A DNA stretch of 64,000 nt, taken from NCBI RefSeq assembly GCF_026151205.1, contig NW_026971774.1:21001-85000 (forward strand). Reading direction: 5' to 3'. A program made the translations under genes and the position numbers. Each line of letters opens with the position of its first letter. Position 1 is the first letter of the stretch. Under the pieces are notes generated by a model. The model had not been told where the DNA came from and made no database searches. It saw only the letters and a program-made list of their open reading frames with translations. This document shows positions 1-64,000 of the stretch, one piece after another. This DNA is from Bolinopsis microptera. Taxonomy: Eukaryota > Ctenophora > Tentaculata > Lobata > Bolinopsidae.

Positions 1-639
1 GTTTTCAGATCGTTAGCAGTGGTTTCTGCATTAATGGTAGAATCAGATTCAGCCTGCACATCGGACTTAACAGATATGTTGTTGCTTATCACATCCTTCT
101 GGTCAGTAACAGGGGGAATTTGCTCCGTTTGCTGTGGTGACGGTTGATTCCAGCTTGAGAGACACTCGCCGCACAAAAATACAACTCCTATTTCCTCGTC
201 AACATGTCAGTATAACAACCACAGTGACCGGGGCTCTTACAACGACAGCATATTACTTCGCTGGACGAGTTGTCCGAGGAGTAGGGGGTAAAGGCGTCCT
301 TGCACTTCAGACAGCGAATTGCACGTGAGTCTTGGATAAACTGCACAATCGCCGTAGCAGCTACCGCCTTGGTTAGGTGGTTTCCGCTTTTTAGGGTAGA
401 AATTCGTTCCGCAAGAACTGGATAGTCGCTATCCATAGACTGGAGAAGCTTTACCGCATTAGCTAGGTGTTTCTGAAGGATAGTTCTAGAGTTACCCAGC
501 AGGTCCACATTTTGCTCAAGGGACTTGTTGCTTTGGTATGCATCTAAGAGAGTAAGAGGACCTTAATCTCAGTTTCTGGAGTTAAAGCTTTAATCTTCCC
601 GATGAGCAGTTCATCGCTAGAGAAGTCGTGTACACTCAT
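1..639 (-). pseudogene. Decayed ORF with PHD-type zinc finger, probably LINE ORF1 (runs off left edge)
   Basis: The minus-strand reading starts at an ATG at 639 and runs towards base 1, crossing two frame breaks (about 525-545 and about 180-195). The longest open part (188-508) ends in a Cys/His cluster: CLKC, then about 17 residues, CRCKSPGH, CGCY, and after the second break CGEC. This spacing is the Cys4-His-Cys3 pattern of a PHD finger. PHD fingers are known at the N-terminus of ORF1 in several CR1/L2-like LINEs. Behind the finger the reading is Ser/Thr/Gln-rich. No RT is visible because the element leaves the window. A host PHD-finger gene is a possible alternative, but the frame breaks favour a dead transposon ORF. 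Confidence 0.5.
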
Positions 640-817
640 CGATCCAGTAATATGTATAATCCTTCGAAAACAACTGTGTTGCACACTTGTATACACACCG
701 TGTATATAACAGGTGTAATAAGAAGGTTAAGCTCTTACACACGTTACACGCAAATATTGCTTATATCGGTAGATATATCAGAGCTATTAAAATCGTTGCA
801 AAATGTAAATGTACTAC

Positions 818-1214
818 TAAGATGAGGACTGAGGAGGAGGACTGAGGAGTACTGATGAGGATGGCTGATGAGGATGGCTGAGGAGGATGGCTGAGGAGGA
901 TGGCTGAGGAGGATGACTGAGGAGGATGACTGAGAGGGAGGAGGAGGAGGAGGAGGAGGAGAAGGACTCAGGAGGACTGAGGAGAACTGAGGAGGAGGAG
1001 CACTGAATAGGAGGAAGAGGGGGACTGGGGGAGGACTGAGGAGGAGGAGGAGGACTGACGAGAAGGATGAGGAGGAGGACTGAGGAGGAGGACTGATGAT
1101 TGAGGAGGAAGAGGAGGAGGATGAACAGGAGGAGGAGGACCCAGGAGGAGAAGGACCCAGGAGGAGGACCCAGGAGGAGGACTCAGGAGGAGGAGGTGGA
1201 AGAGGAGGAGGAGG
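818..1214. repeat. Purine-rich (GGA/GGACTGA)n minisatellite
   Basis: This is a degenerate tandem repeat of GAGGA, GGACTGAGGAGG and GGATGGCTGA words with a strong purine bias on the plus strand. The long Pro/Ser-rich or Glu-rich readings across it come from the repeat and are not genes. Such tracts can form triplex DNA. Confidence 0.9.
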
Positions 1215-1307
1215 GGGGATCATGTTATTTTTTGTCCGTTTTTGTCCGCTCTATTTTTTGTCCGTTTTGAAAATATAGGGTACCGAACGGACAAAAACAT
1301 GATCCCC
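1215..1307. mobile_element. Tiny palindromic MITE-like element
   Basis: GGGGATCATGTTATTTTTTG at the left is answered by the inverted CAAAAACATGATCCCC at the right, with GTCCG words repeated between. The whole unit is only about 93 bp. It may be a miniature inverted-repeat element, but no convincing target duplication was found. Confidence 0.5.
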
Positions 1308-1330
1308 AAGTCTAGATCGCTACTTACAGA

Positions 1331-1386
1331 ACAAGAATCTTTTAGTTCTTGATTCCTTGAGGAATCAAGAACTAGAAGATTCTTGT
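1331..1386. repeat. Long near-perfect hairpin
   Basis: The arms AAGAATCTTTTAGTTCTTG and CAAGAACTAGAAGATTCTT pair across the centre CCTTGAGG, giving a stem of about 25 bp. No coding or RNA-gene context is visible around it. Confidence 0.75.
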
Positions 1387-2165
1387 CTGTCTGTGTGATC
1401 CCTACTAGTTACTGTTAGTATAGGGACACGTTCATTGAAGTTTGAGGATATTGGTAAATATTAGTGACCTTACTAAATGGCACGATGATGTAAAATGTGT
1501 CACACTATAAAACTATATAAACCCTCAATGGTTAGGATAATCGTTTCATCCTCTAGATAAACTTTGTCGCATAACGATATCTTTATCAGACGATAAGATA
1601 TCGCTTAAATGCGGCCGGCAGTGAGTTGTAAACTTTGTCACACTATAAAAACGTGACAGAGTTTATATGGACCCTTGTTGCCGTGTTTGACCAAATTTTC
1701 GAATTTCAAATTTACAGGATAGTTGCATATGACTGTTATCTACATATTTAGCGACTTTTTTCGTTAAATGGTAGCACCATTTAAATTCCGTCACACATTT
1801 AAGAAATTTATATGAGGGATGTTTATGACATCCTGACAAGAAATGCCGAATAGTCTAGCATTATTTTGTGAGCTGAATGTGTTTGGAATTGTTCACATAT
1901 TTCATTTTTATAGGCAAATACAAATACAGAAGGCAGAAATGGGTAAACTTTGTCACTTAAACACCCTATATTTTAATAAAACAAATATTTAATAAAACAA
2001 ATATTAAAAAATATGTTCAGGTGTGGCAAAATTTCAACACCTGAACATGGTAAAAAGTTGTAAATTTCGTCACAAAAAAATATGATAACTTTATTTGCTA
2101 TTTGTTGGCAAAATAACTAGTTTATCGACATAGGTATGGTGATAAAGTAAAATTATATCCTATTC
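1387..2165. repeat. Non-coding satellite-like DNA with recurring GTCAC words
   Basis: No gene is visible. Variants of TAAACTTTGTCAC occur at about 1558, 1628, 1943 and 2059, and in inverted form at about 1651. A 31-bp stretch at 1423-1454 recurs inverted at 34713-34744 and 35808-35838, beside the GPCR gene. The DNA is probably an old diverged satellite that formed the original locus before the transposons arrived. Confidence 0.6.
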
Positions 2166-2940
2166 GAGGTATGATTCTTCAAAATAGGGGGCAAGAAATG
2201 TAAATTTCGTCACATCAGCCCTTGCATTAGTTAGATAGATTTTCTTTCATATCAACAGTCCATATTTTAGTTAGAATGGATTTACACAGGAAATATAGAA
2301 ACCCATGCCAATTTTTTATCACATTGAAATTTTACTGTTGGGGCAGGAAAAGTAAATTTCGTCACATTTCAGTAACTTAGTAAAATTAAACTCAGCATTG
2401 TTAAACTTGAGTTCTAATTTGCTGAACAATAACCAACCAATAATTCCTGGAAGAAAATTGAATTTTAACTGAGGTATGGTTCTTTAAAATAGGGGCAAGA
2501 AATGTAAATTTCGTCACATACGTCATTTTAAAATTTAGATAGATTTTCTTTCATATCAATAGTCCTTATTATAGTCAGAATGGATTAATACAAGAAATGT
2601 AGAAACCCATGCCAATTTTTCATCACATTGAAACTATACTGTTTGGGCAGGAAAAGTGAATTTCGTCACATTTCAGTAACTTAGTAAAATTAAACTCAGC
2701 ATTGTTAAACTTGAGTTCTAATTTGATAAAAAATAACCAACCAACAATTCCTGGAAGAACATTGAATTCCAACCGAGGTATGGTTCTTCAAAATAGGGTC
2801 AAGAAATGTAAATTTGGCACATACGAGTACGTCATTGTAAAATTTAGATACAATTTCTTTCACGTGAACAGTCCTAATTACAGTCCGAAATGATTAATAC
2901 AGAGATACAGGAAATATAAAAACCCCTGCCCATTTTATAA
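2166..2940. repeat. Tandem repeat, ~305-bp unit, 2.5 copies
   Basis: Units begin GAGGTATG at 2166, 2471 and 2775 and match over most of their length, diverging by scattered substitutions. Each full unit carries the word GTAAATTTCGTCACA twice, near 2200/2352 and 2502/2656, so that word recurs about every 150 bp. No open frame is shared between units. Confidence 0.85.
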
Positions 2941-2991
2941 TGTATGTAATATGTTAATCACAGACTATTTCATTCTATAATCATTGTTTCC

Positions 2992-3159
2992 AAATTTAAC
3001 CTATTTACGATGTCAGTTTGTGACAATGTTTACATAAACTGCCCTATACTTGAATCAACTGTATCCGTGTATCGTCCTTATATAGATTTTCCCCGCAAAA
3101 TTTAACCTATTTATGATGTCGTATCGTTTTGTGACGATGTTTACATCAACTGCCCTATA
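2992..3159. repeat. ~105-bp satellite unit, left copy
   Basis: The block runs from AAATTTAACCTATTTACGATG through TTTGTGACAATGTTTACAT to CTGCCCTATACTTGAATCAA, then repeats. The same unit is found at 15193-15360. Array copies on either side of the 3160-15192 region show that this region was inserted into a satellite. Confidence 0.8.
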
Positions 3160-3261
3160 TATTAAATCTTATTATTAAATCAAAGTTCTAAACAAGGGAT
3201 AGTTAAAAAACAACGCCCAAGTCTAATCTTTCCCTAAAACAAAAACTAAAAATAAAGAACT

Positions 3262-5277
3262 TCATTGCAATTTCCGCCAATATCTCTTGTCATAACTCAA
3301 ATTACGGAGATAATGCAGGTCAAAGATATTATTCAAATAAAGATTTCTTTTACATAAATCATGCACAATCAGCGAGAATAGATTGCTTTGGGGTCTTCCT
3401 CTTCTCCCTGGTAAGTCCAGTGTATTGATGGCAAAAATGAGGGAAGAAAACGCTGGTCCGTCAATAGGACCCCGCAAAACATGTCCTAACATTCTCCACC
3501 GACTACGGGCCACTTTTTCTGACAATGGTTCAGCATTGCAGCGTTTATACAAGTTTTTGTTGGAGATGACTCCTGGGTACTTTATATTCAAAATAGTGCG
3601 AAGATGTCTGCGGTGAACAACATCTAGTTTTTCAAGGAATATTTTGGGGACGGCCCAACAGGATGAGTTGTACATAAGAACCGATACGACTAAAGCATTA
3701 TACAGTATTAGACGTTTGTTTAGGGGCAGTTTATCACTCCAGGCCTTCTTGTAATTGTTAAAGGCAGCATATCCCAGGTTTATGCGACGCTGAATATCAG
3801 CTTTGCTACACAAGACGGACCCTAGAGTGATACTTTTCCTCCATGCTTCATTCCCCGACACTAATTTTCCATCACTGTCGACTTCACCCGTACTAGCTAA
3901 ATAAACATGAGTGAAGTCCGTTTTGTCTTCATTGACAAAGAGGTTCCATTTCTCGAGTATAGCTGTTGCCTGGGGCAAAATAGCTCTCAAGTTGTCTTCC
4001 TCTTCATCATTGAAGTCAACATCATCAGCATATTCAGTGTCAAGTGGAAGGCCAGCAATAGTAATCGGGGGGATCGGCCTATCTAAACTGATTGTTATAG
4101 TCCATCTAAGTTCATTCAAAGCACCAGCCAAGACAAGGGTGAACAGACAGCCGGATAGACAGTCACCCTGGAAAGCTCCAAGGAGACTTAAAAACTCAGC
4201 TGAAAGAACTCCATTTACCTTCACCCGTAGCTTTGTGTTGGACAACAACAACCGGACAATCCTCAGCTTATCCTCAGTACAGCCACACAGTTTCAGGAGT
4301 TCAAGAATCGTAGTGCGTTTGATCGTGTCAAACGCACTAGACATATCAATGCCCATGCGATGATACTCCCATTTCTTCCTTTGGACAACTGACAGTAGAA
4401 CTCGCTGACACCAAACAATATCAGCACAAGAACGAGCGCGTTTATATGCACACTGCCATGGACCAGTGAAGGCGTTCACTTTTTCTTCTATCCTTTTAAG
4501 AGTAGCCATAGACAGAATTTTTCTGGCTGCATTGGACAAGGTGAGTGGACGTAAATTCTTCAGAGGACCAATAGGTTTTTTTGGCTTCTGTAAGGGTGTT
4601 ATAGTAGCCTCTCCAATGGAAATGGGGAAAGTATGTGTCTCGAAACAACTGTTGATGATTCCAGCATAATGTTCATGGACTGTACTATTAGAGTACTTAA
4701 TTAGCTCGTTGGGTATTCCATCGGGACCATTTGCCCTCCCATTTTTCAAGCTAGAGGTGGCTGCATGTATTTCAACTCCAGTAAAAGGGACATTGAGAGC
4801 ACGTGGTAGACCCTCAAAAGGCTCGAGAGGTTGCTCATTGCGAGTCAGCTGTTTTTCGAGATAGTCTCTAACAACAGAAGCTTTCATGTCGTCAGATGCA
4901 ATCAAACAGCCATTTTCATCATGAACACCAATCGAGTTATTAGGTGGTTTACTTTTCTGAAGATGTCTTACTGCTTCAAACATTTTCCTTGAATCGTTTG
5001 TGTTAGTAATATCACTATAGGTCTGATCAGCTTGAGCAGACCTCACTTCAACTAATCTTTTCTGGATACTATTAGTGAGGTGGTTGATGGATGACCTCAA
5101 TGTAGTTCGATCAAGAGATTGATTATTGTTAAGTAGCTGTCGGAGATCGTGACGCTTTTCAACAAGCTCTTTGAGAGTGTCATCACTGCTGTGATGTTTC
5201 AAGCGAGCCTTAGGTTTTAAGTAAAATGCAATTTTTTTAAAGTAAAATACAATTTTTATTTTCCACAGAAGAATCAA
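3262..5277 (-). CDS. LINE reverse transcriptase ORF (5'-truncated, LINE A)
   Basis: A 671-residue open frame encodes a non-LTR reverse transcriptase. Visible motifs are GPDGIPNELIKY (about 184-195), the first catalytic Asp in MGIDMSSAFDTIKR (308-321), GAFQGDCLSG (367-376, replacing the usual PQGSPLSP) and the active site YADDVDF (416-422). The C-terminus carries the thumb and the conserved SRWRMLGHVLRG motif near residue 590. The first ~25 residues are low-complexity and non-homologous, so the real reading begins around KHHSSDD and the annotated Met is not native. The APE endonuclease normally fused upstream is missing here and probably lies at 13890-15181. The same clade appears at 40378-42879. 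The open frame suggests only modest age, but without its EN it is non-functional. Confidence 0.85.
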   Translation of the reverse strand: MILLWKIKIVFYFKKIAFYLKPKARLKHHSSDDTLKELVEKRHDLRQLLNNNQSLDRTTLRSSINHLTNSIQKRLVEVRSAQADQTYSDITNTNDSRKMFEAVRHLQKSKPPNNSIGVHDENGCLIASDDMKASVVRDYLEKQLTRNEQPLEPFEGLPRALNVPFTGVEIHAATSSLKNGRANGPDGIPNELIKYSNSTVHEHYAGIINSCFETHTFPISIGEATITPLQKPKKPIGPLKNLRPLTLSNAARKILSMATLKRIEEKVNAFTGPWQCAYKRARSCADIVWCQRVLLSVVQRKKWEYHRMGIDMSSAFDTIKRTTILELLKLCGCTEDKLRIVRLLLSNTKLRVKVNGVLSAEFLSLLGAFQGDCLSGCLFTLVLAGALNELRWTITISLDRPIPPITIAGLPLDTEYADDVDFNDEEEDNLRAILPQATAILEKWNLFVNEDKTDFTHVYLASTGEVDSDGKLVSGNEAWRKSITLGSVLCSKADIQRRINLGYAAFNNYKKAWSDKLPLNKRLILYNALVVSVLMYNSSCWAVPKIFLEKLDVVHRRHLRTILNIKYPGVISNKNLYKRCNAEPLSEKVARSRWRMLGHVLRGPIDGPAFSSLIFAINTLDLPGRRGRPQSNLFSLIVHDLCKRNLYLNNIFDLHYLRNLSYDKRYWRKLQ

Positions 5278-5506
5278 TACATATTGAATTATAAATATCC
5301 GATAATTCCATTAATAATCATTAAAAGTTGCTTTGTCATTTGTAAAATCAAAAACGAAAAGCCCTACGCTGAACGCGCGCGGCATTTTTCTCAGTTCGCA
5401 GTAAACCAATTTGTATTTGCACTGTTTTTTAGCTCGCTTATCAGTGATCGTTATCAGTGAAAGTGTTACTCGCCACGTCGACTTTCAACAGCGCCGACTG
5501 TGTAGC
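5278..5506. other. AT-rich spacer between divergent ORFs
   Basis: The spacer contains a short duplicated word (AAGTAAAATRCAATTTTT) near 5225-5260 and a small CpG-rich patch near 5375. It could hold the 5' untranslated region of the plus-strand ORF at 5507. No other feature was seen. Confidence 0.4.
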
Positions 5507-6358
5507 ATGGATTTTTCAGTGGACCGGCTCAACGCGATGGACCATGAGATGACATCAGAAATTCAGAAAATATTCAAGGTTGCCAATGTTTCATGTAGAT
5601 CTGACTTTACTGAGACCGCTTTAATGAAACTTAACAAAAATCCACTCGTCAAAATCATCGGCAGCTTAATGAAATTGGCGGAGAAGAATATTGAACTTTG
5701 TAAAAGTGCTGCTGGGAAAATTGATGTCATGAAATCGGAGAAAATAGCGGATCAGAAACTAATTATTGAAACTCAACAAGGACAGATGAATTCAGTTCAG
5801 GAGACAGTTAAATCAGAAATGAAAAGTTGGACGGATGTTGTCAAGAAAAACACTGCTCAGCGTCCTAGCGGGAAACCTTTAACAGAAAACTCTATCAAAC
5901 AAGCCGTCAGGACTGTAAATGAAGAGAAGAAACGATCGAAGTACTTGATGATCTACGGTTGCCATGAAAGTGATAAAGAAGCCGATTTTGAGCTCAACAA
6001 AGTTGTCAAGGACATACTTTACGGAACTGACGCTTTCCCCGTGCTCCGCACTGGTGAGGTCTACAGAATCGGAAGGAAGGAACCGGGTAAGAATAGGCCT
6101 ATCAAGGTCGAATTTGGTTGTGCCAGTGAGGTAGACTTGATTTTGATGCGTGCACGAAACCTCAGAGACAGTGACTCTTTCAAACATGTTTATTTGGGAC
6201 CGGACAGAACCAAAGAGGAACAGCTTGCGCATAGTAAACTTGTTAAGGAGATGAAACAGATGATCCAGAAAGACTCAAATAAACATTATTTCATACGCGA
6301 CAGAAAGATCTGCACGGCTGATAAAACCTTATCATCTCAAACGTCCCAAAGCTCCTGA
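5507..6358 (+). CDS. LINE ORF1-like RNA-binding protein
   Basis: The open frame extends upstream to 5411, but the ATG at 5507 begins the plausible protein (about 283 residues). The N-terminal half is Lys/Glu-rich and likely coiled coil. The C-terminal half, beginning near KYLMIYG, resembles the RRM-like and C-terminal domains of ORF1 proteins of CR1/L1-type LINEs. It shows the expected run of motifs: EVYRIGRKEPGKNRP, KVEFGCASEVDLILMRARNL, VYLGPDRTKEEQ and a final YFIRDRKI. Such proteins coat LINE RNA. No ORF2 follows downstream on the plus strand, so this is either an orphan ORF1 or a domesticated copy. The frame is undisturbed. It lies divergent to the RT at 3262-5277 and is probably a separate insertion. 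Confidence 0.65.
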   Translation: MDFSVDRLNAMDHEMTSEIQKIFKVANVSCRSDFTETALMKLNKNPLVKIIGSLMKLAEKNIELCKSAAGKIDVMKSEKIADQKLIIETQQGQMNSVQETVKSEMKSWTDVVKKNTAQRPSGKPLTENSIKQAVRTVNEEKKRSKYLMIYGCHESDKEADFELNKVVKDILYGTDAFPVLRTGEVYRIGRKEPGKNRPIKVEFGCASEVDLILMRARNLRDSDSFKHVYLGPDRTKEEQLAHSKLVKEMKQMIQKDSNKHYFIRDRKICTADKTLSSQTSQSS

Positions 6359-7771
6359 TAAGAGTTAATGTATGATGTATGTTGAGTGTTATTTGGTGCT
6401 GACTGGAGTTGCCGTGTGTAGATTTACCACTTTTTACAATTAATAAATGAACCGCGTTGAAAGCTTATTTAGTGTGTTTTTTTCAGTGCTGAGACTGGTA
6501 AATGTTAAAGTAACAGAACCTGAACTGCAACTCATATTTTTATGCTATTTTCTAGTTACGTCGACACACAAGGCTAAATAGTTTTCGGAGGCTTGCTAGA
6601 ATTTTATTCTCTATGTTTCTCTATAATTTTATATTGTATGTTTTTTATATTTCGGTACAGACCAGCGCCCATTGGGCGTATTCAATCAATCTGCAGCTGC
6701 CTAGCTTCAAGCTTGTAGCCGCTAACATCAAAGCCGCCGCGCGCGCCCAGTGCTGGGGTGCATTCTCATTAACAATTAAACTTGGTCAAAGATATTTATA
6801 TACAATTCCTAAATTAAATCAATAATCATGTTAATATGAGTATTCAACACTACTCGACAACAAATATTTGCCGGCCCATCAACGATTCAGTCGCCGAAAC
6901 AAAAATCAAATGTTTGCTTTTTCGTTTCGGGGACTGTTTGAACTCAGTACTATATCCGACTAATCACACTTTATAATGGTTAAAATACAAAGTAAAACAA
7001 TTTTCCTCGATGGGCCGGCATTCGCAACCGCGAAACGTTTTGAAATTGAGTACGACAAACGATGACACCACCACCAGCCGTTAATTGATAAGTCCATGGG
7101 TGACGGGATAAAGTTAAAGTAAGATGTGTAATTTCATATTGCCTATCACCTATCACCTAAGTTACTTTGCATATACTGCTTCTAGTTACACGATAGCGAT
7201 CTCAGTTCCCAATAACGTGTGACCCAACAGAGGGGATTGTGGAAGGACACGTACATTTTTCATTAACACGTGCCCTGATTACCCCCTCCGTTGAGCTACT
7301 ATACGGGGAACGTTGACCGCCAGTCTGTAGTCAGATCGTTAATAAATTATACTTTAAAATTGGTTGCCGGGTGATGGTGTCAGTGAGAGACGTTAAGTTA
7401 GGTGAACATTGGTACAAAAATATAATAATCTAGCAGTTTATCTCAAAGTTAAAATCACTATTTGTTAAAGTATACAAACAGTTCTATTCAAAAGAACAAA
7501 GTCCGAGAGCAGAGAGAAGATTTGGAGACTATACACGCATAATATATGTGGGGTTTAAATTTGGTATTAGTAATTTTAGGGTTCGACCGAAAATGTTGGT
7601 CGGTTGGTTAATAGGGAGCAGTCACTGTCATTAGAATTATCAGATTAGGAGCAACAATTAGAATCAAATTGGACATATTGTGTATTATGAAATACATATA
7701 TTGTGTATTGTGAAATCAGTGAAACCTAGAATGGCGGTAAAATGCTAGCGCGCCTTGTTATGCGCGCTAAC
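6359..7771. other. Non-coding stretch downstream of ORF1-like gene
   Basis: No gene was recognised. An inverted pair GCCGGCCCATC / GATGGGCCGGC brackets about 6868-7021 and contains a weaker hairpin (CCGAAAC ... GTTTCGG, 6893-6937), which may be a small fold-back element. GC-richer patches (6700-6750, 7744-7768) look like remnants of other repeats. Confidence 0.4.
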
Positions 7772-7777
7772 ATACTA
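7772..7777. other. Target-site duplication ATACTA (left)
   Basis: ATACTA here abuts the GGGGGGAATGC end of the composite transposon. The same 6 bp abut its other end at 13806-13811. Confidence 0.6.
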
Positions 7778-7789
7778 GGGGGGAATGCA

Positions 7790-7888
7790 ACGTCAATTAA
7801 TGTCAATTAATGTCAATTAATGTCAATTAATGTCAATTAATGTCAATGTCAGTTTTGCAAAATTTTGGAATACTGACATTAATTGACA
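7790..7888. repeat. TGTCAATTAA decamer array plus hairpin (left)
   Basis: Decamers run in tandem, followed by TGTCAATGTCAG and an inverted CTGACATTAATTGACA. The array and tail therefore pair with each other as a hairpin. An almost identical block lies at 13689-13795. Confidence 0.85.
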
Positions 7889-8329
7889 CGATATTTTTCG
7901 ACCAGAGATTATACGTAGTTCTACCATATTTTTAGCACTTTAGAACGTTTATATCATCAATTTATTCACTACTATCACATTATATGGAAATGTGAAATGT
8001 GAAAAAATTCAGATCATTAAACAATAAAACTAAAATAATACGGTTTTCCGAAATTTAATTTTCTTAAATGGGCGTGGCCATCCAAGGGCGTGGTTCTCAA
8101 CATCATCAGAACTTAAAATCCACATTAAACGAAATGCCTTGATGACATTTATATTTGAATAACGAATCTTAAACAGCTAACATTACTCCTTCATACTAAA
8201 AAAGCCGATTCTAGATATTTTACCTGTATAAGAAACCAATAAAATATGGGCGTGGCTGGTGGGGACCGAAGATGGAAGAGTTGGAAGCTGAAATTTTGTT
8301 TGGTGGTCTTTGAACCGAAGGATCAACAG
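7889..8329. other. Internal non-coding DNA of the composite transposon
   Basis: This is AT-rich DNA with no open frame or recognisable motif. It is probably the left interior of the host transposon, up to the LINE B 3' tail. Confidence 0.4.
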
Positions 8330-8347
8330 ATATTATTATTATTATTA

Positions 8348-8829
8348 AATCTAAAATAGCTAATAATTTAATAAATTATTAACAGGCCCCTTAACGTGGG
8401 CAATAATATACGCTTTATAAATTATATAAACAAATTGAAGTCTATTTTCCAATGTTGTTAAGTGTCTCTTTAGATCTGTTTTGGTCTTTCGTGGGAGTTC
8501 CCACATTTGTTGGTTGAGAATGCTCAACATAACATACATGATGCTTGACTGCTTTATTGACCCGGACAGGCACCGGGGGCAGACATCCCAACACCAGTGC
8601 GTTGGGACATAGTGTTGGTCTGCTTCAGGACGTGTTAGATCCTAGAGAAGCCGCCATCCCCTCTACTGCTTTAGCTCAGCGGCAGCATGAGCCCTGGTTT
8701 CCTGCCACATTGGTACCTCTAGAAGTACAGAAAAGTGGTGGATTTCGGGGTCCAGGATACTCCCTCTTTGTTCTTTATGGTGGTAATATTTCTCTGAGAT
8801 GCTTGCAGAGTCTTTATTTCATGATCTTT
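8348..8829 (-). other. LINE B 3' untranslated region
   Basis: This is the non-coding stretch between the RT stop codon and the (TAA)n tail. It includes small inverted repeats (GTTGAG/CTCAAC near 8510-8525). The open frame on the other strand (8545-8841) has no protein-like features. Confidence 0.6.
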
Positions 8830-11322
8830 CTAGTCGGATAAATCCTGGAGAGCATCATTTTGTCCCCAAAGAAATTCGACTCTCCTAATGAATGCTTTTT
8901 GTGTGCTGCTTTTTGTTAACACTTCATCTAGATAGGAATGTGAGTCTGCCCCACCCAGCTCTTCTTTCAGTTGCAGGTAACTGGTGTCTTGCACCTCCAG
9001 ACACAATAGGAGCTGGTGTACGGGGGAATCAATGAAGCTGTTACAGAAACGACAGGCCTCACCACTGCCACCACCCATGATCTTTTGGATGTTCGCAAAG
9101 AGTGGTGAGCAGCCGTGAATGTAGTCCATTATTCGGCTGTCCAGATTTTTACTCGTGTTGTGCCCGAATAAAAAGTTGTTTTTGTCTAGGAGCAGCCCAC
9201 TGTTTTTGATCTTTGTGATCACACCGAGTATCTTGGTCTCCTTGTTGTTACTGACAGTTCTGCATTGCAGATTTGTTTCGATGCTGTCAATCCAGATCTT
9301 ATTTTTGTAGCTCATTATGTCTGCCTGAGTGTAATAGGCTAGATCCTTGAAATGTTGCTGCGTTAGGTCTATCATTCTGGTTCCGTGTGACTTATTTTCT
9401 TTCCAGAGGAAGTACTTTTTCAGTGACATTGTTAGGACATGAAAACTTGGTATTCTGCTTTCATCAACTTGGTAGAGGGTAGCTGAAAGATTGTCACCTT
9501 GTGTGAGTATTTTGCACATGAATTTAACCGAGAGAGCTTCGAGTTGCACATCCAGTGGTGGTAGGTGGAGAGCAAGTTCGGTTAATTCCCTTTGTGGGTT
9601 CAGGACTGATCCAGATATTTTTAGAATTATTTTATTCCAGAAGCTTTTAAATTGATTGAGACACTTGTGAAGCCAAATAGGTGCTGCGTAGAACAGTTTA
9701 GTGAGGACCATTGTCTTAAGGAGGAGAGTGAGGCTGTAAACATTTAGACCATAGTTGCGGTTAGTTGATTTTGTTATTAATCCCCACTTTCTTTTGCATT
9801 CTTTAAGTTTTTGAGACGCATGTTTCTTGAAATTGAGGTCCTCATCTACTATTACCCCAAGGACCTTCGTACTTTTGACGTAGTTGATGCTTTTCCCATT
9901 AATACATAATTCTGCAGGTTTCTGTTCTTCATTATAGGCTGCAGTTTTCATGATTATTGCCTCTGTTTTATTTGTATCACAGTTCACTACTAGCTTGTTC
10001 TTGATGCACCACTTGCTAAGGTGGTCACATACCATCTGCATTTTTTCATGGCATCCGGAGATGTTCTCAAAGGAAATCATAAGTGTACCATCATCAGCAA
10101 ATTTGTAGCAGCTTAGATATCTTTTTACCTCTTCCGGGGTGTTGTGCGTCATGTCTGCTATGTATAGGATAAAGAGGAGAGGTGAGAGTACAGCCCCCTG
10201 AGGTAGTCCAAATATTGTGCATTTTCTTTTTTCTCCTTTATAGTTGTTCACTTTTAGACATATCGTCCGGTTGAACAGGAAACTTCTCAGCACGTTAAGA
10301 ATATTTCCTTGAATACCGAGAGTTGATAGTTTGACACATAGTGATGGAAGATGAACACTGTCAAATGCCTTTTCGAAGTCAAGGAAAAGCACTATACATG
10401 CCAGCTTCTGTCGTTTAACTTCCTCAAGGTTAGCCAGCATTCTGAAAAGATATCGCGTTGTTGATCTCCCTCCAATAAAACCTTCCTGATCTTCATCAAG
10501 AGTTCCTTCAATGTCCAGGAAGAGTCTCAATCTTTTATCTAGCACTCTTTCACAAATCTTTCCAAAGTAGGATGATATGGAAATCGGTCTATAGGCACCA
10601 GGTAACATGTAGCTGGATTTTCCTTCTTTCCTCAAGAATGTTACATCGGAAGATTTCCACAGCCATTTTCCTGTGCTCATACACCAGTTAAATATGATCT
10701 GCAAGACGTGAAGACAATTTGTTTTTATGTGTTTGAGGATGGTGGGGTGAATATTGTCTGCATCACATGATTTGTCATTTGTTTCTTGCCTTTCTATAGC
10801 TGATTTTATCTCGTCTATGGAAATATGGTTGTTCAGCGGATCATCTTCACTGTAACTACTTGCAGATTTGCTGCTAACATTCTTTAATTTACTGAACTCA
10901 TTATTTACATGCATTTCGTGCTCTTGGTCATTGGGTTGGTTTTGAAGGTGTTTTCCTGTGAAGAAAGTATTAAATAACAGCTCTTCCTTATCTTTTTCAG
11001 ATGTGACCAGCAAGTCACAGTCTTTGAGGTTGCAAATGAAGTTGTCAGTTTTGGCCCCAAAAACTCGTTTATATTTTCTCCAGAATTGAGTGCAGTCTTT
11101 GGTGTTTAGTGCTTCAACTCTGTCACGAATCCATTCATTCTTTTCTTTAATCAGCGCTTTTTTGAATGATTCAATGCTTTCAGTGAGTGTGGCCTTGTTT
11201 CTGGGAGTTGACCTTTGCTTGAATCTGTCTTTCGCTTCTAGAGCTTCATTAGATAGAGTTGTAAGTGCAGGACACCAATAAGGTTTTGAATGAATGGATA
11301 CTGTCTTCTGAGGGATGAACAT
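8830..11322 (-). pseudogene. LINE B ORF2, reverse transcriptase part
   Basis: An 830-residue open frame carries all core RT motifs: YRPISI (244-249), LDFEKAFDSV (314-323), GLPQGAVLSPLLF (372-384) and the active site FADDGTLM (408-415). Near the C-terminus is CRFCNSFIDSPVHQLLLC, the Cys-Cys-His-Cys element typical of Jockey/I-group LINEs. The RT would copy the element RNA at a nick made by the upstream endonuclease. The RT itself is open, but it is cut off from its endonuclease by two frame breaks (about 11320 and about 11430) and a fold-back insertion at 11587-12259, so no full ORF2 protein can be made. The Met at 11322 is only the first one after the last break. Confidence 0.9.
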
Positions 11323-11586
11323 TCGGTTAGCCTCCTGTATTTATGTAATAACTGTTGCCATAGCTGATCCCCTTGGTTTAATAACTCTGGGGCCGAACGA
11401 AGATGTTGACAGTTAGTCTCGATTGCATTTGACCATCTTTTCCAGTCTGCATTTTTCCAGTCCATACACTGCACACTCTGGGGACAGTGTCTGATTTTGG
11501 GATCCCTCTGCAGATTTCTTGAAGCACCGGATAGTGACCTCTTTTTGGGGCACCTGAAAATAATTCAACATCTTTATCCATCCACT
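11238..11586 (-). pseudogene. LINE B ORF2 linker remnants
   Basis: Two short overlapping minus-strand readings (11378-11581 and 11238-11474) lie between endonuclease and RT in different frames. They continue the ORF2 linker, with Trp/Gln/Arg-rich helical content and no catalytic motif. The first starts in the duplicated target site of the fold-back element, where the endonuclease reading also ends, showing that the two were once continuous. Confidence 0.7.
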
Positions 11587-12259
11587 TGATTTCTCTTGGA
11601 GAATTTATCTTTACACTCTTAACTTGCGAACAAATTGAAGCAGCAGACTTTAGGCTAGAAACTTTATTGAATAGAAATAATCATTCCACGTAACTACGTC
11701 TTCTTCAGTTCTGTAATAAAATTGTTAAACATGTGTAAAATTAACGACGGAAAGAAATTTTTAACTAGTAAGTAATGTATTGATAGGACTATCTTGGATA
11801 GTAACCATGACAACCGAGTTATCGTTGCTTTAGTGCTGAGTTTTATCAATAGTTTTTGCACATGAATTGTGAATTCTGAACAACCAGTTTTACGTTTACT
11901 AATTAGTATAGTATCATGAGTAGTACAGTATTTAGTTGTTTTAGCTTACATTTCTTCTTGTCGTATATTTTTTGTTGTTTTGAATTTTTTGCAATTACAT
12001 TTTTTTGGGTCATATTTCGTAAATTTTATTTCTCTGTTTTTGTTTTAAATTTCTTTCCGTCGTTAATTTTACACATGTTTAACAATTTTATTACAGAACT
12101 GAAGAAGACGTAGTTACGTGGAATGATTATTTCTATTCAATAAAGTTTCTAGCCTAAAGTCTGCTGCTTCAATTTGTTCGCAAGTTAAGAGTGTAAAGAT
12201 AAATTCTCCAAGAGAAATCAAGTTCAAATGCGACTCATAAATATAGCCCCCTTGAACTA
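11587..12259. mobile_element. Fold-back/MITE element with 175-bp identical arms
   Basis: Bases 11586-11760 and 12048-12222 are identical inverted copies as far as read, separated by a T-rich loop. A 36-base tail (12224-12259) follows the right arm and is not inverted. The duplication TTTATCCATCCACT (11573-11586, 12260-12273) flanks the whole element. Removing the element and one copy restores the frame across this point of LINE B ORF2, which proves insertion. There is no coding content. A 14-bp duplication is long for a DNA transposon and may mean LINE-type insertion. Confidence 0.8.
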
Positions 12260-12904
12260 TTTATCCATCCACTGATTTCCCAACTTTGAGATGATGGGGC
12301 CTTCGGCTAACACTAAGTCAATAACACTTCCTCCATTTGTACAGACAAATGTGCAGTCGTATGGTGAGCAGAGAGTTAGGGTTTCCTTTTCGACGTAGTC
12401 TAGAAGCTTCTTTCTTCGCTGCGTGGTAACATGATCTCCCCAGTCATGATGTCTTGCATTAAAGTCTCCATATGTGAGAAGAGAGTTGAATTTATATTTA
12501 GCCTTATATTCTCTTGCTTTATCAATGTGGGCCAGAAGTCCTTCAAATTTTCTTATGGAATCATTCGAGTTATTGCAAGGTTTGCAATAAACTGATCCCA
12601 CCAAATATCTCTTTCCTTCAACTTTTATTTGGCACCAAACAGCATCAACTTCTTCTACGTTAAGGTCATAGACCAACTCTGGATGTAGTGAAGGATCAAT
12701 GACGAGCGCTACCCCAGCTGTCCCTTTATTTATGTCCCCAGCTTTATGAAATACCTTTTTATTAAGGAAACTTCCGTCTGATTGAGTCCAAGAGCTTGTT
12801 TCTTGAACCGCCATCAAGAGTATCTCATTTTCGTAGATAAACTTGTCAAGTGTCATCTCAGAGTTAGTTGACATCTTTGCTATATTTATTTGGCCAAAGA
12901 TCAT
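12257..12904 (-). pseudogene. LINE B ORF2, APE endonuclease part
   Basis: The reading begins MIFGQINIAKMST and has the apurinic-endonuclease (exonuclease III-like) motifs: Asn in GQINIAK, VQETSSW (catalytic Glu), GSVYCKP and TYGDFNARHHDWGD (catalytic Asp-Asn), ending near DLVLAEG. This domain nicks target DNA for priming. It is open for 215 residues and stops exactly at the fold-back insertion. Its start codon overlaps the ORF1 stop as ATGA (12901-12904), which suggests coupled or reinitiated translation of ORF2. Confidence 0.85.
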
Positions 12905-13602
12905 AATCTACTGTTGGGTTGTGTGGGTGATTTTGAACATTTGTTTGGTTGCATGTTGAGTTTCATGACAATATTTTGGTATGTTGAACAATCTATGTTT
13001 GTAGCTACATGGCCAAAGACATCACAATTAATACAGTAGTCTCTTCGGTTACTCTTGCATTGATAGGAGTGGTGATTGTCTCCACATTTGCTACATGTTG
13101 CATGGTTTTGGGTACAAAGTTTAGCAACATGGCCAAACCTGTAACAATTGTAGCATTGGATGATTCTCCTTCTCGGCTTATACTCTTCCGCAGTATAAAT
13201 TACCTGTCCGAGCTTTAACCCGTTTCCTAAGCATTTCTCATAGTCTTCCTTAGTCTGAAAGTTGATCTTAAGAGTTTTCAGAGAAATGTTGTCCCGTGTC
13301 ACAAATCTTTTTGCCCTAGCTCCTGGATAACACCTTTCCACAGAAATTGTTAGATCACTATCCTGAATGTTTGTGGGTACTCCTTTGAGAATGACTGCCC
13401 AGCTTAGCTTTTCTAAGATCCTGCATTCTGTAGTCATGTTACTGTTTGCAAAGAAATCACCTTTCCATGATCCTTCTACTCTTATTGCATCTTCTTTAGA
13501 TGTGAGCTCAATCATCAATGATCCACCTTTGGTGACAAATGTCGATTTTATGGCCATATCTTTAAAATATTTATTGAAGTTTCTCTTAATATTCAAGGAC
13601 AT
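12901..13602 (-). CDS. LINE B ORF1, Gag-like protein with zinc knuckles
   Basis: A 233-residue open frame encodes the RNA-binding partner of LINE ORF2. Three Cys/His clusters lie near the C-terminus: CYNCYRFGHVAKLC, CSKCGDNHHSYQC and CINCDVFGHVATNIDC, all of the CCHC zinc-knuckle type. The part before them fits the RRM-like region of Jockey/I-element Gag proteins (SWAVILKGVPTNIQDSDL). The frame is intact. It ends in a 4-base overlap with the ORF2 start. Confidence 0.85.
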   Translation of the reverse strand: MSLNIKRNFNKYFKDMAIKSTFVTKGGSLMIELTSKEDAIRVEGSWKGDFFANSNMTTECRILEKLSWAVILKGVPTNIQDSDLTISVERCYPGARAKRFVTRDNISLKTLKINFQTKEDYEKCLGNGLKLGQVIYTAEEYKPRRRIIQCYNCYRFGHVAKLCTQNHATCSKCGDNHHSYQCKSNRRDYCINCDVFGHVATNIDCSTYQNIVMKLNMQPNKCSKSPTQPNSRL

Positions 13603-13688
13603 TTTGTTTTTTTGAACCGGTCTAACTTACATAGACGTGAATATCTTGAATATTTATCGAATAATGATAATCTCAAAATTTAAGACAA

Positions 13689-13795
13689 ATTAATGTCAAT
13701 TAATGTCAATTAATGTCAATTAATGTCAATTAATGTCAATTAATGTCAATGTCAGTTTGGGGTTTTTATGGAATACTGACATTAATTGACGTTGC
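13689..13795. repeat. TGTCAATTAA decamer array plus hairpin (right)
   Basis: This block mirrors 7790-7888 in sequence and orientation: about six decamers, TGTCAATGTCAG, a variable loop, then GGAATACTGACATTAATTGAC running into the right end GTTGCATTCCCCCCC. Confidence 0.85.
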
Positions 13796-13805
13796 ATTCC
13801 CCCCC

Positions 13806-13811
13806 ATACTA
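13806..13811. other. Target-site duplication ATACTA (right)
   Basis: This is the direct copy of 7772-7777 next to the right end of the composite transposon. Confidence 0.6.
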
Positions 13812-13889
13812 GCTGCTGAAAATAAAGAAGTATATGCATGATAATGTCGTTTGGCGGCAGCGCCTGCCGATACCTGGATTATATTGTGT

Positions 13890-15181
13890 TTAACTTAGAA
13901 TTCAGTGAAATTTTTGTCATTCCATTCAGCACCATACCTGTTTTGGGCATTCATCAATGACTTTTGTAATTTATTCTTAACAGAAGAACAAGAGGAATTA
14001 AAATTAAATGAGCCAATTTTACAAAAATTGGGCCGATGGAAACATTGGCAGCATCACGAATATGAGACATAAGATTTTGAAGGTCGGCATTTGGATCGTT
14101 GCTGGTCGCAAAATTTGAGAACTTGCCTTCAAGGGCCAAGTGATATTTATGTTGCATATCTTTGTTGCTTACAAGTTCTGATATATTATAAGAAGGAACA
14201 CGACGTTGTTTAGGTTTGAAACAAAGATGAATGTTGCTGAAATTGATGCGAGCAATGACAAGTCTATGATCTGAAAATGTTTTAGTACTAGCATAAGTTC
14301 TTGATTGAGTCAAAAGACACTTAGATCTATTTCGGCATAGTATGTAATCTATTTGAGAGTATACAGGCAGTGTCTTCTTACTGTACCGACCAGCCGACCA
14401 ATCCTTCCGCCAACCAGTAAATGATGTAACACGTCTGCTAGGTTGTATAAAACTAGTGTTCACAGCAAACAGATTATTTTCTGAGATAAAATCCAGTAAT
14501 CTAGAACCATTTTCGTTCCTTACTCCCATTCCGTATTTCCCCATATATCTACTAAAACCCTGTTCAATATCAGAAGGGGATAATTTACCCAGTTTTGAAT
14601 TAAAGTCACCCAGAAATTGCAACTCCACATTAGAGGGTACATTCTTGGCCTCTCTTAGCTGCCCATAAAAGTTATCCAAAACAACTGGATTTTTACGGAC
14701 TAGCCCCTGATGTGGACAGTAGGCATTGATCACCCTGCAACGTAGGGGTGTACCGCTACGTGAGGGGATGCAAATATCGACATAGCATACCCGGTCACTG
14801 ATGTACTTCCAGCAAACCACATAGTTCATCATGCGAGGACTGATTAATGATTATAAAACCCAAGCCTCCATGGCGACTGTCCAACTGCTCGAACAGAAAC
14901 AAGTTAAAACCGTTGCGCAAAACAATGCTGTCTGATTCGGTGACTTTAGTTTCCTGCAGAGCGCAGATGTCGACATTGTACTTTTCACAGTCTAATCCTA
15001 GTAACTCACGTTTACTATGTAGGCTATCATCTTGCTGAACACCGAGCCCACGGATGTTAAATGTGGCGAAGCTGATCATTAATGCAATGGTTGTTGATAC
15101 AAATGATTTCTTCTTCGGGTTAAATATGTTGGAGTTGGCGTCACCACCGTCTCCACCGCTGATATTACTCGAACGGACCAT
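13890..15181 (-). pseudogene. LINE APE endonuclease (LINE C half)
   Basis: Two overlapping minus-strand readings (14795-15181 and 13954-14832) give an APE-type endonuclease with one frame break at about 14800-14830. Motifs are FATFNIRGL, ICALQETKV (catalytic Glu), HGGLGFII, INAYCPHQG, FLGDFNSKLG, SQIDYILCRNRS and FSDHRLVIARI (catalytic Asp-His). A second break near 14030 shifts the linker into another frame that stays open to about 13892. The same family, with the same motif wording, is at 40378-41469. RT is absent here and probably continues at 3262-5277. The 5' end abuts the satellite at 15193. Confidence 0.8.
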
Positions 15182-15192
15182 CTAAAAAATAT

Positions 15193-15360
15193 CTATACTT
15201 GAATCAATTGTATCCGTGTATCGTCCTTATATAGAGTTTTCCCGCTAAATGTAACCTATTTACGATGTCGTACCATTTTGTGACGATGTTTACATCAACT
15301 GCCCTATAATACTTGAATAAACTGTATCCGTTTATCGTCCTTATATAGAGTTTTCCCGCC
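15193..15360. repeat. ~105-bp satellite unit, right copies
   Basis: Two units of TACTTGAATCAANTGTATCC ... TTTACATCAACTGCCCTATA match the left copies at 2992-3159. Confidence 0.8.
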
Positions 15361-15634
15361 TTCCAAACCAAAATCAGATATAAATGATTTCGGAAATTCA
15401 CCCAGAATTTCAAATTCCATATAATGTGACAGAATTTACATCATTTCCCAATAACCAAGTGCATGTATATTTGCTAACTTTTCAAAACAACCTATTTTAG
15501 GGCTATGATTGGCAGAAGAACCATCAAATAATGAGTTGAAAGGGTTTTGAGGACACCTCACAGTAGAAAAGAGGTATCGTATTCTGAGTGTGACAAAGTT
15601 TACGAAATATTGCCTTAAAGCCGTTCGATCCGTG
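15361..15634. other. Non-coding flank of the first Polinton
   Basis: No gene is visible. It includes inverted versions of the GTAAA(T/C)TT(C/T)GTCAC word (about 15427 and 15590), linking it to the 1.5-3 kb satellite region. Confidence 0.5.
15629..15634. other. Target-site duplication TCCGTG (left, Polinton 1)
   Basis: TCCGTG abuts the terminal AGTAGGG. ACCGTG follows the other end at 34438-34443. Five of six bases agree, as expected for an old 6-bp Polinton duplication. Confidence 0.75.
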
Positions 15635-15689
15635 AGTAGGGTATAGATAAGGGTTCTGTATAGAGGCGAGCACATTTAATTGAATCATC

Positions 15690-16010
15690 GTAATTGAATG
15701 AACTAAGGCAATGTTAATTGAATCATACACTCGTAATTGAATGAACTAAGGCAATGTTAATTGAATCATACACTAGTAATTGAATAATGTGATACTATCT
15801 GACAAAGTTAATTGATTCATACACTAGTAATTGAATAATGTGATACTAGCTGGCAGTGTTAATTGATTCATACACTAGTAATTGAACAATGTGATACTGG
15901 CTGACAAAGTTAATTGATTCATACACTAGTAATTGAATAATGTGATACTAGCTGGCATTGTTAATTGATTCATACACTAGTAATTGAACAATGTGACACT
16001 AGCTAGCCAA
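15690..16010. repeat. 51-bp subterminal tandem repeats of Polinton 1
   Basis: Five or so units of TAATTGATTCATACACTAGT followed by AATTGAATAATGTGATACTA alternate between AAAGT and GGCAGTGT spacers. The mirror set is at about 31620-31801 and 34252-34400. They may be binding sites for an element-encoded protein. Confidence 0.85.
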
Positions 16011-16936
16011 TATGAACGGATAACGTCTGTCACGTGACTTGTAAGGGTGTTTGATACTCTTCTTATCAAATTATTAATGTTATTGTTTACGTCACGTGAT
16101 TTGCAAGTGTAGATGAAGTTCTGTACGTGATCAAATTAATGTTATCGTTTACGTGTTGATGATTATATTTGTTACATTGAAGTTGAGTAGTGAATGAGAC
16201 ACGTGATTTTAGAGATAAAACACCATGTACTTTGAGTAACCTGTGTTGACGCATCGAATTAACCTACTTAAGTAGATTCTGCAAAGTTGCACTGTATTTG
16301 ATATACTAACGTTCTGTAGCTCTAGATCTAACTCTCACCGAGTTCTAATACTGTGATGACACATGATCATACAGTGTTCTGCAAAAACAAATAAACTCAT
16401 CAAATTAATGTAACGTTATTTAAATATATTTAATATGATAAGATATGTAATGATTGGATTTTCAGGTAAACCCGTTCTCAAAAAACTACAGAACACTTCG
16501 CAATGATAAAATTTAACATGCAATATAATAATAAATAATACATGCAATATACTAATCTCAAAGTCTCAATTTAGAAAGCAGGTCTTGAAAAAGTTGACCT
16601 CTACTTGATAAAAGCAGATCTTGCCCATGTCAAAATGAATATATGCAGCGAAATGTGATATTTCGAAGTCAAACATGACTTTTGGCATTCATTTTTTGTC
16701 ACGGCAAAGGTGTCATAAAATTCGTGTTTAATACCACTTTAATGAAATATATTTGCCATTGACTTGATATTGGGTGCATAACAAGCGATTTACAGCAACA
16801 ACAGAAAATGGGAGGTCCTATTCTAAAAGTCACAGCATCCTTGGTTGGGTCTAGTCAGTCAGCACCCCTGGGTGGGCCTGTAACATTCCAAAAAGAAAAA
16901 AACCTTACCTAAAACACTCAATTCAAAATATATTTA
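16011..16936. other. Non-coding part of left terminal repeat
   Basis: No gene was found. CACGTG occurs at 16031, 16093 and 16200, within 170 bp and with TGA/ATT context, and may be a regulatory cluster. The rest is AT-rich and is duplicated in the right arm. Confidence 0.5.
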
Positions 16937-17461
16937 CTAAAGTCCAAAGAACTTATTTCTAGCTGAATCAGTATTCTTTCTTTTAGATGTAGGGTTGACA
17001 TAGACTGACACTGAGTCACTATCCATGTCGGTTGCTACGTCGTTATCCGAATCTGAAATCCTGTTAGATAATTTGATTGTGTTCAGCTGAGTAGATGCTG
17101 TTTCATTTATTTCATCGTTATCAGCTATAAGTTTTTGAAACTGTCTTAGCACTTTTTCATGTTTATTGATTGTCCATTCCATTTCTTCGTAGAAATCTCG
17201 TAGCTGATAAATGGCTGTTTGTAAATTCTCAATAGACGCATCGTGGTTATCTATACCATTTGGATCATGATCATGGATAAGAGGGTTTTCCGATGGTATA
17301 CTGCATTGTATTTGTTCGTCAATATTTTCCGCTTCCGAATTGCTGCTAGATAAACTTGACGCATAAGGATGCACTCTGTAACGATGACTAGCCAAGCTTG
17401 AGGACGTTTTGTAACTTTTGTTGCACTTCCGACATTGGTGTTTTCGTGATTCCAATTCCAT
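16937..17461 (-). CDS. Single C2H2 zinc-finger protein in left Polinton 1 terminal repeat
   Basis: A 174-residue open frame is identical to its mirror copy at 30148-30672. One N-terminal finger is visible, CRKCNKSYKTSSSLASHRYRVH (residues 9-30, C-x2-C-x12-H-x4-H). An acidic Ser/Asn/Asp-rich middle follows, then a helix likely to be coiled coil (LQTAIYQLRDFYEEMEWTI) and a basic tail. The role is unknown. Its place in both terminal repeats suggests a DNA-binding regulator of the element. A TATA box (GCTATAAATAC, 17578-17588) lies about 115 bases upstream of the ATG. The frame is intact in an otherwise broken element, perhaps because the arms are homogenised. A similar one-finger gene is in the second Polinton. 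Confidence 0.75.
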   Translation of the reverse strand: MELESRKHQCRKCNKSYKTSSSLASHRYRVHPYASSLSSSNSEAENIDEQIQCSIPSENPLIHDHDPNGIDNHDASIENLQTAIYQLRDFYEEMEWTINKHEKVLRQFQKLIADNDEINETASTQLNTIKLSNRISDSDNDVATDMDSDSVSVYVNPTSKRKNTDSARNKFFGL

Positions 17462-17577
17462 ATATTAATGATTCGTCAAAACTTGCTGACTTTTTTTATT
17501 GGGCAAAACTAGTTAAATGCAGGCAATGTATGCTCTTGCTAACAATTAAAACAGATCAATTTTGTATAAGATTCGTT

Positions 17578-17588
17578 GTATTTATAGC
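17578..17588 (-). promoter_or_regulatory. TATA box GCTATAAATAC (left C2H2 gene)
   Basis: The box matches the motif shared by several genes of Polinton 1 and lies upstream of the 17461 start. Confidence 0.6.
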
Positions 17589-17639
17589 TTTAAAAAGATG
17601 TTATCCAAGAAAACAGATAATAACACAACATCACAATAT

Positions 17640-17865
17640 TATATGATCATAATATAGTCGTCATATGATCATCAAATGATTTTCCTACTCAACAATTTTG
17701 ATGACTTAACTAATGGTGATATCATCACATTTTTATAATGATATGATCATCATATTAAATGATCATCATATTGTGTATGATCATCATATGACCGTCTTAT
17801 GATTTTCGTTCTCAACAACCTTGTGAACAGTGACAAAAAAAAATGATGGGAGCAAATCTGACGCT
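17640..17865. repeat. GATCATATGATCAT palindromic repeats at inner edge of left repeat
   Basis: ATGATCATCATAT/ATATGATCAT words recur and can fold back on themselves. Related blocks lie at 27770-27960 and 28948-29178. Confidence 0.75.
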
Positions 17866-18100
17866 CACCATATCTGTATTATATAAGATGTCAGCGCAAT
17901 TTCTTAATTCTCCCGATGTTAGAATCAGTCAACAAAATATAATGTTAACGTAAGGGTAAAACAATATGCATGCATTTTCATTGTTCATTGTCCATTTTGT
18001 CCTCACTTTTCATCTGCTTGTTCGGTTACATCCATAAGAACCGTTGAGGTGATGTGTCGAAGATCATGTTGGGTCATCATTTGGTGAAAGTAAGACATAA

Positions 18101-18562
18101 TTATCGTGAAAATTTCTCGAAATCGAGGATTCTCCTGCTGATCATAGCACCAGTTATCACTATAGCCACAATGAACCAGTAGTTTACACCATGGAACTCG
18201 AAGCTGGGATTAACTGTGTAGTCTAAGTTTGTGTCCTCAAACTGGGGAGAAATTAAGACAAAATGATCAAAGTCCATCTCAGTGAAGTTTTCATCCTTCT
18301 TCATCGTATTCATTGCTTGATTGTCAATCATGAAATCAAGCCACGAAAAGCGGAAGTGATCATATGTGAGGCTTGCTTCATATAATGCAATCCGATCCTC
18401 TTGCATGCAGCGTAGATATAGTGTATTGTTTTGACGAAACAAATGAGCGGACTGATTTACACCTTCAAAAACAAAGAAATCTTGATGACTTTCATTGTTC
18501 ACTTTAAAACGCGCGGTGAATGAAAGAGTAGAAACTGTCGCCAGAAGCAAGACTAAATTCAT
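18101..18562 (-). CDS. Polinton 1 membrane glycoprotein, left copy
   Basis: The ATG at 18562 opens a hydrophobic signal peptide (MNLVLLLATVSTLSFTARF). The earlier in-frame Met would bury it. An ectodomain of about 100 residues follows, with Asn-glycosylation sites (NES, NQS, NNT, NFT), and a single membrane segment (YWFIVAIVITGAMI) ends in a short basic tail. This is type I membrane topology, about 154 residues. A clear paralogue, pointing the other way, is at 28204-28780, and the promoters match (CTATAAATATA). No known family was recognised. A membrane-exposed virion or cell-entry factor is possible but unproven. The frame is open, unlike the right copy. Confidence 0.65.
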   Translation of the reverse strand: MNLVLLLATVSTLSFTARFKVNNESHQDFFVFEGVNQSAHLFRQNNTLYLRCMQEDRIALYEASLTYDHFRFSWLDFMIDNQAMNTMKKDENFTEMDFDHFVLISPQFEDTNLDYTVNPSFEFHGVNYWFIVAIVITGAMISRRILDFEKFSR

Positions 18563-18600
18563 ATTTCGTTGATGTGAGTTAGCATCTGACGGACATCGGT

Positions 18601-18612
18601 TATATTTATAGC
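18601..18612 (-). promoter_or_regulatory. TATA box GCTATAAATATA (left glycoprotein)
   Basis: The box lies about 40 bases upstream of the ATG at 18562. The surrounding 100 bases are homologous to those before the right copy (28060-28204). Confidence 0.7.
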
Positions 18613-18770
18613 ATCGAGTAGTGATTATATGAGTTTCGGGCAAGCTTTATTGAGTCGTTGATTATCGAGAATAGATTTGCGACTTGATCTCTTTTACTCA
18701 AAAGTAGCTTTTTTGCGTTGGTCCTAGATCCCGACTGAATTTTTTTCCACTAAAGATCTTTGTTCGTCAG

Positions 18771-19728
18771 TTATCTTATCCTTTGCGGTTGACAAATTGG
18801 TATAATACCATAACTCAAGGAGAAAAAAAGGTTTTGCAAGGTGGGGAGATGATCTTGAACTAATGTGTCCCACTGATGATTTTTCACAAGACGTTGAATT
18901 TTAAAAATCTCTTCCATGGTAGTACAATTAAAAATAGCCTTTATTAGAGGGTTTTCATCTAAATCGTCATCGTCTTGAAGCGATTTAATATAATCGTTAA
19001 GTTTCTTTATTTTTTCTTGACAGTCCTTTTCCATCTCAGCCAACTCTTTTTTATGTTTTTTAACGATATCGTCAGCATCATCTACAAAACCTTTAATTGT
19101 TGCTTTAAGACGAGCGACTTCAGTCTCGCATTTTTCTTTTGCACTATTTAGTTCGTACTGTAATTTTTGCAACTCATCTTTGCAGAGACTATCTTGACAT
19201 CTTCCAGGTCGGATAGTTGCTTTTCGTGCCTTTTTTTGAACCACTCAATTTGTTTGTTGTATTCCACCCGTTGAGCTTCTAATCTGTTGCTTAGTTCCGA
19301 TCTATGTTCCGACAACAAGCGATCGTTTTGCCGCTTGAATTTAATCTTGGCGTTTTTATCTTCTCTGATGCAATCTTTGTAAAGCTGTCTATATCTTTAG
19401 CTCTATCCCACCGATCCACAATTGTCAGCCCGGGATCTCTTTGATCATCACCATCACTGTCATCTTCATCTTTCACTTCATCGATAATTTTTAGGCCATC
19501 ATCATTTTCATCATTTTTTGGTCGCTTTGCATCATATTCATCGATCACCGTAAGATTAGGATCTAATTGTGGGTCAGGTTTTTGATTACTAGAAGGATGA
19601 TTTTTTCCACGATCGGAGCCCAATTTTCGTTTTCTACCCGAAGTTGCATCATTGTTATGCCCGTGATTAACCAGAACAAGACTGGGATTACCATGTACCG
19701 TTTTTTTTGTGCATGTAAAGCTTAGCAT
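18771..19728 (-). pseudogene. Acidic coiled-coil protein of Polinton 1 (frameshifted)
   Basis: Two minus-strand readings in different frames (19291-19728 and 18771-19244) appear to be one gene. The N-terminal part is disordered and acidic, with a repeated motif DPNLTVIDEYD / DPGLTIVDRWD, a GRKRK basic patch and long Asp/Glu runs. The C-terminal part is a long Lys/Glu coiled coil (LQYELNSAKEKCETEVARLK, then KKHKKELAEMEKDCQEKI) and a final helical region. No known domain was recognised. It is divergent to the integrase, with only about 115 bases between the starts, so a shared promoter region is likely (TATA at 19802-19812 on this strand). Confidence 0.6.
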
Positions 19729-19801
19729 TGCTTGTGAAGGATGATGTACAATACTCGCAAATTAAAGACATTATTTATGTATGTTACTTTGAGAACGTTC
19801 T

Positions 19802-19812
19802 CTATTTATACC
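19802..19812 (-). promoter_or_regulatory. TATA box GGTATAAATAG (coiled-coil gene)
   Basis: The box lies about 75 bases upstream of the 19728 start and inside the intergenic space shared with the integrase gene. Confidence 0.6.
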
Positions 19813-19844
19813 ATCGCGAAATTTAAAATTACCTTATTTCTCTG

Positions 19845-20830
19845 ATGGACTTACAGGCGCTATATACAGATCCTAAATTTCATGCAGCCTTTACTGGCAT
19901 TAATCGCTTCTACAAAGCTGTCAGGTCACGTGACCCCACCATCACCCTAACAGATGTTTAAGAATGCTTTGAGAGGAATTGATACGTACACCTTGCACAA
20001 GCCTGTTAGCAGACCTCCACTGTTTCGGAGAGTGTACACAAAAGGTATAAACTATCTTTATGAGATCGATCTGGTGGACATGAGCAAGTTCAAGAGCGAA
20101 AATGATGGACACACTTTTCTTATTTGCATCATTGATACCTTCAGCAAGCGGGCTTGGGTTTTCAAGCTTAAATCTAAAAGTGCTAAATCTATCGTTGATG
20201 TCATGAGGCCTTTTCTTCGAAGAAATAAACCTTCTAAAATTTCCTTCGACCAAGGAACTGAGTTTCGGAATCGTTTATTTCTACCGCTGCTAAAAAAAAC
20301 ACAAAATCAAGTATTATCACGTCTATTCAGACCGAAAGTGTCCAATAGTTGAAAGATTTAATCGAAATTTGAAAGGAAGAATGTATAGATACTTCACCAG
20401 TCGTGGATCTCATCGTTATGTGGACATATTGCAAGACATAGTACGTGCTTATAATACAACTCACCATCGAAGTATAGGTATGAGACCAATAGATGTAACC
20501 GAGAGGAACAAACACATTGTGCGAAGGAACCTGTTTCCACCTGTGGTAAAGGAAAAGAAACACTCAAAAATTAAGTTTAGGGTTGGAGACACCGTTCGCA
20601 TCACCAGGAAGAAAACTACATTTCAGCGTGGGTTCGATCAAACCCATGGATATGAAGTATACTCGGTTTCCTCAATCGTTAATAGCTACCCGCCCAATTA
20701 CAAACTGATTGACTATAAAAACAATCCCATCATTGGTAGTTTTTATTCCAGCGAAATTCAACTTGTGGACAAAAGTAACAACGTTTGGCCTATAGAAAAG
20801 ATTGTGAACCGTCGCAAAAGGAGGGGTAAT
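19845..20830 (+). pseudogene. Polinton integrase (DDE, retroviral type), frameshifted
   Basis: The ATG at 19845 opens the N-terminal part (FHAAFTGINRFYKAVRSR), which is broken near 19958. The next reading holds TYTLHKPV, the first catalytic Asp in YEIDLVDM and the second in SFDQGTEFRN. A second break near 20300 leads to the reading that holds the catalytic Glu in VERFNRNLKGRMYRYF. The C-terminal SH3/chromo-like part is visible (KIKFRVGDTVRITRKK, GSFYSSEIQLV, VWPIEKIVNRRKRRGN). This is the c-integrase that joins Polinton DNA to the host chromosome. The last residues are lost to a Penelope-like insertion. At least two frame breaks make it non-functional. Confidence 0.9.
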
Positions 20831-20832
20831 AT

Positions 20833-22035
20833 TGGCAGCTGGGAATTGGGGAAGGAGGTGAATTTCCTGGACATAACCTTGTATTTGGACACAACCAACA
20901 AGATCCAATATATAGCTCTACACCAAACCGACAGATGCCAGGAATTTTCTCCGTACTGACAGTTTCCCACCCAAATCACGTGTTTAACTCCGTAGCCTCT
21001 CCCAAATGCTTCGGATTGCTAACAGGAACTCAAGAGAGGATACACGGCAGGCGGACCTACAGCAATTGAAATCGGATTTGCGTCGTAGTGGACACGACCC
21101 AGCGAAACTGAACGCCTTAGAGCCAAAAGTGTTGGAGAAGCTGTTCAATCCTCCACCCAACTCAGAAGGAAGTGTTCATGTTCCCCAAAAAAACTTCCAT
21201 GGTGTTTTCAGTCCAACACCTCTCGGAGATGCCCCAGCTTAAATCAGTCTTAAAGGAGTTGGAACCGGACATTGAAGCACTATTAGGCCCAACACAAATC
21301 ACGGTGGCATCGAAGAAAGGCTGCTCGATTGGTAACAGAGTACTGAGAAACAGTGCTATCTGCAGAACACCGGCAGAAAATAATTCAGAGTGGACTCAGA
21401 AATGCAATGCACCAAGATGCCGAACATGCAGGGCATATGTGTAGGGCAGGGGAAGAATTTGTAGTTAATGGACAGAAGATAGTAGTTTCCTATCAGATAT
21501 AATTGTAAATCTAAAATGTTATTTATGTGGCCCAATGTAAGCTTTGTAATCTTATAAAGGAAGAAGGTTATGAGATAGTTGTAGAAGACACTTATTTCGG
21601 GCAAACAATGCAAAACTTTCATAAACGTGTCAATGGACACAGAGCCTGTTTTAAAGTAGAGGATCGTAATAAATCAGCCCTTTCGATTCTTGCCTATGAA
21701 CATCACAGAGACATTTTTACTATTGACAACTATAAATTTGCCATTTTGAAAGAATGTAACCCAGGGGATTAAATAGGGAGGAATTAGGTATATTGAGAAG
21801 TATAGAACTAATTGCTTGGGTTTAAATAGATGCAAAGTTGAAAGATAAGGTTTCTTAGTTTTTATTTCTTCTTTTTTGAAGATTCATTTTGAAGCTATAT
21901 TTTTGTGCAGTTCATCTCCATTTACCTTGTGTATTTTATTTAGTTTATTTAGGTTATTTGATTCTCGATTGTTTGAGGCATTTTAGATCTTCGTATATAT
22001 AGTACTAATAAATCTAACCAACTTAATCCCTTTGT
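20833..22035 (+). mobile_element. 5'-truncated Penelope-like element
   Basis: The fragment begins inside the RT C-terminal region (VNFLDITLYLD) and runs, through several frame breaks, to the GIY-YIG endonuclease (VAQCKLCNL, TYFGQTMQNFHKRVNGHRA). It parallels the fuller copy at 31802-34251 over its second half but is clearly diverged, so it is a different and older copy. It sits between integrase and ATPase of Polinton 1, and an AT-rich 3' region runs to about 22035. Exact ends and target duplication were not determined. Confidence 0.8.
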
Positions 22036-22089
22036 AGCTAATGATGTAATTTAACGAAGTATACACTACATTTGCGTGTTTCACTGTCT

Positions 22090-22820
22090 AGCCCACCAAC
22101 CATAATATTGAGTATCTGGTCAAGTTTCAAGGATATCCCGACGAGGCCAATAGTTGGATCCCTCAACAGGAACTTTTTCAACATCTAAGCTCAGAAATGC
22201 CGATAAAATTTTGAAGCTTCCCGCAACGCCATTGTTCATGGTTGCTCGGGATCGGGGAAGACACAATTTATCCTTGAGATGATACGACAGAAGTTGATTC
22301 ATCCATGGCCTAACAACGTATACTACATGTATAACACGTAGGAACAGACTTTATGCGAGAATGGAATGAAGTCGAGAGTCAACCGATAAAATTCATCAAG
22401 GGTTTAGATTTCGCTCAAAATGGACACTAATCAAAGTTCTGTTCTTGTCATTGACGGATTTAATCCTAACGGGACGAAATAAGGAAGTTGCAGAAGTGTT
22501 CATTTTAGGTAGTCACCATCGTAAAATATCAACATTTTACCTCACCCAGAACCTATTTCCAAATTGTCCGCTTTTTCGTTTGATGTCATCAAACGCGCAC
22601 TATTATGTATGTTTTCACAGTCAAAGGAATTACTAGACAGGTGAACACTTTAGCTCGACAGATATATACAGGCAAAAATGTAGACCGGATTATGAACAGT
22701 TATATAAAAGCTTCAAAGAGTCACAGAGGCTTCATTGTTATTTCGTTTGCACCAGAGTTACCCGAAGAGCTCACTGTGATAACGGACTATTGGTCATGGT
22801 TTCCAAGCGTCTTTCTGTAA
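22090..22820 (+). pseudogene. Polinton packaging ATPase (FtsK/HerA type), broken
   Basis: Several short plus-strand readings in different frames together show a P-loop ATPase. The Walker A motif GCSGSGKT is encoded at 22240-22263, followed by QFILEMIRQKLIHPWP. A hydrophobic strand ending in Asp (Walker B, SVLVID) is near 22435-22460, and EVFILGSHHRKISTFYLTQN and RQVNTLARQIY follow. This order matches the A32-like genome-packaging ATPase of Polintons, which loads DNA into capsids. At least three frame breaks or stops are present. Confidence 0.85.
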
Positions 22821-23152
22821 AGCAGGCTCAATTGTTAAATCAACACCGTTACATTCTTGGAAAGCTAGCTAAAGCCCTCCGTCAAGAATCGTAAGCAGAT
22901 TCTTATTAACGCCCCTGCTGATTTGTTCAAGGCTCTGAATCTTATATTTACGCTTCTCGACAAGCAAAATTTGACACTTTCCAAGACACAGGAAGCAAAT
23001 ATTAAAAAGCATAAGCGTTTTCATTAGATCTGCGAGCGGGATGAAACCTGGTTATATAAAAGAAAGGGTCATTCAAAGAGGAGGTGCTCTATCTGCTATT
23101 TTATCTGCAGTTCTCCCGGTTGTGGGTGGACTATTGAAATCAGTCTTTTGAC
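22794..23152 (+). pseudogene. Polinton small basic/hydrophobic protein (adenovirus pX-like tail), frameshifted
   Basis: Right after the ATPase come short readings with KRLSVKQAQLLNQHRYILGK, then a helical stretch (DLFKALNLIFTLLDKQN), and at 23041-23151 a tail with RGGALSAILSAVLPVVGG. A helical basic region followed by a Gly-rich hydrophobic C-terminus is typical of a conserved small Polinton protein next to the ATPase, sometimes compared with adenovirus core proteins. The function is unproven. One or two frame breaks are present. Confidence 0.6.
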
Positions 23153-23413
23153 ATGTCTCGTTATGTGCTTGTTCCAAAGATAAAAGGCGAAGAAGAAGAC
23201 AAAGTTGCGCTCATCCCCACTGAGGGGATAACTGAACAAATAAAATCGGTAATGCTTCCAGCGGGACTTGCAATCTCACCTCCGTCAGTAGTAAATGCCG
23301 TATTAGGAAGAACTCTACTGATCAGGTTAGCAAAGACCAATATCGGACGAAGCAAGGATGGATTTGTAACTGTCGGTAAAAGATTCAAGATGAATATACG
23401 ATTGATGAGGTAA
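23153..23413 (+). CDS. Conserved small Polinton protein remnant
   Basis: An 86-residue reading starts MSRYVLVPKIKGEEEDK two bases after the preceding small gene. Short proteins beginning with a VLVP-type motif commonly follow the ATPase block in Polintons. The last part (GRTLLIRLAKTNIGRSKDGF) looks globular. It is probably the N-terminal piece of a longer gene. No function is assigned. Confidence 0.45.
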   Translation: MSRYVLVPKIKGEEEDKVALIPTEGITEQIKSVMLPAGLAISPPSVVNAVLGRTLLIRLAKTNIGRSKDGFVTVGKRFKMNIRLMR

Positions 23414-23904
23414 TCGCATACATTTGCAAAGGGAAATTTTCTGAAAAATATTAAGATTTCTATATGATTTGTAAGACAGCAGGCCATACATTTAGGGTAG
23501 TGGGTATATTAATATAATTGATATATTTTTGGTAAAGCTTATATTTTTTTAGAACTATTAGATCCTAACTCGAATTTTTTATTAACGTTTGGCGTTACTT
23601 TTTGATTGCATTTCTAAACAAGACAAACACTATTAAACTGTTATTGAAAACAATTCAAGTATTATTGTTTAAAAAACATATTATACATCGATAGTTTTAC
23701 TTCACAAAGCACCTGCGCCTCGCGCAGGGTTTCTAGCTATAAAATTAATCTTGCAAAATCTTGGAATATCTCCGAAACATCATCGTGCATCTTGACTATG
23801 GACCGCAAACAAAATAACTACAACCACACAATTATATTTGTATAGAGTAGAAATGTCAAATTTAAAAAAAGGACCTTGGATCGCTAAAACTGCTTACTAT
23901 ATCA
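23414..23904. other. Non-coding gap in Polinton 1 core
   Basis: This is AT-rich DNA with no open frame and no similarity to DNA polymerase motifs. It marks the junction between the plus-strand block and the minus-strand capsid block, where deleted genes may once have been. Confidence 0.5.
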
Positions 23905-24340
23905 AGCACTATTTTGTCATTCTTTCTAAAATCTTTGTATAGTCACTTCAAAAAACCCTGTACACCTAAGCCAATCGTCATAGAAAAAATGAAATGTATG
24001 CAAAATAGCCCACAAGATGTGCTTTTAGCAGATTGCACGCGTGTGGTCACAAATCTGACTGTTTTAACTTTTGAGTTAACTGTCTGTAATGAATAGGAAA
24101 GCTTTCATCTCTAGGATCTCTTGAAAAGCTGTCAAAGAATAGAATCGTGTCTCCGTTAACCACCCAGGCATTCCAATGTTCTCCAGCTTTGTGGTGTTCA
24201 TCAGAGTTGGTGATAAATGTATAAAAATTTCTCCTCGTCTTGGGCTTCATGCAAGCTGGATATGTCCCAAGAAACGAATGTCTAGTGACTGCATTTCTTT
24301 GCAGTATTCTGTTGATTTCTCTTGTGTTCAGACCTCTCAT
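23905..24340 (-). pseudogene. Polinton maturation protease (adenovirus-type cysteine protease), frameshifted
   Basis: The reading from the ATG at 24340 shows the adenain-like motif order: FLGTYPACM, GEHWNAWVV (catalytic His), TILFFDSFSRD (acidic partner). After a frame break near 24050 comes SCGLFCIHFI with the catalytic Cys. The order and spacing match the C5-type processing protease that matures capsid proteins in adenoviruses and Polintons. Its start overlaps the stop of the capsid gene as ATGA (24337-24340). The break separates His from Cys, so no active enzyme can be made. Confidence 0.88.
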
Positions 24341-25919
24341 TCGATGATGTGTATTTGTCGATATTTGTCAATCTGTATCTGTCTATCGTGAACTGCATAA
24401 ACAATGAGCACCATGTCAGCCGGAATGTCCGTATTTATTCCTAGGTCAATTTCCAGATAGGTTGAAGATTTATTTTGAAGATTCAGATGATTTTCTGACA
24501 GACTAGTCTTATCAGCTCCAAAACTTATTGCTACCATGAAGTTTAGCAGAAAGTTATCACTGTTGATGAGACAATCGCCTTTGAGGGATTTACCCAGTGT
24601 TGTGTAAAGCTGGCGTATGTAATCTCCAAATTCTTCATAACGAATGACATCATCAACGCCTCTCTCAACAGTTTTTACTTCCAGCGATTCCTTGAAATAG
24701 GAGACCCATCCAAATAAAAGTTGAATCGCTTAAACGGTAAGAAAGTATATGGATTTGCCAACATGCTTGACCCCTCAAAACTGGAACTCTTTTGCAAGCA
24801 GAAGAAAGCAAATGGAGGGACCTTGTCATGAAATATATCTGTCAGCCTAATGATTCTCCCGGCATTTTGAATCGGCTTTATCAAAATCTCGGGCCTAGTA
24901 ATAAAGTACGATGCCGGACTGTTGTCAATTTATCCTCAATTAGCTGGAGAATCGAATCCCGAGCTCTAATATAGGTGACATTTAAATAACAGTCCTCAAT
25001 CACCACACTGTAGGGTGCATTAGCCACATTAGAAAGCAACAAAAAACTATCATCGTTTTTTGTTAAACTTATTCTAATATCCATACTGGTCGGTAAAACA
25101 CTTGGATGTGTTAACAGAGGACAATGCAACTTCGAGCATAGGGTAACACTTTGTCCTCGATTGATTCGTCTACTGCGCTCGCTTGCAGGCAGGATTGCCC
25201 TTAGATGGTAACCATGCAGCGTCGATAATTTCCCACGTACGAGTTGCAATTCTTCGGATAACCCCTTCGTCTTCATGTCCAAGAGCTCTAGCCACATCAT
25301 TGATCGTTTCTTGTCTAGTAAAATTAGCATCCCACAGTTTTTCCTTGACAGCTTCAAGAGCAGCAGCTTGTTGTGTTTCGTTTAATTCGTCAGGCATAAG
25401 ATCCCGTAGAGCATCTTCTACATCCGGATTCCAAGTCCAAAATTTTCGCTCTGTTTCTTCCAGTTCCTTGTGATAACCTTCATCCATTTTCCACATCTCA
25501 TTATAGAAGAGATAATTAGACCGTTTTGTTCCGAATTGAGAACATGATTAAAAAATGTTACATACGGATAAGAGTTGTGCATGCTTTGTGTTACATCAGT
25601 CCTTGTACCAATCTGAACATCGAGTTGGGTCCAGAGACTATTTGCGAAATTGTTGATGACAGATAAATCTTTTTCGCCTTTTTGCAAGTCTTGCCCATTT
25701 TTTTTGAATTTTAACCTTGGTAACGATATGAATATCGCTTAACATCCCCTTATTTTGAGCAGGAAGATTAAATGCAATCGGTGAATCCTGGTTGAAAATG
25801 TTCGTGACCGGCCAACATCTCAAATCGTAGCTTTCCTGTACAGCCACCTGCGTCGGAAGGGTGCTCCACAACAAAAGGGAGCTCGATATTGACTCCTGAC
25901 TGTTTAGAAACTTTGCCAT
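24337..25919 (-). pseudogene. Polinton major capsid protein (double jelly roll), multiply broken
   Basis: Minus-strand readings in changing frames (25638-25919, 25418-25687, 25170-25496, 24881-25357, 24675-24884, 24337-24537) run in register through one gene. The start MAKFLNSQESISSSLL with TQVAVQESYDLRCWPV, the internal FNFYLDGSPISR and the end DMVLIVYAVHDRQIQ are characteristic of the Polinton major capsid protein. It forms the icosahedral shell. At least five frame breaks are present. Length (about 525 codons) fits the family. Confidence 0.85.
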
Positions 25920-26002
25920 TTTGAACGTCTTCTCTTTTTGTGAGGACGATGTGCTACTCTAGTTTGTCCTCTCTTAGTGCTAGTTTTTTGTGGTTGACCT
26001 GG

Positions 26003-26263
26003 CTATTGCTTCAATACCTTTTTAGCACCCGCTGTAATTAGCTCCTTGCCTGCTGCAGAAATGTGCGGGCTAGCTATCTTGAGCCCTCCTTTTATAGCTG
26101 AACCTAGGAACGGAATAGCATTCTTCATGATGCTACCAAAAAATGATCCGAGTCCCTCACCGTTCTGATTGTATATGTATCGATCAATGTCACCGCCTGA
26201 TCCATTTTGTACAATAACAGGATGTGCTTTATCACGAAGCGTGCTTGGGTCATATTCCTCCAT
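26003..26263 (-). CDS. Small Polinton capsid-associated protein
   Basis: The 86-residue frame starts MEEYDPSTLRDKAHPV and has a Gly-rich hydrophobic C-terminal half (GLGSFFGSIMKNAIPFLGSA, then AGKELITAGAKKVL). Small proteins of this kind, with an amphipathic Gly/Ala-rich helix, lie next to the capsid genes in many Polintons and resemble the membrane-lytic type of adenovirus minor proteins in composition only. The TATA box GCTATAAATAC is at 26299-26309. The frame is intact. Confidence 0.6.
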   Translation of the reverse strand: MEEYDPSTLRDKAHPVIVQNGSGGDIDRYIYNQNGEGLGSFFGSIMKNAIPFLGSAIKGGLKIASPHISAAGKELITAGAKKVLKQ

Positions 26264-26298
26264 TTTTTAAGTGATCGAAAAAACTAACACTTCCGATC

Positions 26299-26309
26299 GT
26301 ATTTATAGC
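26299..26309 (-). promoter_or_regulatory. TATA box GCTATAAATAC (86-aa capsid-associated gene)
   Basis: The box lies about 40 bases before the ATG at 26263 and has the same core as other Polinton 1 promoters. Confidence 0.65.
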
Positions 26310-27035
26310 TGCTTCGTCTGTAACGTGATGATTGTTTTGATCTTTGGTTCGAAAGGTACAAACTCACCATCCATATTTCGGATTTCTAGGATGATCTTCG
26401 AAAATTCCTTCACCTCTATTGGAACAAAATTCGGCTGTGTGAACTCATAATAGGAACAGTGGGCTTTCAATGAAATTGGTAGCATGTTCAGAACCCTCGA
26501 TAGTCTACCATTGATATAAGAGTTCTCAACAATGTTGACGTACAGAAATGCTGGCTCCAAGTTTAGATCGAAATTTGTATTTTTAACGGTGACTTGTTTG
26601 GTTGTTTCAAGTTCGTCTCCTATTCCTAGCATTGTCCAGAGAACACCGTACATATCGGTTGTCAAGAGCTTCATGTTATGAACGCTGACTTGAAGTAGCT
26701 CTTTGCGCAGAAAGACATCTAGTCGGGGCTTTTCAAATTCTGACACGTCAGCCCACACATGCCTCTGAAAGCTTTCTGAAATTGCTCTCATGACAGCTGC
26801 AGTAGAAGAATAATGTCCAATCGGTATTGTTACACTGCATATCTCCTCAGTCCATCTTACATTAAAGCGCACTTTATTGTTGCTATTATTGATATTATAC
26901 ACTTCTCCGTGAAAAAATGGAAGTGATGGCTAGACCAACATCTTTTTCAATTTTCACGGGCTTGAGCTGAGTTTGCAACTTCGCCTGGTTTCCATTTAAC
27001 CCTCCGACAATGACAATAGTGTTCGGTGTATCCAT
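26303..27035 (-). pseudogene. Polinton minor capsid protein (penton-like candidate), frameshifted
   Basis: The main reading (26303-26902) contains GHYSSTAAVMRAISESF, a central region, FLYVNIVENSYINGRLSRVL and the end VPIEVKEFSKIILEIRNMDG, a C-terminal pattern seen in conserved Polinton structural proteins next to the major capsid gene. The true start is further upstream (ATG at 27035, MDTPNTIVIVGG), separated by one frame break near 26915. A TATA box is at 27061-27071. It would form the vertices or accessory layer of the capsid. Assignment to penton rather than another minor protein is inference. Confidence 0.65.
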
Positions 27036-27060
27036 CTTAACGTGATGGATCATGATGCAG

Positions 27061-27071
27061 CTATTTATAGC
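27061..27071 (-). promoter_or_regulatory. TATA box GCTATAAATAG (minor capsid gene)
   Basis: The box lies about 26-30 bases before the ATG at 27035 and shares the GCTATAAATA core. Confidence 0.65.
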
Positions 27072-27197
27072 ATCGATTTTTAGCTTTATTTGGGAAGAAC
27101 CAACCTAAAATTGGGATGAAATCAAATTTCATTGATGCAGTGAAATGCTTTTTTTTTGTAAACTTTGAAGTAGATTACCAGATTTACACAATTTCCG

Positions 27198-27866
27198 TTA
27201 TACAATCTTTAATTTCAATACAACGTTTCCATTAGGGTAAAACTTTATTTTTTCACCGTTCAAGTCATGCAATAAAATAGTTAGTCCTGCCAAAGTCTCC
27301 ACACTAAATTCGTGAAACATCGGGTTTCTGATTTCAATTAAATCTTGCTCGCGTTTTGTTTCCAACTGTAAAACATCAAGACATCGAATTGGCCAACTGG
27401 AAAGGTTGTTTTCGTTATCTCCAATGACGGTGCTGTCTTTTACGAGGTCACATTTGATGACAGCCGTCATAGTCTCCCCTGCATTGAGACCATCTTTCAC
27501 CAGTCTCTTTGCACGCCCTTGTCCCGTGCGTTGAATATAGGGATGGTAAAGACTGACGAGTGCAACCTTCTTACCTATGACATTCAGTGTACTACGAAAA
27601 CGAACTTTCAGTTCTGCGCTAGAAGAAACTAAAACAATTTGTCCAGGTGGCTCCAGTATGAAAAATTGCAACAAGCGATAGTGGGTTAATGATAAACTGA
27701 TTATTCTAGGGTTACTTATATAACGTTGTTTATGTTTAACTTCACGATTATGATTGTATTTGTTATTTACAGACCATTGCCCTAAAATTTTCGAGCTTGT
27801 GGCAATGTCAGATTTGCCACATAATTTCAAGTCATTGTTCACAAAGTTGTTGAGAACTAAAATCAT
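27198..27866 (-). CDS. Second Polinton minor structural protein
   Basis: The 222-residue frame has a central KVRFRSTLNVIGKKVALVSL stretch and ends IRNPMFHEFSVETLAGLTIL then LHDLNGEKIKF. This is the same kind of C-terminal pattern as the neighbouring minor capsid gene. The native start is uncertain: the first ~65 residues (Asn/Ser-rich, before FFILEPPGQIVLV) lie in DNA that is part of a duplicated block (27770-27960 versus 28900-29100), so the gene may have been joined to a new 5' region. It is probably a beta-rich capsid-associated protein. No frame break is seen within the conserved part. Confidence 0.55.
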   Translation of the reverse strand: MILVLNNFVNNDLKLCGKSDIATSSKILGQWSVNNKYNHNREVKHKQRYISNPRIISLSLTHYRLLQFFILEPPGQIVLVSSSAELKVRFRSTLNVIGKKVALVSLYHPYIQRTGQGRAKRLVKDGLNAGETMTAVIKCDLVKDSTVIGDNENNLSSWPIRCLDVLQLETKREQDLIEIRNPMFHEFSVETLAGLTILLHDLNGEKIKFYPNGNVVLKLKIV

Positions 27867-27960
27867 CAGACGATTATATTATGATCAATGATCATATGAT
27901 GATCATATGATGATCATATGATGATCATATGATGATCATATGATGTTCATACCATTATAG
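27770..27960. repeat. Duplicated block with (TGATCATA)n palindromes
   Basis: The block resembles 28900-29100 in the same orientation: TTTTCGAGCTT, GTCAGATTTG, TTCACAA-GTTGTTGAGAAC, then ATGATCATATGATGATCATA repeats and ATTATA-AAATGTGAT. It looks like a second copy of the inner edge of the terminal repeat, so the right glycoprotein gene lies between two direct copies. Confidence 0.75.
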
Positions 27961-28152
27961 AAATGTGATTAGACCCTGCTTGCGAAAAGCTACAGCTAAA
28001 AGCTCGAAAGTCGAAACTGTATTAAAATTACACATAAAGCTCGATATGCCAGCTTTCCGTGAGGGTACAGTAGTTTCTTTTTACGCAAATCTATTCTCAA
28101 TCATCAATGACTCAATAAAGCTTGCACGAAACTCGTATAATCGTTACTCTAT

Positions 28153-28164
28153 ACTATAAATATA
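28153..28164 (+). promoter_or_regulatory. TATA box ACTATAAATATA (right glycoprotein)
   Basis: The box lies about 40 bases upstream of the ATG at 28204. The flanking CAAATCTATTCTC and CTCAATAAAGCTTGC words match the left copy. Confidence 0.7.
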
Positions 28165-28203
28165 ACCAGTGTTCTCCAGTTGTTACCCCTGCAACAAAAC
28201 AAA

Positions 28204-28780
28204 ATGAACTTTACCTTGTTACTTGTGACAGTTACTACCCTTTCGTTCACCGTTGACTTTAAAGTGAACGATAATTTTACTCAAGATTATTTCATATTTG
28301 AAGGAGAAAAATCAAACTGCTCATTTATTTCGAGTAAACAGCACTCTTCACCTCCGATGTGCACAAGAAGATCGTATTGCAATTTACGAGACGAAGCTAA
28401 CAGATAAAAGCTTCCGCTTTTCTTGGGTGGACCACATAGTTAATGATAAAATAATGAAGAAAATGAAGAAAGATGACGGCTTCACTGCAATGAACTTTAA
28501 GGATTACGTTTTAATATCACCCCAGTTTGTGGAGGAAAAAGTTAACTTTGAATGCACTGTGAACCCTAGCTTCGAGATTCATAGCATAAACTACTGGTAT
28601 ATTGCAGCTATTCTGTTGGTAGTGGGTATCATAGGCAGATCTAATCCTCTGATTCGCGAAGCTTTCAAGCTGATATCTTCGCACTTTCGACAAGAATTCA
28701 CTTGCCGTAGAACTGTTGACGACATTACCCCGATGAATCTGATGCATGCAGCAGACCAAGTGAATGAGGAAGAATTATAA
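28204..28780 (+). pseudogene. Polinton 1 membrane glycoprotein, right copy (frameshifted)
   Basis: This is the paralogue of 18101-18562. Signal peptide MNFTLLLVTVTTLSFTVDFK, ectodomain motifs (TAHLFRVNSTLHLRCAQEDR, FRFSWVDHIVND, DYVLISPQF, FECTVNPSFEIHSINYW) and a membrane segment (YIAAILLVVGIIG) are all conserved. It has a longer cytoplasmic tail with ISSHFRQEFTCRRTVDD. One frame break lies near 28300-28310 in an A-rich stretch. It points towards the right end, mirroring the left copy. Divergence between the two is far greater than between the terminal repeats, so they are old paralogues that are no longer homogenised. Confidence 0.65.
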
Positions 28781-29179
28781 AATTCAATGAACTATACATG
28801 TGTTTATAATGAGTAAATAGTTCAAGACTGTTTTGCGATCTTTTATTTATCTAAATTTCTTACCTTAATATCATCGCAATTTTAACGAATCTATTTACGT
28901 AACTTGTAATTTACAGATCACTAACCTCAAATTTTCGAGCTTATGGCAGCGTCAGATTTGCTCCCATCATTTTTTTTGTCTCTGTTCACAAGGTTGTTGA
29001 GAACGAAAATCATAAGACGGTCATATGATGATCATATGATGATCATACACAATATGATGATCATATAATATGATGATCATATCATTATAAAAATGTGATG
29101 ATATCACCATTAGTTAAGTCATCAAAATTGTTGAGTAGGAAAATCATTTGATGATCATATGACGACTATATTATGATCA

Positions 29180-29511
29180 CTAGTGTAACCCGGCCTACGG
29201 CCGGGATTTCACTGCCGCAGTTAAAAAGGGTAGGAGTAATTACCCGCTGAGTCAAAACCCGCATTAGGTGACCCAATAGTTTCTTAAACAATAATCTCAT
29301 AATCAGTTATTTCTTGTGGATAATTAAGTCATTATTAGCCATGAGGCACCACACTCCATGATCATAAGGTCTGAACACCGAGTATTACACCTCATCACTC
29401 CCGTCTTGAACCGCTTTCTATTTTTATTTAAATCGTTATAGAAATTAACCCTTGTTAACTCCGCACCACACCCGCATATTATATTTGAAAACACGCATAA
29501 CATTGTCGTAT

Positions 29512-29553
<42 letters not shown>

Positions 29554-29964
29554 GTCCAAACAGACCCCAAACACTAACAGTCCCCCCTCCCCTAATAAGC
29601 TTAAGGTATAACATTACAGCGGATCTTCCGGGCTAATCCAATTATGACGCTACTTAAATGCAGCTATAACATATTACACAGTAATGAGAGAGAGAGAGCA
29701 AGCCCCGTAACTCTTGCCGTTCTGCTCACGCAATTTTATGTAACATTTGTGGTACAAAACCATCAATTAAACCACTTACCATCGGCCGATTTAAAAAAAA
29801 AATTTCCTATGGGCTTCATCAGAGTTTTGTCGACACTATACCGAAAAAATCAGTCCCGTAACTCTTACCGTTTTTTTTGTATAACCGACCGGAAATTACA
29901 CACGGACAGACAGACAGACAGACACACACACACACACACACACATTCTGGTGTTATTAAGGTGA
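29180..29964 (-). mobile_element. Non-autonomous Helitron, 785 bp
   Basis: Comparison with the uninterrupted left arm defines the ends exactly: insertion between A (29179) and T (29965). Read on the minus strand the element starts TCACCTTAATAACACC and ends CCCGGCCGTAGGCCGGG-TTACA-CTAG, with a 7-bp hairpin stem just before the terminal CTAG. A 5' TC, a 3' hairpin plus CTAG and A^T insertion without target duplication are the Helitron signature. The interior holds (CT)n, (GAGA)n and (GACA)/(CA)n runs and no Rep-helicase, so it depends on another copy. Confidence 0.92.
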
Positions 29965-30020
29965 TATAATATTGTGATGTTGTGTTATTATCTGTTTTCT
30001 TGGATAACATCTTTTTTAAA

Positions 30021-30030
30021 GCTATAAATA
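30021..30030 (+). promoter_or_regulatory. TATA box GCTATAAATA (right C2H2 gene)
   Basis: Mirror copy of the box at 17578-17588. Confidence 0.6.
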
Positions 30031-30147
30031 CAACGAATCTTATACAAAATTGATCTGTTTTAATTGTTAGCAAGAGCATACATTGCCTGCATTTAACTAG
30101 TGTTGCCCAATAAAAAAAGTCAGCAAGTTTTGACGAATCATTAATAT

Positions 30148-30672
30148 ATGGAATTGGAATCACGAAAACACCAATGTCGGAAGTGCAACAAAAGTTACAA
30201 AACGTCCTCAAGCTTGGCTAGTCATCGTTACAGAGTGCATCCTTATGCGTCAAGTTTATCTAGCAGCAATTCGGAAGCGGAAAATATTGACGAACAAATA
30301 CAATGCAGTATACCATCGGAAAACCCTCTTATCCATGATCATGATCCAAATGGTATAGATAACCACGATGCGTCTATTGAGAATTTACAAACAGCCATTT
30401 ATCAGCTACGAGATTTCTACGAAGAAATGGAATGGACAATCAATAAACATGAAAAAGTGCTAAGACAGTTTCAAAAACTTATAGCTGATAACGATGAAAT
30501 AAATGAAACAGCATCTACTCAGCTGAACACAATCAAATTATCTAACAGGATTTCAGATTCGGATAACGACGTAGCAACCGACATGGATAGTGACTCAGTG
30601 TCAGTCTATGTCAACCCTACATCTAAAAGAAAGAATACTGATTCAGCTAGAAATAAGTTCTTTGGACTTTAG
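30148..30672 (+). CDS. Single C2H2 zinc-finger protein in right Polinton 1 terminal repeat
   Basis: All 174 residues are identical to the left-arm copy (16937-17461): one C2H2 finger near the N-terminus, an acidic Asn/Ser/Asp-rich middle, a coiled-coil-like helix and a basic tail (TSKRKNTDSARNKFFGL). Identity of both copies despite the broken core genes points to recent homogenisation between the arms or a young element. Function is unknown; a terminal-repeat-binding or transcription factor is plausible. Confidence 0.75.
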   Translation: MELESRKHQCRKCNKSYKTSSSLASHRYRVHPYASSLSSSNSEAENIDEQIQCSIPSENPLIHDHDPNGIDNHDASIENLQTAIYQLRDFYEEMEWTINKHEKVLRQFQKLIADNDEINETASTQLNTIKLSNRISDSDNDVATDMDSDSVSVYVNPTSKRKNTDSARNKFFGL

Positions 30673-31788
30673 TAAATATATTTTGAATTGAGTGTTTTAG
30701 GTAAGGTTTTTTCTTTTTGGAATGTTACAGGCCCACCCAGGGGTGCTGACTGACTAGACCCAACCAAGGATGCTGTGACTTTTAGAATAGGACCTCCCAT
30801 TTTCTGTTGTTGCTGTAAATCGCTTGTTATGCACCCAATATCAAGTCAATGGCAAATATATTTCATTAAAGTGGTATTAAACACGAATTTTATGACACCT
30901 TTGCCGTGACAAAAAATGAATGCCAAAAGTCATGTTTGACTTCGAAATATCACATTTCGCTGCATATATTCATTTTGACATGGGCAAGATCTGCTTTTAT
31001 CAAGTAGAGGTCAACTTTTTCAAGACCTGCTTTCTAAATTGAGACTTTGAGATTAGTATATTGCATGTATTATTTATTATTATATTGCATGTTAAATTTT
31101 ATCATTGCGAAGTGTTCTGTAGTTTTTTGAGAACGGGTTTACCTGAAAATCCAATCATTACATATCTTATCATATTAAATATATTTAAATAACGTTACAT
31201 TAATTTGATGAGTTTATTTGTTTTTGCAGAACACTGTATGATCATGTGTCATCACAGTATTAGAACTCGGTGAGAGTTAGATCTAGAGCTACAGAACGTT
31301 AGTATATCAAATACAGTGCAACTTTGCAGAATCTACTTAAGTAGGTTAATTCGATGCGTCAACACAGGTTAACTCAAAGTACATGGTGTTTTATCTCTAA
31401 AATCACGTGTCTCATTCACTACTCAACTTCAATGTAACAAATATAATCATCAACACGTAAACGATAACATTAATTTGATCACGTACAGAACTTCATCTAC
31501 ACTTGCAAATCACGTGACGTAAACAATAACATTAATAATTTGATAAGAAGAGTATCAAACACCCTTACAAGTCACGTGACAGACGTTATCCGTTCATATT
31601 GGCTAGCTAGTGTCACATTGTTCAATTACTAGTGTATGAATCAATTAACAATGCCAGCTAGTATCACATTATTCAATTACTAGTGTATGAATCAATTAAC
31701 TTTGTCAGCCAGTATCACATTGTTCAATTACTAGTGTATGAATCAATTAACACTGCCAGCTAGTATCACATTATTCAATTACTAGTGT

Positions 31789-31801
31789 ATGAATCAATTA
31801 A
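31789..31801. other. Target-site duplication ATGAATCAATTAA (left, PLE)
   Basis: The 13-bp direct repeat is repeated at 34252-34264 on the other side of the Penelope-like element. It comes from the subterminal repeat of the Polinton arm. Confidence 0.85.
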
Positions 31802-33965
31802 TCCTGATAATGAAAATCATAAAGACTTACGGATTCCATCAAGAAGCCATGCCCCTGAACAGAACAGTGCGTTACTGAACGAAATTAAAACCAAGTTATT
31901 GGGTTTTCTGACCACGTTCCAGCCTACAAAGCCATCCTCTAACCTCACTCCAGCAGAAGAACGGGGCAAGTGTTGGCTGGTTAAGATGGTAAAAGACCAG
32001 AAAATTTTCATCACCAAGGCTGATAAAGGTGGAGCAGTCTTACTGTTCAACTTTAAAACAGCGTTAGAGGCAGTGAGAAAAGAAATATGGAACCCCAATA
32101 AGTTCACAAAGTTGCAAACACCAGTAGACACAAAAATGAAAGAGGTGGAGAGTAGTGTAAGAACATTGGTCAGCAATATGGAGTTAGCTGGTAAATTGAC
32201 TTGCGAGCACAAGACCCTCATCACAGGTGTCACAGAAAACGGTGGAAGAAAACAATCTCCTGTGTTCAAAACAGTTGTCCCATACCCTTATCCTTTGTTC
32301 AAAGTGCATAAATGCACGGAAGAACAGATGGTCAACAAAACAACCCCTCCTTTGAGATTAGTACACTCGACTAGACAAGGACCACTCTATAGATTAGAAA
32401 AGTGGTGTAGTCCATACCTGACTGATATCAGCCGAGATTACTGTAAGACAGAATTTCTTTTGGACACACCAAATTTACTGGATTATGTAGAGGACCTCAA
32501 CAAGTCGTGGCCTAGAGGAGACAAATCATTGTTATTCACTTTGGATGTAGTGGCCCTTTACCCAAGTATATCAGTGGAAATGGCACTGGAAGCCATGGAT
32601 GACGCTTTCAGGGAAGACACAATTCATAGCATTGAAACAAAGAATGTAGTGTCAAAGTTCAGTGACTTTATTTTGAATCAGTCATTTTTCATCTTTGAGG
32701 AAGAGGCCTACATTGGTAAACAAGGGATACCAACAGGTAACTGTATATCGAGACAGATTGCAGACATATCAATGCATTGGTTATTGTTCAAGAAACTTAA
32801 GTTAAGGGAATGGAGTATATGGGGTCTGGTTAGATTATGGAAACGGTTTATTGATGATATCCTGGGCAGATGGAGAGGTACAGAACGGCAGTTTAACAAC
32901 TTCGTCAAGGAGCTGAACAGACTAGCTGCACCTTTCGGAATACAGTTTGCTGACGCCCAGATTGATACAACTGTGAACTATCTTGATGTCCAACTGTACC
33001 TAGATGAAGAAGGCCAGATCCAGTACTCACTCTATAGGAAGAAGACTGACGCTAGACAGTATTTGAACACTACTAGCTTCCACCCTCCCCAAGTATTTGA
33101 TTCGGTGGCATTCAGCCAACTGCTTAGAGTCATCAAAAGGAACTCTCAGGAACACACCAGCCTCAAAGACTTGGAAGATCTGAAGACCGACCTTTCTAGA
33201 TGTGGGCACAACGCAGACAAATTGGACGAATTGGAGCCTTTAGCAGTAGAAAGAGCCTTGAGAAATGCTAGTGCAGCACACAGAATAGCCCCTAAGAAGG
33301 AAAAGAGTACAAGTTCCTTGGTGTTCACGACAAAGTACTTCAAAGAGGTGAAAAGTCTTAAATCCGTAGTACATGACATGAAAGAGGATATAGAGAGATT
33401 GATAGGTGATGTACGAATTATCTTTGCCCTGAAGAAACACGAGGCAATTAATGACTATGTCATAAAGAATAGATCTCTTAGCCGAGGATTTGCCCAACAC
33501 CAATTTCGTACAGCATCCTCTCAATCATGTGGTGGTAAGAAATGTGGAACTTGTCCCCTATTATTTGAGAGTGGAAAGAAAGTAATGGTCAATGGAAAAG
33601 AAGTTATCCTGGACATGAGTTTGAGCTGTAGAGACAAAAATGTAATATATGTTGCCCAGTGTAGTATTTGTACAGGTAGTAAGTTAGGAGAGAGCACCTA
33701 TTTTGGTCAGACAACCACTGAAGTGAGACAACGTTTTAATGGGCACAGGAGTAAATTTAAATTAGATACTGATAAGTCTTATACTAAATCAGCTTTATCG
33801 CAGCATTGCTTTAATGAACACCCGGAATCCATGAGTCTTATTAATTTTAAAGTTGCATTTGTCAAGAAATGTCCAGCAATAGAACTTGATAGAGAAGAGC
33901 ATCGATTAATTTCTATATTCAGAACTAATATTTTGGGGATTAATAGAATAAAAGTTATAAGATGA
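31802..33965 (+). CDS. Penelope-like RT with GIY-YIG endonuclease
   Basis: The frame is open for about 720 residues. The first few residues before 31802 belong to the Polinton arm, so the apparent Met at 31785 is not native. The N-terminal part carries ITKADKGGAVLLF, and the RT has TLDVVALYPSISVEMA, QGIPTGNCISRQIAD and the active site RFIDDILGRW, then VNYLDVQLYL. The C-terminus has a Cys pair motif (CGGKKCGTC) and a GIY-YIG nuclease: VIYVAQC, STYFGQTTTEVRQRFNGHRS (Arg) and ELDREEHRLI (Glu). This combination defines Penelope-like elements, whose RT is related to telomerase. No frame break is seen, but the native start is missing. Confidence 0.9.
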
Positions 33966-34251
33966 TAAGTTTAGTTATTTTTGTTGTGTAATTTATTTGC
34001 CTTCCGTAATTTTTGTCAGTATTTATGTTTTATTATGATTGGTGTCCCGTTAAATTTTATTTAAATTAAAATAAAAGATTTTTTTCCATACATACAAAAT
34101 TTTTTGGGATTCTTGTTTTTAAGTCTGTTTTGTTTCTACCTATATATGAGCCTAACTTATTTCTATTCAGGAGGTTCTCTCAAGATGATTTTTAAATTCG
34201 AAGATTTCAAGAGCCTAAACTGTGTATGATTCGCCTCTCCAAACAAATCAA
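31802..34251 (+). mobile_element. Penelope-like element inserted in Polinton 1 right arm
   Basis: The 2.45-kb insertion is delimited by a 13-bp duplication and by comparison with the left arm. It carries a single long RT-endonuclease frame and an AT-rich 3' region of about 290 bp. The 5' end starts inside coding sequence, so the copy is slightly 5' truncated. Confidence 0.92.
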
Positions 34252-34264
34252 ATGAATCAATTAA
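34252..34264. other. Target-site duplication ATGAATCAATTAA (right, PLE)
   Basis: Direct copy of 31789-31801. Polinton arm sequence resumes immediately after it. Confidence 0.85.
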
Positions 34265-34437
34265 CTTTGTCAGATAGTATCACATTATTCAATTACTAGT
34301 GTATGATTCAATTAACATTGCCTTAGTTCATTCAATTACGAGTGTATGATTCAATTAACATTGCCTTAGTTCATTCAATTACGATGATTCAATTAAATGT
34401 GCTCGCCTCTATACAGAACCCTTATCTATACCCTACT

Positions 34438-34443
34438 ACCGTG
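34438..34443. other. Target-site duplication ACCGTG (right, Polinton 1)
   Basis: It differs by one base from TCCGTG at 15629-15634. Confidence 0.75.
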
Positions 34444-35130
<687 letters not shown>

Positions 35131-35266
35131 GGTGCGGGAGACATTGGAGACATGTCACCCCCTTCAGGGGACTAACAACTGGCTTATTTTGTAAATATAA
35201 ACAAGGAATATAAATCTACTAATTGTAGGTATATCAAAGTATATTAGAATACAGTTTTTTTTTCAG

Positions 35267-35671
35267 ACGATCCTGCTCCCGAAGAAGATCCTGCTCCCAA
35301 AGAAGAAGCTGCTCCCGAAGAAGAAGCTGCTCCCGAAGAAGAAGCTGATCCCGAAGAAGAAGCTGCTCCCGAAGAAGGAGCTGATTCCGAAGAAGAAGCT
35401 GCTCCCGAAGAAGAAACTGCTCCCGAAGAAGAAGCTGCCCCCGAAGAAGAAGCTGATCCCGAAGAAGATCCTGCTCCCAAAGAAGATCCTGCTCCCGAAG
35501 AAGAAGCTGATTCCGAAGAAGAAGCTGATCCCGAAGAAGAAGCTGCTCCCGAAGAAGAAGCTGATCCCGAAGAAGATCCTGCTCCCAAAGAAGATCCTGC
35601 TCCCGAAGAAGAAGCTGATTCCGAAGAAGATCCTGATTCCGAAGAAGAAGCTGATCCCGAAGAAGATCCTG

Positions 35672-35712
<41 letters not shown>

Positions 35713-35754
35713 ATCCCGACGAAGATCCTGCTCCCGAAGAAGAAGCTGTCGGCG
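35267..35754 (+). CDS. Putative exon of acidic Glu/Ala/Pro/Asp repeats (upstream exon of the GPCR gene)
   Basis: A strong acceptor (TTTTTTTTTCAG, ends 35266) and donor (GGCG|GTAAGT, 35755) bracket 488 bases that read as DPAPEEEAAPEEEADPEEE-type pentapeptide repeats. The reading enters in phase 1, and the donor leaves phase 1, which matches the acceptor before the GPCR exon (36046). A run of 37 A (35672-35708) sits near the end. With one more A (38) the acidic frame would continue to the donor and the exon would be a symmetrical 489 bases. The missing base may be a homopolymer read error, slippage or a real mutation. The product would be an extended acidic linker or stalk. That it belongs to the GPCR transcript is inference. 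Confidence 0.45.
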
Positions 35755-36046
35755 GTAAGTTTACCTCATCGACCATCGTGCTATTTAATAAGGCCACTAA
35801 TATTTAACAATATCCTCAAACTTCAATGAACGTGTCCTTAAATAAAATTTACCTCATCTGTCATTAGTTATTAGAAAACAGCTGAGGCATGAAAATATTT
35901 AACAAATTTTACCGTGCAAAATTTTAAACGTACAAGTGCGTACGTTTATTGCATTAATTGAATATAGGACAGCGGAATTATGAATTGATGTTAACATTAT
36001 AAACTATTCATGCAACACTCAGTAGTACAATACTTCACTCCATCAG
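35755..36046 (+). other. Putative intron
   Basis: It starts GTAAGT and ends ACTTCACTCCATCAG, 292 bases, phase 1. It is AT-rich and contains one copy of the 31-bp repeated element (35808-35838). Confidence 0.45.
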
Positions 36047-39000
36047 GAGGTAAGATAAAGTTGAGATCTGACGGTAGATGTGGTAGATGGTATCGCCTCC
36101 CTGATGGCAGTCCTGCTGAGTGTAACCCTGATGGGGAGAACCCGTGTTGTAACATGTGGGATGGTTTGTGTGGTAACTGCTCTTGTACTGACTGTGTAGA
36201 CTACAGAGTTATATATAAGGACTGGAGAGAATCACGAGGTAAGATAAAGTGGAGGTATGACGGTAGATGTGGTAGATGGTATCCCCTCCCTGATAGCAGT
36301 CCTGCTGAGTGTGACCCTGATGGGGAGAACCCGTGTTGTAATTTCTATGGACGGTGTGGTTATTCGGCTCCGTCTAATCCAAATGATAATTGTTATTGTC
36401 CTGAATGTGTAGACTACAGTATATTGAGCGAACTGAGAAAATCAGGAGAAAATTGTATGGTAGCAACAGTAAGCGGGTTTCTGAAAAATGTGTGTTTTGA
36501 TGAACAGAAGAAACGACAATATTTCAAGTGTGCCCACTCTGATGTGTACTTTAAACAGAAAAGTTGGAGCCAGCTTGATAGTGTTTCTACAGTCTGTGAG
36601 AAAGATCCCCACGTGTATCAGGCATGTGTGTTAAACACTATAATAACAAACACGGATGTGCTGTGTGGAGGCTTGTTTTGCAATAACAAATATATCAGAT
36701 GTGATAAGAACTGCAGTGTAGATAAGGATTGTACTAGTACTCCTCCTACCACTGCAGCGTACTCAACAACAGAGCTCTGTAATGATAAGTGTGACTCTGA
36801 CAAGTGTACAGATGAAAGTGATTGTAACGGGTATAGATACGGAGTTAACTGCACACTTCGTGGGAGGAACTGGTATGTTCCTGTAAAGTGGATATGTGAC
36901 GGAGACTCATGGTCCTGTGATAAAGGAGAGGATCAACAGGACTGTAATGTAACTGAAACTACCCCACACTCGTGTACACACTACTTCAGTAAAGTGGCCG
37001 GGTATTATAAGGAGATTAGAACAGTACCTATATTAAACTATACTAGGTGCTCAGTATTTGATATGACGAGTATTTATGATTATAAGAGAATATTACCATA
37101 CTGTCTGAACTATCTAGATCAGACTAACTGTTCTGATATAGAGCGAGTAGGGGGGTATTGTGAAATTAATGGGTATAACTCGAGTGTTTCTAAGTACATG
37201 TTGTGTTATGAACATGATGTAACGGCTAGATTACCAGTAAACTTATGTGATGATGACTTTCAAAACAGATGTATATCACCGTCTACTTCTTCTGATTGCA
37301 GAGTACACAAACACAGGATATGTGACGGAGTGTGGAATTGTCCTGATGGAAGTGACGAACTTCATGACATGTGTGAATACATGACGAAGGAATTTCAATG
37401 TGTCCGTAGGTTTAACTTCAATACAAAGTTCGGAATACCAGTTTCTTGGATAATGGACAATGTGGTGGATTGTATGGATGGAATGGATGAACAGGTTGAG
37501 CTTGGGGGATTAAGTTTCTGTGGCAACCACGATGACAAAACTTATCGTTTTAAAGAAAGTGATGAAACTTGCAGAAACGTCTATCTGTGTCAGAAAGGTG
37601 ATAAACCATACGTTCAATTCGAACAACTCTGTGATGGAGTGGAGACGTGTGGTGACAGTGCAGAGATTGAGGTTTGTAGGATCGCTAGAGATTTCCCAAC
37701 AATCAGTAAGACCGCTCTTTATCAAGAATTTAGACGAGATTTATGCGGTGACTCTAACTGTGAAGTGGGAGAATTCATACGACCCTGGATTGCAGATGTA
37801 TTCGGAGTAAAAAAGTCAGAGTTAATCGTTCCGACCTCTAAGGTTAATTGCAGCTATTTGTTTGGTGAATATTACCTGTTTCTCAGTTGCATGGAGCTAT
37901 GTCTAGATGCCTCATGTCCTCTAAATAAAAACAGAACATTGTTGTACAATTCATGTCCTGGACAATATCCTGATCGAGTATATACACTTGCCAACAACTC
38001 TTTTCTAACGTTTGTTGAGAAGTCAACGAAAGGCCAATATCACCAGGACTATTTTCAATGCAATAACAGTAGATGTGTGGAATACAAGCAAGTGTGTGAT
38101 CTCATAGACGACTGTGGGGACATGAGTGACGAGTTGAACTGTGCAAATCACATGATTTGTGAAGACACTTTGAACTCAACTAAACATCAGTTTATTTCCT
38201 TATCGCAGAGATGTGATGGCATATACGATTGCTTTGACCTTTCAGACGAATGCAATACCGGTTGTGAGAAAAGAATACTTGGAAACTGGATACTACAGGT
38301 ATTGTGCTGGGTCATGGGTTTACTAGCATTGATCTTCAACTCGTACACCGTATTCCGTGGGTTGACATCTCTTCATCATAGTAGGACTGGAAGTTTGTTA
38401 ACTAATAAGGCAATGGTCAGTCTTATCGGATCAGGGGATCTATTTATCGGATTATACTTAATTATGTTGTCTTTCTATGATAGTTTTGTACATGGGAACG
38501 GGTTTTGCAGAAATCAAGCCGAATGGTACACCGGAACAGCATGCTCCTTATTAGGGGTCATCAGCACAGTTGGATCACAAGTGTCCCTTTTCGCAATGAC
38601 AGCTTTAAGTATCATCAGAATGTATAAGCTTACTTTTAAGAAAATGAGTATTCCAGGCCCTGCAAACAGAACTACTACTATCAAACTCGCTTCCCTAGTC
38701 ACAGGAATTATCGCTGCTTCAATAGCTATAGCTGTTACACCATTGATACCTTCATTAGAGGAATATTTTGTACAAGGAATATACTATGATCCCATCTACA
38801 AAGTGTTCATAGGCTTCCCCAACAAAGAGAAACAAGTCAATGTTCTTCAAGCTCATTATAATACCACTAACATAACTACGGATTTAACCTGGAAACAAAT
38901 CGGTGATAAGGTGGACGGTATGTTCACTCAGCAACATGGACTTTTGATTAGACGTCCAGTTCATTTTTACGGTAACGACGGTGTTTGCTTATTCAAGTAC

Positions 39001-39621
39001 TTTGTTCGGAGTGACGATGCAAGAAGAATCAGACAATCTATAGAAAGTAGAGCAGACATAACTGATCATAAAGGAGATCCAGTAGTTTGGCTTATGCTTG
39101 GTGTGAACTTAGTTTGCTTCATCATCATCACTTTTTGCTACATAGTTATTAATTTACAAACAAGGATTTCTTCACGGAGATCAGGACAGCATCATACCCC
39201 AGAAAGAGTGAGGGACAATAGGGCTCTACAGAATAAAATTACTCTCATTGTTGCGACTGATTTCCTTTGCTGGGTACCATTTATTTTTATAAGCGGTTTG
39301 CATAATTTTGGCGTTTTTGATGCAACTAAATGGTATGTTACGTATGCGATGATAGTTCTTCCTCTTAATTCTGTTATCAACCCGCTGATATACGAAAAAA
39401 CGTTAACAGAGTTCCTAGGCAGAAAGTTGGGGGAGGTAAAAAGACTTATCAGGCTAAGTATTTCCGCAGTCGTATCTTCGATTACAAGATTCATTTCAAC
39501 GATGACTGAAGACATACAGAGCGGGAACAATGATCTGGATGTCATACAGATGGAACCTTTAAGAGTACAAGAGGATCGGGAACTTTCAGATCAAGTATTA
39601 GCTGAGACAGAAAATCTGTGA
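36047..39621 (+). CDS. LDLa-repeat rhodopsin-class GPCR (large terminal exon)
   Basis: The open frame runs about 1190 codons. The ATG at 36010 lacks a signal peptide, and a good acceptor lies at 36046, so the exon probably starts there. The N-terminus has two copies of a Cys-rich module (YDGRCGRWYPLPDSSPAEC, then DPDGENPCC, ending CVDY). A long extracellular region follows with LDL-receptor class A signatures: CDGVWNCPDGSDE (about 437 from 36010), CDLIDDCGDMSDE (695) and CDGIYDCFDLSDE (733). Seven membrane segments run from WILQVLCWVMGLLALIF (759) to NSVINPLIYEKTLTEF (about 1117-1132), the NPxxY position having NPLIY. ECL2 is long and holds GNDGVCLFKYF. This resembles LGR/GRL101-type receptors, but no leucine-rich repeats are seen. 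The ligand is unknown. The frame is intact and host-like. Confidence 0.88.
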
Positions 39622-40377
39622 AGTGTTTATTGTATGATACTTGCTACTCATATATTACAGCTCTGACTTCATAGTTCAAGTATATGTAACATTTGTATTT
39701 AAAATTTAATTGTAATCGATTAATTAATTCTGTCTTAAAATATTATGATTGTATCTATAGTTTACTCCTCAGCAATGTCTAATACTTACAGAATCACATC
39801 CTGATTCGTTTAATCTTTCAAATAATGAATCTATCAGTTGTACATAATAATATTGTGAGCTATATTCAATTTTATACCTGGAATCTGAATTCTGTTTTCT
39901 AATTTTCAAAGAGTTCATTTTCAATTGTACTAATGCGCTAATGATTAGTTAAAACTATCTAAATTAAATGTCTTAATAGTAAAGTTTTACATTATCTTCC
40001 TCGATATGATTAAGAAAGTACGACAGCAAGTCTAAGAGTCTAAGGCTAAGACAACACATAGATCACCAGTCCAGATGTGTCACTATCCCACAAACATCGA
40101 TTGCAGTAATTGGTAATAGTAGTAACCATGGTAACATGCAGTAATTGGTAATACTTTAATAGCATCCGGTGGAGGGGGCTATGGTTTAAAATGGCATAAA
40201 ATGACATCAATTTGGTCTCACGTCACCCATAGTCAACTGACTAATTGGTCACTGGACAAAAATCTGTGAAATTTCGGTTCTAGAAATATCATATTTTAAA
40301 ATGGGATAGCATTTGGAAAATTTGATGTTTCGTTTTGTAGTGCTTTTTAGGATGGCGTGATGTCGTGATGGACACAC
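39622..40377. other. 3' flank of the GPCR gene
   Basis: This is AT-rich and includes AATTAAA-like words suitable for polyadenylation. A short duplication (GCAGTAATTGGTAATA at about 40102 and 40139) is present. From about 40160 the DNA may be the 5' untranslated part of LINE D. No gene is visible. Confidence 0.45.
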
Positions 40378-42879
40378 ATGGTTACTACAACCAGAAAATC
40401 TACTGCTACCTGGAAGATCACTGTAGGACAGGTCACTACGCTCCTAGTCACCATTGCTCTACTCGGCTTTGCTACATGGAATGTTCGAGGCTTGACAAAA
40501 ACGGACAAGCAACATCTGCTTGCCCAGGACTGTGACAGATATGATTTAGACGTTATTGGATTACAAGAGACTAAAGTACGTCAGCTTTCAGATTCGAGAC
40601 TTCCGGGAAATCATTGCCTCCTTTTGTTTGACCAGAAGGATGGTTACCATGGTGGACTGGGGTTTCTTATCAATACTCGTGTTAATCATTACTTTCATCA
40701 GATTAGCGATCGTGCTGTTTACATGAACTTTTTTGTTACTTCAAAATCTGCTTGCAAACCCCCTTGTAAATTGCGCATCATTAACTGTTACAGCCCGACC
40801 AATCCAAAGACAATTTCAAACCCATCAGCTACAGACCAGTTTTACCGTGAACTTCAAGTAGCAGTGGATGTACCCGCACGTTATGAACTCTGGATACTGG
40901 GGGATTTTATTGCAAAACTTGGTAAACGGTAATATCAAGACTACGACAGTGGCCTTCATAAGAACTTAGGAAGGTACGGCGTTGGTAGGAGGAATGAAAA
41001 CGGTGAGAGGTTGTTGAACTTTCTTGTGTTCAATAACTTATTTGCTGCAAATACTGCATTTCGCCATTCCAGTCGTCACATCACTACCAGAACTGGTTGG
41101 GTCAAAGATAAAAAGACCAAGAAACGTTATCCTTATTTCTCACAGATTGATTTTATTTTGTGCCGGTCTCGCAGTACTGCTTTCTTGAGTGATGCCAGGG
41201 CTTATGGTGGTGCAAAACTACACTCAGATCACAAAATCGTGAAAACTACCATAGATCTCAGGAAGAAAACTAAGCTCTACAAAAGCAGAAAAACTCAGAC
41301 AGTAAAGTACAACACAACGTCCCTGGTCTGCAACAAGGAGTTACAGAACCAGTTTCACCAAGCTGTCACACAGCAAATAGACAGCCTACCCACTCCCCTA
41401 ACGTTAAAGCAGGCTTTGAGCAGTTATTTGGAACTGTTAAAACTGCTGCGTCTAACACAGTGGGTATGAGCTAAGATGAGTCGGACTTTTCAATTTACTC
41501 GTATCGTACGTACTTTTCAATTCTACTGAAAAGTTCTCCTTCTAGAAATCGATGGAAGAGTTCTAAATCGCAAGTAACGGACTTACATTGAGCGTTTTCA
41601 AAACAGCTTTTAAAGAAGCTGTTTGAATAAGTAAATTGTTTAGTAATTTTGTAGAATTTTTGTTTTACTTTTAAATTTTAATGCCTGCCTGACCTAATAT
41701 AAGAATTGTGTGTTTAATTTGTTCGCGAACAGCATATTTTCTCTAACATCGGCAAACAATTACATTTTACAACAGCCCCGATGATAATAATTCAAAAACA
41801 AAAAAATCTATCTTAATCGTACGTCGTATGAGTCGGACTTTTCAAAGTTGCGTACAAGTACGTACTTTTCCCCCTAAACGAGTCCGTACTTCTCATCTTA
41901 GGGTATGAGACAGAAAAACAAAAAAACTCAACATTCATCAGACGACAGACCCTCGAGTATGTTGCATGTCAGATGAAAGACACAAGCTGATACTTCAACT
42001 GAATGACAACATGCTGCGTGATAGGACTGAATTGCGACGAAACATTAATAAACTCAAGAACAACATCAACAAACGCCTCTAAGAACTTGAGACAGAACAT
42101 GCTAACAAGCTAGCAGATGCTATCAATAACGCTGATGACACGAAGCGTAAGTTTGAAGCCACACGTGCCCTTGCCACTGATAAGCAAGCAGAACCAATAT
42201 CAGTGTTCAACGCAGACAATCAGCTCGTTGGAAACGATGAAGAGAAGGCTACCATTGTCCGAGAATGGTTCTTGCAACACTATGCCAGTCCAAAACCCCC
42301 TTTGCAACCGTTCATAGGACCTCCTAGACCCCTTCAGACTCCTATAACCTGTGAAGAAGTACAGTATGCAGCCTCAAAGTTGAAGAATGGTAAGGCAGTA
42401 GGCCCTTACCATGCTACACCAAAGTGAAGTTATAGGAGGCCCTTGTTACCCCAGTACTGCTGTACAACTGCAATAGCTGGGCCGCTCCAGAGAAAATCCT
42501 TCAGAAAATGGATGTGTGTCAGCGCAAACATTTGAGGCGGATCATGAACTCCACTTATCCCCAAATCATCAGTAACTGAGACCTTCGTGCTCGTTGTGGG
42601 GTGACTCCATTAACAAAGAGGATTGCTAAGTCTCGCTGGAAAATGCTTGGTCATATCCTTAGAAGTGATTGTAACTCCACAACCCAACTAGCATTTAGTT
42701 TTACTGTTGAGAGTATGGAGAATATGAAAGGTAGAATTGGTATTCATCAGATCAGTATTTTCAAAACCATTTTGAGTGATGTAAATAAAAGAAATATGAA
42801 TTTATGTAATTTGACAGATTTGACAGAACTTCGACATATAGCCTCGAACAAAAACCATTTAATAAATTTGTTTAGTTAA
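40378..42879 (+). pseudogene. Decayed LINE D (EN plus fragments of RT)
   Basis: The endonuclease is readable at 40378-40932 and 41011-41469 with a stop between: GFATWNVRGL, VIGLQETKV, HGGLGFLINTR, INCYSPTNPK, WILGDFIAKLG (Asn to Ile in the usual GDFN), FSQIDFILCRSRS, HSDHKIVKTT. A MITE interrupts it at 41471-41901. The linker and RT start follow (about 41905-42427, KLKNGKAVGP). The catalytic RT core is deleted: the reading jumps to the thumb and C-terminus (42431-42879, SRWKMLGHILR). It is the same clade as the RT at 3262-5277 and the EN at 13890-15181. It is non-functional. Confidence 0.85.
41471..41901. mobile_element. MITE with CTAAGATGAG ends and 8-bp target duplication
   Basis: The ends CTAAGATGAGTCGG and (inverted) CTAAGATGAGAAGTACGG are flanked by GGTATGAG at 41463-41470 and 41902-41909. 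Internal words GTACGTACTTTTC and GAGTCGGACTTTTCAA are repeated near both ends. Its 431 bp carry no coding capacity. An 8-bp duplication is usual for hAT-type elements, but the ends are not typical hAT ends. Confidence 0.8.
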
Positions 42880-43514
42880 TGTTATTGATACTTTAATTTT
42901 TTCGGGTTAAATATTTAAGTTTGTTTTCGGAGTTCTACACGTAGACTTATCAGATTCCTAGGATGTTTTAAATTTACTACTTCGGATTGGTGTAAAGTTT
43001 GATAATAATAACTGTTGTTGTTAAAACTATGGATGGCATTGTTGTTGTTAAAACTATGGATGATATAACACACAATTATGGTATTGGAAGTTAGTGGTCA
43101 GATTCCCGGGGAAGCAATAACCCTCACCCATCTCCCAGTCCCACAACCCTCGTGAGTAATTAAATGTTTTATGCCATCCGTCGCCGTACTAATGGCAAGT
43201 CCTTATTTTTCCATTGTTAATGGACTAGCCCGGCGCGCGCTATACTACTTCGTAGCACTTGCCTCCAGCCTCGGGCCATTTCGAGAAGAAAACGGCGCGC
43301 GCTACTTCGAAGAAATTTAGACGAGTAACTATAACATCCATCAAGTCCTTATATTATTGGATTTGATCCTACTTCATAATTATTACCGATTATCGGGAAG
43401 TAAAGAAACAATCGTCACCAAGGTAGGATTTCAGCCTGGTAGTGGTAGTTGAAAGTGGGTCACTTCAGCAAATCTGGCGTGGGAGCAGGGAGGCATTTTA
43501 TTTCTCCAGCTAAT
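42880..43514. other. Non-coding DNA after LINE D
   Basis: No gene is visible. It has a direct repeat (GTTGTTGTTAAAACTATGGATG at about 43010-43065) and two GGCGCGCGCTA words (43231, 43293) about 60 bases apart in a GC-rich patch. Confidence 0.4.
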
Positions 43515-43740
43515 CGTCCTAATCCTTGTCAATGTCATTTAAATCTAATCTTCCCAATCCTTGTCATTTAATCGTCTCAATCCTTGTCATTTAATTGTCC
43601 CAATCCTTGTCATTTAATCGCCCCAATCCTTGTCATTTAACCGTCCCAATCTTTGTCATTTAATCGTCCCAATCCTTGTCATTTAATCGTCCCAATCCTT
43701 GTCATTTAATCGTCCCAATCCTTTTCATTTAATCGTCCGT
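43515..43740. repeat. 23-bp tandem repeat CATTTAATCGTCCCAATCCTTGT
   Basis: About nine imperfect copies run in tandem. There is no coding content. Confidence 0.9.
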
Positions 43741-44957
43741 GAGATGTGAGTGGTGGGAGAGCTTAAAGCTATTTTATACTTACACATAACAAAATTCCGA
43801 TTGTCATACGAATTGTATGACCCGCCGCGCACGAGTGCGCGGCTCCCCCTGTATCGTCAGAACCTATTGAAACGACCGTGGGGGTCACGACGTGATACTT
43901 AAGATTCCGCCAGTTCAGTAGATCACTACCAGCAGCATTCATTAAAAATGTGAACCTCATCTCAATTGTAATTAAATTTAATGTTGTAACTGTACTGAGA
44001 GTATTAATATTATCATTAATTGATAAGTTTAAATCATGAATATGTATTTGTTCAGACATATCACTAGAGGAGCGGAAAATACAAAAGCAACTCGTGCTAC
44101 TGCTAAAAAAAGAAAACAACTGATGTACCTATACTAAACCGATATGTCATGAAAAAGGCTTACTAAGCAGTAAGGAGATAAGAGGACCGATAAACCAATT
44201 TGACGATTGAGTTTCTTTAATTCTATAACACGATTCGTTTAGTTCTAGTATGTACTTTGGCCTTGGGGACTGGGAGTCACCCTGTTTGATTTAATTATTT
44301 ATTGTTAACGATCTGACACAATTATTGTATTGTATGATTTATAATTCTAAATTCAATCGAGCTCTATTTTTTGAGCCTACTTTTTAGCTTGTCGAGCTGC
44401 AATGAAGAGTGTGGCAAAGCTAACCCGGTCCCCTAATCCTAGGGTTTGACTGACACCCTTACTGGGTGTCAGTTGATATAAGTGTACTTTAAGGCTCTTA
44501 TCTATGGCTGTTGCGTGTATTTGTTGATTTCGGCGTGTATTTGTTGATTTCGGCCGATAACGAGGAACGTTTAATTATGAGTTATAAAACTGCAACCGTG
44601 ATTGTAACTCAGGTATGTGATGACTTGTAGAGCACACATCGCTGAATAGCAATCGCGATGCAGGTCTCACCCAGGCCAGGTTTATCTATAGGGCTCTTTT
44701 CTGAGGAAACACTGCCAGTTGTTTATGTATTGTATTGTGTGCTAAGGTGCATCGTTTCATTTTTGGATATTTTGGTACGTCCTCAGCAAAGGGAATTTAT
44801 ATTTATCTAATTTTATGTAATTATTCTATATGTAATTGTAATACTTTAATATTATAGTAAACATCAACCAGTGTACCAAAAGCTGGTCCCCAAGCAAGCA
44901 CTGGTTCTAATCAGTTTCTACTGCGGAAGTTCTCAACTCTCGAAAACAGTTCATCGG
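43741..44957. other. Non-coding DNA before the 57-bp satellite
   Basis: A hairpin CTGACACCCTTACTGGGTGTCAG lies at 44450-44472, and a direct duplication GCGTGTATTTGTTGATTTCGG lies at about 44513-44554. A 116-codon minus-strand reading (43769-44119) has low complexity and no domain and is not called as a gene. Confidence 0.4.
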
Positions 44958-47900
44958 ACCTCTTTAGTTCTACAGTACCCTGGTGGACAGCATAGCTCAC
45001 TAAAGCATAGCGGACCTCTTTAGATCTACAGTACCCTGGTGGACAGCATAGCTCACTAAAGCATAGCGGACCTCTTTAGTTCTACAGTACCCTGGTGGAC
45101 AGCATAGCTCACTAAAGCATAGCGGACCTCTTTAGTTCTACAGTACCCTGGTGGACAGCATAGCTCACTAAAGCATAGCGAACCTCTTTAGTTCTACAGT
45201 ACCCAGGTGGACAGCATAGCTCACTAAAGCATAGCGGACCTCTTTAGTTCTACAGTACCCTGGTGGACAGCATAGCTCACTAAAGCATAGCGGACCTCTT
45301 TAGTTCTACAGTACCCTGGTGGACAGCATAGCTCACTAAAGCATAGCGGACCTCTTAAGTTCTACAGTACCCTGGTGGACAGCATAGCTCACTAAAGCAT
45401 AGCGGACCTCTTTAGTTCTACAGTACCCTGGTGGACAGCATAGCTCACTAAAGCATAGCGGACCTCTTTAGTTCTACAGCACCCTGGTGGACAGCATAGC
45501 TCACTAAAGCATAGCGGACCTCTTTAGATCTACAGTACCCTGGTGGACAGCATAGCTCACTAAAGCATAGCGGACCTCTTTAGTTCTACAGTACCCTGGT
45601 GGACAGCATAGCTCACTAAAGCATAGCGGACCTCTTAAGTTCTACAGTACCCTGGTGGACAGCATAGCTCACTAAAGCATAGCGGACCTCTTTAGTTCTA
45701 CAGTACCCTGGTGGACAGCATAGCTCACTAAAGCATAGCGGACCTCTTTAGATCTACAGTACCCTGGTGGACAGCATAGCTCACTAAAGCATAGCGGACC
45801 TCTTTAGTTCTACAGTACCCTGGTGGACAGCATAGCTCACTAAAGCATAGCGGACCTCTTTAGATCTACAGTACCCTGGTGGACAGCATAGCTCACTAAA
45901 GCATAGCGGACCTCTTAAGTTCTACAGTACCCTGGTGGACAGCATAGCTCACTAAAGCATAGCGGACCTCTTTAGTTCTACAGTACCCTGGTGGACAGCA
46001 TAGCTCACTAAAGCATAGCGGACCTCTTTAGTTCTACAGTACCCTGGTGGACAGCATAGCTCACTAAAGCATAGCGGACCTCTTTAGTTCTACAGTACCC
46101 TGGTGGACAGCATAGCTCACTAAAGCATAGCGGACCTCTTTAGTTCTACAGTACCCTGGTGGACAGCATAGCTCACTAAAGCATAGCGGACCTCTTAAGT
46201 TCTACAGTACCCTGGTGGACAGCATAGCTCACTAAAGCATAGCGGACCTCTTTAGTTCTACAGTACCCTGGTGGACAGCATATCTCACTAAAGCATAGCG
46301 GACCTCTTTAGTTCTACAGTACCCTGGTGGACAGCATAGCTCACTAAAGCATAGCGGACCTCTTTAGTTCTACAGTACCCTGGTGGACAGCATAGCTCAC
46401 TAAAGCATAGCGGACCTCTTTAGTTCTACAGTACCCTGGTGGACAGCATAGCTCACTAAAGCATAGCGGACCTCTTTAGTTCTACAGTACCCTGGTGGAC
46501 AGCATAGCTCACTAAAGCATAGCGGACCTCTTAAGTTCTACAGTACCCTGGTGGACAGCATAGCTCACTAAAGCATAGCGGACCTCTTTAGTTCTACAGT
46601 ACCCTGGTGGACAGCATAGCTCACTAAAGCATAGCGGACCTTTTTAGTTCTACAGTACCCTGGTGGACAGCATAGCTCACTAAAGCATAGCGGACCTCTT
46701 TAGTTCTACAGTACCCTGGTGGACAGCATAGCTCACTAAAGCATAGCGGACCTCTTTAGATCTACAGTACCCTGGTGGACAGCATAGCTCACTAAAGCAT
46801 AGCGGACCTCTTTAGTTCTACAGTACCCTGGTGGACAGCATAGCTCACTAAAGCATAGCGGACCTCTTTAGTTCTACAGTACCCTGGTGGACAGCATAGC
46901 TCACTAAAGCATAGCGAACCTCTTTAGTTCTACAGTACCCTGGTGGACAGCATAGCTCACTAAAGCATAGCGGACCTCTTTAGTTCTACAGTACCCTGGT
47001 GGACAGCATAGCTCACTAAAGCATAGCGGACCTCTTTAGTTCTACAGTACCCTGGTGGACAGCATAGCTCACTAAAGCATAGCGGACCTCTTAAGTTCTA
47101 CAGTAACCTGGTGGACAGCATAGCTCACTAAAGCATAGCGGACCTCTTTAGTTCTACAGTACCCTGGTGGACAGCATAGCTCACTAAAGCATATATCTAC
47201 AGTACCCTGGTGGACAGCATAGCTCACTAAAGCATAGCGGACCTCTTTAGTTCTACAGTAACCTGGTGGACAGCATAGCTCACTAAAGCATAGCGGACCT
47301 CTTTAGTTCTACAGTACCCTGGTGGACAGCATAGCTCACTAAAGCATAGCGGACCTCTTTAGTTCTACAGTACCCTGGTGGACAGCATAGCTCACTAAAG
47401 CATAGCGGACCTCTTTAGTTCTACAGTACCCTGGTGGACAGCATAGCTCACTAAAGCATAGCGGACCTCTTTAGTTCTACAGTACCCTGGTGGACAGCAT
47501 AGCTCACTAAAGCATAGCGGACCTCTTTAGTTCTACAGTACCCTGGTGGACAGCATAGCTCACTAAAGCATAGCGGACCTCTTTAGTTCTACAGTACCCT
47601 GGTGGACAGCATAGCTCACTAAAGCATAGCGGTCCTCTTTAGTTCTACAGTACCCTGGTGGACAGCATAGCTCACTAAAGCATAGCGGACCTCTTTAGTT
47701 CTACAGTACCCTGGTGGACAGCATAGCTCACTAAAGCATAGCGGACCTCTTTAGATCTACAGTACCCTGGTGGACAGCATAGCTCACTAAAGCATAGCGG
47801 ACCTCTTTAGTTCTACAGCACCCTGGTGGACAGCATAGCTCACTAAAGCATAGCGGACCTCTTTAGATCTACAGTACCCTGGTGGACAGCATAGCTCACT

Positions 47901-50639
47901 AAAGCATAGCGGACCTCTTTAGATCTACAGTACCCTGGTGGACAGCATAGCTCACTAAAGCATAGCGGACCTCTTTAGATCTACAGTACCCTGGTGGACA
48001 GCATAGCTCACTAAAGCATAGCGGACCTCTTTAGTTCTACAGTACCCTGGTGGACAACATAGCTCACTAAAGCATAGCGGACCTCTTTAGATCTACAGTA
48101 CCCTGGTGGACAGCATAGCTCACTAAAGCATAGCGGACCTCTTTAGTTCTACAGTACCCTGGTGGACAGCATAGCTCACTAAAGCATAGCGGACCTCTTT
48201 AGATCTACAGTACCCTGGTGGACAGCATAGCTCACTAAAGCATAGCGGACCTCTTTAGTTCTACAGTACCCTGGTGGACAGCATAGCTCACTAAAGCATA
48301 GCGGACCTCTTTAGATCTACAGTACCCTGGTGGACAGCATAGCTCACTAAAGCATAGCGGACCTCTTTAGTTCTACAGTACCCTGGTGGACAGCATAGCT
48401 CACTAAAGCATAGCGGACCTCTTTAGGTCTACAGTACCCTGGTGGACAGCATAGCTCACTAAAGCATAGCGGACCTCTTTAGTTCTACAGTACCCTGGTG
48501 GACAGCATAGCTCACTAAAGCATAGCGGACCTCTTTAGTTCTACAGTACCCTGGTGGACAGCATAGCTCACTAAAGCATAGCGGACCTCTTTAGATCTAC
48601 AGTACCCTGGTGGACAGCATAGCTCACTAAAGCATAGCGGACCTCTTTAGTTCTACAGCACCCTGGTGGACAGCATAGCTCACTAAAGCATAGCGGACCT
48701 CTTAAGTTCTACAGCACCCTGGTGGACAGCATAGCTCACTAAAGCATAGCGGACCTCTTTAGTTCTACAGTACCCTGGTGGACAGCATAGCTCACTAAAG
48801 CATAGCGGACCTCTTTAGTTCTACAGTACCCTGGTGGACAGCATAGCTCACTAAAGCATAGCGGACCTCTTTAGTTCTACAGTACCCTGGTGGACAGCAT
48901 AGCTCACTAAAGCATAGCGGACCTCTTTAGTTCTACAGTACCCTGGTGGACAGCATAGCTCACTAAAGCATAGCGGACCTCTTAAGTTCTACAGTACCCT
49001 GGTGGACAGCATAGCTCACTAAAGCATAGCGGACCTCTTTAGTTCTACAGTACCCTGGTGGACAGCATAGCTCACTAAAGCATAGCGGACCTCTTTAGTT
49101 CTACAGTTCCCTGGTGGACAGCATAGCTCACTAAAGCATAGCGGACCTCTTTAGTTCTACAGTACCCTGGTGGACAGCATAGCTCACTAAAGCATAGCGG
49201 ACCTCTTTAGTTCTACAGTACCCTGGTGGACAGCATAGCTCACTAAAGCATAGCGGACCTTTTTAGTTCTACAGTACCCTGGTGGACAGCATAGCTCACT
49301 AAAGCATAGCGGACCTCTTTAGTTCTACAGTACCCTGGTGGACAGCATAGCTCACTAAAGCATAGCGGACCTCTTTAGTTCTACAGTACCCTGGTGGACA
49401 GCATAGCTTACTAAAGCATAGCGGACCTCTTTAGTTCTACAGTACCCTGGTGGACAGCATAGCTCACTAAAGCATAGCGGACCTCTTTAGGTCTACAGTA
49501 CCCTGGTGGACAGCATAGCTCACTAAAGCATAGCGGACCTCTTTAGTTCTACAGTACCCTGGTGGACAGCATAGCTCACTAAAGCATAGCGGACCTCTTT
49601 AGATCTACAGTACCCTGGTGGACAGCATAGCTCACTAAAGCATAGCGGACCTCTTTAGTTCTACAGTACCCTGGTGGACAGCATAGCTCACTAAAGCATA
49701 GCGGACCTTTTTAGTTCTACAGTACCCTGGTGGACAGCATAGCTCACTAAAGCATAGCGGACCTCTTTAGTTCTACAGTACCCTGGTGGACAGCATAGCT
49801 CACTAAAGCATAGCGGACCTCTTTAGTTCTACAGTACCCTGGTGGACAGCATAGCTCACTAAAGCATAGCGGACCTCTTTAGTTCTACAGTACCCTGGTG
49901 GACAGCATAGCTCACTAAAGCATAGCGGACCTCTTTAGATCTACAGTACCCTGGTGGACAGCATAGCTCACTAAAGCATAGCGGACCTCTTTAGTTCTAC
50001 AGTACCCTGGTGGACAGCATAGCTCACTAAAGCATAGCGGACCTCTTTAGTTCTACAGTACCCTGGTGGACAGCATAGCTCACTAAAGCATAGCGGACCT
50101 CTTTAGTTCTACAGTACCCTGGTGGACAGCATAGCTCACTAAAGCATAGCGGACCTCTTTAGTTCTACAGTACCCTGGTGGACAGCATAGCTCACTAAAG
50201 CATAGCGGACCTCTTTAGATCTACAGTACCCTGGTGGACAGCATAGCTCACTAAAGCATAGCGGACCTCTTTAGTTCTACAGTACCCTGGTGGACAGCAT
50301 AGCTCACTAAAGCATAACGGATCTCTTTAGTTCTACAGTACCCTGGTGGACAGCATAGCTCACTAAAGCATAGCGGACCTCTTTAGTTCTACAGTACCCT
50401 GGTGGACAGCATAGCTCACTAAAGCATAGCGGACCTCTTTAGTTCTACAGTACCCTGGTGGACAGCATAGCTCACTAAAGCATAGCGGACCTCTTTAGTT
50501 CTACAGTACCCTGGTGGACAGCAAAGCTCACTAAAGCATAGCGGACCTCTTTAGTTCTACAGTACCCTGGTGGACAGCATAGCTCACTAAAGCATAGCGG
50601 ACCTCTTTAGTTCTACAGTACCCTGGTGGACAGCATAGC
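44958..50639 (+). repeat. 57-bp satellite array, left part (~100 copies)
   Basis: The unit is TAGTTCTACAGTACCCTGGT, GGACAGCATAGCTCACTAAA, GCATAGCGGACCTCTTT. Copies are 95-100 percent alike, with recurring variants (AGATCT for AGTTCT, CTTAAG for CTTTAG, rare TTTTTAG) and one shortened unit near 47190. The unit has stops in every frame, so it is non-coding despite its length being a multiple of three. Confidence 0.97.
50634..50639. other. Target-site duplication CATAGC (left, Polinton 2)
   Basis: These are the last six satellite bases before the element. They are repeated at 61875-61880, where the satellite resumes in register. Confidence 0.93.
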
Positions 50640-51117
50640 AGTAGTATGTCAGGGATTTTTCAATAGCCATTTTGGGAAAAAAGTAGGTACAGGTGCTTGG
50701 AGTAAGCATATTACGTAATGTTACCGGCGGCGACCTTGTAATTAGTGTGATATCATGTTCCATGTGGACTCTATATTGGATGTAACTTGATTATTACGTC
50801 ATGTTCATTGCACACGGTACTATTGTGATCTTATCGTGTAACGATCTTACCAGATTAGAGTGGGTAAAAATGAGGTAATAATGTGCCACAAGCACGCAAT
50901 CCTTATCCTATAGATCACTTGAGTGACTCATTTAATCGTTTCTAGTGATTAATTTCCACAATCTGTCAATATAACTGACTGATGTTTTAAAAAAATTAAA
51001 ACAAATGATTCGTAACTGGTTAGAAAAATAAATGAAAATGAATAAGTTTTACGAATAGCATTAGCTGAATATTATTTACACGATACACATCCAAAAATAA
51101 GTTTTGACAGAATTAAA
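50640..51117. other. Non-coding terminal part of Polinton 2 left arm
   Basis: The first 250 bases match the right end (61625-61874) inverted. The rest (about 50890-51117) has no counterpart because of the right-arm deletion. No gene is seen. Confidence 0.6.
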
Positions 51118-51600
51118 TTAAGGTCTTAGTTTAAATCTATAAATATCAAATCGTACGCACACAATTCTTTCCACTGTCCATTTTGTTGATGGTCTGTGTA
51201 GTCGAGCATAGTCTAAGGCGTCTTGTTGCTCAATATCCTCGACAAATTGTCTATAATCAGATGGAGTTTCTAATAATCGAGGGAGTGTGAACAGCATCGT
51301 GTTGTTTGACGGATGAAAAAACTTTAGTTCATCTGTAGTCCTGTCCTTGAGAATAAATCCAAACGCCACATTAAATTTGAACTTCTCGTTGTATTTTGCA
51401 ACAACTTCTTCAGCTTTTCTCAAGATCGCACTATTATCAGTGGTGATTATAGGAAAATGGTAAACATCTTTCAATCGACCCTGTCTCACACTCGTTTTAA
51501 TTGTTTTCCAACTCCTTTTGTAAATATCCTGATATTCTCCAGGAATTTGTGCAAGTGTGGAACGGTCCATAACTAATAATATTGACAGCAGAGGATTCAT
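51118..51600 (-). CDS. Polinton 2 161-aa protein of unknown function, full copy
   Basis: The Met at 51600 (MNPLLSILLVMDRSTLAQI) is preferred to 51612 because the right-arm copy starts there. The protein is mixed alpha/beta in look, with basic KRSWKTIKTSVRQGRLKD, then VVAKYNEKFKFNVAFGFILK and a C-terminal WTVERIVCVRFDIYRFKLRP. No known family was recognised. A TATA-like ACTATAAAAGC lies about 30 bases upstream (51630-51640). It sits between the terminus and the C2H2 gene, transcribed outward. The right copy is truncated. Confidence 0.6.
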   Translation of the reverse strand: MNPLLSILLVMDRSTLAQIPGEYQDIYKRSWKTIKTSVRQGRLKDVYHFPIITTDNSAILRKAEEVVAKYNEKFKFNVAFGFILKDRTTDELKFFHPSNNTMLFTLPRLLETPSDYRQFVEDIEQQDALDYARLHRPSTKWTVERIVCVRFDIYRFKLRP

Positions 51601-51667
51601 TTCGAAAACCACTTCTCCCAGATGCTTTTATAGTCTTTCATCCGGAGGTCAATTTTATTCATTAATT

Positions 51668-52714
51668 TCAGTCACTTTGATTCTCAGATTGTGAAATGGA
51701 ATGATTATCTAGCGTGCTTTCTGATTCTGACTGATCAATTTCACTAATATTAGAATCCGATGAGTACTGTTCTTCTTCCTTGTCTGATGTCGTTTCAGAT
51801 CCTGACTGATCAGTCATAGAGTTATTGTCATCAATATCCGATTTCTCTTCTTCATTTACAGACTTTATTTCCTGTTTCTCAGAATCAGATGGCTCAAATA
51901 ATTCATCAAGATCGGTTTTCATCCGGTCAAACATGTTCACGAGATGATTAAAATTTTCGTGTATCATTGCTTTTGCCGTTAACTTCGAAGCATTAGATAT
52001 TAAATTTAGCAGCTGGATTTCCTCCTCACTCAGTTTACTTAGATCTATCGTTTTCAGTATTAACTTGAGGACATAACGGAGTTTAGGAATATCTGCAGTC
52101 ACTTCGTCTATGTCATTTTCAACAAACGAGTTCCTTACTTCAATCATACCATCGATAAGATCTTCGGCTGCCAGTTCGTTCAAATCAACATCAACCTCTT
52201 GACCAACGTTTTGATCGACAGTATTATCCATAGTATCTTGAATATCTCTTATATCATTTTTGTTTGATTCTACCGTAAGTTTGAGTATTCTGAGTTCATT
52301 TGATGGAAGAATGCTGTCCTCATATCTAACAAAGTGAGTTTTATTACTCACACTGTCATTACTTTTCATCTCCTCACTCAAGTTCCTGACAAGTCTGTCT
52401 AATTCATCGACAGTCGATTGCAGAATATTTAGGTCTGCTTTCATTAGTACAATGTCCGTAACTTTATCCTGTAAATAATCGTATCCAGGACCATCTGTTG
52501 TGAATTTGTTGGCTGCTGGAAGCTTATTCTTAGTAGCGTAATCAGTACCATACTCGTAGTCGAGACTCACGGAATCATTGGGTAAACTGTAGACCTTATC
52601 TATATTTTTGCTATCTTTCTGTGCCCTGTGATACGAGTAGCGGTGGGTACGAAGACTTTTAGAATTTTTGTACTGCCTTCCACAACTATCACACGAGTAT
52701 GATTTACTACTCAT
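51668..52714 (-). CDS. Polinton 2 C2H2 zinc-finger protein, left arm
   Basis: About 348 residues. One C2H2 finger is at the N-terminus, CDSCGRQYKNSKSLRTHRYSYH (C-x2-C-x12-H-x4-H). Long helical and likely coiled-coil regions follow (LMKADLNILQSTVDELDRLV, LNELAAEDLIDGMIEVRNSF), then an acidic Ser/Glu/Asp-rich tail. The architecture (one N-terminal finger, coiled coil, acidic tract) is the same as in the Polinton 1 terminal-repeat gene. The right-arm copy (60249-61301) differs at only about four residues. A TATA-like GGTATATAAGG is upstream near 52765-52775. It is probably a DNA-binding protein of the element. Confidence 0.75.
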   Translation of the reverse strand: MSSKSYSCDSCGRQYKNSKSLRTHRYSYHRAQKDSKNIDKVYSLPNDSVSLDYEYGTDYATKNKLPAANKFTTDGPGYDYLQDKVTDIVLMKADLNILQSTVDELDRLVRNLSEEMKSNDSVSNKTHFVRYEDSILPSNELRILKLTVESNKNDIRDIQDTMDNTVDQNVGQEVDVDLNELAAEDLIDGMIEVRNSFVENDIDEVTADIPKLRYVLKLILKTIDLSKLSEEEIQLLNLISNASKLTAKAMIHENFNHLVNMFDRMKTDLDELFEPSDSEKQEIKSVNEEEKSDIDDNNSMTDQSGSETTSDKEEEQYSSDSNISEIDQSESESTLDNHSISQSENQSD

Positions 52715-52849
52715 TTTCAAGCTAGATGAAGAACTATTGAATTCATATCAGCTGTCAAAAGTCCCTTATATACCTCTCAGATGAGAGTGACATTAATTGA
52801 AAGAATTAGTCGCATCGTTATTATAATACAAACGACAATGAAAGTTGTA

Positions 52850-53480
52850 TTATCAATAATGACGGGTATTAATGACGGGTATTGTTAATAATGACGGGTA
52901 TTGTTAATAATGACGGGTATTATTAATAATGACGGGTTTAGTGACGGGTATTGTTAATAATGACAGGTATTATTATTATTAATGACGGGTATTATTATTA
53001 ATGACGGGTATTATTATTATTAATGACGGGTATTATTATTATTAATGACGGTTATTATTATTATTAATGACGGGTATTATTATTAATGACGGGTATTATT
53101 ATTATTATTATTAATGACGGGTATTATTATTATTAATGACGGGTATTATCATTAATGACGGGTATTATTATTATTAATAATGACGGGTATTATTATTATT
53201 AATAATGACGGGTATTATTATTAATGACGGGTATTATTATTAATGACGGCCGTCATTAATTATAATAATACCCGTCATTAATAATAATAATACCCGTCAT
53301 TAATAATAATAATACCCGTCATTAATAATAATACCCGTCATTAATAATAATAATACCCGTCATTAATAATAATAATAATAATACACGTCATTAATAATAA
53401 TACCCGTCATTAATAATAATAATACCCGTCATTAATAATAATACCCGTCATTAATAATAATAATACCCGTCATTAATAAT
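52850..53480. repeat. (TAATGACGGGTATTAT)n repeat that switches strand at 53247
   Basis: Up to 53241 the repeat reads AATGACGGGTATTATTATT. After GACGGCCGTC it reads as the reverse complement (AATAATACCCGTCATTAAT). The switch is the centre of the Polinton 2 palindrome. Confidence 0.93.
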
Positions 53481-53815
53481 TTTTTTTATTGAAATCTTTC
53501 AAATCAGTCAATTACATACAAGTTTACACAATGAATTAGTTAAATATAATATTGTCCTCTAAGCATGGATTGTCAAAGTTGAAATTGTCTCAGGACAAAA
53601 TGTATGTAACCAAAGGACCTGAGGGTCACCAAAACACAGATATTGAGTGCAAATGCAGCTCCTGCACAAGCATGGGCCCTTATAAAATTGTAATAAGTTA
53701 CTTTAAACAAAATCACACACCCATTCAATCAATTCATAAAATATTGTGCTGTGAGATGAAATTGAGAAATATGTGAATGCAGACAGCAAGAATAGATAAT
53801 CTTGAATAAACTATT
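53481..53815 (-). other. LINE E 3' untranslated region
   Basis: Non-coding, AT-rich, ending AATAAAAAAA at the insertion point. The plus-strand open frame at 53552-53776 has no protein-like features. Confidence 0.6.
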
Positions 53816-56800
53816 TTACGGATTTGTTTCTATTGAATAGTCAAGTTCAGAGTCCGAATCCACCGGGATAATTTTCCCCCACATGTAAGTGGAAAGTTTA
53901 CTTTTAAAATCAGTGATACTCTCTATCTCACGGATATCTAGAGGAATGTGATTCCACTTAGTGTGGGTCCTATAGAAGAAATTCTTGGCAAAAGCGTTGG
54001 AGCTTGCTCGAGGTGAGATAGAGCTTACAAAACATAGAGAGTCCATGTGACTATTTCTGAGCCTTGAGTGGCCTTGAAATGGTTGCAAATATGAGGGTAA
54101 AGTGACAGGTATATGTTGCTTCACAATTTTAAAGAAGAAGATGAGATCCAAGAAGTCAAAGCGGTCTTCAATCGGCATAATCTTCAGCTGTCTGCATTTT
54201 TGAATGTATGTGGATGGTGGATAACTCATATACTCCTCGTGAAGAATCCACTTAATAGCACGCTTTTGGAGGCCCTCCAGCTTGCTTATCTGGGATTTTG
54301 TGACTGGTCTCCATATAACCGAGCAATGCTCAAATAGGCTCCTCACTAAAGTGAGATACAGTACTCTACGACGATTTACGTCTTGGACAAAATAACAATT
54401 TCTTCTCGCCATGCCTAATTTTTGGTTTGCCTTAGAAAGGACTTTGGAGCACTGATCTTTCCAATCGAGATTTGATGTCACAATTACACCCAGATCCTTT
54501 TCATGATCAACATAGTCAAGTGTGATTCTTCCCATGGAGTATACAAAGTTAAAGAGTGGTAGGACACTAAGGAGGGAAACTGTTTCGGATATCCTTCCTG
54601 CGACGGTGAGGACCTTACATTTGTCGGGATGAAATCTCATTTTATTAGAAAGTGACCAGTCATGGAGATAATCAATGTCCTTCTGCAGTCGCAGGATATC
54701 AGACTCCGAAACAATCTTACGCCAAATTTTAGTATCATCGGCATACAGTGACAGTTGTGTGCCTGGTGAAATCCCCACTGATATATCATCAATGAACATA
54801 ATGAACAGCAATGGTCCCAAAATTGACCCTTGAGGTACACCAGACTGGGCGTTTCTCATAGAAGAAAACTTGCCACTTATCAAGACCTGTTGTTGCCTGT
54901 CTCTTAGATAATCAGTGATGAATTTCAGTAGCCTCCCATCAATACCAAATTTGCTCTTTAGCTTAAATAATATAAGATCATGGTTAACCGAGTCAAATGC
55001 TTTGGCAAAATCAAAGTAGACTACATCTGTTCTCATATTTTCATTCAGTGAGAGCGCTAGGCTGTCGCACAGTCCTACAAGATTAGTTGCACAAGATCTC
55101 TCAGCTCGGAAACCATGCTGTTTGTCATTGATCATGCCATTAGTAAGTGCCAATAACTCATCTCTTATTATGCGTTCAAGAACTTTTGTGATTAAGCATG
55201 TAAGAGAAATTGGCCTATAATTTGAAACCTCATGTTTATCCCCTTTCTTGAATATTGGTACAATGTGCCCCAGTTTCCACTCCCTTGGTAGTGTCCCAAT
55301 GTTGTAGCATGAATGAAAAAGTATTGATATAGGGTATGCGAGCCCAACCGCACAGTTTTTCAAAAGTTTCCCATGGATACCATCAGGTCCATAAGCTTTA
55401 TTAGCATTAATATTGGAAAGGATTTTGCGAACCCTTCTGTGGTCAAATTCAATATCAAAGCGCCAATCATTAGAGTAATCTATATCTATGTCATAAGTTG
55501 ATGCCTCAGAGAACTGCTCAAAGAAAAAGTCATTAAATAGGTTGGCCTGGTCTTCAGGGCAGTTGCGGACAGTGCCTTTGTGGCTTACAAACTCAGGGAT
55601 CCGCTGACTAGCTGTCTTCGATTTGACATAGGACCAAAATTTTTTTGTTATTAAAGCACTATCATCAGATTCATTTAATGTTTCCCTCATTTTTTGAGCA
55701 ACCACATTTTTGAAATTTTTCCTAGCAAGGGAGAATGCAATTTCAGCTCTATCACTTTTATGCCTTTCTTTATGTAATCTCACTTTCTTACGCCATGCAT
55801 CATAACACTCCGAGTCAAACCATGGATCTTGGCCATCAGTCTTGACAGAGCATTTTTTAACAAATTTATCTGTGACATTAAAAAGTTTGTCCTTAAATTT
55901 TTTCCATCCAATTTCAGGTTCTGTGCCATTGAGCAATGCATCCCAATTCGTGTGTCGGAGTTCATGGTTTAGCCTCTCCCAGTTCACAGTCTTAAAGTTA
56001 TAGCACATACGCCTGACTGGCTTCTTCCTACCAACTTTAACGTTGATCTTAAAATTGATGGGGAAGTGGTCAGACTTGCAAGCACTATCTCTCTCACCTA
56101 CCATTAGGTCATTAATATTTGACACAGAGTTTGTGAGCAATAGGTCAAGTGTTTTGCCTTTGCAGTGGGTAGGTGTTAACACACATTGTTGAAGGCCTAG
56201 ATCAACAAAAGATTCAACAAAAGATTGCTCAATAGGACAGGAGCTGGCCAGGGTAGACCAGGAAACTCCGGTCAGGTTAAAATCTCCTAGTATGAAGACT
56301 TTACTCAGTCCTCTTCTTCTGAGAAGAGTTTTCAAAGACTCAACAATTTTTTCATGATTTGCGGAGCCCAGTGTACCAACACGATAACATGTGCATACAA
56401 CAAACTTAATTCCAGTGGAGGTCTTAAATTCCACAGCAAGAATTTCTGCACCATACTTGAGACGAACTTCCTTTGAAGTTAGATCAAGGTCTGCTCTCAC
56501 TGCAATCATGACCCCTCCACCATTCCTCCTAAACCGGGTTGGATTAGAAGGATCTGGTGGATGAGTTTTCTTAGATCTATCAGAGCGAAATATCTTATAT
56601 CTGTCAGGGTGCAGAAATTCACTATCAGCAATAGAACTCTTAAACCAGGTTTCGTTAAGTATTGCAATATCTATCTTAGCCTCATTAAGATAAGTCGACA
56701 CTTCAAGACATTTAGTGGTATCAATCATTGGATGGGCATTGTTCAGTTCACCAAAAGGGATGAGACCTTGAACATTCTGAAAGTAAACATTCAATTTATT

Positions 56801-57346
56801 AGCATTCCCAACTCTAACACCTATGGGAGACGGCCCTGGGTTTACAATTCCAGGGTTTACTAAAACTATCAAAAAACCATTCATCAAAAACAACCAAATT
56901 ATGCATCCCGTGAGTGTATTGCCGGTTCTACCAGTAAATATGCAATTTAAGTTCTTATGGATTGAAATCTGGCAAAATCTATATAAACCATCGAAACTGT
57001 AATTATTCCTCAGATAATACATATTTGCTAAATATAAAAAGAAATAAACTGTAAAGCATCGGCACAAGTTAGGAACTGGGTATGTTGGTACAAAGGCTCG
57101 GCAATCATAAGTGACCCTAGAAAAAGCCAACCCACTTACCCCGACATATGTGATAGTGATTAGCGAAAAGTGACATATGAATATAACATAAAAAATATAA
57201 AATAATAAGCGAGAATCAATGCAGCTGTCTAAATAATCAAAAATACTACCTGTACCACGTCTACGGTTCTGATGTTTGATGGATTTTGCAAAAGAATTTC
57301 CACTAAACACTCCAACTCTAAATCTGTATGTTACTAAATCGATCAT
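53816..57346 (-). CDS. LINE E ORF2: endonuclease-reverse transcriptase (CR1-like)
   Basis: An intact 1176-residue frame. The first ~175 residues are hydrophobic, with several membrane-like segments, and end in VNPGIVNPGPSPIG. The APE endonuclease follows: YFQNVQGL, AILNETWF, NGGGVMIAVR, FILGDFNLTGVSW (about 350), CKSDHFPINF. The RT has GPDGIHGKLLKN, NYRPISLT, YFDFAKAFDSVNH (about 778), SGVPQGSILGPLLF and the active site LYADDTKIW (about 867), with a thumb region RSLFEHCSVIW. It would nick target DNA and copy the LINE RNA. All catalytic motifs look complete, so it may be active. Confidence 0.93.
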   Translation of the reverse strand: MIDLVTYRFRVGVFSGNSFAKSIKHQNRRRGTGSIFDYLDSCIDSRLLFYIFYVIFICHFSLITITYVGVSGLAFSRVTYDCRAFVPTYPVPNLCRCFTVYFFLYLANMYYLRNNYSFDGLYRFCQISIHKNLNCIFTGRTGNTLTGCIIWLFLMNGFLIVLVNPGIVNPGPSPIGVRVGNANKLNVYFQNVQGLIPFGELNNAHPMIDTTKCLEVSTYLNEAKIDIAILNETWFKSSIADSEFLHPDRYKIFRSDRSKKTHPPDPSNPTRFRRNGGGVMIAVRADLDLTSKEVRLKYGAEILAVEFKTSTGIKFVVCTCYRVGTLGSANHEKIVESLKTLLRRRGLSKVFILGDFNLTGVSWSTLASSCPIEQSFVESFVDLGLQQCVLTPTHCKGKTLDLLLTNSVSNINDLMVGERDSACKSDHFPINFKINVKVGRKKPVRRMCYNFKTVNWERLNHELRHTNWDALLNGTEPEIGWKKFKDKLFNVTDKFVKKCSVKTDGQDPWFDSECYDAWRKKVRLHKERHKSDRAEIAFSLARKNFKNVVAQKMRETLNESDDSALITKKFWSYVKSKTASQRIPEFVSHKGTVRNCPEDQANLFNDFFFEQFSEASTYDIDIDYSNDWRFDIEFDHRRVRKILSNINANKAYGPDGIHGKLLKNCAVGLAYPISILFHSCYNIGTLPREWKLGHIVPIFKKGDKHEVSNYRPISLTCLITKVLERIIRDELLALTNGMINDKQHGFRAERSCATNLVGLCDSLALSLNENMRTDVVYFDFAKAFDSVNHDLILFKLKSKFGIDGRLLKFITDYLRDRQQQVLISGKFSSMRNAQSGVPQGSILGPLLFIMFIDDISVGISPGTQLSLYADDTKIWRKIVSESDILRLQKDIDYLHDWSLSNKMRFHPDKCKVLTVAGRISETVSLLSVLPLFNFVYSMGRITLDYVDHEKDLGVIVTSNLDWKDQCSKVLSKANQKLGMARRNCYFVQDVNRRRVLYLTLVRSLFEHCSVIWRPVTKSQISKLEGLQKRAIKWILHEEYMSYPPSTYIQKCRQLKIMPIEDRFDFLDLIFFFKIVKQHIPVTLPSYLQPFQGHSRLRNSHMDSLCFVSSISPRASSNAFAKNFFYRTHTKWNHIPLDIREIESITDFKSKLSTYMWGKIIPVDSDSELDYSIETNP

Positions 57347-57428
57347 GGTGTTTTACAGGTGAGTATACTTGCCAGACTACAACTGCATATCATTAGCTTA
57401 ACAAGGTTCAGAAGACAGCACAAAAGAA

Positions 57429-58802
57429 CTACTGATAGATATAAGGATTAAAATATCTACTGTGGATGGCACGAATATAAAATCTGGCCAACACACCCAT
57501 ACCTTTCTGAGGATTGGGGTGAATGCCTTTGTTCTCAAATAAGGGATCAAATCTCTTAACAGGCTCACTTAGAGCTCTCTTAAACTTTGTAAAGGGATAA
57601 AACACATCCATGAAAAAGAACCTCCTAAATACACACTCATTGTATAAAATCCTATTAAAATCCATTACCCTCTTGTTAGTTAATTTATCGTTATCATTCT
57701 GTAAAGGTAATGGCAATAGAGATTGAACATATACCTTACAGTTGGGGAATAATAGGCCTATCTTACCAAAAAGTTGCTTTACTGGTCCCCTCAAAATACC
57801 AATTTTATCCCCCACACGCCTAATATCGTTTGTGCCTACGCTGATCAGAAGCTTCTCAACGTGGACATCAGGATGTGCCGTGCAGTAGTCCTCCAACTGT
57901 TTCTGGACTTTGTCCATTTTTGCTCCGCCTTCTGCAACATTTACGACTGTGACTTTCCCTTTTCCCAGCTTTGCGGAGTCCAATCTTTGAGCATAAGAGT
58001 CTCCAGCAACCAACGTGACTCTTTGCGCAGGTACTTGGGCTTCGGTGCCAGAAGCTGGTGTACTAGTCTCTGTGCTGATATTCTGAGAGCTAACTTGGCC
58101 ACCAGATTTCACAATAGCTCGAAATGACAGGGAGTATCTTACTTGCTCCGATTTCTTTGGAGGCTCTCCCTTTGTGGCCGGCTCTGCTCGCACAGCATGC
58201 CTCAGATTCTGCTGTGTCCCAGGCCGCATTACAACAAGACTGTTGTTCTTCATCCTTATCGTCTTGACACAATTAGGTTTCCCAGTTGTGCCCTCGTAAA
58301 ACTCAAGCGTCCGTTCACATCCCAGTGAGAAAGAGCAAATCGATTTCTCCTGGTCCATTAGTTTCTCACCGTCATTGTGTATTGAAGTACTCGCTTGGTT
58401 GTTTCCATACTTGATGACCAGACATGAGTCCAGAGGTCCAGTTATCTCCGTACTCGAGTTTACAAGACTCAGGAGTCTTTTGATATTAGGGAAACCACTG
58501 ATATCCTGTGGTGGGTGCACTGGATTTGTGTCAGTGTAAATATAGGGTGCATCCTGTGAGCACAACCAAGCTGTTGTTGCCTTGTGTCTTCCCTCGGTGT
58601 TCAGTTTCTGCAGGGACTCACATTCAACCCATACCGCATCACGGAGAACCTCATCCTCGCAGAAGTCCTCTATATGTAACACAAAATTGTCCACCTTTCC
58701 CTCACGCTTTGGCAGCTCGTTTTGAACAGAGTTAAGGATATGACGTAGATCCTCAACTGAGGCAGCTTTGACATAGTCGAAAATCTCTTGAAGGTTTATC
58801 AT
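57429..58802 (-). CDS. LINE E ORF1: AlkB-like dioxygenase fused to SGNH hydrolase
   Basis: The frame opens at 58874. The Met at 58802 (MINLQEIFDYVKAASVEDL) is the likelier start. Residues here are numbered from 58874. At 150-255 lies an AlkB-type 2-oxoglutarate/Fe(II) dioxygenase core: SIHNDGE (iron ligands H166, D168), NLRHAV (H226) and the 2-oxoglutarate signature RYSLSFR (R246, R252). At 286-470 is an SGNH/GDSL hydrolase: VAGDSYAQRL (nucleophile Ser), SVGTND and GIHPN (catalytic His452; the usual DxxH Asp is Lys here). SGNH domains are known in ORF1 of CR1/L2-like LINEs. The AlkB fusion may act in nucleic-acid dealkylation, protecting the LINE RNA. That role is inference. Confidence 0.85.
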   Translation of the reverse strand: MINLQEIFDYVKAASVEDLRHILNSVQNELPKREGKVDNFVLHIEDFCEDEVLRDAVWVECESLQKLNTEGRHKATTAWLCSQDAPYIYTDTNPVHPPQDISGFPNIKRLLSLVNSSTEITGPLDSCLVIKYGNNQASTSIHNDGEKLMDQEKSICSFSLGCERTLEFYEGTTGKPNCVKTIRMKNNSLVVMRPGTQQNLRHAVRAEPATKGEPPKKSEQVRYSLSFRAIVKSGGQVSSQNISTETSTPASGTEAQVPAQRVTLVAGDSYAQRLDSAKLGKGKVTVVNVAEGGAKMDKVQKQLEDYCTAHPDVHVEKLLISVGTNDIRRVGDKIGILRGPVKQLFGKIGLLFPNCKVYVQSLLPLPLQNDNDKLTNKRVMDFNRILYNECVFRRFFFMDVFYPFTKFKRALSEPVKRFDPLFENKGIHPNPQKGMGVLARFYIRAIHSRYFNPYIYQ

Positions 58803-59262
58803 TGTTGTCAGAGATTGTCGAGTCTGGCAGCAAAGTTTGCCAGGGAACCATCCGTAACACCTCAGAGTAGGCAACCTCCCACAACACTAAACACGACCTG
58901 GAAGGAAAATGGCACGAGAAAATGTGTAATGAAACTGCTGGTCGGGAGTAAAGTTAAATTTGCCAGTGAAAATATAGCTAGAGTAAGGATAAGAGGGGCA
59001 ATACCAGAGATGTAAAAATTCACATTCAAAATAAGCTATCAATGAGAAAGAAGTAAAAGAGAAACTTACATCGTGTTTAAGGTGTTGTTGCCCAGTGCAA
59101 GCACTGGGCGAGAGGAGCCTAACTCAGGAGGCGAACTTCAGGAACCCCAGCGCACCCGCATACCAGGAGATCGGCTGTACTTCCTAGCCCGTCATGCCAT
59201 TGTACATGCCTAAATAAATGTATTTAATTGTAGTTGTGAAAATAGTTTAAAACTGAAATAAT
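58803..59262 (-). other. LINE E 5' leader
   Basis: Non-coding, with a hairpin GCCCAGTGCAAGCACTGGGC (59090-59110) and a GC-richer segment at 59105-59205. The last ~58 bases (59205-59262) recur at 59389-59446 within a duplicated segment of about 184 bp. Confidence 0.55.
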
Positions 59263-60115
59263 AATACCCGTCATTAATAATAATAATACCCGTCATTAAT
59301 AATAATAATACCCGTCATTAATAATAATACCCGTCATTAATAATAATAATACCCGTCATTAATAATAATACCCGTCATTAATAAATTAGTACATGCCTAA
59401 ATAAATGTATTTAATTGTAGTTGTGAAAATAGTTTAAAACTGAAATAATAATACCCGTCATTAATAATAATAATACCCGTCATTAATAATAATAATACCC
59501 GTCATTAATAATAATACCCGTCATTAATAATAATAATACCCGTCATTAATAATAATACCCGTCATTAATAATAATACCCGTCATTAATAATAATAATACC
59601 CGTCATTAATAATAATACCCGTCATTAATAATAATACCCGTCATTAATAATAATAATACCCGTCATTAATAATAATACCCGTCATTGATAATAATACCCG
59701 TCATTAATAATAATGATACCCGTCATTAATAATAATACCCGTCATTAATAATAATACCCGTCATTATTAATAATAATAATACCCGTCATTATTAATAATA
59801 ATAATACCCGTCATTAATAATAATACCCGTCATTAATAATAATAATACCCGTCATTAATAATAATAATAATAATACCCGTCATTAATAATAATACCCGTC
59901 ATTAATAATAATAATAACCGTCATTAATAATAATAATACCCGTCATTAATAATAATAATACCCGTCATTAATAATAATACCCGTCATTAATAATAATAAT
60001 ACCTGTCATTATTAACAATACCCGTCACTAAACCCGTCATTATTAATAATACCCGTCATTATTAACAATACCCGTCATTATTAACAATACCCGTCATTAA
60101 TACCCGTCATTATTG
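59205..60115. repeat. (AATAATACCCGTCATT)n repeat of Polinton 2 right arm
   Basis: This is the inverted counterpart of 52850-53247, longer by array expansion. Its first ~370 bases are two copies of a 184-bp segment that includes TACATGCCTAAATAAATG and the repeat, so a duplication occurred after the LINE inserted. Confidence 0.85.
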
Positions 60116-60254
60116 ATAATACAACTTTCATTGTCGTTTGTATTATAATAACGATGCGACTAATTCTTTCAATTAATGTCACTCTCATCTGAGAGGTATA
60201 TAAGGGACTTTTGACAGCTGATATGAATTCAATAGTTCTTCATCTAGCTTGAAA

Positions 60255-61301
60255 ATGAGTAGTAAATCATACTCGTGTGATAGTTGTGGAAGGCAGTACA
60301 AAAATTCTAAAAGTCTTCGTACCCACCGCTACTCGTATCACAGGGCACAGAAAGATAGCAAAAATATAGATAAGGTCTACAGTTTACCCAATGATTCCGT
60401 GAGTCTCGACTACGAGTATGGTACTGATTACGCTACTAAGAATAAGCTTCCAGCAGCCAACAAATTCACAACAGATGGTCCTGGATACGATTATTTACAG
60501 GATAAAGTTACGGACATTGTACTAATGAAAGCAGACCTAAATATTCTGCAATCGACTGTCGATGAATTAGACAGACTTGTCAGGAACTTGAGTGAGGAGA
60601 TGAAAAGTAATGACAGTGTGAGTAATAAAACTCACTTTGTTAGATATGAGGACAGCATTCTTCCATCAAATGAACTCAGAATACTCAAACTTACGGTAGA
60701 ATCAAACAAAAATGATATAAGAGATATTCAAGATACTATGGATAATACTGTCGATCAAAACGTTGGTCAAGAGGTTGATGTTGATTTGAACGAACTGGCA
60801 GCCGAAGATCTTATCGATGGTATGATTGAAATAAGGAACTCGTTTGTTGAAAATGACATAGACGAAGTGACTGCAGATATTCCTAAACTCCGTTATGTCC
60901 TCAAGTTAATACTGAAAACGATAGATCTAAGTAAACTGAGTGAGGAGGAAATCCAGCTGCTAAATGAAATATCTAATGCTTTGAAGTTAACGGCAAAAGC
61001 AATGATACACGAAAATTTTAATCATCTCGTGAACATGTTTGACCGGATGAAAACCGATCTTGATGAATTATTTGAGCCATCTGATTCTGAGAAACAGGAA
61101 ATAAAGTCTGTAAATGAAGAAGAGAAATCGGATATTGATGACAATAACTCTATGACTGATCAGTCAGGATCTGAAACGGCATCAGACAAGGAAGAAGAAC
61201 AGTACTCATCGGATTCTAATATTAGTGAAATTGATCAGTCAGAATCAGAAAGCACGCTAGATAATCATTCCATTTCACAATCTGAGAATCAAAGTGACTG
61301 A
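60255..61301 (+). CDS. Polinton 2 C2H2 zinc-finger protein, right arm
   Basis: Mirror copy of 51668-52714, with differences only at about four positions (for example MIEV to MIEI, NLISNAS to NEISNAL, ETTS to ETAS). It is intact, with the N-terminal finger, coiled-coil region and acidic tail. TATA-like GGTATATAAGG lies at about 60196-60206. The alternative Met is at 60249. The two copies have begun to drift, unlike the identical pair of Polinton 1. Confidence 0.75.
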   Translation: MSSKSYSCDSCGRQYKNSKSLRTHRYSYHRAQKDSKNIDKVYSLPNDSVSLDYEYGTDYATKNKLPAANKFTTDGPGYDYLQDKVTDIVLMKADLNILQSTVDELDRLVRNLSEEMKSNDSVSNKTHFVRYEDSILPSNELRILKLTVESNKNDIRDIQDTMDNTVDQNVGQEVDVDLNELAAEDLIDGMIEIRNSFVENDIDEVTADIPKLRYVLKLILKTIDLSKLSEEEIQLLNEISNALKLTAKAMIHENFNHLVNMFDRMKTDLDELFEPSDSEKQEIKSVNEEEKSDIDDNNSMTDQSGSETASDKEEEQYSSDSNISEIDQSESESTLDNHSISQSENQSD

Positions 61302-61368
61302 AATTAATGAATAAAATTGACCTCCGGATAAAAGACTATAAAAGCATCTGGGAGAACTGGTTTTCGAA

Positions 61369-61659
61369 ATGAATCCTCTGCTGTCAATATTATTAGTTAT
61401 GGACCGTTCCACACTTGCACAAATTCCTGGAGAATATCAGGATATTTACAAAAGGAGTTGGAAAACAATTAAAACGAGTGTGAGACAGGGTCGATTGAAA
61501 GATGTTTACCATTTTCCTATAATCACCACTGATAATAGTGCGATCTTGAGAAAAGCTGAAGAAGTTGTTGCAAAATACAACGAGAAGTTCAAAGTTAATG
61601 TGGCGTTTGGATTTATTCTCAATTGTGGCACATTATTACCTCATTTTTACCCACTTTAA
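61369..61659 (+). pseudogene. Polinton 2 161-aa protein, truncated right copy
   Basis: It matches 51118-51600 for about 87 residues, to NVAFGFIL, then passes through a deletion junction and stops after NCGTLLPHFYPL. About 460 bases present in the left arm (about 50890-51350) are missing here. The junction has the short microhomology CCACA/GAGAATAAATCC context expected of end joining. The promoter ACTATAAAAGC (61338-61348) is intact. Confidence 0.8.
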
Positions 61660-61874
61660 TCTGGTAAGATCGTTACACGATAAAATCACAATAGTACCGT
61701 GTGCAATGAACATGACGTAATAATCAAGTTACATCCAATAAAGAGTCCACATGGAACATGATATCACACTAATTACAAGGTCGCCGCCGGTAACATTACG
61801 TAATATGCTTACTCCAAGCACCTGTACCTACTTTTTTCCCAAAATGGCTATTGAAAAATCCCTGACATACTACT

Positions 61875-61880
61875 CATAGC
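61875..61880. other. Target-site duplication CATAGC (right, Polinton 2)
   Basis: First six bases of the resumed satellite; direct copy of 50634-50639. Confidence 0.93.
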
Positions 61881-64000
61881 TCACTAAAGCAAAGCGGACC
61901 TCTTTAGTTCTACAGTACCCTGGTGGACAGCATAGCTCACTAAAGCATAGCGGACCTCTTTAGTTCTACAGTACCCTGGTGGACAGCATAGCTCACTAAA
62001 GCATAGCGGACCTCTTTAGATCTACAGTACCCTGGTGGACAGCATAGCTCACTAAAGCATAGCGGACCTCTTTAGTTCTACAGTACCCTGGTGGACAGCA
62101 TAGCTCACTAAAGCATAGCGGACCTCTTTAGTTCTACAGTACCCTCGTGGACAGCATAGCTCACTAAAGCATAGCGGACCTCTTTAGATCTACAGTACCC
62201 TGGTGAACAGCATAGCTCACTAAAGCATAGCGGACCTCTTTAGTTCTACAGTACCCTGGTGGACAGCATAGCTCACTAAAGCATAGCGGACCTCTTTAGT
62301 TCTACAGTACCCTGGTGGACAGCATAGCTCACTAAAGCATAGCGGACCTCTTTAGATCTACAGTACCCTGGTGGACAGCATAGCTCACTAAAGCATAGCG
62401 GACCTCTTTAGTTCTACAGTACCCTGGTGGACAGCATAGCTCACTAAAGCATAGCGGACCTCTTTAGTTCTACAGTACCCTGGTGGACAGCATAGCTCGC
62501 TAAAGCATAGCGGACCTCTTTAGATCTACAGTACCCTGGTGGACAGCATAGCTCACTAAAGCATAGCGGACCTCTTTAGTTCTACAGTACCCTGGTGGAC
62601 AGCATAGCTCACTAAAGCATAGCGGACCTCTTTAGTTCTACAGTACCCTGGTGGACAGCATAGCTCACTAAAGCATAGCGGACCTCTTTAGTTCTACAGT
62701 ACCCTGGTGGACAGCATAGCTCACTAAAGCATAGCGGACCTCTTTAGTTCTACAGTACCCTGGTGGACAGCATAGCTCACTAAAGCATAGCGGACCTCTT
62801 TAGTTCTACAGTACCCTGGTGGACAGCATAGCTCACTAAAGCATAGCGGACCTCTTTAGTTCTACAGTACCCTGGTGGACAGCATAGCTCACTAAAGCAT
62901 AGCGGACCTCTTTAGATCTACAGTACCCTGGTGGACAGCATAGCTCACTAAAGCATAGCGGACCTCTTTAGTTCTACAGTACCCTGGTGGACAGCATAGC
63001 TCACTAAAGCATAGCGGACCTCTTTAGATCTACAGTACCCTGGTGGACAGCATAGCTCACTAAAGCATAGCGGACCTCTTTAGTTCTACAGTACCCTGGT
63101 GGACAGCATAGCTCACTAAAGCATAGCGGACCTCTTTAGATCTACAGTACCCTGGTGGACAGCATAGCTCACTAAAGCATAGCGGACCTCTTAAGTTCTA
63201 CAGTACCCTGGTGGACATTATAGCTCACTAAAGCATAGCGGACCTCTTTAGTTCTACAGTACCCTGGTGGACAGCATAGCTCACTAAAGCATAGCGAACC
63301 TCTTTAGTTCTACAGTACCCTGGTGGACAGCATAGCTCACTAAAGTATAGCGGACCTCTTTAGTTCTACAGTACCCTGGTGGACAGCATAGCTCACTAAA
63401 GCATAGCGGACCTCTTTAGATCTACAGTACCCTGGTGGACAGCATAGCTCACTAAAGCATAGCGGACCTCTTTAGTTCTACAGTACCCTGGTGGACAGCA
63501 TAGCTCACTAAAGCATAGCGGACCTCTTTAGATCTACAGTACCCTGGTGGACAGCATAGCTCACTAAAGCATAGCGGACCTCTTTAGTTCTACAGTACCC
63601 TGGTGGACAGCATAGCTTACTAAAGCATAGCGGACCTCTTTAGATCTACAGTACCCTGGTGGACAGCATAGCTCACTAAAGCATAGCGGACCTCTTTAGT
63701 TCTACAGTACCCTGGTGGACAGCATAGCTCACTAAAGCATAGCGGACCTCTTTAGTTCTACAGTACCCTGGTGGACAGCATAGCTCACTAAAGCATAGCG
63801 GACCTCTTTAGTTCTACAGTACCCTGGTGGACAGCATAGCTCACTAAAGCATAGCGGACCTCTTTAGTTCTACAGTACCCTGGTGGACAGCATAGCTCAC
63901 TAAAGCATAGCGGACCTCTTTAGATCTACAGTACCCTGGTGGACAGCATAGCTCACTAAAGCATAGCGGACCTCTTTAGTTCTACAGTACCCTGGTGGAC
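61875..64000 (+). repeat. 57-bp satellite array, right part (runs off window)
   Basis: Same unit and orientation as 44958-50639, about 37 copies to the window end. The phase continues exactly from the left part once the Polinton 2 element and one CATAGC are removed. Confidence 0.97.

Follow-up and report, generated by a model that had tools for sequence, protein, structure and literature searches.

Structure of the palindromic element

The window (the whole 64,000-nucleotide stretch of Bolinopsis microptera DNA analyzed in this study) contains a palindromic element with inverted arms, which was inserted with a 6-bp target-site duplication. The element begins with AGTAG at position 50640 and ends with CTACT at 61874, and exact copies of CATAGC lie on either side (50634..50639 and 61875..61880). 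The surrounding satellite has a 56-bp unit that already contains CATAGC twice, so the satellite phase, rather than the six letters by themselves, is the evidence for a duplication; this phase returns once one copy of CATAGC is taken out. The ends and the duplication given in the preliminary description are thus confirmed.

The left arm occupies 50640..53247 of the forward strand, and its outer 0.3 kb, approximately, is a terminal repeat common to both ends of the full-length relatives described below. The right terminal repeat, with the CTACT end, lies at 61623..61874. The arms match in inverted orientation at 50640-50891 versus 61623-61874 and at 51347-53266 versus 59703-61622, each at 99%, and complementarity of 99% over kilobases excludes chance as their source. 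The right arm has no counterpart of 50892-51346 (455 bp). The palindrome axis lies at about 53247..53248 (GACGG/CCGTC). The arms were previously described as meeting directly at 53247, and there is indeed no spacer, but the right arm also holds a later insertion and lacks the 455 bp.

A tandem array with units of the TAATGACGGGTATTATTAT type lies at the center. Its left half occupies 52847..53247, and the inverted array is divided into a first part at 53250..53480 and a remainder at 59257..60122, where 180 bp next to the retrotransposon are duplicated in tandem. The later insertion in this right-arm array is a non-LTR retrotransposon (LINE, about 5.8 kb) on the minus strand at about 53481..59256, with an endonuclease-RT open reading frame (53816-57346) and an AlkB+GDSL open reading frame (57429-58874), both also on the minus strand. 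The array was considered as a fold-back hotspot of short palindromes, which is unsupported: palindromic 8-mers occur at 3.5 per kb, compared with 7.3 in shuffles and 6.8 elsewhere. Palindromic 12-mers are at 2.4, compared with 0.7 in shuffles and 0.5 elsewhere, and represent few sites.

Genes of the arms

Each arm carries a gene for a C2H2 protein, as had been noted before. The left copy (51668..52714, minus strand) and the right copy (60255..61301, plus strand) are both open for 348 aa from an ATG. The left arm also contains an intact gene, p164, at 51118..51570 on the minus strand, which encodes 150 aa counted from a conserved Met; the mechanical reading frame begins at a GTG at 51612. The right copy of p164 (homology at 61357..61662, plus strand) is shortened by the 455-bp deletion.

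Sequence comparison relates p164, a stand-alone protein, to the terminal-protein domain of the polymerase. The window p164 matches residues 63-207 of the PolB exon with 29% identity (E 3e-16), and the p164 query matches the full-length element L011 with E 2e-18. In the literature, a terminal-protein role is assigned to a polymerase domain, D1 of eukaryotic pPolB. Two features of D1 are found in p164: a fold resembling the little finger of Y-family polymerases, and a Ser/Thr/Tyr adjoining Pro or Gly in the loop from helix 2 to the last strand. Pro141 was present in all 24 aligned proteins (the window copy and 23 hand-picked from 120 listed), all of which also have Ser/Thr at 142 and 143, and this site falls between helix 132-138 and strand 145-159. 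The best viral-structure match for p164 was an adintovirus C2H2 protein. Pfam gave no match for p164, PHROGs gave nothing clear, and the IMG/VR viral contigs contained no relative of p164 or of the C2H2 protein. p164 may act as, or help, a terminal protein.

Full-length relatives and integrase-bearing Polintons

Full-length relatives of about 10 kb have the same ends as the palindromes and a gene set of a PolB-type DNA polymerase, the C2H2 protein and p164. Exact 6-bp duplications flank two of them, AATACC in L011/L012 and TATAGA in L022/L024. The gene content of L011/L012, read from frames of at least 110 aa scanned with Pfam, consisted of C2H2, p164 and pieces of PolB, together with a fragment of a retrotransposon recognized by eye. 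The PolB pieces themselves gave nothing above the Pfam cut-off. Two comparisons support their assignment as a PolB-type polymerase. Among 64 relatives of the 706-aa PolB exon piece, two bear PF03175. In addition, the pieces follow the same order as the L020 protein, part of which scored 25.1 bits against PF03175, slightly below the cut-off of 25.8; the whole L020 protein has no PF03175 listing.

Among the frames read by sequence in the full-length relatives examined, no gene for an FtsK-like ATPase, a cysteine protease or a major or minor capsid protein was found, and the full-length pieces scanned contained no transposase above the Pfam cut-off. The window integrase, of the RVE family, had no tblastn match within L009-L037, and no genome integrase match fell inside the examined end pairs, the L042-L044 sites included, a search that a very divergent integrase might escape. 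Full-length relatives with shared ends had been predicted and were found with a PolB-type gene, but the integrase and capsid genes expected of them were not. The preliminary description had itself named such a lack as counting against it, and to that extent the result goes against it.

The terminal repeat of the full-length relatives aligns across just 272-311 bp. Beyond it, the arm sequence and arm genes are single and confined to one end. The arms are therefore not two old terminal repeats joined together, as was originally proposed. Rather, the sequence of one end was lost and the opposite end, copied in inverted orientation, took its place: the window arms are the right end of a full-length element (terminal repeat, p164, C2H2 and tandem array) present twice in inverted orientation, with PolB lost.

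Integrase-bearing Polintons also occur in this genome, one of them within the window. It starts with AGTAGGG and has inverted ends of about 2.2 kb. In the one integrase-bearing family whose ends were read, only the AGTAG motif was common to the palindromes. Some integrase-bearing elements carry p164 too, as at C9:6178364, C1:5566514 and C10:15687696, and L045-L047 fall inside such elements. Ends of the AGTAGTATATGA type, if present on elements with both p164 and integrase, would identify the integrase donor.

Palindromes across the genome

Fourteen palindromic or inverted-arm insertions, belonging to two families, were examined in the source genome. They have AGTAGTAT or AGTAGTGT ends and stand at different target sites. 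The 6-bp duplication was exact at nine sites, matched at 5/6 in three, was mismatched in L028 and was not assessed in L030. Both the Polinton-like ends with 6-bp duplications and the existence of further palindromic copies with different duplications had been anticipated, and both hold at these sites. Single ends without a located partner were also present (L010, L018, L031 and L034). Further end pairs, as candidate palindromes, include C4:10998778/11002999 and C8:8567246/8573222, and PolB occurs as an inverted pair at C4:10350717/10356802.

The gene-bearing palindromes with right-end arms retain no PolB exon. L009 turns round within the last PolB codons, where a single-copy loop remains, and the axes differ between the window element, L009 and L019. 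The two arms of a palindrome resemble each other more than they resemble other elements. Identity between arms was 99.4-100% with L026a left out; the arms of L026a are 82.5% identical in the arm alignment and 99.6% across the outer 479 bp, with poorer agreement further inward. L042 and L043 have arms that are 99.2-99.3% alike. The length of the array differs between arms.

In the tree, made without the L026a left arm and L018, palindromes are intermixed with full-length ends, and a single clade for the palindromes was rejected in the first family (AU p = 0.0005). The starred branches, taken alone, do not require several origins. The center motifs shared by L013 and L028-L030 were left out of any count of origins because the motif sits in the arms of L029 and L030. 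These two elements stand at different sites and are 95% identical across 2.3 kb, which indicates that the palindromic form itself spreads. L019 and L020/L021 are one insertion present twice, flanks included (99.4% over 348 bp and 99.7% over 299 bp). L020/L021 was considered as an undeleted version of L019, but this proved incorrect: it represents that insertion with an extra PolB element inside, which has the 6-bp duplication TCTTAG.

Origin of the palindromes

The window element was inserted with a 6-bp duplication, its form recurs at many other sites in two families, and descent of all palindromes of the first family from one palindrome is rejected. The palindromes probably arose by snap-back copying during protein-primed replication of the 10-kb (approximately) PolB/C2H2/p164 element, followed by integration with enzymes supplied in trans. 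The full-length element would replicate in linear form, with protein priming at its ends. Near the array, a 3' end still being extended would fold back, anneal onto its own strand and copy back to its terminus of origin. The resulting linear molecule would have the same functional terminus on both sides. p164 could serve as, or assist, the terminal protein, PolB would come in trans from full-length copies, and integrase would be supplied by Polintons of the same genome. The arms would stay nearly identical through copying of one from the other, or mutual repair, at the hairpin stage. A snap-back origin had been suggested beforehand, and the single-copy loop of L009 and the rejection of one clade support it.

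Chromosomal repair, in which one terminal repeat is rebuilt from the other after a break or excision while the tract runs inward and the rest is deleted, is an unlikely but credible source of the palindromes. The available text of PMC3573991 proposes it for Galileo, with two-repeat copies and internal tandem-repeat turnover; arrays are unequal between arms here also, and the window Polinton has long inverted ends. The lack of a PolB exon in gene-bearing right-end-arm palindromes would on this reading require one side to be wholly lost with its outer terminus and the 6-bp duplication kept exact, and the L009 loop inside PolB is the remnant expected from fold-back. It is decidedly improbable that the palindromes go back to one or a few ancient events and have since only amplified as giant MITE-like elements, with hairpin repair or conversion homogenizing their arms. 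The different axes and the interleaving with full-length ends, together with the AU test, argue against this, while the L029/L030 pair, the alike arms of L042 and L043 and the starred branches are consistent with it.

There is very little probability that two insertions in opposite orientation were fused by a deletion, or that a chromosomal segment was duplicated in inverted form. Fused neighbors would differ in their outer duplications, whereas nine of 14 sites have the same one on both sides, and the arms are closer to each other than to other elements; the partnerless single ends are what this explanation has in its favor. Inverted repeats with identical arms are also a familiar type of artefact, and a misassembly or fold-back read is the least probable source. 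A fold-back read would mirror the flanks, and flanks were unmirrored in nine of nine elements tested, save for one 9-bp match in L013, which excludes that form of artefact. Furthermore, the duplications are exact, the window flanks match each other in direct orientation, the retrotransposon is present in just one window arm, and L019 and L020/L021 share insertion and flanks with a later insertion in one copy.

To our knowledge, protein-primed replication of Polinton-like elements in animals has been deduced mainly from gene content. Because such replication should yield snap-back products in passing, palindromes that integrated with exact target duplications would preserve a record of it. The palindromes would also represent a route by which a large self-synthesizing element sheds its core and becomes a small satellite that has kept a terminal-protein-like gene, as a stand-alone unit, next to each end. 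Tentatively, they may be self-sustaining satellite replicons: linear hairpins or palindromes with origins at both ends and their own p164 and C2H2, borrowing the full-length polymerase and the Polinton integrase and arising anew in different families. They would offer a natural system for separating cis from trans requirements.

Comparison with known systems

No description of palindromic or snap-back derivatives of Polinton-like elements was found in the literature searched (titles and abstract openings of the top-ranked results). The earlier statement that no such class is widely described agrees with this search for Polinton-like elements, but precedents exist in other systems, namely hairpin forms of linear plasmids, snap-back genomes of AAV and Galileo copies reduced to their repeats. 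The elements resemble Polinton/Maverick and adintovirus-like elements in their AG...CT inverted ends, 6-bp target duplications and, in full-length relatives, a PolB-type polymerase. They differ in the integrase, ATPase, protease and capsid genes, which were not found in the full-length relatives examined, and the palindromes also lack PolB.

The yeast pGKL plasmids reportedly have hairpin or inverted-dimer derivatives, F1 and F2, of a protein-primed linear plasmid. A deletion derivative of kalilo, also a protein-primed linear plasmid, is cited in the available text of PMC11071308. In both, a protein-primed linear replicon has had one of its ends made into a palindrome or hairpin; those molecules are free and mitochondrial or cytoplasmic, whereas the ones described here are many and sit within the genome of an animal, flanked by target duplications. 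AAV snap-back defective genomes likewise derive from the ends and keep a few genes, as far as the available text of PMC8235507 describes them, and arise in rolling-hairpin replication of a parvovirus with packaged particles, in contrast to integrated elements. Galileo/Foldback copies, in the portion of PMC3573991 available, consist of two long inverted repeats that contain tandem repeats and are extended by inner sequence. Galileo has a P-superfamily transposase and 7-bp duplications, whereas here the duplications are 6 bp and the full-length pieces gave no transposase match. We know of no polymerase or terminal-protein-like gene in Galileo/Foldback. Lastly, the palindromes are similar to MITEs as non-autonomous elements with identical inverted ends and many copies, and differ from them in being near-complete palindromes of 2-8 kb and up, several with intact genes.

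Structure of the window element

The palindrome at 50640-61874 has AGTAG/CTACT ends flanked on both sides by CATAGC. Its host site is a satellite with a 56-bp unit that itself contains CATAGC twice, so the phase of the satellite is the telling evidence for the duplication, and this phase returns once one CATAGC copy is removed. The ends, the duplication and the direct meeting of the inverted arms at 53247 given in the preliminary description were thus confirmed; the arms are 99% complementary and abut without a spacer at an axis at about 53247/53248. The right arm has no counterpart of left-arm 50892-51346 and contains a later insertion, a non-LTR retrotransposon of about 5.8 kb (about 53481-59256). 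Upstream of the endonuclease-RT frame of this retrotransposon is a 481-aa ORF (57429-58874, minus strand) in which a GDSL esterase domain comes after a 2OG-Fe(II)/AlkB-type oxygenase domain. Esterase ORF1s are known for retrotransposons; no AlkB-esterase fusion was found among the top results of one literature search.

Palindromic copies in the genome

The genome (264.65 Mb, 232 contigs) was searched with the terminal 251 bp of the element, as the preliminary description had proposed for the arm end. This identified 43 matches, of which 30 face each other in pairs, and 29 regions were taken for inspection of ends and duplications. Besides the window element, exact 6-bp duplications flank the fetched elements L009 (ATCGTC), L013 (AGTAGC), L015 (TACAGA), L019 (AACGTC), L025 (GCCGAT) and L029 (CGTAGT). 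Agreement is 5/6 for L026a (GGTATA/CGTATA) and L026b/L027 (TATACC/TATACG), and the two flanking 6-mers of L028 disagree. The duplications of the window element, L013 and L029 carry less weight because their flanks are tandem repeats. L020/L021 is the L019 insertion again, within a duplicated, inverted segment (its flanks agree at 99.4% across 348 bp and at 99.7% across 299 bp), and was therefore counted once. L013, L019, L028, L029 and L030 match their own reverse complement over their whole or nearly whole length. L028-L030 contain the terminal repeat and the tandem array, with no match to C2H2 or to p164, the stand-alone terminal-protein-like gene. The arms of L025 are the opposite, PolB-side end, and its interior is rearranged.

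A p164 census of the genome (58 matches) revealed facing pairs of a second family, whose p164 is only 55-57% identical to that of the first. Two of its members, L042 and L043, are palindromic throughout, and in a third, L044, the inverted arms span 2.6 kb and are 99.7% identical. All three have ends that start AGTAGTGTATGAGGGATTTTT. GATATC flanks L042 and GGCGGC flanks L043, both as exact duplications, whereas the pair around L044 is GACGTA/TACGTA. Each arm of L043 has p164 and a C2H2 protein, in a gene orientation that differs from the first family, and the array of L042 is of the first family's type. The end pattern AGTAGTRTATGANGNATTTTT, searched with one mismatch tolerated, gave 35 genome matches, 26 in facing pairs; the reversed control gave 2. 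Further copies with different duplications, which had been anticipated, are thus present; with the window element, palindromic or inverted-arm elements occupy 14 insertion sites in two families: nine exact, three at 5/6, one mismatched and one not assessed (L030, whose right end lies beyond the fetched piece).

Additional facing end pairs related to the second family, 4-6 kb apart, were seen, for example at C4:10998778/11002999, C8:8567246/8573222, C21:62658/68650 and C11:13687287/13693326, and are possibly further coreless elements.

Full-length relatives and the origin of the arms

The window element had been interpreted as two Polinton terminal repeats joined head to head. Three full-length relatives share its ends: L011/L012 (11 kb), L016/L017 (12.9 kb) and L022-L024 (24 kb), collinear over about 5.5 and 4.5 kb with other insertions between. 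Their terminal repeats align over only 311, 272 and 308 bp, respectively, and p164, C2H2 and the array are single-copy, at one end. The arms are therefore not old terminal repeats, and the joined-repeat interpretation is not retained; one element end replaced the other. The expectation of full-length relatives was correct for the shared ends, but no integrase was found in L009-L037.

The remainder of the full-length elements is a split gene with pieces of 706, 164 and 182 aa and no further frames of note. In the same order, these pieces match residues 29-680, 837-944 and 1171-1238 of the 1246-aa L020 protein, though the similarity is weak (18-32% identity, E 6e-4 to 5e-6). Part of the L020 protein matches Pfam DNA_pol_B_2 slightly below the cut-off. 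The 706-aa piece gives a more direct PolB link: among its 64 relatives PF03175 is found on two, one from Branchiostoma. PolB relatives occur in amphioxus, acorn worm and coral, which, together with its gene content, marks the host genome as that of an animal.

In L016/L017 (L016:315, L017:6179), the left end is short of one AGT in the terminal AGTAGT, with the duplication CAGCCT intact; slippage at the terminal repeat during protein priming might account for this.

The axis of L009 lies past the array, within the last PolB codons. Its left side tracks the native sequence for 24 nt beyond L009:4566, and a 29-nt single-copy loop (4567-4595) is followed by reversal of the sequence. At the corresponding junction, its nearest full-length relative, L012, has a CCTT...AAGG inverted repeat, a pair no longer exact in L009. 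A folded 3' end that primes its own copying would produce such a loop-and-turn structure, and the snap-back origin first proposed fits the loop and the turn inside PolB. A distinct PolB-type element inserted in a palindrome (L020:798-7601 plus L021:1-1401; ends AGTAGTATGTAATATGG; duplication TCTTAG) has 2.2-kb inverted ends containing the 3' half (C-terminal part) of its own PolB, around a unique middle of 3.8 kb. It may be a partial form of the same end-replacement event. Facing PolB exon copies 6 kb apart, at C4:10350717 (minus) and 10356802 (plus), are a possible palindrome from a PolB-containing end.

Tree and arm identity

An unrooted tree of 17 arms and ends (rows L026a_L and L018 left out) groups both arms of palindromes as pairs. 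The window element and L009 adjoin full-length L012 (support 90/100), and L013 and L019/L021 are placed elsewhere. The starred branches by themselves do not require several origins. A single clade of all palindromes was rejected (lnL 76.8 lower, AU p 0.00045) in a test that recombination between elements could affect. Arm identity within elements is 99.4% (window), 100.0% (L009), 99.8% (L013), 99.8% (L015) and 99.6% (L019) in the first family, and 99.92% (L042), 100.00% (L043) and 99.84% (L044) in the second; identity between different elements is 91-99% (L026a_L omitted). L029 and L030 are 95% identical over 2.3 kb at separate sites, which indicates that already-formed palindromes also spread.

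Possible integrase source

The genome has 39 integrase matches, 13 of which have reading frames of 356-363 aa uninterrupted by stops, and none of the 39 lies inside palindrome-family end pairs. The window contains a separate Polinton (15635-34437; ends AGTAGGG; duplication TCCGTG/ACCGTG, 5/6) with an rve integrase match at 19954-20352, continued at 20369-20959, and inverted ends of about 2.2 kb, each with a 174-aa C2H2 gene. Three more genome end pairs of its family, 16-24 kb, each surround one of the integrase matches. p164 and integrase are 2.9-3.1 kb apart at C13:2750630, C9:6178364, C1:5566514 and C10:15687696. With none of the integrase matches inside the palindrome-family end pairs, integrase would probably be supplied to the palindromes in trans.

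By eye, the right end of the window Polinton has a Penelope-like insertion. Elsewhere in the window, a 1203-aa open frame in one exon (36010-39621, plus strand) appears to encode LDL-receptor-like repeats and then a seven-helix receptor.

Comparison with known systems

Yeast pGKL F1/F2 and the palindromic defective genomes of adenovirus are precedents for snap-back or palindromic derivatives. Others are a deletion derivative of kalilo reported to form both hairpin and duplex DNA (in a work cited in PMC11071308), AAV snap-back genomes (PMC8235507), and repeat-only copies and repeat extension in Galileo (PMC3573991). The view that no such class is widely described agrees, for Polintons, with literature searches, mostly outside subscription journals, in which no description of palindromic derivatives was found, but kalilo, AAV and Galileo provide precedents beyond them. 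Set beside these systems, the palindromes form a recurrent, integrated, probably snap-back class bearing a terminal-protein-like gene in an animal genome.
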